Assembly (NCBI GenBank): GCA_963169875.1
Contig: CAUJEL010000141.1
Span: forward strand, 1 to 36,275
Direction of reading: 5' to 3'
Length of the DNA stretch: 36,275 nucleotides
Origin: Candidatus Zhuqueibacterota bacterium
GTDB taxonomy: Bacteria > Zhuqueibacterota > Zhuqueibacteria > Residuimicrobiales > Residuimicrobiaceae
Notes under the pieces: generated by a model
Seen by the model: the letters and a program-made list of their open reading frames with translations, nothing else
Told to the model about the DNA's origin: nothing
The model's database searches: none
In this document: in pieces, positions 1 through 36,275 of the stretch
How positions within the stretch are numbered: position 1 is the stretch's first letter
Layout: each line of letters starts with the position of its first letter
Program-made: the position numbers and the translations under genes

Positions 1-2
1 AC

Positions 3-1415
3 AATCTGCGCCAGGGCGTCCATATTGTGGTCGGCACGCCGGGCCGCATCCTCGACCATCTGCGCCAAAAAACCCTCACCCTGCAATCGCTCAGCTATTG
101 TGTGCTGGACGAAGCGGATGAGATGTTGAACATGGGCTTTCTCGAGGACGTCAAAAAAATCCTCAGCCATACCAACACGGACAAGCGCAACCTGATGTTC
201 TCGGCCACCATGCCCGATGCCATCCTCAAGGTGGCGCAAAAATACATGGGCGACTATCAGCTCGTGCAGATGGGCGATGTCACGTTGACCGCGCCTCTGA
301 CCGAGCAGTCGTTCATCCCGGTGCAGGACACGGAAAAGTTCCCGCTGCTGTGCGCGCTCATCGACCAGACGCCGGCGTTTTACGGACTGGTCTTTTGCCG
401 CACCAAGCATGAAGCCAAAAAAGTGGCGAAGCGGTTGCAGGCCAAAGGCTATGCGGCCGACAGCCTGCAGGGCAACCTGACCCAGTCGCAGCGCGAGCGC
501 GTTATGGGTGCTTTTCGCCGGGGCACGGTGCGCGTTCTGGTGGCCACAGATGTGGCTTCGCGCGGCATCGACGTATCGAATTTGACCCATGTGATCAATT
601 ATGGCCTGCCGCAGGATCCGGAGTCCTATGTGCATCGCATCGGCCGTACCGGCCGGGCGGGCAAAGAGGGCAAGGCGATCACCTTTGTGGCGCCGCAGGA
701 TCAGCGCAAATTGAGAGAGATTGAAAAACTCACGCATGCACGCATTCATATGGAAAAAGGCGTGGAAATCCCGCCGGCGCGTCCATCCGAGGAGCTGGAA
801 GATTCCAGCGATCGGACTCGCAACCAGCATCCGCGGGGAACCGCAGCGGCTGCGCGGAATGCGAAGAAAACGGAAGGATTCAGCAACCGGCCGCGTGATC
901 CGCGTCAGCGTGGAGAAGCGCCGGCCGCCCGGAGTTCGAGGAAATCTGAAGGATTCAGCAACCGTCCGCGTGACGCGCGTCAGCGGGGCGATGCGCCGGC
1001 TGCAAAGAGTCCGAGGAAATCTGAGGGATTCAGCAGTCCATCGCGCGATCCGCGTCAGCGGGGGACAGCCTCATCTGCGCGTAATGCGAGAAAACCAGAG
1101 GAATTCGCCAGTCAAACACGCGAGCGCTATCAGCGCAGCAAGGCATCGGCTGCTGCGCGGCCGGGTTTGGCATCAGATACAAGGCGGTCGGAAGGGTTCA
1201 GCAACCGGTCGCGCGATCCGCGTCAGCGGGGCGATGCGCCGGCAGCACGCAGTTCGAGAAAGACTGAAGGATTCAGCAGCCAGACACGTGACCTGCGTCC
1301 GCGGAGTTCGGCTGCAGCGCGTCCGGGCTTGGCAGGAGAAGCGAGGCAACCGGAAGGGTTCAGCAACCGGCCGCGCACCTGGTTTGGCCGCGCGCGACGC
1401 ATCTTCAGGGGATAG
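3..1415 (+). CDS. DEAD-box ATP-dependent RNA helicase, C-terminal part (5' truncated by window edge)
   Basis: The reading frame is open from base 3, so the gene begins upstream and the Q motif and Walker A are outside the window. In the visible part (471 aa) I see motif Ib TPGR (about 12-15), motif II DEAD (36-39), motif III SAT (67-69), motif IV LVFCRTKHEA, motif V ATDVASRGIDV and motif VI HRIGRTGR (about 211-218). These are the RecA1 end and full RecA2 of an RNA helicase that unwinds structured RNA or remodels RNPs with ATP. After about residue 270 there is a long basic, low-complexity tail of about seven degenerate EGFSNRPRDPRQRG units, probably an RNA-binding extension like the RGG or basic tails of DeaD/RhlE proteins. 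It ends in TAG, followed by a hairpin terminator. The subfamily cannot be fixed without the N-terminus. Confidence 0.95.
   Translation, partial: NLRQGVHIVVGTPGRILDHLRQKTLTLQSLSYCVLDEADEMLNMGFLEDVKKILSHTNTDKRNLMFSATMPDAILKVAQKYMGDYQLVQMGDVTLTAPLTEQSFIPVQDTEKFPLLCALIDQTPAFYGLVFCRTKHEAKKVAKRLQAKGYAADSLQGNLTQSQRERVMGAFRRGTVRVLVATDVASRGIDVSNLTHVINYGLPQDPESYVHRIGRTGRAGKEGKAITFVAPQDQRKLREIEKLTHARIHMEKGVEIPPARPSEELEDSSDRTRNQHPRGTAAAARNAKKTEGFSNRPRDPRQRGEAPAARSSRKSEGFSNRPRDARQRGDAPAAKSPRKSEGFSSPSRDPRQRGTASSARNARKPEEFASQTRERYQRSKASAAARPGLASDTRRSEGFSNRSRDPRQRGDAPAARSSRKTEGFSSQTRDLRPRSSAAARPGLAGEARQPEGFSNRPRTWFGRARRIFRG
861..1415 (+). repeat. Tandem degenerate coding repeats in helicase tail
   Basis: About seven in-frame units of roughly 23-31 codons, each built on EGFSNRxRDPRQRG followed by APAAR or AAARPGLA. 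Spacing varies because some units carry an added AAARPGL segment. The DNA is itself repetitive (core gaaggattcagcaacc), so it probably expands and contracts by slippage or recombination. Confidence 0.85.
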
Positions 1416-1426
1416 TGTATAACCGT

Positions 1427-1453
1427 GTGCCAGGCGCATGCCTGGCACGTTTT
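1427..1453 (+). terminator. Rho-independent terminator of the helicase gene
   Basis: A perfect 9-bp stem (GTGCCAGGC with GCCTGGCAC), a GCAT loop, then GTTTTA, 12 bases after the helicase stop codon. The T-run is short, so efficiency is uncertain. Confidence 0.6.
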
Positions 1454-1514
1454 AAGTACAGCGGGGCGCTGCTACAGCTGCAGGATGCGTACGGATTATG
1501 CAGGTGGAGCAACT

Positions 1515-1583
1515 CAACCGGAAGGGTTCAGCAACCGGCCGCGCACCTGGTTTGGCCGCGCGCGACGCATCTTCAGGGGATAG
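1515..1583 (+). repeat. 69-bp exact direct duplicate of the helicase 3' end
   Basis: Bases 1515-1583 repeat bases 1347-1415 without a mismatch by eye, including the last 22 codons and the TAG of the helicase. The copy lies 168 bp downstream, beyond the terminator, and no start or ribosome site is seen for it, so it is a non-coding relic of the duplication. Confidence 0.9.
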
Positions 1584-1654
1584 CCAGCAAACTCATCCCT
1601 CTGTCTGTAGCCGCAACACTACGGCAGGCATATAGACGACAAGTCTGACACAAT

Positions 1655-1684
1655 AAAAAAAGCCCTCGATTTTGAGGGCTTTTT
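1655..1684. terminator. Bidirectional rho-independent terminator
   Basis: AGCCCTC / GAGGGCT stem with a GATTTT loop, flanked by an A-tract on the left and a T-tract on the right. It lies between the rightward helicase region and the leftward FKBP gene, so it can serve both strands. Confidence 0.85.
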
Positions 1685-1805
1685 GCTTTTATTCTGAGTC
1701 ATGGTTTTTGGGCTCTGGCGCGGTCGCCCGCGGGTGGAGAAATGGTCAGACGATTAAATGGCCGTGTTGGTGCAATGCCGGGAAAAGCATGCGTGATGTG
1801 GAAAT

Positions 1806-2270
1806 CTAATGAGCGCTGCCCGACTGCAATTCCATCGGTGTCGCATCCCGGATATCGACAATTTTGGTTTTAAAATTCAGATTTTTCCCCGCAAGCGGAT
1901 GGTTCGAATCCAGAACCACCTCCGTCTCACTGTAAGATTTGACCACCACATTAACCTGTTGGCCGTTTTTCTTTTTCACACGCAGTATACGCCCGATGTA
2001 GAGAGCAATACTCTGCGGGATCAGTTTTCTCGGGAAGGCTTTGACCAGTTTTTCATTGATAAAGCCATAGGCATCTTGGGCAGCAATGGTGCCGTCCTTT
2101 TTATCGCCTACTTTCATCCCCATGATCGCCTTTTCCAGGCCGGGAATAACCTGATCATGCCCAACGAGAATGACCAGAGGCTTGTGCGTGGTTGTTGCAT
2201 CAAATAACTCGCCCGAGTCCAGCCTCAGGGAATAATGAAAGGCAACGACTTTGTCTTTCTCCACCGCCAT
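1806..2270 (-). CDS. slyD: FKBP-type peptidyl-prolyl cis-trans isomerase, SlyD-like
   Basis: 154 aa. The N-terminus (KDKVVAFHYSLRLDSGELFDAT) and the segment GHDQVIPGLEKAIMGMKVGD are the split FKBP fold. Between its halves sits the DAYGFINEKLVKAFPR region typical of the SlyD flap (insert-in-flap) domain. The protein catalyses prolyl isomerisation and, in this family, acts as a folding chaperone in the cytoplasm. The His/Cys-rich metal-binding tail of E. coli SlyD is missing: the protein ends QSGSAH, so a nickel role is unlikely. AAGGAG lies a suitable distance before the ATG. It is transcribed leftward into the terminator at 1655-1684. The symbol reflects family resemblance only. Confidence 0.88.
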   Translation of the reverse strand: MAVEKDKVVAFHYSLRLDSGELFDATTTHKPLVILVGHDQVIPGLEKAIMGMKVGDKKDGTIAAQDAYGFINEKLVKAFPRKLIPQSIALYIGRILRVKKKNGQQVNVVVKSYSETEVVLDSNHPLAGKNLNFKTKIVDIRDATPMELQSGSAH

Positions 2271-2326
2271 GGCGAACTCCTTATTACTTTATGAACCATT
2301 TTGTGGATTACATAACGGCCGTGACT

Positions 2327-2611
2327 TTAAAAACGTCTGCCTCCGCCACCGCCGCCGTGACGTCTTTCGGTTTTCGGCCTGGCCTCGTTCACATTGAGGT
2401 TCTTGCCCTTTAGTTCTTTGCCGTTCAATCCTTCAATGGCTGCCTGCGCTTCGCTTTTGGACGCCATCTCCACAAACCCGAACCCCCGGGATTGGCCGGT
2501 GAAGCGGTCTTTCATGATTGAAACGGATTGGGTCTGGCCATACACTTCAAACGCCACTTTCAAATCCTCTTCGCTGACTTCAGGATCGAGGTTGCCGACA
2601 TAGATATTCAT
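2327..2611 (-). CDS. Small RRM-domain RNA-binding protein
   Basis: 94 aa containing a single RNA-recognition motif: RNP-2 is IYVGNL at residues 2-7 and RNP-1 is RGFGFVEM at about 42-49. The two central aromatics that stack on RNA bases are present. A short Gly/Arg tail (GGGGGGRRF) follows. This architecture matches the bacterial Rbp family known best from cyanobacteria and several other phyla, often cold-responsive, binding single-stranded RNA. AAGGAG precedes the ATG. It is followed 56 bp downstream by the FKBP gene on the same strand, so the two may be co-transcribed. Confidence 0.93.
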   Translation of the reverse strand: MNIYVGNLDPEVSEEDLKVAFEVYGQTQSVSIMKDRFTGQSRGFGFVEMASKSEAQAAIEGLNGKELKGKNLNVNEARPKTERRHGGGGGGRRF

Positions 2612-2668
2612 GATGATCTCCTTTTTGAATTGATGATCTCGTTCATTAGGTGACTAAAGCATGCTCGA

Positions 2669-2983
2669 CTAGTAAAATACGCTCGACGGCACCCTGTCGA
2701 GGGCCATGATTTTGATGGCATCGTCACTGATCAAATAGCCCGGGCAAATCATTTTAAGCATTGTTCTTACATTCATGAACACATTCCCCAGATTTTCCAG
2801 GGAAGCGCCACCGGCAACGATCTTGCCAATGTATTCGCTGCCGTTAATGGTCATGATCTGGAGGAACTCGGGATTGTTGTCTTGAAAAAAGGCTTTCATG
2901 GATTTCGAACTGGCATCAAGCTGGTCCTGCAGTCTTTCTGTGTTTTTGATGCCCACGAACATGATATTTCCTGTATCCTGCAT
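2669..2983 (-). CDS. Hypothetical protein, 104 aa
   Basis: I do not recognise this protein. It is a compact 104-aa soluble sequence beginning MQDTGNIMFVGIKNTERL, with no signal peptide, no membrane segment and no obvious catalytic motif. A possible weak ribosome site (AGAGAG) precedes the ATG. It lies on the same strand between the response-regulator genes and the RRM gene. The balanced composition and lack of a competing frame argue that it is a real gene. Confidence 0.65.
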   Translation of the reverse strand: MQDTGNIMFVGIKNTERLQDQLDASSKSMKAFFQDNNPEFLQIMTINGSEYIGKIVAGGASLENLGNVFMNVRTMLKMICPGYLISDDAIKIMALDRVPSSVFY

Positions 2984-3104
2984 GGTTCTCTCTTGTTAGC
3001 AAAAATTTACTGTGGATAAAAATATCCTTTTACGCGGCCTGCTCTCTGAAAATGATAACCAGAGTTTTCTGCCAAGTCAAAGTGCGCCTTATCGCGCCAA
3101 CACG

Positions 3105-3473
3105 TCACGGCGTGGATGAACGGATCGCCGCCAAAATCACCCCTTCAGAGGGTTCATCCAGCTCCCGTCTGTGCACACCGGCCTGATACAAATACGCGGT
3201 GTTCCCTTCCGCCGGCAGGGTCATGACTTTCAACGAGGGATGCTCCTCCAGCAATTGGCTGCAAATCCTTGGCGTGGCCGCACTGGCGACCGGCGTGATG
3301 ATGACCACATCCACCGGAATTTTTTTGACCGCAATCAAGAGCTCGATGGGATCGATCACCTCGCCGACCACTTCCATGTCCGGCTGATGAGTTACCATAT
3401 TGCGGATCACATCGGAGAGCATGCGCGGCCGGCTGGAGAGCATGACTTTTATTTTGGCAGTGTATTCTTTCAT
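3105..3473 (-). CDS. Degenerate stand-alone receiver-like protein (pseudo-receiver)
   Basis: 122 aa with the beta-alpha spacing of a CheY-like receiver: IKVMLSSRPRMLSDVIRNMV, then DMEVVGEV, then VDVVIIT, then LKVMTLPA. The residues needed for phosphotransfer are missing: the acidic pair is SS (13-14) and the phospho-acceptor position is Thr60 rather than Asp. There is no output domain. The fold assignment is from pattern only. It lies 130 bp downstream of, and on the same strand as, an intact NarL-type regulator, so it may be a phosphorylation-independent partner or a decayed relative. No clear ribosome site is seen. Confidence 0.6.
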   Translation of the reverse strand: MKEYTAKIKVMLSSRPRMLSDVIRNMVTHQPDMEVVGEVIDPIELLIAVKKIPVDVVIITPVASAATPRICSQLLEEHPSLKVMTLPAEGNTAYLYQAGVHRRELDEPSEGVILAAIRSSTP

Positions 3474-3603
3474 TTATGAAACGTAGTCATTTTGCGGCGT
3501 AAAACCAATAGATCATAGGGTTCAAAAAGGAACCATGAAAAGTACTGGTCCGCCGCCGGGCCCGGCACGTTTTTATGAGGGAAAAGAGGTACTGGTACCG
3601 CAT

Positions 3604-4266
3604 TTATTTTTTGAGCAGATTTCTTTCGCGGGCATACTGCACCGCTTCGAGGCGGTTGTAGAGCTGCAGTTTGTCGAGGATATTATGGATGTGATTTTTC
3701 ACGGTCTGCGTTTCGATGAAGAGGCGCCTGGCGATTTCCTTGTTGGAGAGGCCCTCGGCGATGAGGTTGATGATCTCCAGTTCCCGGCCGGTCAGCTTTA
3801 CGGAACTTTCCGCAAGTTTGGGCATGCGCTGACTGGCCAGCTCGGCGATGCGCGTGAACAGCGACGCCGTCATCTGCGGAGAAATGTTTGATTCACCGCG
3901 GTAAACCGAGCGAATGGTTTCCGCCAGATGTTCAAAGGAGGCTTCTTTGAGAACATAGCCCACGGCCCCGGCCTCGATGCAGGCCATGATTTCTTCGGTC
4001 AGGTCGATCATGCCGAGGATGACCACTTTGACTTCCGGCATTTCCTGGTGCAGGCTCCGGGTGACTTCGATGCCATCCTTGTCCGGCATGCCGATATCGA
4101 TGAGGGCCACTTCCGGCCGCAGGTTTTTAATCTGCCGCAGAGCCTCGTCGCCGCCGGGCGCGGTTCCGATGACGGACATGTCTTCCTGTTCGCTCAACAT
4201 GGAAACGAGGCCTTCACGGAGCAGACGATTATCGTCGGCGATAAAGACCCGAATGATCTCACTCAT
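3604..4266 (-). CDS. NarL/FixJ-family two-component response regulator
   Basis: 220 aa. The receiver domain (residues 4-120) has the acidic pair D11-D12, phospho-acceptor D57 in ALIDIGMPDKDG, and K107 in GYVLKEAS. The usual Ser/Thr of the T-loop is not obvious (ILGMI). A linker leads to a LuxR-type helix-turn-helix (about 155-215) with the signature LTGRELEIINLIAEGLSNKEIARRLFIETQTVKNHIHNILDKL. It should be a DNA-binding transcription factor switched by a histidine kinase, which is not in the window. An in-frame stop just upstream fixes the ATG as the first usable start, although its ribosome site is weak. A 14-bp palindrome lies 68-81 bp upstream of the start. Confidence 0.95.
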   Translation of the reverse strand: MSEIIRVFIADDNRLLREGLVSMLSEQEDMSVIGTAPGGDEALRQIKNLRPEVALIDIGMPDKDGIEVTRSLHQEMPEVKVVILGMIDLTEEIMACIEAGAVGYVLKEASFEHLAETIRSVYRGESNISPQMTASLFTRIAELASQRMPKLAESSVKLTGRELEIINLIAEGLSNKEIARRLFIETQTVKNHIHNILDKLQLYNRLEAVQYARERNLLKK

Positions 4267-4333
4267 AACGCCATCTCAGAGGGAATGGTGGAAATGCCCC
4301 GGGCCTTTCCCGTTGATCGAGGCATGGGGCGTC

Positions 4334-4347
4334 CAGGCACGTGCCTG
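4334..4347. promoter_or_regulatory. 14-bp perfect palindrome upstream of the response regulator
   Basis: CAGGCACGTGCCTG is a perfect palindrome about 70 bp upstream of the leftward regulator gene and 120 bp upstream of the rightward promoter at 4470. It could be an operator for either. No T-run follows, so it does not look like a terminator. Confidence 0.4.
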
Positions 4348-4469
4348 CTGCAAACAAAAGCAAATAATGGCCGCTGAGTTAAAAATAGGGAAAAATTTTG
4401 CCATTCGCAACGATAAACAATGCAATCGGGGCCGGATCATTTTTTCAGCAGAGTTTGGCGATAATCTTC

Positions 4470-4498
4470 TTGACAAACGAAAATTGTTTTGTTATACT
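4470..4498 (+). promoter_or_regulatory. Sigma70-type promoter
   Basis: TTGACA at 4470-4475, 17-bp spacer, TATACT at 4493-4498. It is near consensus and sits just upstream of the small gene at 4524. Confidence 0.8.
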
Positions 4499-4523
4499 TA
4501 ATCATGTTTTGAGAGGAACCTTT

Positions 4524-4796
4524 ATGTCAGACGGCTGCACGGATACACATCCTTTGATCGAAGCGATGCGATTGGAATTGCTTAAAAACACACCGCCATG
4601 GCGAAAGCTGCAATTGATGGCGGAATTGAATGCAGCGGCCCAAGCGCTGGCGATGAGTGGATTGCGCGCCCGTCATCCGCACGCCGGTGATGCTGAATTG
4701 AGGCGGCGGCTTGCGGGTTTGCTGCTGGGCGAAGAGACCGCGGCCAGGGTTTATGGGACTTTGAAGGATGCGCAGCATGATTTCAGAAGCGATTAA
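4524..4796 (+). CDS. Small uncharacterised protein, 90 aa
   Basis: 90 aa, beginning MSDGCTDTHPLIEAM. The ATG at 4524 is chosen because AGAGGAACC precedes it and a near-consensus promoter ends 25 bp upstream; the frame is open further upstream to 4398, but that would overlap the promoter. The sequence (WRKLQLMAELNAAAQALAMSGLRARHPHAG, then AELRRRLAGLLLGEETAARVYG) is helical. I recall it as resembling small proteins often encoded beside nucleotidyltransferase or similar genes, but no partner follows here: the next genes run in the opposite direction. Function unknown; gene-level confidence is good. Confidence 0.75.
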   Translation: MSDGCTDTHPLIEAMRLELLKNTPPWRKLQLMAELNAAAQALAMSGLRARHPHAGDAELRRRLAGLLLGEETAARVYGTLKDAQHDFRSD

Positions 4797-4815
4797 AGCG
4801 CCGCCTGCCGGCCTG

Positions 4816-5073
4816 TTCATCGCGTATAAAGCTGCACGCGCAGAACCGCCGGGATTGCGAAAACCAGCCCCCAGTCGGTTTGATCGCCGTTGAGGATGCA
4901 CTTCATCGCGTATAAAGCTGCACGCGCAGAACCGCCGGGGTTGCGAAAACCAGGCCCCCGTCGGTCTCATTGTTATTGAGAGTTCGCTTCATCGCGTATA
5001 GAGCTGCACGCGCAGAACCGCCGGGGTTGCGAAAACCAGGCCCCAGTCGGTCTGATCTCCGTTGAGGATGCGC
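4816..5073. repeat. Three tandem 86-bp repeats at the 3' end of the glycosidase gene
   Basis: Copies start at 4816, 4902 and 4988, exactly 86 bp apart. The third copy is the real 3' end of the leftward glycosidase gene: the last 28 codons plus the stop. The two copies beyond the stop keep the peptide GLVFATPAVLRVQLYTR followed by a stop. The middle copy diverges most at its far end. The outer copies resemble each other there, so duplication was probably stepwise. Confidence 0.92.
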
Positions 5074-6656
5074 TCGGCCTTGAATACGCCATCGACATAG
5101 CGCCCCTCCTCGACCCGCAGATACTGCCACGGCCGCTCCCTGTTTTCGCCGTTTGGCCGAAACAGGACGCGGCAGTGATAGCCGGCCAGCAGATACTGCC
5201 CTTTGCTCAATTCCGCGATCAGGATGCGGCCGTCCGGGCCCTCCGGCTGGTTCTGGATGCGAGCCAGGCGCTGGAACCGGCCAAAGGCGATGTCTGCGTC
5301 CCAGCCATCAAAATGCAGCGTCTGGTCGGTGATATAGTGAACGCGGTCCCATGAACTTCCCGGTCCGGAGGTGGAATCAACCGCCATCTGCACCGCGGTC
5401 TGCACCTTGCCCGCAAAGTTCAACCTGGCAATCTCCTGCGCCATTGGTTTGATCAATCGATAGTTGAGCGCCGTGTCCCCGTATTTTTCCTCCGCTGAGA
5501 GCGGCTCACCATCACGCCCTGTAGAAATAATCGTATCATCCATGCCAAAGGGCGCATAGCCGATGGCGCCGTTTCCCAGCGCCGCGAAGAAGAACCGCGT
5601 GATGGCGCCGTGGCCAATGGTTTCAGGGACAAACAGCGGATTATCCGGACGGTTGTAGAGTTGCAGCACCTTGAGATAGGCGTCGGTATCGCTGAGGTAT
5701 ATGTCCGGCGAGAGGATATCGACCGCCGGTGCCGCGGCTTTCCAGAGTTCGAAGACGTTGTCATTTGGTCCGCCGACCTGATAGGTGGGCGGCCAACCGG
5801 GATGGAAAGGATCGCGGATCGAGCCGTTGACGAGCAGCGGCAGGGGATAGACCGCCTTGCCCGCGGCGGCAACCTGGCCAATGTAGGACGCCACATGCCA
5901 GACCTGGAAGAATTCATCCGCATCGCGTCCGAAAACATCACGCCAGTTGCGGTTGGATGCACCCGATTTTTTCATGGCGGCCAGGGCGGCTGCGGGGACC
6001 GGGCTGTTGAAAATTTTCTGCGCCGCCGGCGAATAATCGCGGACGCTATCCCACGAGCCCGGCTCATTCTCGACCTGCACCATGATGACCGTATGCTGCG
6101 CGTCGAACTCCTTGAGATGCTTCATGAAGGCTGTAAACGCCCTGATGTCGGCTTCAAGAGTCGCCGGGGCATGGGGCGACGGCGAGTCGATTGGCTGTCC
6201 CTGTGCGCCGGTGATATTGGGATATTTTTGCGGTTGCAGCTTCATCCACTGCGGCATATAGTGGTTCGATCCATTCTTCCACGTGGCGAACCACAGCAGG
6301 ATCAGTCTCACATCGTGTTCGCGCGCCTGGGTGATGATGGCGTCGATGACGTGATAGTCATAGCGGCCCGGTTCGGGCTCGAACTGCTCCCAATAGATTG
6401 GTATTTCGAGGGTGTTGACGTTGAGCGCGGTCATGGCTGACCAGACCCTGGGGAGCGTGGCCGGCCAGGCGCTGGAGTTGTGGCACTGCGCGCCGAGAAT
6501 GAGGAAGGGCTCTCCATCGACCATCAACATGTGGCGGCCGTTCTCGTGCACGAGATGCGGCATTGACGGATCTGTCGCTTGCGCGCGGGTGGATGAAAGA
6601 TGGCAAGTGAGTGCCAGGAGGATGGCCATGATGTGCAAACGATATGAAAGTTTCAT
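4989..6656 (-). CDS. Secreted GH35/GH42-like glycoside hydrolase (beta-galactosidase-like, DUF5597 type)
   Basis: 555 aa. Residues 1-27 form a signal peptide (hydrophobic IMAILLALTCHL, then SSTRAQA), so it is exported. A TIM-barrel glycosidase follows: DGEPFLILGAQCHNSSAWP, LNVNTLEIPIYWEQFEPEPGRYDY, the acid/base candidate E196 or E198 in VQVENEPG, and the nucleophile candidate E345 in FVPETIGHG. The C-terminal part is beta-rich, as in DUF5597 proteins. The likely substrate is a beta-linked galactoside or related plant oligosaccharide, but this is only inferred. Its 3' end is the third unit of a tandem repeat. It has no sugar-transport or regulatory neighbours. Confidence 0.85.
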   Translation of the reverse strand: MKLSYRLHIMAILLALTCHLSSTRAQATDPSMPHLVHENGRHMLMVDGEPFLILGAQCHNSSAWPATLPRVWSAMTALNVNTLEIPIYWEQFEPEPGRYDYHVIDAIITQAREHDVRLILLWFATWKNGSNHYMPQWMKLQPQKYPNITGAQGQPIDSPSPHAPATLEADIRAFTAFMKHLKEFDAQHTVIMVQVENEPGSWDSVRDYSPAAQKIFNSPVPAAALAAMKKSGASNRNWRDVFGRDADEFFQVWHVASYIGQVAAAGKAVYPLPLLVNGSIRDPFHPGWPPTYQVGGPNDNVFELWKAAAPAVDILSPDIYLSDTDAYLKVLQLYNRPDNPLFVPETIGHGAITRFFFAALGNGAIGYAPFGMDDTIISTGRDGEPLSAEEKYGDTALNYRLIKPMAQEIARLNFAGKVQTAVQMAVDSTSGPGSSWDRVHYITDQTLHFDGWDADIAFGRFQRLARIQNQPEGPDGRILIAELSKGQYLLAGYHCRVLFRPNGENRERPWQYLRVEEGRYVDGVFKAERILNGDQTDWGLVFATPAVLRVQLYTR

Positions 6657-6770
6657 TTCCGCGATTTTTCCTCACTCGATCAAACAGTTATTGTTTTCCA
6701 GGAACGGGTACAATCGCAGCGCTGAGCAGGAGCCTACGGAGGGCGCGTGTCTGCTCGAGTGCCTGGTTCA

Positions 6771-6795
6771 GCCTGAGCGGAGCGAAGGCTCAGGC
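6771..6795. repeat. Intergenic hairpin, 8-bp stem
   Basis: GCCTGAGC and GCTCAGGC separated by 9 bases, 55 bp beyond the stop of the leftward M16 gene. There is no T-run on either side, so it is a stem-loop of unknown role. Its CTGAGCGGAGCGAAGG wording recalls intergenic palindromic repeats common in environmental bacterial genomes. Confidence 0.5.
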
Positions 6796-6849
6796 GCTCG
6801 ATGCTCAGCGCGGCGTTTCAGCCCGAGCGCAGAGATGGCTGAATGCTTT

Positions 6850-8181
6850 TCACCAGTCCGATTTGCACGTTCTGATGATCATGCGATAGGAGGGATCCGC
6901 ATACCGGCTTGGAAAGAAGGTTTGTGCGATTCTTTGCACCTCCTGTGGTTCGATGCGCAGCAGCCACGCCATGATATCTTCCGGACTGATGCGGTGCTGG
7001 ACCCAAAGCTGTAAATAATTCAACTGCCCGGCAAAATCGGAAAGATGCCGGTTCAAATCCAAAAAATATTGTTCCTTGACCAGGGCCAATTCCTTCCGGC
7101 TGATCTTTTTTTTCATTTTATCCATGGTACTAAAAATATCTGCGATCCCGTCTTCCAGGTCCGCTGCCCGCAGACGGCCGTCGATCTCATAGTAGCCGCG
7201 ATTCCCGGGCATGCGATACTCAACCGTCAAGCTGTAAATTCTTCCATCCGCCCGCAGTCGCTTGAAAAGCCGGTGTTGCAGCAGGGTGCCACAGAGCAAG
7301 GCGGCATAATAGCCTTTGTGGGAAGTGTTCGGCGCGTTCATGCCAATGCGGATCACGGCATCGCTCTCGCCGTCGTCGCGCAGCAGCCAGGAAGCCTGCT
7401 GGTGAGAGATATAGCGTTCGTTTTTTTCTTTTTTCAGTTTTGTCGGGCGATCAAACGGCGGGGTCAATGGACCGCCGGGCGAGGGATATGGAGAAAGATG
7501 GTTTTCCACCAGGGCCATGGCGTTTTCCGGGATGTTGCCGGTCAGGAAGAGCTGCGCATTGGCGGGATAGAAATGGCGGGCATGGAACGCCTTCACGTCC
7601 TCAATGGCCGCGTTGCGGACGCCTTCGAGGGTGCCCAATTGGCTGCGCGACAGTTTTTTGCCCAGGAGCAAGCGGTAAAATTTTAGCTCCGCCGCGTCCT
7701 CGGCGCTTTCCTGCTGCACAATCTCCCTGAGAACCGGCGGTTTGGCGCGGTCAAGCTCTGTTTTTGCGATGGGATCGAAACAGGTGGAAAGGAATTTAAC
7801 CAGTTGTCGTACGCCGCCCGGCGTGACCGTGCAGTGAAAATCTGTGCGTGCGTGATTGGTGACCGCATGAATGGGCAAGTGGGGTGCAAGTCGTTCCAGA
7901 CGTTCGGCGAGCACATGTTCGACCAGGTGGGTATAGCCGAGTTCCTGTTCCGATTCAAAGATGCTCCCCGCACTGAAGGTCAGGAGCACGTGCACGGTGC
8001 CGGGTTCGCCCAGGCTGGTGCGGATATCGGGCACCAGCAGCGGCAGTTTTTTCGCGGCGACGTGGAGTCCGTTGTCCAGCGTTCTTTCCGTCACGCCGAG
8101 CAGAAAGGGACTGTTTTTTGAGCCAGTTGTGGATGTTGATCGCATGGCTGTCCACTCGCGTCCAATTTGAATTTCATGCAT
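6850..8181 (-). CDS. M16-family (pitrilysin-like) zinc peptidase
   Basis: 443 aa. The inverted zinc motif HxxEH is HLVEH at residues 85-89, and an acidic stretch 70-76 residues later (E158-E165) supplies the third ligand. The C-terminal half is the usual second M16 domain with a Tyr/Arg-rich segment (RADGRIYSLTVEYRMPGNRGYYEIDGR). At this size it is a single two-domain unit like processing-peptidase-type bacterial M16 proteins, which work as dimers. No signal peptide is visible. The ATG at 8181 is the first in frame but has no good ribosome site; ATG 8145 is an alternative. It may cut signal or leader peptides, although no peptide gene is adjacent. Confidence 0.9.
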   Translation of the reverse strand: MHEIQIGREWTAMRSTSTTGSKNSPFLLGVTERTLDNGLHVAAKKLPLLVPDIRTSLGEPGTVHVLLTFSAGSIFESEQELGYTHLVEHVLAERLERLAPHLPIHAVTNHARTDFHCTVTPGGVRQLVKFLSTCFDPIAKTELDRAKPPVLREIVQQESAEDAAELKFYRLLLGKKLSRSQLGTLEGVRNAAIEDVKAFHARHFYPANAQLFLTGNIPENAMALVENHLSPYPSPGGPLTPPFDRPTKLKKEKNERYISHQQASWLLRDDGESDAVIRIGMNAPNTSHKGYYAALLCGTLLQHRLFKRLRADGRIYSLTVEYRMPGNRGYYEIDGRLRAADLEDGIADIFSTMDKMKKKISRKELALVKEQYFLDLNRHLSDFAGQLNYLQLWVQHRISPEDIMAWLLRIEPQEVQRIAQTFFPSRYADPSYRMIIRTCKSDW

Positions 8182-8300
8182 TCAAGTGGCGAAATCACGG
8201 ATTGATCCTAGTTTAGGCAAATAAAGCAAAAAAGCCAATGATAATTTTCACGACGTTTTATTTTATCAATCCGGCAAAATATAGGGCGGCAGGTTATGTC

Positions 8301-8575
8301 TTTTGTGGTTAATTACTCCGAAAAGTATGAAAAAATCATACTTATTGGAGAAAATATGAGGTTCATTTGTTGCGTGAGTACACTCCAAGCTAGAGAATTC
8401 CCCGGACGATCGGTGTTTTTCCAATCAATCCGGTTGCTCAGAAGGCCCCATGCTGCGCTTTGTCTGTTGGAAATGCATTGCAACCTGACGATTATTTTTT
8501 ATCAGCATGTCATCCTGGAAGGATCTTGCAGGTTCGTCAAATAGAAGCGGTGTCTCCTGCGAATTTATGAGCGCC
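8301..8575. repeat. Dispersed non-coding repeat, copy A (fills most of the gene-free gap 8182-8619)
   Basis: This 275-bp stretch aligns along its whole length with 12533-12809 in the same orientation, roughly three quarters identical by eye. Both copies carry a perfect stem AAGTATGA-N5-TCATACTT near the left end (8323-8343 here). Shared blocks include gaattccccgga, ggtgtttttccaat and ttatcagc. I see no conserved reading frame. Part of it (TTATCAGCATGTCATCC) recurs exactly at 9301-9317. Confidence 0.8.
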
Positions 8576-8619
8576 CATCGTTCGCTCTGTTTGTCTGGAT
8601 GGGGCTTACAGCATGGCAC

Positions 8620-8919
8620 CTAATCTGTTTTCGTGCGGTTTTTCCATGAGGTTGGTTTTTGATGAAGGTGCATAACGGCAATGACCAATATTTTGTCCAG
8701 GCGGATTTGCTATATTATGCCATAGGGGAAGCGATTCAGGAGGCAACGGCGGGTGTGCTTTGATAACGGTGACCAGGCTTCAGGAAATTGAATGATTCTT
8801 TCGAGGGTTCGTTTGATCTCCAATGCGAATTCAAAACCAAGTCCCGGGCTTGTTTTGTTGTAATATTCTACGGCATTTTGCAGTTCGGATTCTGCTTGCG
8901 CGAGAAATTCTATCTTCAT
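8620..8919 (-). pseudogene. ParE/RelE-type toxin gene broken by an in-frame amber codon
   Basis: The first 69 codons (MKIEFLAQAESELQNAVEYYN through RFPYGII) are the N-terminal three quarters of a ParE-like toxin. A TAG at 8710-8712 then replaces the Tyr normally found in the family's FPYGIIY motif. Reading straight through, the same frame gives QIRLDKILVIAVMHLHQKP and stops at 8620, which is the expected ParE C-terminus including the AVMHLHxKP signature. One nonsense change therefore removes the last quarter, including residues needed for toxicity in the family. The gene lies 5 bp downstream of its antitoxin. Alternatives are tRNA-mediated readthrough or a sequencing error. Confidence 0.85.
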
Positions 8920-8924
8920 GATTG

Positions 8925-9155
8925 TTATTGATTCTGTGAAGTCAGTTTATCGAATACTTTCTCTGCCGGGACAGAATTAATGAGACCTTTTTCATACGCA
9001 TCGATACGCTCTTCCGCTTCTTGAGCCCACAATGCATCCATGTTCTTATCCGCAGGCATGATGAAGCTTGCCAGTAATTGCTTTGCGAGTTCGGCTCTTT
9101 CGACCGGAGGCAATTCAAGCGCATCGCGAAGAATTTGTTTTGTTTTTGAGGTCAA
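8925..9155 (-). CDS. Addiction-module antitoxin (ParD-like stability protein)
   Basis: 76 aa from a TTG start. The sequence ILRDALELPPVERAELAKQLLASF followed by ALWAQEAEERIDAYEKGLINSVPAEKVFDKL is the pattern of the short 'putative addiction module component' antitoxins that pair with ParE-like toxins. I choose TTG at 9155 because AGGGAGC lies six bases upstream and the family normally begins just before this point; an ATG at 9182 has no ribosome site and would lie almost at the predicted transcription start. It is intact while its partner toxin is broken, so it may be the surviving half of the module. Confidence 0.85.
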   Translation of the reverse strand: MTSKTKQILRDALELPPVERAELAKQLLASFIMPADKNMDALWAQEAEERIDAYEKGLINSVPAEKVFDKLTSQNQ

Positions 9156-9188
9156 TTTGTGCTCCCTGGTACGGTTGTACATCAATTT

Positions 9189-9218
9189 AATGATATATCA
9201 TTTTCGTGATAAAGTCAA
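9189..9218 (-). promoter_or_regulatory. Promoter and palindromic operator of the addiction module
   Basis: On the minus strand: TTGACT (9213-9218), 17-bp spacer, TATCAT (9190-9195). The -10 box lies inside the perfect palindrome AATGATATATCATT (9189-9202), a natural site for antitoxin autorepression. The rest of the gap (9219-9443) holds only the short repeat fragment at 9301-9317 and a possible relic frame. Confidence 0.7.
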
Positions 9219-9443
9219 GTCATGATTTTTAGGAATCATCATGCGTTGTCCGGGGAAGAGTCCCTAGTAGAGCGATTGTAGAGCGGCCAGCCGGCATTTC
9301 TTATCAGCATGTCATCCCGGGGGACTCTGCTGAACTGAGCATCTCAAAATTTTATAAATCCGGATTGTTACGTGATATCCTGGAGGCCGAGGAAGCGTGT
9401 ATTACCCTGAAGAGCAAGCAGAATTAGCCGTGGATACTGCTGT

Positions 9444-9719
9444 TTATAGCGTGTAATACCATTCACGCATGTAATCCTTTAATTCTTTCCCCTTTAATTC
9501 AAGCATCTTGTCAATGAACGCGTGATCCACAATCTCAAAATACCCTTCATCCCCGATGGCTGCATGATATAAATGAATGAGATGTACCCCGCAAGACGCA
9601 CAAATACCATAGGTAAATTCGCAACCATCCGCGTGGCTGGCATCAGCGATATATTTCCATCTCTGGTTTTTGCAGCATTTTTGCATCATTGGCTCAATAA
9701 CAGGTTCAATGAAACGCAA
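9444..9719 (-). CDS. Small Cys-rich hypothetical protein
   Basis: 91 aa from a TTG start at 9719, or 81 aa from ATG 9689. It carries two cysteine clusters, CC at about 15-16 and CxxxxxxCxxC at about 33-43, spaced like a zinc ribbon or zinc knuckle, followed by a helical C-terminus (KMLELKGKELKDYMREWYYTL). I do not recognise the family. It starts 7 bp after the stop of the 468-aa gene on the same strand, so the two are surely co-transcribed and probably translationally coupled, which would explain the lack of a ribosome site. Confidence 0.65.
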   Translation of the reverse strand: MRFIEPVIEPMMQKCCKNQRWKYIADASHADGCEFTYGICASCGVHLIHLYHAAIGDEGYFEIVDHAFIDKMLELKGKELKDYMREWYYTL

Positions 9720-9726
9720 ATCAGGA

Positions 9727-11133
9727 CTAATCGTCCAGTAAAAACGAAGGTGGCAGGTTCAGCTCTTCGAGCATTTCCCGCACCGGATACCAGCCCGCGC
9801 CGCGGGCGCGTTTCTTGGCTTCCCAATTTTCCAACCCCCGCAGCCATTCGCGTAATATTGCATGATTTTGCGGATCCTCTGCCGCCTGACGCGGCGTCAG
9901 GCCGCCGAGGTTCGGCACAGGCTTATCGAGGAGCGCCTTATAATGCAATCTGCTTTGCTCGCTTTCCAGTGCGACCAGCTCCGAGGGCCGCGGCGACGCG
10001 TCCCCATCCAGATTGTGCATATGTTTTTTATCCTCTCGCATTATTTCTTCTATGGGGATTTTGTTGATGCGCTTGAAGCGGACGCTATCGGCCAACTGAC
10101 GAGAGAAGTAATCTTGAGCGAATTGCGCCAGTTCCACGGAGTGCACCTGAATATGCAGCAACTCGGTATCGGCATGCAACTCACCTAATAGGCGGACGCT
10201 GGGGTCCTGAATTGCCCCGGTGGATTTGTGCGCCTCTGCGATGAAACCGGGTTGGTAATCCGGATGGCGAAGCGGTGCCAACAATTGCAGGAACGCGCCC
10301 TTCTCAAACCATGCATAGCGATGTTGAATCAATTGTTGGTTTTTGTTTTTCCGTGCCGGACGTATTTCGTGTTCACCCGCCTCGAGGCCCTCGATCGTAT
10401 CCAGCCTGGCCAGCAGCGATTCAAGATCAACAACCTTAAAAATCACATCGCAAGGCTGCAGGGGGCCATAAGCTGTCACGATTTGGCGGTTTTGTGCCGC
10501 TTTCATAAAGTGGCGTTCAATATCGAAGAAAATGCGCCACTGTTTTCGGGCAAACACCGGATAGGGTGTTTCCTTGTTTTTTTGGCAAAAAGATTCATAT
10601 TCCTGCAAGAGGCGGCGCAGGATCTCTGCTTTTTGTTCAGGGGCAAAGCGCAGCATGGGCCCTGTGGCGAGCGTCTGCCGGCTATAATCATAGAGGCGGC
10701 CCAAAAAAAGATCCCAGATTTGCAGTGCGTTAGAAGCGTTGATGTCAGCCAGATAAAACTCCGCACCGCTGACCAGGCTGCGCACCTGAAGTCCCTGGCC
10801 TGGCGTGACACGCAGAACCTCGTAAATATCGAGATGGGATTCAGCTTGTGATTGCATCTCATCCAGTTCATCCGCCGAGAATTCAGCGGCATGATGCTTG
10901 ATGACGTAAGGGAGGAAACAGCTTTGCAGCGGGAAAAAATAATAATCATGAATCAGGATATCAAAAATGCGTGACACTGCGAGGGTCGCATCCGCATTAT
11001 CCATATCGCGCAGGTGGTTGCGAAAGGCGAGCTCGTTTTCATCATAGATCGCGCGCACCACCTGTGCAAAGGCGGGTCTGGTTTCACGGTAACTTTCATA
11101 AAGCTCTGATACGCGGCGTTCAAATGTGGCCAT
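9727..11133 (-). CDS. Uncharacterised 468-aa protein with C-terminal 'LGGxTPRxA' domain
   Basis: 468 aa, soluble and mostly helical. The N-terminal 400 residues are unfamiliar. The block VRLLGELHADTELLHIQVHSVELAQF followed by the C-terminal LLDKPVPNLGGLTPRQAAEDPQNHAILREWLR is a combination I recall from SEC-C-associated bacterial proteins, whose tail resembles the MbcA/ParS/Xre antitoxin C-terminal fold. That link is from memory of the pattern and is uncertain. AGGA lies eight bases before the ATG. It is the first gene of a two-gene leftward operon with the Cys-rich 91-aa protein. Being between toxin-antitoxin and TIR genes suggests an accessory or defence-related role, but nothing catalytic is visible. 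Confidence 0.7.
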   Translation of the reverse strand: MATFERRVSELYESYRETRPAFAQVVRAIYDENELAFRNHLRDMDNADATLAVSRIFDILIHDYYFFPLQSCFLPYVIKHHAAEFSADELDEMQSQAESHLDIYEVLRVTPGQGLQVRSLVSGAEFYLADINASNALQIWDLFLGRLYDYSRQTLATGPMLRFAPEQKAEILRRLLQEYESFCQKNKETPYPVFARKQWRIFFDIERHFMKAAQNRQIVTAYGPLQPCDVIFKVVDLESLLARLDTIEGLEAGEHEIRPARKNKNQQLIQHRYAWFEKGAFLQLLAPLRHPDYQPGFIAEAHKSTGAIQDPSVRLLGELHADTELLHIQVHSVELAQFAQDYFSRQLADSVRFKRINKIPIEEIMREDKKHMHNLDGDASPRPSELVALESEQSRLHYKALLDKPVPNLGGLTPRQAAEDPQNHAILREWLRGLENWEAKKRARGAGWYPVREMLEELNLPPSFLLDD

Positions 11134-11260
11134 AGAGATTCCTGAAAAAATGAGTTTGATGACATGCCAATCGTAAGAGTTTCGGGTTTTCTGCGCTGCA
11201 GCAATGGGTTCTGCGTAAGTACGGATTATATAAACGAGCCCCTTGCATTAATCACAGAGA

Positions 11261-12250
11261 TCATTCCACCAATGGCAATCCCCGAAAATCGTCGCTCGCT
11301 TCCGGGTTTGTTCCATATTTACGGATTTCATTAATGACTTTTTGCGCTTTTTCACTGTACTCAGAAGTATGGCTATCCGCCAAAAGTTCAAGGTACTTCT
11401 GCACCTGCTGAGGAAAGACATATTGATCGAACAGCTTAATAACAGGTGCCAGGCTTTCTGGATTTACTTCAGACAGGTTCTTCTCAATGCTTTTTTTATC
11501 GCAGAACTGGAGAGCGAAGAGCGTTCGCAATCTGGGGCGTACATACTCAATTTTCAATAATTCGAGCAATTGTCTGGACATCACATCGTGATTTCGGATT
11601 TTCTTTTGCCAATAAATCCAGTTACCCCCGTAATGCAGGGATGCGATCGTCATGAACAGGAGGACATTTTCGTCTTCGATTTCAAGATGTTTGGGTGTAT
11701 TGCATAATATGGATTTTATTTCATCACTCAGGCCTTCTATCACAAAATAAGCATGATCATTCTCCATCCATCGATTTGCCAGATGATATATTTCGCCCAA
11801 CAAGGAAGATGTAGCGAATGAAGGTTTTTCCGGGCTACTCTCGCTGATTGATTTGAGCAATAATTTGATGGTACTCGCTAATTTGATAATATTGTTTTCA
11901 AGGGGCGGCGTCATGGCATCCAGCCAGTGGTGCGAGCTGATGCAAAATTCAATATCACTCGATAGAGGAGTGACGGGTTCAATGATAAATGGGATAATTA
12001 TTTTGCCATAACTTACGCCGCGTTCTAACTCTTTTGGAACCCAGTTGGACCTATTTGAATGTTTGGATAGAACAAATACAACAAGCGAACAATTTTTTAT
12101 CCCATTTTGGATTGCTGAAACGAATGACTCACCACCAATGATGTCTCTGGGCGCTATCCATACCCTGATTCCCTCCGATTCAAGCCGATTACAGATGGCA
12201 TCTGCAACAGGTTTGTCAAGGGATGAGTAACTGATCATGATGTCATGCAT
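11261..12250 (-). CDS. TIR-domain protein with helical C-terminal region
   Basis: 329 aa. Residues 1-125 form a TIR domain of the bacterial TIR_2 kind: HDIMISYSSLDKPVADAI, GIRVWIAPRDIIGGESFVSAI, LVVFVLSKHSNRSNWVPKELERG and IIIPFIIEP, ending SSHHWLDA. The conserved acidic position in the ELE motif (E74 or E76) could be the NAD-cleaving glutamate. The remaining 200 residues are helical, without a recognised sensor domain. Bacterial TIR proteins of this type deplete NAD+ during phage infection (Thoeris, TIR-STING, TIR-NLR), but no partner gene such as thsA is adjacent. The ATG at 12250 fits the domain start; the frame extends upstream to 12355 without a ribosome site. Confidence 0.85.
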   Translation of the reverse strand: MHDIMISYSSLDKPVADAICNRLESEGIRVWIAPRDIIGGESFVSAIQNGIKNCSLVVFVLSKHSNRSNWVPKELERGVSYGKIIIPFIIEPVTPLSSDIEFCISSHHWLDAMTPPLENNIIKLASTIKLLLKSISESSPEKPSFATSSLLGEIYHLANRWMENDHAYFVIEGLSDEIKSILCNTPKHLEIEDENVLLFMTIASLHYGGNWIYWQKKIRNHDVMSRQLLELLKIEYVRPRLRTLFALQFCDKKSIEKNLSEVNPESLAPVIKLFDQYVFPQQVQKYLELLADSHTSEYSEKAQKVINEIRKYGTNPEASDDFRGLPLVE

Positions 12251-12532
12251 GGAAATCGCCTTATCAGAAATTACTACATTGAAAACGCGAATTTCATTTC
12301 GGTGAGGATGTCTTGCATCACAGCCTTTGATAATCAATCTGGCACACTTATACACAAAGTTAATGTATGTCTTTTAGGCCTAACTTTCAAGAAGAGCTTT
12401 CAAGTTTTTTCAAAAATGGAAAAACGAGAAATTTGTGCTCGTTTCATGCCAATAAATTTCGATATTCGTAATAGAGGCTTTTATGAAATCAGGGATCGCT
12501 TTGAAGGTATTTAACGATGACAGAAGCGTGTC

Positions 12533-12809
12533 TTTTGTGCTTTTTTTCTCCCAAAAGTATGACAAAATCATACTTGCTGGAGATAATGTAACGTTCATTT
12601 ATCGCACGAGCACACCCAAGCAAGAAGAATCCCCGGATGATTGGTGTTTTTCCAATTAATCCGGTCGTTCAGAAGGCTCCATGCTGTGCTTTATTTGCTG
12701 GAAATGCATAGCGACACGATGATCAGTTTTTTATCAGCCTGTCATCTTGAAAGGATCTTTTGGATACGTCATGTAGAATTGGTGTAACCCGCAAATTCAT
12801 GAGCTCCCC
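12533..12809. repeat. Dispersed non-coding repeat, copy B (in the gene-free gap 12251-13075)
   Basis: Partner of 8301-8575, same orientation and similar length, with the conserved stem AAGTATGA-N5-TCATACTT at 12555-12575. The gap also holds, to the right, a repeat of a second family at 12899-12989. The stretch 12251-12532 shows nothing I can name. Confidence 0.8.
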
Positions 12810-12898
12810 CCGTAACGTGCCGTTTTGATAATAGATGCTTGCGGCATGACAGGTGTTATGATCTTGGTGAGTGCGCCTGGTTTCTGGGTAGTAAAAAG

Positions 12899-12989
12899 CA
12901 TCATCCCGAGGCGAGCAGTGACGGGGGGTCTCTGCTTCCAGGGTGCCATCATTCTGGAGGCGATCCCGGAGCGGCATGGCTTTGAGCAG
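12899..12989. repeat. Second dispersed repeat family, copy 1
   Basis: The stretch from catcatcccgagg through cccggagcggcatggcttt aligns with 14888-14979 in the same orientation: shared blocks are atcatcccgagg, a gacg-rich centre ending in tctc, cagggtg/aagggtg and cccggagcgg-atg. It is non-coding in both places. Confidence 0.65.
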
Positions 12990-13075
12990 TTGTTTCTCGT
13001 TCTCAAACCCGAGTTTGGGAACGGGAAGTGAGGCAAATTTCCTTTCAACGCAGAGACCCCCGAGTTCCGCATGAC

Positions 13076-13396
13076 CTATGGACAGCAGGACAGATCTTTA
13101 ATTGCGCCTCCTGGCCAATCCAGTTCACATAAGGCACAACAGACGGTCTTGTACTCGCATTCGCAGCTGCCAATACAGCAAACCTTGCAGGGTTCGCAAA
13201 AGATGCCACCGCCAAGAGAGATGCAACCTCCAGAACCGCCGCTCGCTATTGCATTGCTCATCAGGCAGGACAGATTCAAACTGGTCAGACTTTCGATAGC
13301 TGTCTCCGATGTTCCTTGGTCAAGCCTGAAATTGAACGCCGATAGAATGATGATACCCACGGCGAACAAAATGGTGAATAATTTTCTGCCATTCAT
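13076..13396 (-). CDS. Secreted Cys-rich small protein (NVEALA-like)
   Basis: 106 aa from ATG 13396, chosen because AGGAGG lies eight bases upstream. Residues 1-30 form a signal or transmembrane leader (KLFTILFAVGIIILSAF). A short acidic stretch and a Gly-Ser turn follow, then a tail with 13 cysteines in all, several as CC or CxC pairs (CKVCC, CECEY, VCCALC, LSCCP). The layout of a leader, an 'ESLTSLN' segment and a cysteine tail beside a beta-propeller lipoprotein resembles the NVEALA family of Bacteroidetes, whose function is poorly known. Family membership is inferred from layout and neighbour, not from a clear motif. Confidence 0.7.
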   Translation of the reverse strand: MNGRKLFTILFAVGIIILSAFNFRLDQGTSETAIESLTSLNLSCLMSNAIASGGSGGCISLGGGIFCEPCKVCCIGSCECEYKTVCCALCELDWPGGAIKDLSCCP

Positions 13397-13512
13397 TTTT
13401 GAATCCTCCTTTTGTTTGTTCAACGACTAAATTGCGCGATTCTTGCCCACAGAGTAAATCCTGCAAAGGTTGCAAGTCTTTACAGGGTTAATGCAATCGC
13501 GCTGTTCAGGTA

Positions 13513-13532
13513 CAAGGCGCCACTGCGCCTTG
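13513..13532. repeat. Hairpin between propeller and Cys-rich genes
   Basis: CAAGGCGC and GCGCCTTG separated by CACT, a perfect 8-bp stem between the two leftward genes. It has no T-run, so it may be an mRNA processing or stabilising structure rather than a terminator. Confidence 0.5.
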
Positions 13533-13556
13533 GCGCAGCGTTTGTCAAATTTGGAT

Positions 13557-14666
13557 TCAAGGCTGCGTGGGTTCTGATTTTAATATTACTTTGTTCTCAA
13601 ATAGACCGAAAATTTCATTATTCAGGCTGATTAACCTGATTTTATTCACATCGATGGCAGCCGCACTGTCAGCAGATGCAAGTTTCACTTTGTAGCTCCT
13701 CTTGACATACGATTTGCCTTGTACTGTTGAAATGATCAGATTTGGATGCCTCGCAAGCTTTATTAACAGTTCACCATTCGCACTTAAAGAAACATGCTCC
13801 AATACCACAGGTCCGGATACCTCCTTGATTCTGTTGGGATTTTTGTATTTTTGCATAAATTCATTGCCCTCTTTTATGTATGCCTTAATTTTATCCGACT
13901 TGAAGACAATCTCTTCGACGCAGCGACCTTCATAATCATATTTTCTGATGAGCGGCGACATCACAAAAACGCACCATATGTGGTCTACTTTTTCATTGGC
14001 AATTATGATATAACTGGTGCGGATTTTATGGACCAAAACCTGGTTGTCATTTTCGGCGATGGCGCCGATGTATCCCATATTGCTTCCCAGGCTGTCGTGC
14101 ATTTGAATCATATAAGGCACAGGAGGCACGGATTGAAACGGGGGCGTGACTAATAGTACGCCATTTCTTCCCACTGTCAATCGTCCATTTTCCATATCGA
14201 TATTGGTTATGGTGCGAAGATAATCACCGTACAGGTTAAAAATTTGCAAGCGCTTGCCAAAAGTATCCGGAATATACAAATATCTGCTGGAGCGTTCCCA
14301 ATATGGATTGGGTTGCATAAATTCGCCCGGCCCACTTCCGGGCCCGCCGATGTGGCGAATATATTTTCCATCAAGCGATAGATGTACAAGACGGCTGTTT
14401 TTATAATCAAAGACATACAGTGTCGAATCCGGCCCTTCTTTGATCTCTTTTATGGAAGGAATAAAGTGATCTTTTAAATCCGGGTTTGATTCATACCACT
14501 TGTTATTATAAATCACGCGTAGCGGTACATCCGTCGGCACGGTTGTTTTTTCCAAATCATCCAGGTCTATGATCGTTTGCATCTGCGTGGAAAAGAGATT
14601 CTGTTCCTTTGAACAGGCCATGAGAAAAACGGCTATCAGAATTAAAAACAGCGTCATGTTTCGCAT
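13557..14666 (-). CDS. Six-bladed beta-propeller lipoprotein
   Basis: 369 aa from ATG 14666 (GAGG eight bases upstream). The N-terminus MRNMTLFLILIAVFLMACSKEQ is a lipoprotein signal with lipobox LMAC, so the mature protein is lipid-anchored at Cys. The rest is repeated beta blades of the 6-bladed propeller (BF3164/DUF4934-like) type: STLYVFDYKNSRLVHLSLDGKYIRHIGGPGSGPGEFMQP, YLYIPDTFGKRLQIFNLYGDYLRTI and later VFVMSPLIRKYDYEGRCVEEIVF. No catalytic motif is visible, and such proteins are thought to bind ligands or partners at the envelope. It is followed 160 bp downstream by the Cys-rich secreted protein gene, and the pair is probably functional together. Confidence 0.85.
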   Translation of the reverse strand: MRNMTLFLILIAVFLMACSKEQNLFSTQMQTIIDLDDLEKTTVPTDVPLRVIYNNKWYESNPDLKDHFIPSIKEIKEGPDSTLYVFDYKNSRLVHLSLDGKYIRHIGGPGSGPGEFMQPNPYWERSSRYLYIPDTFGKRLQIFNLYGDYLRTITNIDMENGRLTVGRNGVLLVTPPFQSVPPVPYMIQMHDSLGSNMGYIGAIAENDNQVLVHKIRTSYIIIANEKVDHIWCVFVMSPLIRKYDYEGRCVEEIVFKSDKIKAYIKEGNEFMQKYKNPNRIKEVSGPVVLEHVSLSANGELLIKLARHPNLIISTVQGKSYVKRSYKVKLASADSAAAIDVNKIRLISLNNEIFGLFENKVILKSEPTQP

Positions 14667-14720
14667 CTTTTTTTCCTCAAACATTAAGTGATCTTCTAAA
14701 TTCTCTACACCTCCAATCTA

Positions 14721-14749
14721 AATATATACTAACTTCAAAGACTCGTCAA
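14721..14749 (-). promoter_or_regulatory. Sigma70-type promoter of the propeller operon
   Basis: On the minus strand: TTGACG (14744-14749), 17-bp spacer, TATATT (14721-14726). It is correctly placed about 55 bp before the propeller ATG. Confidence 0.75.
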
Positions 14750-14887
14750 GAGTAAAAATCGCCATTTTTATATGGCTATTATTAACAAACAGATAATGGA
14801 ATGAGAACAAGCAAGCAGATTGGTCCTTAGCCATGTCTATGTTCCGGGTGATGAAATCGTCATGCCATCGTACAGATTTTTAATCAT

Positions 14888-14979
14888 ATCATCCCGAGGA
14901 GCACAGCGACGAGGGATCTCCGCCTCAAGGGTGAAAGCAAACTGGGGGTTACCCCGGAGCGGGATGCCTTTGCGCGGTC
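14888..14979. repeat. Second dispersed repeat family, copy 2
   Basis: Partner of 12899-12989. Its wording (atcatcccgaggagcacagc, gagggatctc) is typical of abundant intergenic repeats in uncultured bacterial genomes. Together with the adjacent palindrome at 14996 it fills much of the gene-free gap 14750-15300; the stretch 15029-15300 shows nothing I can name. Confidence 0.65.
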
Positions 14980-14995
14980 GTACCCTCTGCGGGAA

Positions 14996-15028
14996 ACTGT
15001 AGGCCGACCAGTCTGGTCGGCCTACAGT
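14996..15028. repeat. Perfect 33-bp palindrome
   Basis: Two perfect 16-bp arms (left arm ACTGTAGGCCGACCAG) around a single T. No T-run follows. It is probably a mobile palindromic (REP-like) unit rather than a terminator. Confidence 0.8.
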
Positions 15029-15300
15029 AATGCACGTTCCTTAATAGCTGCTGTGAAGGATTCCCAGTCCCTGTCTCCACCGTGAGATAGCCGTGCAGAA
15101 AAATATTTAGCAATTTTCCGCAAAATCCCTTGATTCTTTGTATTAAATTTATACATTATAGCTACATACAAATAGCACGCATAACCTGGGAGGGGATATG
15201 GCGGGAAAATAGCATGGCTCAGTCAATTATGAAGAACTGGGCTTTTTTTATTTTGAATTCCGCCATGCACAGATATTATCGGGGACTTGACAATTCAGGA

Positions 15301-15552
15301 TTATTTGTAGGCTTCTTTTCTGTGGGCAATACGCAGGATCAGGACTGTGTCTTCAATAATGCTGTAAATTATCCGGTAGTCGCCAACCCTAAACTTTCTC
15401 AAACCGGCAAATTTGCCCGTCAGAGATGGATATTTGCTGGCGTTTATTGAAAGATCCGCTTCGATCTTGTCAAAAATGATTTTCAGCTGTTCTTTATCAA
15501 TCTTCTTCAAGTCGCGTTCAACGGAACGCTTGTATGCTATTTTAAAGGCCAA
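15301..15552 (-). CDS. RelE/ParE-family toxin
   Basis: 83 aa. KIAYKRSVERDLKKIDKEQLKIIFDKI, then LTGKFAGLRKFRVGDYRIIYSI and a C-terminal VLILRIAHRKEAYK are the classic RelE fold with the basic and aromatic positions (R/K, R in GDYR, H-R-K-E at the end) expected for a ribosome-dependent mRNA interferase. It appears full length and intact. Its start overlaps the antitoxin's 3' end by 11 bp, a typical coupled toxin-antitoxin arrangement with the antitoxin first. Confidence 0.92.
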   Translation of the reverse strand: MAFKIAYKRSVERDLKKIDKEQLKIIFDKIEADLSINASKYPSLTGKFAGLRKFRVGDYRIIYSIIEDTVLILRIAHRKEAYK

Positions 15553-15763
15553 GGCGTTTCCTCATATCCTCGCTGCTGACGATGGGATCGGTGGCATCGT
15601 TCAACCGGTCCATGGAGATCTGTAAATCGGCCCGTTCCTGGAGATAGAGTTCAATGGCCTTCTGGATATGAAAGGATTTTGACCGTTCTGTTTCCCTAGC
15701 GATGTTATCCAATTCATCAGCCAGGTGGTCAGGTAATCGCAGTGAAATCGTCGATGTTCGCAT
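15542..15763 (-). CDS. Ribbon-helix-helix (CopG/RelB-like) antitoxin
   Basis: 73 aa from ATG 15763, with GGAG nine bases upstream; the frame runs further upstream but without a ribosome site. The N-terminal strand and helices (TSTISLRLPDHLADELDNIARETERSKSFHIQKAIELYLQE) are an RHH DNA-binding domain, and the acidic C-terminal tail would neutralise the toxin. It should bind the RelE partner and repress its own promoter; tandem repeats suitable as operator lie just upstream. Confidence 0.92.
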   Translation of the reverse strand: MRTSTISLRLPDHLADELDNIARETERSKSFHIQKAIELYLQERADLQISMDRLNDATDPIVSSEDMRKRLGL

Positions 15764-15776
15764 AGAGATACTCCAG

Positions 15777-15808
15777 ATTATATGGCAATGTAATACAATT
15801 AATACAAT
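15777..15808 (-). promoter_or_regulatory. Promoter -10 and tandem operator repeats of the RHH/RelE pair
   Basis: On the minus strand a perfect TATAAT (15777-15782) lies 14 bp before the antitoxin ATG. The plus strand shows two adjoining perfect TAATACAAT units (15791-15799 and 15800-15808), with further TGTAAT on both flanks. RHH antitoxins commonly bind such short repeats cooperatively. The -35 box is weak (TTGTAT at a spacing of 19). Confidence 0.65.
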
Positions 15809-16002
15809 GTAATTCACATGGGGTTTGCAATCAAGTATTTTTTCAGCAATCTATTGCCTGCCCAGATGCTGCAATCGATATTCTTGATCTGGTCAAGTCA
15901 CGGTTCCGGGATGCCCATTTTATTATTCATTCCGCGCGCCCGGCGCCCCATGATTCAGGTTGTTAAAGTAAGGGCTCTCATTTAAAATCATAAGGCTTTT
16001 CA

Positions 16003-16902
16003 CTGGACCTGGACACCCAAATAAGACTGGCCGCTTTCCAATGGCTCGAACAACAGTCCCCCCTCTACGAAGAGGTCTTTCCACGCCCCCTCCTGGCGAA
16101 TGGATTCTCCTTTGACGGGGCGCCTATCCCACTGGTCTCGCCACAAGGGATTTTTCGCCCGCGCCAAATGACCTATCCGATCTCCATCACCTCGGCGCCC
16201 AAAGGGCCCTACGCCGATTCGTTTGACGCAAACGGCTATCTGCTCTACAAATACCGCGGCACAGATATTCAGCATCGCGATAACGCCGGCCTGCGCCAAG
16301 CCATGATCCATCAGGTCCCACTCATCTATCTCCATGGTATCGTGCCCGGAAAATACCTCGCCATCTGGCCGGTCTATATCGTCGCCGACACCCCAGCGGC
16401 GCTCTCTTTCAAAGTGGCGGTGGATGACAAAAACGCCCTGTCCCGGTTGCATGAAACCACCATCAGGGACGACGATGCCGATGCCCGGCGCCGCTACATC
16501 ACCGCTTCGGTCAAGGCGCGACTGCATCAGAAATCCTTTCGCGAAAAAGTGCTCTATGCCTATCGCAACCAGTGCGCTTTCTGCCGCCTCAAACACCAGG
16601 AACTGCTGGACGCGGCGCATATCCTGCCGGACAACGATCCGGACGGTCTGCCCACCGTGCCCAACGGCATCTCCCTGTGCAAGATACACCATGCCGCCTT
16701 TGACAAACTCTTCATTGGCATCCGTCCCGATTACATCATCGAGGTCCGCTCGGACATATTAAAAGAATCTGACGGTCCCATGCTGCTGCACGGACTGCAG
16801 GAATTGCACAATCATCCTATCATCCGACCGGCCTCGACCAAAGACTGGCCCAACGCGGAATACCTCGATCGCCGCTACCAGCAGTTCAGGAAGACGGGCT
16901 GA
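16003..16902 (+). CDS. HNH restriction endonuclease-like protein, probable CTG start
   Basis: 299 aa if it begins at CTG 16003. The first ATG is 16168, but the frame is open and protein-like well before it: LDLDTQIRLAAFQWLEQQ, then LYEEVFPRPLLANGFSFDG and IPLVSPQGIFRPRQMTYPISI, which is how this HNH family normally begins. There is no ATG, GTG or TTG in frame between the stop at 15964 and 16168. CTG 16003 has AAGG six bases upstream and falls where the family's Met is expected. The C-terminal half holds the HNH nuclease: CAFCRLKHQELLDAAHILP, then NGISLCKIHHAAFD. Its stop is 3 bp before hsdR, so it belongs to the restriction operon and may cut modified or foreign DNA. Confidence 0.85.
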   Translation: MDLDTQIRLAAFQWLEQQSPLYEEVFPRPLLANGFSFDGAPIPLVSPQGIFRPRQMTYPISITSAPKGPYADSFDANGYLLYKYRGTDIQHRDNAGLRQAMIHQVPLIYLHGIVPGKYLAIWPVYIVADTPAALSFKVAVDDKNALSRLHETTIRDDDADARRRYITASVKARLHQKSFREKVLYAYRNQCAFCRLKHQELLDAAHILPDNDPDGLPTVPNGISLCKIHHAAFDKLFIGIRPDYIIEVRSDILKESDGPMLLHGLQELHNHPIIRPASTKDWPNAEYLDRRYQQFRKTG

Positions 16903-16905
16903 GCC

Positions 16906-19683
16906 ATGAACCAGAACCCCGAACAGATCGCCCGCGATCACATCGACCAGCAGCTGGCCGCCTGCGGCTGGACCATCCAGGACAAATCGCGCATCAACCT
17001 CCACGCCGCGCCCGGCGTGGCCGTGCGCGAATACCTCACCGACGCCGGTCCCGCCGATTACGTCCTTTTTGTCCACGGCAAACCCGCCGGCGTCATCGAA
17101 GCCAAGCGCGAGGAAGAGGGCCACAATCTCTCAACCCACGAGGACCAGGCCGAAGAATACGCCGCCGCACGGCTGAAATACCTCAACAACGAAAAGTTGC
17201 CCTTTGTCTATGTCAGCACCGGCGAAATCACCGCGTTTACCGATTTCCGCGATCCCAAGCCGCGCAGCCGCAGCCTCTACACCTTTCATCGCCCCGAGAC
17301 GCTGCATCACTGGCTGAAAAAGCAGAACTCGCTGCGCGATTCGTTCCGCCATCTGCCCGAACTGCCGCCCTATGGCCTGCGCGACTGCCAGTTCAACGCC
17401 ATCACCGCGCTGGAAAAGTCCCTGAAAAATAACCGGCCGCGCGCCCTCATCCAGATGGCCACCGGCGCGGGCAAGACCTTTGCCGCCATCACCGCCATCT
17501 ACCGGCTGCTCAAGTACTCCCACGCCGGCAAAATCCTCTTTCTCGTCGACACCCGCAACCTCGGCGAACAGGCGGAACAGGAATTCATGTCCTATCTCCC
17601 CAACGACGACAACCGCAAATTCACCGAACTCTACGGCGTGCACCGCCTCAAATCGCGCCACATCCCCGGCGACAACCACGTCTACATCAGCACCATCCAG
17701 CGCCTCTACGCCATCCTCAAGGGACAGGATCTCGACGAGAGCGCCGAAGAGGAGAATCCCAACGAGCGTGCCTGGCAGCCCAAAGAAGTGCCGCCGGTGG
17801 AGTACAACGCCAAACTCCCGGTCGAGTTTTTCGATTTCATCATCATCGACGAATGCCACCGCAGCATCTATAACCTGTGGATGCAGGTGCTGGACTATTT
17901 CGACGCCTTTCAGATCGGACTCACCGCCACGCCCGACAACCGCACCTTTGCCTATTTCCAGCAGAACGTGGTCTCGGAATATTCGCACGAGATGGCCGTG
18001 GCCGACGGCGTCAACGTCGGCTATGACGTCTATATCATCGACACCAAAGTCACCCGCGAGGGCGCGACCCTGTGGAAGGGTGCCTATGTGGAGCACCGCG
18101 ACCGCCTCACCCGCAAGAAGCGCTACGCGCTCCAGGACGAGGACGAGACCTATTCCGCCAAACAGCTGGACGCGGACATTGTCAATCCCTCGCAGATTCG
18201 CACCGTGATCTGTGCCTTCAAGGAGCATCTGCCCGAGATGTTTCCGGACCGTATCGACGGCCATGGCGAGTTCGAAGTGCCCAAGACGCTGATTTTTGCC
18301 AAGAGCGACAGCCATGCCGACGACATCATCCGCATCGTGCGCGAAGAGTTCGACGAAGAGAGCCGTTTCTGCAAGAAAATCACCTACAAGACCAGCGAGG
18401 ATCCCAAATCGGTGCTGGCGCAGTTCCGCAACGATTACCATCCCCGCATCGCCGTGACCGTGGACATGATCGCCACCGGCACGGACGTGCGGTCGCTGGA
18501 GTGCCTGCTCTTCATGCGCGACGTCAAGAGCCGCAACTATTTCGAGCAGATGAAAGGCCGCGGCACCCGCGTCATCCATTTCGATGATCTCAAAAAGGTC
18601 TCCCCCTCGGCGCGCCTGGCCAAGGACCATTTTGTCATCGTCGATGCCATAGGCGTCACCAGGAGTCTGAAAACCGACAGCCGTCCGCTGGAAAAAAAGC
18701 CGGGCGTGCCGCTGAAGGATCTGCTCGGCGCCATCACCGTGGGCGCGCGCGACGAGGAGATCTTCACCTCCCTGGCCAGCCGACTGGCCCGCCTCGACAA
18801 GCAGATCAATGAGAGTGAGCGGCAGCGCTTCCGGGATTTGTCCGGCGGCCGGAGTGTAGCCGAGGTTGCCAAAGGCCTGCTGGCTGCCTGGGATCCCGAC
18901 ACCGTGGAGGCCTTGCGCGAGCAAGTGGCCGACGAGATGCCCGACGCGGCACCGCAGGAGCAGGAGGCGCGCTACAAGGAGCTGCATGCGGAGGTGCTCA
19001 ATGACGCGGCCCGGGTTTTCACTGGCGAGCTCAATGACTATATCGACAACGTGCGCAAGATTCACGAGCAAAAGATCGACCTGCAGAATCCCGATGTGGT
19101 GGAGACCACCGGCTGGGACACGAACAACCGGCAAAAGGCCGAGGAGACGGCGACGGGATTCAGGGAATGGATCGCCGGGCACCGGGATGAGATCATCGCG
19201 CTGCAGCTCTTTTACGGCCAGCCCTGGCGCCGCCGCGAGCTCACCTTTTGCATGATCAAGGACTTGGTGGACCGGATCAAGCTGGAGAAGCCGGCTCTGG
19301 CGCCGCTGGCGGTGTGGCGGGCTTATGAACAGTTGGAGCGGGTCAGCGGACAGCCGCGCAACGAGATGGTGGCCCTGGTGGCGTTGATCCGCCGCGTCGT
19401 GGGCATTGATGGCGCCTTGACCAACTATAACCAGACCGTGGACCGCAATTTTAAGGAGTGGCTGTTCCGCAAGCAGGCGGGCAGCGGGCCCAAATTCACC
19501 CCGGATCAGATGGAGTGGTTGTACATGCTCAAGGAGCAAATCGCCACCTCGGTGCACGTGGCCATGGACGATCTCGATTACACGCCCTTTGATGCCCAGG
19601 GTGGCCGCGGCCGCATGTACCAACTTTTCGGCGCGGACATGGAAACTATCATCAACGAACTCAACGAAGCATTGGCGGCGTAG
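16906..19683 (+). CDS. hsdR: Type I restriction enzyme, R (motor/nuclease) subunit
   Basis: 925 aa. An N-terminal PD-(D/E)xK nuclease shows D51 and E65-A-K67 in PADYVLFVHGKPAGVIEAK. The SF2 translocase follows: Walker A ATGAGKT (185-191), motif II DECH (315-318), motif III TATP (340-343) and motif VI QMKGRGTR (548-555). A helical C-terminal part of the EcoEI/HsdR_C kind (from about 640) should contact the methylase core. Together with HsdM and HsdS it would translocate and cut unmethylated DNA. Gene order is HNH-hsdR-hsdS, with a 3-bp gap upstream and 1 bp downstream. Strikingly, no hsdM is present in the window. The very GC-rich codon use leaves a long antisense frame that I do not believe is a gene. 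Confidence 0.95.
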   Translation: MNQNPEQIARDHIDQQLAACGWTIQDKSRINLHAAPGVAVREYLTDAGPADYVLFVHGKPAGVIEAKREEEGHNLSTHEDQAEEYAAARLKYLNNEKLPFVYVSTGEITAFTDFRDPKPRSRSLYTFHRPETLHHWLKKQNSLRDSFRHLPELPPYGLRDCQFNAITALEKSLKNNRPRALIQMATGAGKTFAAITAIYRLLKYSHAGKILFLVDTRNLGEQAEQEFMSYLPNDDNRKFTELYGVHRLKSRHIPGDNHVYISTIQRLYAILKGQDLDESAEEENPNERAWQPKEVPPVEYNAKLPVEFFDFIIIDECHRSIYNLWMQVLDYFDAFQIGLTATPDNRTFAYFQQNVVSEYSHEMAVADGVNVGYDVYIIDTKVTREGATLWKGAYVEHRDRLTRKKRYALQDEDETYSAKQLDADIVNPSQIRTVICAFKEHLPEMFPDRIDGHGEFEVPKTLIFAKSDSHADDIIRIVREEFDEESRFCKKITYKTSEDPKSVLAQFRNDYHPRIAVTVDMIATGTDVRSLECLLFMRDVKSRNYFEQMKGRGTRVIHFDDLKKVSPSARLAKDHFVIVDAIGVTRSLKTDSRPLEKKPGVPLKDLLGAITVGARDEEIFTSLASRLARLDKQINESERQRFRDLSGGRSVAEVAKGLLAAWDPDTVEALREQVADEMPDAAPQEQEARYKELHAEVLNDAARVFTGELNDYIDNVRKIHEQKIDLQNPDVVETTGWDTNNRQKAEETATGFREWIAGHRDEIIALQLFYGQPWRRRELTFCMIKDLVDRIKLEKPALAPLAVWRAYEQLERVSGQPRNEMVALVALIRRVVGIDGALTNYNQTVDRNFKEWLFRKQAGSGPKFTPDQMEWLYMLKEQIATSVHVAMDDLDYTPFDAQGGRGRMYQLFGADMETIINELNEALAA

Positions 19684-19684
19684 G

Positions 19685-20965
19685 ATGGGGGAAACTGCGA
19701 ATATACCCAAGGGATGGATTATCGTTCCACTGGAAGATGTATGCCAGATTTGTGATAATTTAAGAAAGCCAGTTAATTCCGATGAAAGGCTCAAAAGGAT
19801 TGCGGGGAAAAAACCCAATGAACTATATCCTTATTATGGGGCCACCGGATTAGTTGGTTATATAGATGATTATTTAACCGATGGGGAATATGTTTTATTA
19901 GGAGAAGATGGCGCACCTTTCCTCAGCTTCGGAAAAGATGTTGCCTATATGATCAATGGAAAAACCTGGGTAAATAATCATGCACACATTTTATTGTCGT
20001 ATTTCAGCAATAAATATCTCATGCATTATTTGAACCAAGTAGATTATAGAAGTTATGTCTCGGGTACAACTCGTTTAAAGTTAACCCAGGCATCGATGAA
20101 AAAAATACCTATTCGACTTGCCCCATTGGAAGAACAAAACCGCATCGTTGCCAAAATAGAAGAATTATTCAGCAATTTAGATAAAGGGATCGAGAGACTC
20201 AAGGCCGCCCAGCAGCAGCTCAAAATCTACCGCCAGTCCGTCCTCAAATGGGCGTTTGAGGGAAGGTTTACGTCACAAAGTGTGAAAGAAGGCAGTTTAA
20301 TAGATGGTTGGAGAGTATTTAAACTAGAAGAAATAACCTTAAAGATACAAATTGGCCCATTTGGTACTCAATTGCATAGGGAAGATTATATTGAAAATGG
20401 TATCCCATTAATAAATCCCATGCATATTCAAAATGGTCAAATTATTCCTGATGCAAAATACACAATAACGCAAAAGAAAAAAGAAACACTGGCTGAATAT
20501 ATACTCAGAGAGGGTGATATAATATTAGGTAGAAGAGGTGAGATGGGGAGATGTGCGTTAGTTCAAACACAGGAATCCGGATGGCTTTGCGGAACTGGAA
20601 GTCTCTATATTCGTCCTTCTTTAGAAATCTTGAATTCAAAATTTTTATATTATTTTCTAAGTAGCGAAACCGCAAAAAAATATTTAGAGGAAAATGCTGC
20701 TGGAACTACAATGGCCAATCTAAATTCACAAATTATTAATCGTCTCCCTATTGAACTACCACCACTCAATGAACAGCAAAAAATCGTCAAGGAAATAGAA
20801 AGTCGTCTTTCCATTTGTGACAAGATGGAGGAGATCATTGCCCAAAACCTACAGCTGGCTGAGGCATTGCGGCAGAGCATCTTAAAAAAGGCATTCGCGG
20901 GCAAACTCGTCACCCAAGATTTAAACGACGAGCCCGACCGTGCCATGTTGAAAAATACAAAATGA
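19685..20965 (+). CDS. hsdS: Type I restriction-modification specificity subunit
   Basis: 426 aa from ATG 19685, one base after the hsdR stop. Two target-recognition domains are each followed by a conserved helix: the central one is PLEEQNRIVAKIEELFSNLDKGIERL (about 155-180) and the C-terminal one PPLNEQQKIVKEIESRLSICDKMEEI, ending QSILKKAFAGKLV. The repeat of 'TRD plus helix' is diagnostic. The TRDs are AT-rich while the conserved helices are GC-richer, the usual sign of TRD exchange between alleles. It needs HsdM to bind DNA, and none is encoded nearby. There is no separate ribosome site, so translation probably couples to hsdR. Confidence 0.95.
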   Translation: MGETANIPKGWIIVPLEDVCQICDNLRKPVNSDERLKRIAGKKPNELYPYYGATGLVGYIDDYLTDGEYVLLGEDGAPFLSFGKDVAYMINGKTWVNNHAHILLSYFSNKYLMHYLNQVDYRSYVSGTTRLKLTQASMKKIPIRLAPLEEQNRIVAKIEELFSNLDKGIERLKAAQQQLKIYRQSVLKWAFEGRFTSQSVKEGSLIDGWRVFKLEEITLKIQIGPFGTQLHREDYIENGIPLINPMHIQNGQIIPDAKYTITQKKKETLAEYILREGDIILGRRGEMGRCALVQTQESGWLCGTGSLYIRPSLEILNSKFLYYFLSSETAKKYLEENAAGTTMANLNSQIINRLPIELPPLNEQQKIVKEIESRLSICDKMEEIIAQNLQLAEALRQSILKKAFAGKLVTQDLNDEPDRAMLKNTK

Positions 20966-20983
20966 ATAATACAGCGATGCAAG

Positions 20984-21010
20984 GCATTGACAGGTTAGTA
21001 ATAGGTTATA
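20984..21010 (+). promoter_or_regulatory. 27-bp element shared with 29431-29457
   Basis: GCATTGACAG, then gtaatagg and twata. It matches 29431-29457 at 24 of 27 positions and lies 36 bp before the ATG of the S1-domain gene. It holds a consensus TTGACA, but no good -10 sits at 16-18 bp, so it may be a promoter with an activator, an operator or a recombination relic. Confidence 0.5.
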
Positions 21011-21046
21011 TGGCACGTAATCAGCTGAACTTGGAGAAGATAATAG

Positions 21047-22588
21047 ATGGGCCTTTGGAATGATCTGCTCTCTCTCCTTGGATGGGGAGACGAAGAACCC
21101 GCAAAGGCAACACGAGCGCCTCGCACGTCACGAACTACGTCTCGGAGCAGTGGAGCAAGTCCGGGTGACGTCTTCCCTGGCCGCGTCGAGCACATTGACA
21201 ACCACTTCGCCAAGGTTGCATCCGACGGACTCACTGCCGTCGTATTTCTGGGAGAGATAGCTGACGAGTTCATCAACCACCCATCGGAGGTTCTACACGA
21301 GGGGCAGGCTGTCGATTTCGTCCTTCTGAAACATGATCCACGAGGATGGGTTGCGAGTATCCATGCAGCCTCCGAAGCCAAGATCAGAGCGGCGTTGGCC
21401 AGGGTCAACGAAGGTGATCACATTCGTGGAAAGATAATCAACCTGAAGGACCGCGGAGTCGTGCTTGACGAAGGCTCATTCGAAGCCTGGATACCGATCG
21501 CCGAAATAGCGTGGCGCTGGATCGACCATCCATCCGAGGCAGTATCCCTCGGAGACGAGGTAGAGGCTGAGATTATCCGAATTGAACTTCCGGATGAATG
21601 GTTAACGGACAAAAGGAATCGCCGAGCACAGGCTGTTGCGAGTCTTCGCGCATGTCTCCCTCAACCGGTCTCGCCGATGATTCCCATTGCATTCAGTAGC
21701 CTACCATTCAAAGTGTGGGCGATTGCTAAGACCCCACGAAGCTGTGACCCGGTGGTCTTGTACGTGCTCGAAGATCTGGTCGCCGGCCGCGCCAAAGATG
21801 AAATCGTGGCGACAACCGGTCTGCCCAACGCGACACTCGACAAGGTGCATGAAGTTCTTCTTGGCGAGAAGCTCGTAAAGGACTGGCGTCCCAGCGCAAA
21901 GGGAAAGCGGTTGGCGGAAGCAGTTGCCCTTGCACGCGAGTTGAACGGTAATCCTATCCGGGGCCTTTTTGCGAGTGCCGCCAATCCGGCATCCCAGTTC
22001 CTCTCGGCAGTGGAACAACATGAGCAGATCGAGTACCCGCGTGACTGGCCGCGCCCACCATTCAACAAGGCGGCAGAAGATACCTTCACCAGGGCTACCG
22101 ATGAGGCATTGCCTGAACCTTTGATCGAGCGAATCGTTACAGATGACAAGCGCTCGATTCTGGCCAAACTCCAGGAAGACGACCGGCTACGTGTGTTTCT
22201 ACGCCGTGACGGATCACGACCATGGAAGCCCGCTTACGTGGAAACCTCTGAGCATTGGTTCCTTGCCGGTCTCTGGAGTGCATTCGAGCCGTTCGTCGGC
22301 AAACCGTACAGGCCGGCAAATGGCTACTCAAGATGCCGTGATTTTCTCATGGTCCGTTGTCATGCAGTGGAGAGAAAGAACGGTAAGCCCATGGAGACGG
22401 TTTTTCTTGAACCGTATACGTCCTCCGTTTGGCGGTTGCAGAGCAGCGATCGAGTGATCGTCCGGGAGCGAAGAGGCGGGACGTTCCCTTCTATGCCGTC
22501 TCTGGGCAAGCAGGGAATTCCCCTTGAGTCCGGAGCGGTGGCAAAGCGTCTCGTACCAGATTCATGGTGCGTCATAGGGGTGCGGTGA
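21047..22588 (+). CDS. Two-S1-domain protein with winged-helix-like middle (first gene of putative novel operon)
   Basis: 513 aa, ATG preceded by GGAGA. After a basic Ser/Arg/Thr linker (15-37), two S1-type OB folds follow: about 38-110 (GDVFPGRVEHIDNHFAKVASDGLTAVVFLGEIA) and about 118-185 (GDHIRGKIINLKDRGVVLDEGSFEAWIPIAEIA). Both keep the G-x-V/I opening and the 'hydrophobic-E-I' close that bind single-stranded RNA or DNA. Around 240-300 a winged-helix-like block is visible (VLYVLEDLVAGRAKDEIVATTGLPNATLDKVHEVLL). The C-terminal 200 residues are unfamiliar. It starts a compact four-gene operon ending in a membrane-anchored SF1 helicase, so it probably supplies nucleic-acid recognition to that machine. 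I do not know a named family for the whole protein. Confidence 0.85.
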   Translation: MGLWNDLLSLLGWGDEEPAKATRAPRTSRTTSRSSGASPGDVFPGRVEHIDNHFAKVASDGLTAVVFLGEIADEFINHPSEVLHEGQAVDFVLLKHDPRGWVASIHAASEAKIRAALARVNEGDHIRGKIINLKDRGVVLDEGSFEAWIPIAEIAWRWIDHPSEAVSLGDEVEAEIIRIELPDEWLTDKRNRRAQAVASLRACLPQPVSPMIPIAFSSLPFKVWAIAKTPRSCDPVVLYVLEDLVAGRAKDEIVATTGLPNATLDKVHEVLLGEKLVKDWRPSAKGKRLAEAVALARELNGNPIRGLFASAANPASQFLSAVEQHEQIEYPRDWPRPPFNKAAEDTFTRATDEALPEPLIERIVTDDKRSILAKLQEDDRLRVFLRRDGSRPWKPAYVETSEHWFLAGLWSAFEPFVGKPYRPANGYSRCRDFLMVRCHAVERKNGKPMETVFLEPYTSSVWRLQSSDRVIVRERRGGTFPSMPSLGKQGIPLESGAVAKRLVPDSWCVIGVR

Positions 22589-22591
22589 GCC

Positions 22592-23092
22592 ATGGCCAAT
22601 CATGTCCCGAGACACGCACTGACTCTCATGGCAAGCAGCGCCAAGCTCGCTGCCAAACACGGACTAAAGAAAGGCCTCTCGAAGGCTGCAGCAAAGGCAA
22701 ACCCCGCTCTGATGGTCATCGAAGCTGCAGTTTCCGTTGCTGAAGCCGTCAATTCATACCTCGAGCTACGGAAGGCGAGGGAACACCGAGATGGCCTCCA
22801 AAGGCTCATCCCCCATGAGGAGGAGCGTCTTCACCTTGAGCGGCAACAGCTCGCCGAGCAACTCGATTTGGCGAAAGAAGAAATCGCTCAGAAGAAGGAC
22901 ATCCAACGGAGACTCGGAGAACTCGTGCTTGAGTGCGGCAGGGTCTGCAGGACGACCTGGACTGAACTGTACGCAATTCGAAAATCGGACTTGCCGGATC
23001 TCGAAGCCTTCGACAAGCACCTGCGCACACTCGAAGACGCCTGGTCCGATCTCCAGCACGCACTACAGAACTACAACGAAACAACTGCCTAA
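22592..23092 (+). CDS. Small Ala-rich/coiled-coil protein (second gene of operon)
   Basis: 166 aa, starting 3 bp after the previous stop, so translation is coupled. Residues 10-55 form an Ala/Lys-rich amphipathic helical region (AAKHGLKKGLSKAAAKANPALMVIEAAVSVAEA) that could lie on a membrane or protein surface. Residues 60-115 form a charged coiled coil (EEERLHLERQQLAEQLDLAKEEIAQKKD). There is no catalytic motif. It is probably a structural or adaptor subunit pairing with the next coiled-coil protein or with the coiled coil at the N-terminus of the helicase. Not a recognised family. Confidence 0.8.
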   Translation: MANHVPRHALTLMASSAKLAAKHGLKKGLSKAAAKANPALMVIEAAVSVAEAVNSYLELRKAREHRDGLQRLIPHEEERLHLERQQLAEQLDLAKEEIAQKKDIQRRLGELVLECGRVCRTTWTELYAIRKSDLPDLEAFDKHLRTLEDAWSDLQHALQNYNETTA

Positions 23093-23107
23093 ACGGAGGA
23101 GAAAGCC

Positions 23108-23599
23108 ATGTCAGACGACAAACTGAAGCTACCGACAAGCCTAACCAAGACAGGTGCTTCGGTCATAGAGCCACCTGTTTCCGATGGTGTTAGAACTGAA
23201 ATGCTCAAGGCCCAAAGAGCGGGGATCGACGCAAGCGCGAAGGTCGAAGTCGCAAGACTGCAGGTCGCACAAGAAGCTATCGCAGCTTTCAAGGCTTTCT
23301 TCGACGTCCTGAAGTCTCACAATGAGCTACAGGCGACACGTGCGGAATGGGAGGGGCGAGTCACTGAGGCCGAGACAGCCGTGAAGAAGGCGCAGGTCGA
23401 TTTGGAGACAGCGCAAGAGAACAACAAACCCAAGATGGAGGAGCTCGAACAGTCGCGCGAGGCACAGACACGGCTGTTGTCGTTATTCGACGAAGTCATG
23501 AAGCAGGTTACAGATGCGGATTTGAGCGACGAAGTGCGCAAGGAAGCGCGACAGTACCTGCTGCAGCTCTCAGACCGGATTGTCCAATTGAAGAAGTAG
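23108..23599 (+). CDS. Small coiled-coil protein (third gene of operon)
   Basis: 163 aa with GGAGGAG just before the ATG. Residues 30-125 are long helices rich in Ala, Glu, Lys and Gln (AKVEVARLQVAQEAIAAFKAFF, then EWEGRVTEAETAVKKAQVDLETAQE) that should form a coiled coil. The C-terminus is another short helix pair. It has no signal peptide, TM segment or catalytic motif. Its stop is 12 bp before the helicase GTG. Likely an adaptor or scaffold within the four-protein assembly; function not known. Confidence 0.8.
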   Translation: MSDDKLKLPTSLTKTGASVIEPPVSDGVRTEMLKAQRAGIDASAKVEVARLQVAQEAIAAFKAFFDVLKSHNELQATRAEWEGRVTEAETAVKKAQVDLETAQENNKPKMEELEQSREAQTRLLSLFDEVMKQVTDADLSDEVRKEARQYLLQLSDRIVQLKK

Positions 23600-23611
23600 G
23601 AAGGTACACCC

Positions 23612-26600
23612 GTGATCCTGCTACTCGCCATCGCCGGAATCAGCCTGACAGCAAGCGCCGTAAGCTGGTGGAACGGTCGACGCACCGCCAAAGTCCAGGA
23701 GCAGATTGATGTCTTGGAGGCGCAGCTCGCCGCTATTCACGCGGCGGATGCAAAAGCGCGGCGGAAGCTGATTGGCGAGTATGTGGCGGCACTAGAATCG
23801 TTTGTCGATCAGGAACTCGACGCGAGAAATGGCATCGCGACCGAACTGACTGCCTGCCACGCAAAGGCACGAGGAATACTGGAAAAGCGATTTGGGAGCC
23901 GTGAGCGCGACTCGTTCCTTCAGATTGTTCTGGAGCTCGAGCTTGCGCTGAGCCGTATCAACGCGGAACGGGCCTATCTGACCCTACTCAAAAAGTCACT
24001 CTCCTCCGTGGCAAAGGGCGATCAGGCCGAGATCCCGAGTCCAGCAGCACTTCTATTGCCCAACGATTTTCCAAGAGAGGGTGGCCTCGTGCACTTCGAT
24101 GGCGACGTTCCTCGCCAGCTTCATGGCTACCGGATGAAGGTAGAAGACTGGTCCAGCGAGCTGGAGGGCCGTGCGATGCTGTTCGACGTCGACCACAAGA
24201 AGCGCGTCGCAAGGGTATCGGCTACTGGAGCTGCCTTGCTTGAAGCGAACTTATTAGATGGAGGCGGCGCCCTTCCGGCGAAGGTAGTGCATCGAGATCG
24301 CGAAGGTGTTCAACTCAAGTACCTCGAGGCGCCGCTGCTGCTCCCCTGTATGGGCTCGCAGGACTATGGCTGGCTGACGCCAGAAACAGACGCAGAAGTC
24401 TATCCGGAAATCTGGACGCTTCAGGAAATCACCAGATTGGACCCTGCACGGCCTCTTCGTGTGCGGGCACATCCGCGCATCGGTGGAAGCAAGAAATACT
24501 GGTCACCGATTCTACTATCGGTCTCTGAAACGCGGCTCCCTTCACTCGTGCAAGCGTATGAACGGATCAGCGACGCTGCTCAAAACGCTCCGTGGCGCAT
24601 CCATTTGATGGAGTCGGGCCAGATCGCGTTTTCGCTCGGCGCCGTCACTTTGGTTACAACAGCTGACTCGAATCAACAGGCATTCTCCTTGGACGACGTG
24701 CTTTTTGAGGAGCTTGACCCGCCGGTCTCTGTTTGTTTTCACGCAGGAATCACCGCATTCGTTCCAGGAACGGAAGACGATGCCGAGGCAGATCGTTCAC
24801 TGTTCAATTCCTTTGTCGAGGCGATTCATGCTGATTTGAGCAGCCAGAAGCAGATGCTGTTACAACGCCGAACGGCTCTGCGACTACGAAAGCTGTCCTT
24901 GATCTACCAAGATCAACAGGAGCACCTTCAGACAGCCGGCTCCTGCGGTTTCCTCCCAGGTGAAATCCACTATGGCGGTCGCATTGTCGTCGGAACCATC
25001 ACTGGTACCACACCTCCAGCATGGTTAGATCAAGCGATCGCCGCCGGAGGAGATACGCGGCTCCGCGCTGTCGGTCACGCCATCGGTTGGGACGTGAAGC
25101 GTGCAAGCTGGGTTGATCGACAACTTGGTATATGCAGGTTGGAGTTGGACGCTCCTTCTGAGGCGACTCTTCGGGAAATCAATCCGTTCAAGCTATCCAG
25201 GCTTGAGTTGTCAGGCGAGGGATCTCAGCAACAGACCCTTTCCAAAGCTCTGGAGCATGCGATTCTCGGAAAATTCACATCTGCCCGCGTGCATTCCACA
25301 CTTCTTGGGCTTTCCGGGGACTACATCAAGAACAAGAACCGAGGCCGGGCTCCTGTTGAACGACTTCTGGATTCCGACGAGCCCGTGGTCGCTGTTTGGG
25401 GCCCCCCTGGTACAGGGAAGACAACACTACTTGTCAACTGGTTGGCCTCGCTGTTTGAGCAAGGCAACGAACAGTCATGGCCGAGTGTTCTCATTGCAGC
25501 ACCCACTCATGTGGCTGTCACAGGGCTGCTTACCGATCTCTTGGAAAAAGCCGGCATGCTTTCCGACGAAGTCGTTCGGTACGGTAGTGCGGAGAGGGTT
25601 GAAGGCAGCGCCTTGGAGCGGGTCTGGCATACCCGCCTGCTGGATGTGATACGACGCGAGCCGCGCGACGGGGAACAGACCCATGATTCCTGGATCAGGT
25701 GGAATTCGCTGATGGGAACCAGGGAAGGCCGTGAATCGGCGACAAGGTGGCTCTTAGGTCCACGGCACATTCACGCAGCAACGTGCGTTGGGATGGCGAG
25801 GCGCGACTATGGTTTGTGGAGCCGCCCCTTTGACATCGCTATCATTGATGAAGCGGGCAAAGCCTTCGGTGCCGAGTTGCTGCTGCCTGCTTCGGTAGCG
25901 CGCAGAGTGATTCTTGTTGGAGATCACAATCAGCTTCCGCCCACCGTCACCACCGAGGTGCTGGACGAGGAAATCGGCTACCGCCTATCACTGAGTGAGG
26001 TTGAGGAACTTCTGCGCAGAAACATGTTCCACGAGATATTCGAGCAGCTCCCTGACACGGCAAAAGGAATGCTGACGGAACAGCACCGGATGCAAAAGGA
26101 CATCGGCGACGTAGTCAGTGAGCTGTTCTATGATGGGCAAATGCAATCGCACAGAAAAGCCGACAACTGTACCGTGACGAGAAAGCGTTTGGTATTCGTC
26201 GACTTCAGCAAGGTGCCGACCTACAAGCACTACAAGAGCCGCACCTCAGAGTCGACGGAGAATCCAACCGAGCGTGCGGCGTTGCATGCGGTACTGGGGC
26301 GCATGGGCGAAAAGCGCGACAAGATCAAGTCCAGCATTCTGGTGGTGTGTCCCTATGAAGCGCAGCGCATTTCGGTGGCAGAGGAGATTGACAGGAGCAG
26401 GTATGGCCTGACTGTGAGTGTCACCACAGTGGATGCCGTGCAGGGCGGTGAGGCCGACATCGTGATTCTCTTGATGACAAGAAGCCGTGGCCGCGTTCAG
26501 TTCCTCCTCGACAAACACCGGCTAAACGTGGCGCTTTCCAGGGCGCGCGATGCTGTCATAGTGTTCGGGCACCGGGATTGCCTCTCCCAGAGCAAGGAAA

Positions 26601-26713
26601 GTCCGATCGAAAAATTCATTGAGATTGGTTTGCGTAATGGAACACTCAACCTAGTTTGCTTGGGTGCAAGAGCGGATTTTAAAAAGGACATGGCGGCGAA
26701 GATCATTAGTTGA
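23612..26713 (+). CDS. Membrane-anchored UPF1/DNA2-like SF1 helicase (fourth gene of operon)
   Basis: 1033 aa from a GTG start preceded by AGGAAGG. Residues 1-20 form a single TM segment (ILLLAIAGISLTASAVSWW), and 30-130 a coiled coil with charged helices. Residues 130-560 are a large unfamiliar middle region. The SF1 motor then follows: Walker A GPPGTGKT (597-604), Walker B DEA (746-748) with VGDHNQLPP, QHRM in motif IV, DAVQG (about 941-945) and ALSRAR (974-979). The AAA_11/AAA_12 pattern marks a 5'-3' UPF1/DNA2-type RNA or DNA helicase. No nuclease motif is seen. A helicase of this class tethered to the membrane is unusual in bacteria. An attC-like site follows its stop. Confidence 0.92.
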   Translation: MILLLAIAGISLTASAVSWWNGRRTAKVQEQIDVLEAQLAAIHAADAKARRKLIGEYVAALESFVDQELDARNGIATELTACHAKARGILEKRFGSRERDSFLQIVLELELALSRINAERAYLTLLKKSLSSVAKGDQAEIPSPAALLLPNDFPREGGLVHFDGDVPRQLHGYRMKVEDWSSELEGRAMLFDVDHKKRVARVSATGAALLEANLLDGGGALPAKVVHRDREGVQLKYLEAPLLLPCMGSQDYGWLTPETDAEVYPEIWTLQEITRLDPARPLRVRAHPRIGGSKKYWSPILLSVSETRLPSLVQAYERISDAAQNAPWRIHLMESGQIAFSLGAVTLVTTADSNQQAFSLDDVLFEELDPPVSVCFHAGITAFVPGTEDDAEADRSLFNSFVEAIHADLSSQKQMLLQRRTALRLRKLSLIYQDQQEHLQTAGSCGFLPGEIHYGGRIVVGTITGTTPPAWLDQAIAAGGDTRLRAVGHAIGWDVKRASWVDRQLGICRLELDAPSEATLREINPFKLSRLELSGEGSQQQTLSKALEHAILGKFTSARVHSTLLGLSGDYIKNKNRGRAPVERLLDSDEPVVAVWGPPGTGKTTLLVNWLASLFEQGNEQSWPSVLIAAPTHVAVTGLLTDLLEKAGMLSDEVVRYGSAERVEGSALERVWHTRLLDVIRREPRDGEQTHDSWIRWNSLMGTREGRESATRWLLGPRHIHAATCVGMARRDYGLWSRPFDIAIIDEAGKAFGAELLLPASVARRVILVGDHNQLPPTVTTEVLDEEIGYRLSLSEVEELLRRNMFHEIFEQLPDTAKGMLTEQHRMQKDIGDVVSELFYDGQMQSHRKADNCTVTRKRLVFVDFSKVPTYKHYKSRTSESTENPTERAALHAVLGRMGEKRDKIKSSILVVCPYEAQRISVAEEIDRSRYGLTVSVTTVDAVQGGEADIVILLMTRSRGRVQFLLDKHRLNVALSRARDAVIVFGHRDCLSQSKESPIEKFIEIGLRNGTLNLVCLGARADFKKDMAAKIIS

Positions 26714-26745
26714 TGTTCTTATGAATTGCGGTGAACCAAGAAGTC

Positions 26746-26820
26746 ATATAACAACCGCATCAACACGGACTGGCAATTTCGCTGCGCTACATTGCCAGCC
26801 GGTTATGCTGAGCGTTAGGT
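26746..26820 (+). other. Integron attC-like recombination site
   Basis: 75 bp with the attC layout: an inverse core-like ATATAAC (26746-26752, one mismatch to RYYYAAC), a perfect 8-bp stem CTGGCAAT / ATTGCCAG around a TTCGCTGCGCT loop (26770-26798), the phrase GGTTATGCTGAGC, and the core site GTTAGGT (26814-26820, fits GTTRRRY). The next gene's ATG lies 15 bp later, as in cassettes. No integrase gene or second clear attC is in the window. Confidence 0.55.
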
Positions 26821-26835
26821 TTATGTAGAGGATAA

Positions 26836-28113
26836 ATGGATAAATTGAAACTTTCTGCAAATTTCACTTTAAAAGGCTACTGGTGGCTGCCCAATAAGGC
26901 TGTCAACAAGATTCCTGGAGAATTGAAATTTTGTAAAGATAATGGATTAGTTTTAGAATTGAATGGGGCTTTGGGACAATTAGGAAGACCGATAGCCACG
27001 GCGGATATTATTCTAGGAGTTACTCCCAACGGAAAACACATTACTCTTGTTAATTGTCAAGAATATGGTTTTTCAATGAGTTTCCCTGGTTATCAAACAG
27101 AAAATTACATGCCACAGCAGCTAATTCATGGATATCATTTTAATAGCTTATCAGAAATTCGATTTAAACGATTTTATATCAAATTCAACCATCTCAATGA
27201 TTGGATTGATGAAACAGGTTTCAAGAACTATGAAACCAATTTTAAGAACGGTGACACATCTCTTGAATATTCAAGACCAAGTGAAAAAGTACTATACCGA
27301 AATAAAAGCTATAAAATATTGCTACAACATAATATTATTCGACCCGCCTTCATCACTGTAAACACTTCTACCATTCAGTTCGATGAAGAAAAATATATCG
27401 TCATCGAATTTAAGAATCGAGTTTCAATTGATCGTTATTTACAAGTGATATATATTATTAAAAATTTTATTTCATTGGCAACCTCACAAATAATAGTACC
27501 GTTGGAGATAAATGCAACAGTATTTACAAAACCTAAAAATAATTCAATGTTCGATCCCGTTTTGATTAATTTGATTTACAAAATGAGGTTTTGGGGTGTA
27601 GATGAAAAAAAGAAGATAGACTATAGAGACCAATTATTTACATATTCAGATGTTAAAGATAACCTAAATCAATATCTTTCAAATTGGATTGATACATTTG
27701 AAAGGTTCGAAACCGTGCATGAGCTCTATTTTTCAATAATTAATAATCCAAAGCTCTATTTGACGACTAAGTTTTTAAACTCTATTTATGCGTTGGAATC
27801 ATACCACCGACAAGTAACATTAATTGATGAGAATTTGCGTCAGCGCTTAGAAAAAATCATTTCAAATCATAAAAAAATAAAAACTCTATTTATTAAAAAT
27901 AATAAACACTTTTTAGATAAGGTAATAATTACTCGCAACTATTACACACACTATGATAAGAAAAAAAAGAAAAAAGCCCTTAAAGGATTAGATCTTTATA
28001 ATGTTACACAGCGATTAATGTTACTCCTTGAAGTATGTTTTTTATCAGAATTGGGAATTCCGGACAAAACGATTAGAGCAATTTATATTAAAAAAGAACG
28101 ACACAAAATATAG
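26836..28113 (+). CDS. apeA: ApeA-type HEPN nuclease, abortive-infection defence protein
   Basis: 425 aa, GAGG five bases before ATG. The N-terminal half is the ApeA N-terminal domain: FTLKGYWWLPNKAVNKIPGEL, then LVLELNGALG, ILGVTPNGKHITLVNC, QQLIHGYHFN, and RFKRFYIKFNHLNDWI. The C-terminal third is helical with the HEPN catalytic motif RNxxxH (R367-N-Y-Y-T-H372) in ITRNYYTHYD. HEPN proteins of this type cleave RNA (tRNA in several cases) and stop growth on phage infection; apeA is a known single-gene system. It is markedly more AT-rich than its left neighbours, a sign of separate acquisition, possibly as an integron cassette. Confidence 0.88.
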   Translation: MDKLKLSANFTLKGYWWLPNKAVNKIPGELKFCKDNGLVLELNGALGQLGRPIATADIILGVTPNGKHITLVNCQEYGFSMSFPGYQTENYMPQQLIHGYHFNSLSEIRFKRFYIKFNHLNDWIDETGFKNYETNFKNGDTSLEYSRPSEKVLYRNKSYKILLQHNIIRPAFITVNTSTIQFDEEKYIVIEFKNRVSIDRYLQVIYIIKNFISLATSQIIVPLEINATVFTKPKNNSMFDPVLINLIYKMRFWGVDEKKKIDYRDQLFTYSDVKDNLNQYLSNWIDTFERFETVHELYFSIINNPKLYLTTKFLNSIYALESYHRQVTLIDENLRQRLEKIISNHKKIKTLFIKNNKHFLDKVIITRNYYTHYDKKKKKKALKGLDLYNVTQRLMLLLEVCFLSELGIPDKTIRAIYIKKERHKI

Positions 28114-28229
28114 AAACAACCTAAAATAAGCTTATACCAGACCTTGTTTCCCTATCCACTACTCAACCACCGCTCCACTGGTTACGCTTTTTGTTATGTA
28201 AAACTATATGGATATACGGAGGTGACAAA

Positions 28230-29255
28230 ATGGCGACACTCGAACAGCGTCAGGAAATGCTTAAAAAAGTACAAGATCAGCTTTCAGAAATTTCATCGAC
28301 TGATGCAAATACACTAGCTCGTACATCGGAGCTTTCACCTGATATCAATTTCAAAGAAGCTGTACCGTACTTTGAAGAGATGCTTGATATCTGCAAACAA
28401 CTAAATCAAAGAGATATTTTACGACTCACAACTCAACAATTAAATGATCTTTCAGGATCAATTACAAAAATAGCAGAACTAATGCAAGAAGTCAGACAGT
28501 TTACATTAAATCAGAATACTCCTGGAGATGTCTGTAAAAATATCATAACAAAAGTAAGTAATTCATATGATAATATCATGAATCCATTTATGCTTCCACT
28601 TTCGTTCACTGCTACCCAGGCTACGGATTATGCTAAAATAGAACGTGAAGCAAAGGGTTATCATTTAACAATGAAAACAGAAGCGGAAGAATTATCGAAA
28701 TTCCTGAAATCTGTACGCAGCGAAGCAGAAAATGCCTTATCTGCTGTAAAGGCGCAAGCAGCTGAAGCAGGTGTTTCAGCTAATGCACAAATTTTTATAG
28801 AAGATGCAAATAAACATAATGATAGTGCAGTTAAATGGTTGAAAGCAACGATAATCATGGCAATAGTGACTCTTCTAACTGCTATATCAACATTGGTGGT
28901 GGCATTTTTGTACGTTCCACCCGACCTAACCTCTGTAATTCAATACATTGTTGCTAAATTGCTTGTTTTATCAACCCTTTCCTACGGAGTTTTTTGGAGT
29001 GCACGTAATTATAAAGCTCAAATGCATAATCAGACACTGAATAAGCATCGTGCGAACGCTTTGATGACTTTTCGAGCTTTTGTGGAAGGGACTTCAGATG
29101 AAAGAGTCAAGGACGCTATTCTTTTACAGGCATCGCAGGCAGCTTTCACTTTGCGCTCAACCGGCTTCGATGATCCTGAAAAAGATTCTCAAACAATTAA
29201 TCCTGTTATAGAGATTTTAGGTAAAACTTTACCGCAAGCAAGTTCGAAAGGATAA
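28230..29255 (+). CDS. Two-TM membrane protein with long N-terminal coiled coil
   Basis: 341 aa from ATG 28230, preceded by GGAGGTGA. Residues 1-195 are helical, coiled-coil-rich and soluble. Two TM segments follow, about 205-235 (IIMAIVTLLTAISTLVVAFLYV) and 245-265 (IVAKLLVLSTLSYGVFW). The conserved-looking tail has LNKHRANALMTFRAFVEGTSDERVKDAILLQASQAAF. I recall similar NKHRxNALxTFxAFV tails in many small membrane proteins of accessory regions but know no assigned function. AT-rich like apeA, from which a 116-bp gap separates it; a weak TTACGC-17-TATATG promoter is possible in the gap. It could be a membrane-acting effector, a speculation. Confidence 0.8.
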   Translation: MATLEQRQEMLKKVQDQLSEISSTDANTLARTSELSPDINFKEAVPYFEEMLDICKQLNQRDILRLTTQQLNDLSGSITKIAELMQEVRQFTLNQNTPGDVCKNIITKVSNSYDNIMNPFMLPLSFTATQATDYAKIEREAKGYHLTMKTEAEELSKFLKSVRSEAENALSAVKAQAAEAGVSANAQIFIEDANKHNDSAVKWLKATIIMAIVTLLTAISTLVVAFLYVPPDLTSVIQYIVAKLLVLSTLSYGVFWSARNYKAQMHNQTLNKHRANALMTFRAFVEGTSDERVKDAILLQASQAAFTLRSTGFDDPEKDSQTINPVIEILGKTLPQASSKG

Positions 29256-29264
29256 TATTGGTAG

Positions 29265-29285
29265 GGTGCGGCTTGCCGCACCTTT
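29265..29285 (+). terminator. Hairpin/terminator after the two-TM gene
   Basis: GGTGCGGC and GCCGCACC with a TT loop, then TTTG, 10 bp after the stop codon. Part of this sequence recurs in inverted orientation at 31666-31680, so it may be a mobile palindromic unit doing the job of a terminator. Confidence 0.6.
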
Positions 29286-29356
29286 GTTTATGTTTCACCC
29301 CAGGTTTTTCGTCGGGAGAGGATCTATGTCGGGATAGATTCGCTTCAAAAGTCCCC
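29284..29356 (+). repeat. Imperfect direct repeat, left of DUF262 gene
   Basis: Shares TTTCACCC, GGTTTTTC, GATCTATG and ATTCGCT in the same order and spacing with 31459-31526 on the far side of the DUF262-HNH gene. Non-coding. Confidence 0.6.
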
Positions 29357-29430
29357 CAAGATAAAAATTGAGCGTACATCTTTGCCTATTTAAACAAAAC
29401 AGAAGCTAAAAACAACAATCTAGATGTCAT

Positions 29431-29457
29431 GCATTGACAGATTTGTAATAGGTAATA
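29431..29457 (+). promoter_or_regulatory. 27-bp element shared with 20984-21010
   Basis: GCATTGACAGATTTGTAATA and then ggtaata; 24 of 27 bases match the element before the S1-domain operon. It ends 49 bp before the ATG of the DUF262-HNH gene. It contains consensus TTGACA, with TACATG at a spacing of 16 as the best, weak, -10. Confidence 0.5.
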
Positions 29458-29506
29458 CATGAGAATCGATTACGCGCCAGCGCACCAACCATAAGGAGTT
29501 CTATTA

Positions 29507-31411
29507 ATGGCCGGATCAACCTTCCAAACTAATCCCTACGATCTCTGCAAACTCTTAGAAGAGTGCCAGATCGGCCTTATTCAGTTGCCAGATTTTCAAC
29601 GTAGTTGGGTGTGGGACGAGGAGCGTATCAAAAGCCTTATTGCGTCGATTTCACGCTCATTCCCAGTGGGTGCGCTTATGACGCTTAATACAGGTGGAGC
29701 AGTGAATTTTAAACCTCGACCTTTGGAGGGAGCGCTTCCCGAGGCAAAAAGTACTTTGCCGCAATCACTTTTACTGGATGGACAGCAACGCATGACATCG
29801 CTGTATCAAGTGACTTTACGCAATAAGGTGGTCGAGACAGTCACGCCAAAAAACAAGAAAGTGAAGCGCTGGTTCTACATAGATATCAGCAAAGCATTGA
29901 ATGCTATATTAGATCGCGAGGAAGCCATAGTTGGCGTTCCTGAGGACCGCATGATCCGTACTGATTTTGGCCGAGAAGTTGTGCTAGATTTATCCACGCC
30001 TGAGAACGAGTATAAGGCATTAATGTACCCTGTGACTCAAGTGTTTGACTGGGATCGCTGGCAAGATGGTTTCGATCAGTACTGGCGAGGTGACAATAAT
30101 GAATCCATTCGTGAAACGTTCCGAAAGTTCAAGCGCGAAGTCCTTGAAAATTTCAAGTATTACCGTGTGCCGGTCATTTCTCTTGACCGAGCCACTTCCA
30201 AGGAGGCGGTCTGCGTGGTGTTTGAAAAGGTAAATACTGGCGGCAAGGCGCTGGATGCCTTTGAGCTTGTGACGGCAATGTATGCAGCCGAGGGGCATGA
30301 GCTGCGCAAAGACTGGTACGGTGACGACGGACAGAAGGGGCGCCATCGGCGCTTCGTGGACATTTTACGGCCCGCTGACTCGGAGGCAGGAATCATCGCA
30401 AATGTCAGCAATACCGATTTTCTTCAGGCTGTCTCGCTATTCTATACGAGAGAACGCCGTCGCGAAGCGGAACATGCTGGCAAGACAGGGAAGGATCTGC
30501 CGGCAATAATCGGCAATAGGCAGGCGTTACTGAACCTACCGCTGGCTGCATATAAGCAATACGAGAAGCAAGTTGAGTGGGGCTTCATCCAAGCAGCAAA
30601 ATTCCTTCACATGCTGCACATTTACCGCATCTTCGATCTACCTTACCAATCGCAGATTGTTCCGTTGGCAGCCATCATTGCAGAGATAGGTGATGCTTGG
30701 GAGCACGAGGCCAATCGTGCCAAGCTGGTGCTGTGGTTCTGGAATGGCGTATTTGGTGAGCTATATGGTTCGGCGGTGGAGTCTCGCATTGCTCGGGATT
30801 TCATGGAAGTGCCGCGCTGGCTGCAAGGTGGACCAGAGCCGGCCACTGTAAGCGAGACCATCTTCCGCGCCGATCGTCTGAAGACGATGCGGATGAGGTT
30901 ATCTGCTGCCTATAAAGGGATGAACTCGCTGCTGATGAAGGAAGGAGCTCAGGATTTCCGTTCAGGTCAGAAGTTCGACCACACGGTATTCTTTGGCGAG
31001 AATGTAGATATCCACCATATATTCCCACAGGATTGGTGCAAGAAGAAGGGTATCAAACAATCAATTTTCGATTCCATTATTAACAAGACGCCGTTGTCAT
31101 TTCGTACGAATCGCATCATCGGTGGCGTTTCGCCATCCGAATATCTTGCCAAGCTAGAAAAAGGAGACAAACAGACACCGGCCATCGAACGGGATCAACT
31201 TGATGCCTATATCCGATCACATCTGATCGAGCCAAAATTTCTACGTAGTGACGACTTTGAGGGGTTTGTTTCTGATCGACAAAAACGCCTGCTAGTATTG
31301 ATTGAAAAAGCAACCGGCAAAGCTGCCTACACCGGTGCAGTGCAAGAAGAGGGTGAGGATGTAGAAGCAGATGCGGATAGCATTGAGGCCGAGATGGTGA
31401 TTTCATCGTGA
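29507..31411 (+). CDS. GmrSD-like DUF262-HNH nuclease
   Basis: 634 aa, AAGGAG before ATG. The N-terminal DUF262 (ParB/Srx-like NTPase) shows QLPDFQRSWVWDEERIKSLIASI and LLLDGQQRMTSLY (DGQQR at 91-95), with FEKVNTGGKALDAFELVTAMY later. The C-terminal His-Me nuclease has DIHHIFP (501-507) and NKTPLSFRTNRIIGG with a downstream acidic/lysine region. GmrSD relatives fuse these two domains and cut DNA carrying modified bases (glucosylated hydroxymethylcytosine for GmrSD) using NTP hydrolysis. It should defend against phages with modified DNA. Stand-alone gene, flanked by direct repeats and preceded by a 27-bp element shared with the S1 operon. Confidence 0.92.
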   Translation: MAGSTFQTNPYDLCKLLEECQIGLIQLPDFQRSWVWDEERIKSLIASISRSFPVGALMTLNTGGAVNFKPRPLEGALPEAKSTLPQSLLLDGQQRMTSLYQVTLRNKVVETVTPKNKKVKRWFYIDISKALNAILDREEAIVGVPEDRMIRTDFGREVVLDLSTPENEYKALMYPVTQVFDWDRWQDGFDQYWRGDNNESIRETFRKFKREVLENFKYYRVPVISLDRATSKEAVCVVFEKVNTGGKALDAFELVTAMYAAEGHELRKDWYGDDGQKGRHRRFVDILRPADSEAGIIANVSNTDFLQAVSLFYTRERRREAEHAGKTGKDLPAIIGNRQALLNLPLAAYKQYEKQVEWGFIQAAKFLHMLHIYRIFDLPYQSQIVPLAAIIAEIGDAWEHEANRAKLVLWFWNGVFGELYGSAVESRIARDFMEVPRWLQGGPEPATVSETIFRADRLKTMRMRLSAAYKGMNSLLMKEGAQDFRSGQKFDHTVFFGENVDIHHIFPQDWCKKKGIKQSIFDSIINKTPLSFRTNRIIGGVSPSEYLAKLEKGDKQTPAIERDQLDAYIRSHLIEPKFLRSDDFEGFVSDRQKRLLVLIEKATGKAAYTGAVQEEGEDVEADADSIEAEMVISS

Positions 31412-31458
31412 TCGCTAAGATAATGTCCGAAACAGCTGGGTGGGCTTTGGCGCACCAT

Positions 31459-31526
31459 CTTTTATTTTTCACCCTGGTTTTTCATAAGGTAACGATCTAT
31501 GCAGTGGTATATTCGCTCTTAATGTC
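31459..31526 (+). repeat. Imperfect direct repeat, right of DUF262 gene (in gene-free gap 31412-31896)
   Basis: Partner of 29284-29356. The gap also holds, at 31666-31680, the inverted copy of a 15-base piece (GCAAGCCGCACCCTA) of the hairpin at 29265. A 93-codon open frame at 31408-31689 has no ribosome site and no protein-like pattern, so I do not call it. The rest of the gap shows no clear promoter. Confidence 0.6.
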
Positions 31527-31896
31527 AGGGAGGAACCTTTTTATTAATGGTGATCACTTTCCGGCACAGGCCATTTTTAACGACCGCGCAGGAGAGGAAA
31601 TGTTTGCGCCAGGTGTGGAAAGAGGTTCGCAAAAATCAACCTTTCGAGTTGAAAATGGTGATGCAAGCCGCACCCTACATTATGATTGAATGTGATTTTT
31701 TTCAGTCAGTGAATGTATAAAAATGGGATAATACCTCAATATCTGGGGTAGCATAAGCCCGATAATTTGGCGAAAGTCACAATTGAGCCATTCAAGCTCG
31801 CATTGCTCAAAACAAGTAGTTATGCTTCTGTGCCAAAGTAATTATTTATGATGACCCTAAGAGATCGTCTGCAAAATTTAAAAGGCGGTATATTGT

Positions 31897-32685
31897 TTGC
31901 GTAGGCAACCATTAAATATCCTACTCTTTTTCGGCCTGTTTGCAGTTTTGTCATTATTGACTGCTCAACTCAGCACGAGTTTCTGCCAGGAGAGCGCTTT
32001 TCATCCAGGCGATCGGATCATCGCCCTGGATGTCACTTTTCTCAAGAACAGCCCCAGGTCTTCGTCGCTGATTCTCGCCGTGTTGGAGAGCAACGAATCA
32101 GCCATCGTCATTGATAGTCAATCTATCTGGGTTCATGTCAGCAGTCGCGATGGCCGGGCGCAAGGCTGGGCAAAAGCAACCGAATTTAAAATTGGAACAC
32201 AGCGAGCAGCCCCAGACACACTGTCAAAGACCATCGGTATGTACGCAGAAGCCAGGGATACAATACAAAAATCTGAGCAAGCAGTTCCACCTGCACCACA
32301 ACCGCAGAAAGAAATAAGGAGTAAATCAGGCCAGGGCACGGGGATATGGGGAATTATCATCAGCAGTATCCTCTCTGCTTTTTTTGGTGGAATGCTCGGT
32401 TTTTTCTTTCAACGCACAAAACACAAGCAGCGGCCGACAGCCAAGGGCAATGTTGAAGGGATGCGAAAATTCAATGAGTTAATGATCGCCTTTGAGGGCA
32501 TCTACACAGCTCATCAAAAATTGCTACAGAGCATGTCAGGGAACGGGTATGAGCACTGGCAGATGTTATTCGAAGAACTTTCCAATGCCTATAATCAATT
32601 GGCAGTGTTGCAGAAAAAAAGCCTGAACGATATCGAATACCTGCAACAGGAAATAGAATATTTGCAGGAAGGACATAAAATTTAA
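31897..32685 (+). CDS. SH3-like/TM/coiled-coil membrane protein (first gene of ATPase operon)
   Basis: 262 aa from a TTG start with AAGGCGG upstream; an in-frame stop lies shortly before, so TTG is nearly forced. Residues 1-32 are a signal peptide or anchor (LLFFGLFAVLSLLTAQLSTSFCQ). Residues 37-100 look like a bacterial SH3 domain (HPGDRIIALDVTFLKNSPRSSS, then WVHVSSRDGRAQGWAKATEF), placed outside the cytoplasm. A Pro-rich linker follows, then a TM helix at about 150-172 (IWGIIISSILSAFFGGMLGFFF). The C-terminal 90 residues are cytoplasmic and end in a coiled coil. This is an envelope-spanning layout that could pass a signal to the ATPases encoded next. Family not recognised. Confidence 0.75.
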   Translation: MRRQPLNILLFFGLFAVLSLLTAQLSTSFCQESAFHPGDRIIALDVTFLKNSPRSSSLILAVLESNESAIVIDSQSIWVHVSSRDGRAQGWAKATEFKIGTQRAAPDTLSKTIGMYAEARDTIQKSEQAVPPAPQPQKEIRSKSGQGTGIWGIIISSILSAFFGGMLGFFFQRTKHKQRPTAKGNVEGMRKFNELMIAFEGIYTAHQKLLQSMSGNGYEHWQMLFEELSNAYNQLAVLQKKSLNDIEYLQQEIEYLQEGHKI

Positions 32686-32711
32686 CAATAGCATTATGGA
32701 GGCACTCTATC

Positions 32712-33545
32712 ATGGATGGTAGCAAACTTGAACGGCTGATCATTTTTTATAGAAAGATGGGCGATATCCTGCGCATCATGAATGAGATCAAAAAATTGGA
32801 TGAATCCAGAGCCGCCAATCTCCGGGCGCTCAAGGCGCGCACAGAAAAAATTCTCACTATGTGCGCAGGAATGGATGATAGCACCATTGTCAAGGAGTTC
32901 AGTGCGGAAATCGATGCGTATCAGCAAACTCTCGTGCAGTCGGAACAATCATTGGTGGACGAGTTCGGCGTGCGGCTGGAGGATTTGCTGCAATCAAGGC
33001 AGGTCACCCTGACCGGCCAATACCCGAATCTGCGAGCGGGTCTTTTTACAATCAAGATGGATGTAATAAATTGGCAAGTAACCCTGTGGTACGGACCGGA
33101 GCAGGAAAGACTGGAAAAATGCCCCCTGGATGCAGAAACCGTGGCAAACCGTATTGGCGCACAGTTAGATACGCTTGGTTCTCAGCTCAAGCCCGAGCAG
33201 TATGCGTCCATCCTCGCAAACGTTTATAAAAAAGTGAAAATTGAAACCGGCGGCGAAGAGATGGTGCCCATCATTCAACTGCTGCCAGAGATGGCGCTGG
33301 CGTTGCAAGGCAAGGCTTTTTTGAAGGATCCGAACAAAGAAAATTATATGCCCTATTCAAGGGCGAATTTCAGTTTTGACCTGTTCAAACTTAAAAGGTT
33401 TAATCCGACGGATCTACCCATACTGGTGCAATTGACCGTGGCAGCGCGCGCGCTCACCACGGATAAATCCAAGTATCTGTGGATTCCGGATGATTTGAAA
33501 GGAAATGGTTCCACCTATTCTCATATTCGCATCAGGGAGGCTTAG
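32712..33545 (+). CDS. Uncharacterised 277-aa protein (second gene of ATPase operon)
   Basis: 277 aa, GGAGG before ATG. Residues 1-100 are helical and charged (KLERLIIFYRKMGDILRIMNEI, then EFSAEIDAYQQTLVQSEQSLVDEFGVRLEDLL). The C-terminal part is mixed, ending with FSFDLFKLKRFN, VAARALTTDKSKYLWIPDD and a final SHIRIREA. No catalytic motif, no TM and no TerB-like pattern, although it occupies the place TerB proteins hold in Shango. The stop codon adjoins the ATG of the first ATPase, so the products are probably made in matched amounts and work together. Confidence 0.75.
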   Translation: MDGSKLERLIIFYRKMGDILRIMNEIKKLDESRAANLRALKARTEKILTMCAGMDDSTIVKEFSAEIDAYQQTLVQSEQSLVDEFGVRLEDLLQSRQVTLTGQYPNLRAGLFTIKMDVINWQVTLWYGPEQERLEKCPLDAETVANRIGAQLDTLGSQLKPEQYASILANVYKKVKIETGGEEMVPIIQLLPEMALALQGKAFLKDPNKENYMPYSRANFSFDLFKLKRFNPTDLPILVQLTVAARALTTDKSKYLWIPDDLKGNGSTYSHIRIREA

Positions 33546-34784
33546 ATGGAAGAGCTCAGCAAACCTATTGCTCGAAAAATAATTGAAGCCTTGGGGGAGT
33601 CCGGGCAACCCCCTGTTTATGGTCATCACTTCTTTTCCTGCGGACTGGACCCGTATCTGAATATCATCGACTCTGAGTATTTAAAGACCTACATCAAAGA
33701 TGGCGGCGCATCCTTTAAAATCGTCGAAGGCATGTACGGAGGCGGTAAGACGCATTTTCTCTACAGCATCCGTAATCTGGCCTGGCAGGAGCGCTATATT
33801 GTATCATATGTTACGCTTAAATCACAGGAAAGCCCATTTTACAAACTGGAACTCGTTTATAAAGCCATTGTGAACGGTTTAATTGCCCCGCAAGAACCTG
33901 AAAAACTGCTCTCGCCAAATTATGAAAAAGGGATCGCCAGTCTCATTGATTTTTGGATACAGAATTTTCGAGAAAATCATCTGGACGTTTCAGCGACAGA
34001 AGAAGAACAAAAGGAGATGCTCGAGCATGAACTGGACAACGTGCAAGGCATCGAAAGCACCAGCTTTGCCAAGGCCGTAAAAAATGCATTCAAGCAGCGT
34101 TATTACAGCAACGATGAAGGTTTCGAAACGATCTGCCAATGGCTGCAAGGCGAGGGATACGACCGCCGCTTGCACGGCCGTTTTGGCATTTACGAACGAA
34201 TTGACAAAACAACTGCGTTTAAGATGATCCGATCGTTGGTCCGCTGGATTAACCAAATTGGCTTCAGCGGCATAGTCATTCTTTTTGACGAAGCAGAGCC
34301 GAAAACCCATCTCTCCGGCAAAGATAAAAGCCAGCTGGTGAGCAATCTGCGGGAAATCATAGATGCCTGTGCCAATTCCAGCTTTATGAATGTGATGGTT
34401 TTTTACTCCATTCCGGACATGTCCTTACTCGAAAGCGGCAATATGGCGGTCTACGAAGCCTTGCGCCAGCGTATCTCCACCGTTTTTGAAGAACTTAATC
34501 CAACAGGCGTGAGGATTCAGCTGGAAGCAGTTGTGTTGGATGCACTGACTTTTCTCAATGAGGTCGGTTCCCGGATATCAGAAATCTATCAAGTCGCCTA
34601 TGATTGCACGTTTGATCAAAAAGCTCTCGATGATTTGATCAAAATCGTCGCAAAAGAATCTTATGGTAAAAGATTCGCGGATATCGGCTACAAGCGCGTA
34701 TTTGTGAAAGGTATTGCAGGTGCCTTAAATTTTTATCGCATCAAGGGAATACCGCCCAGCACTGAAGAACTCAGGATTAGTTGA
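33546..34784 (+). CDS. BrxC/BrxD-like P-loop ATPase (DUF2791 type), first of tandem pair
   Basis: 412 aa, ATG directly after the previous TAG, with GGGAGG upstream. Walker A is GMYGGGKTHFL (K68-T69), followed by the family's SPFYKLELVYKAIV segment at about 95-110; Walker B is ILFDEAEP (D248-E249). A C-terminal segment RFADIGYKRVFVKGIAGALNFY ends the protein. This is the ATPase type named BrxC/BrxD in BREX and SngB in Shango, thought to power loading or remodelling on DNA. It is clearly paralogous to the next gene. The neighbours differ from standard BREX: no pglX, pglZ or brxL is seen. Confidence 0.85.
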   Translation: MEELSKPIARKIIEALGESGQPPVYGHHFFSCGLDPYLNIIDSEYLKTYIKDGGASFKIVEGMYGGGKTHFLYSIRNLAWQERYIVSYVTLKSQESPFYKLELVYKAIVNGLIAPQEPEKLLSPNYEKGIASLIDFWIQNFRENHLDVSATEEEQKEMLEHELDNVQGIESTSFAKAVKNAFKQRYYSNDEGFETICQWLQGEGYDRRLHGRFGIYERIDKTTAFKMIRSLVRWINQIGFSGIVILFDEAEPKTHLSGKDKSQLVSNLREIIDACANSSFMNVMVFYSIPDMSLLESGNMAVYEALRQRISTVFEELNPTGVRIQLEAVVLDALTFLNEVGSRISEIYQVAYDCTFDQKALDDLIKIVAKESYGKRFADIGYKRVFVKGIAGALNFYRIKGIPPSTEELRIS

Positions 34785-34786
34785 TT

Positions 34787-36275
34787 ATGCAAGAGGACAT
34801 TGTATACAACCCGCTGTATGGCGAAGGGAAAATATTGAGTTCCCGTTTTTTTAGACGGGAGTTCTATGTGCATTTTAAAAGCGGACGCAAGGTCTGGCTG
34901 AAGGCAAATGAGATACGCCGGCTAACGCAGACGCCCATCGATTTTCAAGAGGGAGATTGGATTATCCATCGCACGTACCGCACGGGCAGAGTACTAAAAA
35001 TCATCCCCGTCGATAATGATTTCGAGATTACGGTGGAATTTGACCAATTTGGAACGAAAATACTGCGCCAGAGCATTGCCGGGTTGAATAAAACCGCGCC
35101 ACCCCCCGAACCAAAATCAATCCCCGAACCAGTTGTTAATCATTACTTTAAACCAAGACGAATGATAGAGGCTTTCCGTCTTGGTGTTGTGCCACACGAT
35201 TTGATCGACGAATTCACCTTTGGTAGAGATGCCGAAATAGCCCAAATTGAGAAGTGGCTGGCACACGAAAAGATCAACACCCACATTCTGGTGGGTGAAT
35301 ACGGATCGGGCAAAACACACATTTTGAATTATGCTTTTTGGAAAGCCATCCGTCAAGGCTATGCCGCAGCCTATGTAGAAATGGATCCCCTGGAATGCCC
35401 ATTTTATCAACCTAAAAAAGTATATGCCAAATTGATTCAGTCCTTGAAATTCCAACTGCCATATGATAAACAGGAATATGGATTTAAAAACCTCTTACAA
35501 AACTTGCTCAGCGATGGCGCCTTTCATGATCACGCATACTTTAAGCATTTATTGCCAGATGCCGGTGAAAAAGCATGGGAATGGATAGAAGCACGAAATA
35601 TCTTAACTCGGCCGGAAGAAAATGAAGGAGAAGTTGATTTGGATTATCCGCCATTGTACAATTATGCCAGTGCCGGAAATATCTATTGTTATTTGCTGAG
35701 TGCCATCGGATATGGCATCAAAAAAACCCTTGGTCTGCGCGGATTGGTCTTGATTTTTGATGAAGCGGAGGCCATCAGTCAGACCAATTACGTCTATCAA
35801 GCACAAAAAGCTGATTCGTTCTTAAAGGCATTGATTCGAGTAGCTTCCAACGATGAAGCATTAAAAAGACCACACAGTGCAGGATTGGAATATTGTTTAA
35901 AAGGCATAAGTAGAAACATCCCCTTTTTGTATCGTTCGCCTTCGTCGATCAAATTGCTCTTCGCATTTACACCCCTTACCATTTTACGAGAAATCACCAA
36001 ATATCCCGATATCATGTCCACTGAGCTGAGCGAGTTATCTCCAGAGAGCAAACGCCAACTGTTCGACCGTATAAAAATACTTTATAAAAATGCATATAAA
36101 TATGAGACAGAATCCGATGGCAAATCCCTGTACAAAATCTTGCTTGGTAAATCGGATAAAACCAGAGCATTTGTCAAGGGTTCCGTGGAAATTTTTGATT
36201 TTATCCGATTCGATCAATTCAAATCAGATGGTTCGGGGGTAACCATACATGACACCAGAAATCATTCGCAAAAAT
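34787..36275 (+). CDS. BrxC/BrxD-like P-loop ATPase with N-terminal Tudor/CarD-like part, second of pair (3' end beyond window)
   Basis: 496 codons are visible from ATG 34787, 2 bp after the previous stop; no stop occurs before the edge. Residues 1-105 hold two small beta modules (VYNPLYGEGKILSSRFFRRE, then VHFKSGRKVWLKANEI; and FQEGDWIIHRTYRTGRVLKI, then ITVEFDQFGTKIL) that look like CarD/UvrD-C Tudor folds, often contacts for RNA polymerase or DNA. The ATPase follows: Walker A GEYGSGKTHIL (K176-T177), the CPFYQPKKVYAKLI segment, and Walker B LIFDEAEA (D325-E326). The end, RAFVKGSVEIFDFIRF, matches the C-terminus of the preceding ATPase, so only a few residues are probably missing. Confidence 0.85.
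   Translation, partial: MQEDIVYNPLYGEGKILSSRFFRREFYVHFKSGRKVWLKANEIRRLTQTPIDFQEGDWIIHRTYRTGRVLKIIPVDNDFEITVEFDQFGTKILRQSIAGLNKTAPPPEPKSIPEPVVNHYFKPRRMIEAFRLGVVPHDLIDEFTFGRDAEIAQIEKWLAHEKINTHILVGEYGSGKTHILNYAFWKAIRQGYAAAYVEMDPLECPFYQPKKVYAKLIQSLKFQLPYDKQEYGFKNLLQNLLSDGAFHDHAYFKHLLPDAGEKAWEWIEARNILTRPEENEGEVDLDYPPLYNYASAGNIYCYLLSAIGYGIKKTLGLRGLVLIFDEAEAISQTNYVYQAQKADSFLKALIRVASNDEALKRPHSAGLEYCLKGISRNIPFLYRSPSSIKLLFAFTPLTILREITKYPDIMSTELSELSPESKRQLFDRIKILYKNAYKYETESDGKSLYKILLGKSDKTRAFVKGSVEIFDFIRFDQFKSDGSGVTIHDTRNHSQK
36249..36275 (+). CDS. Possible start of the next gene in the operon (9 codons visible)
   Basis: ATG 36249 (MTPEIIRKN) lies in another frame inside the expected last codons of the ATPase, with GGGGGT nine bases before it. 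In related BREX-2 and Shango modules a helicase gene follows the ATPase, so this is where I would expect it. Too little is visible to say more. Confidence 0.3.

Follow-up and report, generated by a model that had tools for sequence, protein, structure and literature searches.

UPF1-class proteins are ATP-driven 5′-3′ translocases on RNA or single-stranded DNA, S1 domains of the bS1 type bind mRNA, and the Zorya system combines a membrane component with nucleic-acid enzymes. The latter combination is also found in Shield (PMC11090510). The typical partner of a UPF1-like helicase is a winged-helix protein with a fused nuclease, the CnuH/CnuE pattern, and CoCoNuT systems of types II and III unite such a helicase with winged-helix and coiled-coil proteins and RNA-type OB/S1 folds, frequently close to type I restriction genes (PMC11090510). 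Mokosh (MkoA/MkoB/MkoC) is listed with a PLD or NERD domain (PMC10952713). The window analysed here is a stretch of 36,275 nt from Candidatus Zhuqueibacterota bacterium (assembly GCA_963169875.1, contig CAUJEL010000141.1, positions 1–36,275, forward strand). It contains four open reading frames on the + strand, separated by gaps of 3, 15 and 12 bp (Table 1), at the coordinates and with the spacing given by the original prediction. The latter had also described a protein of two S1 folds and a winged-helix-like block, two small helical proteins, and a 1033-aa SF1 helicase with a hydrophobic start followed by a coiled coil, an architecture that stood up to the analysis in each of its parts (see below).

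Table 1. Features of the four-gene operon and adjoining elements, in positions of the window
Feature	Position	Strand	Description
Upstream element GATGCAAGGCATTGACAGGTTAGTAATAGGTTATA	20976..21010	+	Possible promoter; repeated at 29423-29457, 5′ of the GmrSD-like gene
Gene 1	21047..22588	+	513 aa; S1-S1-winged helix-beta domain protein
Two S1 domains, residues 39-180	21161..21586	+	Pfam; closest solved fold ribosomal protein S1 D3-D4
Winged helix, residues 235-305	21749..21961	+	Part in common with the divergent members
Gene 2	22592..23092	+	166 aa; small helical protein, hydrophobic helix (E44, E51) and coiled coil
Gene 3	23108..23599	+	163 aa; small coiled-coil protein
Gene 4	23612..26713	+	1033 aa, GTG start; UPF1/DNA2-like SF1 helicase, predicted membrane anchor
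N-terminal hydrophobic helix (predicted anchor), residues 2-20	23615..23671	+	Followed by conserved SWWN
Coiled-coil helices, residues 26-134	23687..24013	+	AlphaFold2 model
Beta-rich domain of the four-gene-set helicase family, residues 158-383	24083..24760	+	AlphaFold2 model
Putative stalk helix and 1B-type barrel, residues 398-533	24803..25210	+	Secondary structure of the model, fold match
Helicase core RecA1-RecA2	25352..26611	+	Walker A 597-604, IIDEAGKA 744-751, GDHNQLPP 770-777
attC-like integron recombination site (TATAACAACCGCATCAACACGGACTGGCAAT...ATTGCCAGCCGGTTATGCTGAGCGTTAGG)	26746..26819	+	R''/L''/L'/R' and three extrahelical bases, by eye

The closest known relatives are the helicases of Mokosh (MkoA) and of CoCoNuT types II and III (CnuH/CnuE). 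The four-gene set resembles CoCoNuT types II and III by its UPF1-like helicase, its winged-helix and coiled-coil proteins, its RNA-type OB/S1 folds and its vicinity to type I restriction genes. However, neither McrB nor McrC (CnuB/CnuC) was detected in the four proteins or the scanned neighbours, the winged-helix protein carries no recognised nuclease and is encoded upstream of the helicase rather than downstream as CnuE, and the model of protein 4 contains no long helix between residues 605 and 740 that would correspond to the large coiled-coil insertion after Walker A of CnuH; a predicted membrane anchor is present instead. With Mokosh, the set shares the UPF1-like helicase core, as reflected by a PADLOC MkoA match of 291 bits, and the defence setting. 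This match is, however, confined to residues 581–1002 and leaves the N-terminal half of the helicase without a counterpart, a PLD or NERD domain was found by Pfam neither in the four proteins nor in the divergent members (see below), and the set adds a predicted anchor, a coiled coil, an N-terminal domain of its own and two small proteins. The likeness to Zorya and Shield consists in the (here predicted) membrane component accompanying nucleic-acid enzymes, whereas Pfam detected neither the ZorA/ZorB motor nor the RmuC nuclease in the four proteins; HEPN and Vsr domains were likewise not found in them. As the McrBC/nuclease and PLD/NERD parts that define CoCoNuT and Mokosh were not detected, we place the four-gene set among the UPF1-like-helicase defence systems but outside these two. 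Beyond the helicase core PADLOC 2023 offered no fitting model for the set, Pfam none for the four proteins apart from helicase core and S1 domains, and NCBIfam (June 2026) none above cut-off for the window, Pseudomonas or Clostridia versions; the NCBIfam model 'PLuB helicase-like' scored far below cut-off, and no paper on PLuB was found. The literature searched, which covered few subscription papers so that an existing name is possible, holds no description of the set. The earlier claim that it matches no named defence system is thus supported by PADLOC 2023, NCBIfam 2026 and this literature.

In protein 1, Pfam recognised S1 domains in two stretches within residues 39–180 (E 5e-15), and the AlphaFold2 model (pLDDT 82.7) consists of a disordered segment (1–34), two S1 barrels, a winged helix at approximately 235–301 and a beta-rich C-terminus. 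The S1 pair has ribosomal S1 D3-D4 as its best fold match in the PDB and ribosomal S1 proteins as its best sequence matches, but protein 1 differs from ribosomal protein S1 in containing two S1 domains only, joined to a winged helix; in the second of them some aromatic residues that usually contact RNA are missing, as judged by eye. The helical proteins 2 and 3 match no Pfam family. Protein 2 combines a coiled coil with a conserved hydrophobic helix, whose two acidic positions E44 and E51 are seven residues apart and which is kept across phyla in the form I-(E/D)-x-A...(E/D)...S-Y. Proteins 2 and 3 of the same divergent locus resemble each other beyond shuffled sequence (z 3.5–6.6, scores which the coiled-coil composition may inflate), suggesting that they are paralogues, and the window pair is too diverged for a verdict; judging from the divergent members, gene 3 is probably a paralogue of gene 2.

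Protein 4 contains a complete SF1B core (Pfam AAA_11/AAA_12, residues 581–1000) with all helicase motifs in the two RecA domains, which are kept in nine orthologues, and with the Walker A sequence GPPGTGKT at residues 597–604, including the previously named lysine K603. Its AlphaFold2 model, which like the other structure models rests on nine sequences, is of medium quality (pLDDT 66, pTM 0.33); a long helix (398–442) and a barrel (444–533) fit the stalk and 1B of related helicases and are followed by the RecA domains. The top fold matches are Upf1-RNA, Dna2 and Ighmbp2 (Foldseek E 3e-20 to Upf1, for a query model with pTM 0.33). Unlike in the UPF1/IGHMBP2/DNA2 helicases, the core is preceded by a predicted anchor, a coiled coil and a beta domain, which are confined, as far as seen, to the family of the four-gene set. 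Residues 1–19 have a Kyte-Doolittle hydropathy of 1.98 (1.5–2.4 in the 11 helicases scored), and the corresponding helix 2–20 was modelled at low pLDDT. The hydrophobic N-terminus is found in every member, those of Clostridia included, and in the close clade an invariant SWWN comes after it.

Similar 35-bp elements with the core TTGACAGNTTNGTAATAGGTNATA lie 5′ of both the four-gene operon and the GmrSD-like gene. The core has two exact matches in the genome, with none expected by chance in the window, and the element may serve two defence systems as a common promoter or operator; a third genome copy with three mismatches, in a region without a defence-like gene, is likely due to chance. The solitary attC-like site is positioned between the helicase stop and apeA, with three extra bases on one arm, as if the operon or apeA had arrived as an integron cassette. 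A cassette of 5.7 kb would be unusually large for an integron, and a second close copy of the site was not found in the genome. An Rfam search gave nothing credible.

Thirteen further loci were found, from Latescibacteria, Marinobacter, Caballeronia, Pseudomonas, another marine gammaproteobacterium and Clostridia. All 14 loci, the window included, hold the four genes in the same order and with gaps nearly all between −25 and +15 bp, which bears out the co-occurrence that the original prediction had set as a check beforehand. A scan of GTDB genomes steered to helicase motifs (by an alignment masked with X outside chosen motifs, each match being confirmed with the true sequence) returned eight full-length helicase orthologues of 44–73% identity, i.e. 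those of a Latescibacteria MAG, a Marinobacter MAG, Caballeronia calidae, a proteobacterial MAG and four Pseudomonas, each within the ordered set of four. The steered scan of IMG/VR yielded contig L030, where a 353-aa gene and two small coiled-coil genes lie before a helicase that likewise starts with a hydrophobic helix and a coiled coil. Protein 2 alone as bait led to a further copy among the sampled Pseudomonas species (L140) and to a divergent one, L144, in the order of Marinobacter, both adjoined by the other three genes. Within the class of Hungatella, the N-terminus of the helicase used by itself led to L150 with all four genes; the Hungatella locus L062 completes the collection. As three different baits converge on the same arrangement, the co-occurrence does not stem from the design of a single search, and its real range is probably wider than seen since the scans relied on narrow patterns. 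Unmasked alignments returned general helicases, single-protein scans of viral and genome collections revealed no relatives, and tblastn against 72,556 plasmids gave no match for the helicase N-terminal half or the C-terminal part of protein 1. Rejected candidates were a phage TM0106-like helicase (L016, unrelated), S1 proteins of Streptomyces plasmids (without the other three genes), plasmid helicases of 583–585 aa (L013 and L014, only the core in common) and a weak match to the protein 2 profile without helicase (L145 in G815); another weak match to this profile came from G1176.

Profile comparison between the window-type set and the divergent set (L144, L030, L062) gave E values of 4e-4, 6e-6, 0.015 and 2e-65 for proteins 1 to 4, against 0.33–0.95 for six mismatched pairs, and the best score of each protein was obtained only at the matching position. 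At E 0.015 the link of protein 3 is weak by sequence alone; its position is constant. The match of protein 4 spans residues 84–995 and thus includes the family's own N-terminal domain, and that of protein 1 is confined to the winged helix. In the three divergent loci protein 1 contains no S1 domain by Pfam but the winged helix only, and the S1 domains therefore look like an addition within the window clade. Judged from these members, the conserved core consists of a winged-helix protein, two small coiled-coil proteins and a predicted membrane helicase, with S1 outside it; the S1 domains originally described for the set hold for the window clade but not as a part of the core. On this comparative evidence we regard the four-gene set as a previously unnamed, real conserved unit and not a chance neighbourhood. 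A different arrangement was observed on the viral contig L031 (6255–12990), where a UPF1-like helicase that bears S1 domains at either end is accompanied by a winged-helix protein and a PLD nuclease. The phage contig may encode a Mokosh/CnuHE-like system, and it links the pairing logic of the four-gene set with the helicase/winged-helix pairing of the CoCoNuT paper.

Between two Pseudomonas copies, dN/dS amounts to 0.18, 0.09, 0.07 and 0.07 for genes 1 to 4, which indicates purifying selection on all four. The set was found in 3 of 399 Pseudomonas species, in 1 of 369 in the class of Caballeronia (plus one spurious match) and in 2 of 391 in the order of Marinobacter, and strong matches occur in 2 of 391 in the class of Hungatella; the helicase N-terminus is absent from 81 other genomes of the window's phylum. 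The helicases of the window and of Latescibacteria are 73% identical, compared with 36% for the sole topoisomerase match between both genomes, which may be a paralogue, and identity to the window helicase is higher for the Marinobacter copy (66%) than for the Pseudomonas copies (44%). These relations argue for movement of the unit between phyla, and its overall distribution characterizes it as rare, patchy, accessory and mobile. In the Clostridia-type loci L030 (8452–10322) and L150 (1377–4649), serine recombinase-like genes, read from translations, adjoin the operon, which suggests a common mobile element.

Known defence genes, chosen by eye, flank at least six loci and comprise type I and IIG restriction, GmrSD-like, Tiamat, ApeA, PDC-M27 and caspase/SEFIR genes. 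The window operon is located, as originally described, between a type I restriction cluster (HsdR/HsdS) and apeA, and a GmrSD-like gene and a BrxD/SngB-like ATPase are also present. Elsewhere, the neighbours are a type IIG enzyme before and DUF262/HEC-05 after the operon (L055), HEC-06 and an SNF2-type helicase (L057), Tiamat TmtA directly downstream (L058 and, by its near-identical sequence start, L059), PDC-M27B/C directly upstream (L061), and Vsr, caspase-like and SEFIR-like proteins (L062); for L054 no defence neighbour was recognised by eye. Within the window, genes for an HNH protein, HsdR and HsdS stand in a row (16168–20965), no hsdM was seen, and the GC content of hsdS (0.40) is far below that of hsdR (0.61). 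The region 31897–36275 contains a membrane protein, an unknown protein, the BrxD/SngB-like ATPase and a further ATPase-like frame running off the end, perhaps a Shango- or BREX-like set. Two diverged copies (75–82% identical) of roughly 285 bp lie 4.2 kb apart (8297–8581 and 12529–12813), with a TIR-domain gene (11261–12355) between them.

A conserved unit, patchily distributed, horizontally moved and situated among defence genes displays the traits of a bacterial immune system, and because one unit travels between very distant bacteria and usually resides among anti-virus genes, the four-gene set is probably a new kind of it. That it operates as a four-subunit accessory system against mobile elements, composed of a membrane-tethered motor, a scaffold and a substrate reader, we consider an evenly balanced proposition. 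In this scenario, the product of gene 4 would be an ATP-driven UPF1-like translocase anchored in the inner membrane through its first 20 residues and moving, as expected from its family, in 5′-3′ direction on RNA or single-stranded DNA. The coiled coil of this helicase would form a membrane-proximal scaffold together with the two small coiled-coil proteins, and gene 1 would provide the substrate reader, whose winged helix may dock on the helicase or on nucleic acid and to which the ribosomal-S1-like pair would add RNA binding in the window clade. Invader RNA or single-stranded DNA, from incoming DNA or new transcripts near the membrane, would then engage the motor, which blocks or strips the invader nucleic acid; the complex, its trigger and the nuclease-free action of the motor itself as effector are what we infer here. 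An effector enzyme was not recognised in any subunit, and we consider the missing nuclease the most unusual point of the set. Without a recognised nuclease two effector models are left, motor blockade and membrane damage. It is conceivable, albeit doubtful, that the set represents a new immune class, in which a UPF1-class RNA/ssDNA translocase, kept at the membrane by an anchor of its own and by two paralogous coiled-coil proteins, works without a nuclease, the motor or a membrane leak serving as effector.

Alternatively, the helicase and protein 1 might only sense, while protein 2 and the helicase anchor assemble and depolarise the cell in an abortive response. The lack of a nuclease or other toxin domain in any subunit and the two acidic residues kept across phyla in the hydrophobic helix of protein 2 are in line with such a membrane effector. 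However, the hydropathy of this helix, about 1.4 in the window clade and 0.42 in one Clostridia-type copy, is below the usual transmembrane threshold, and we regard this possibility as rather unlikely. Lower still is the probability of a divergent Mokosh or CnuH/CnuE (CoCoNuT) member with the same action, whose nuclease would be an unrecognised domain, e.g. in the C-terminal half of protein 1, or be supplied from elsewhere. The MkoA score, the helicase/winged-helix pairing characteristic of CnuH/CnuE (PMC11090510) and contig L031, which joins S1 domains to such a helicase beside a winged-helix and PLD protein, would be explained thereby, but the MkoA match is restricted to the core common to all such helicases, the signature domains of these systems were not detected, and the two small proteins and the predicted anchor are foreign to them as described.

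A housekeeping RNA-decay or DNA-transfer module appears improbable. S1 and UPF1-like domains are typical of RNA metabolism, and serine recombinases stand beside two Clostridia-type copies; yet the set is absent from 396 of 399 Pseudomonas species and, as judged by the helicase N-terminus, from the 81 other genomes of the phylum, its neighbours are those of defence islands, and no conjugation genes were noticed adjoining the operon. A housekeeping RNA-decay function, which the original prediction had named as a refuting outcome, did not hold for this accessory and mobile set. Very unlikely, finally, is a mere accessory of neighbouring restriction systems, as the overlap of the first gene with the stop of the type IIG enzyme in L055 and the start of the window operon 81 bp after hsdS might indicate, given that the neighbour differs in nearly every locus (type I, IIG, Tiamat, PDC-M27, DUF262 or none) while the four genes stay together.

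The four-gene set adds to the probable defence systems an undescribed and well-defined unit present in several bacterial phyla, with exact borders, 14 loci and alignments. No other UPF1-like helicase system in this comparison is apparently both membrane-bound and nuclease-free, and the set makes a possible sensing of foreign RNA or incoming DNA at the bacterial membrane directly testable.
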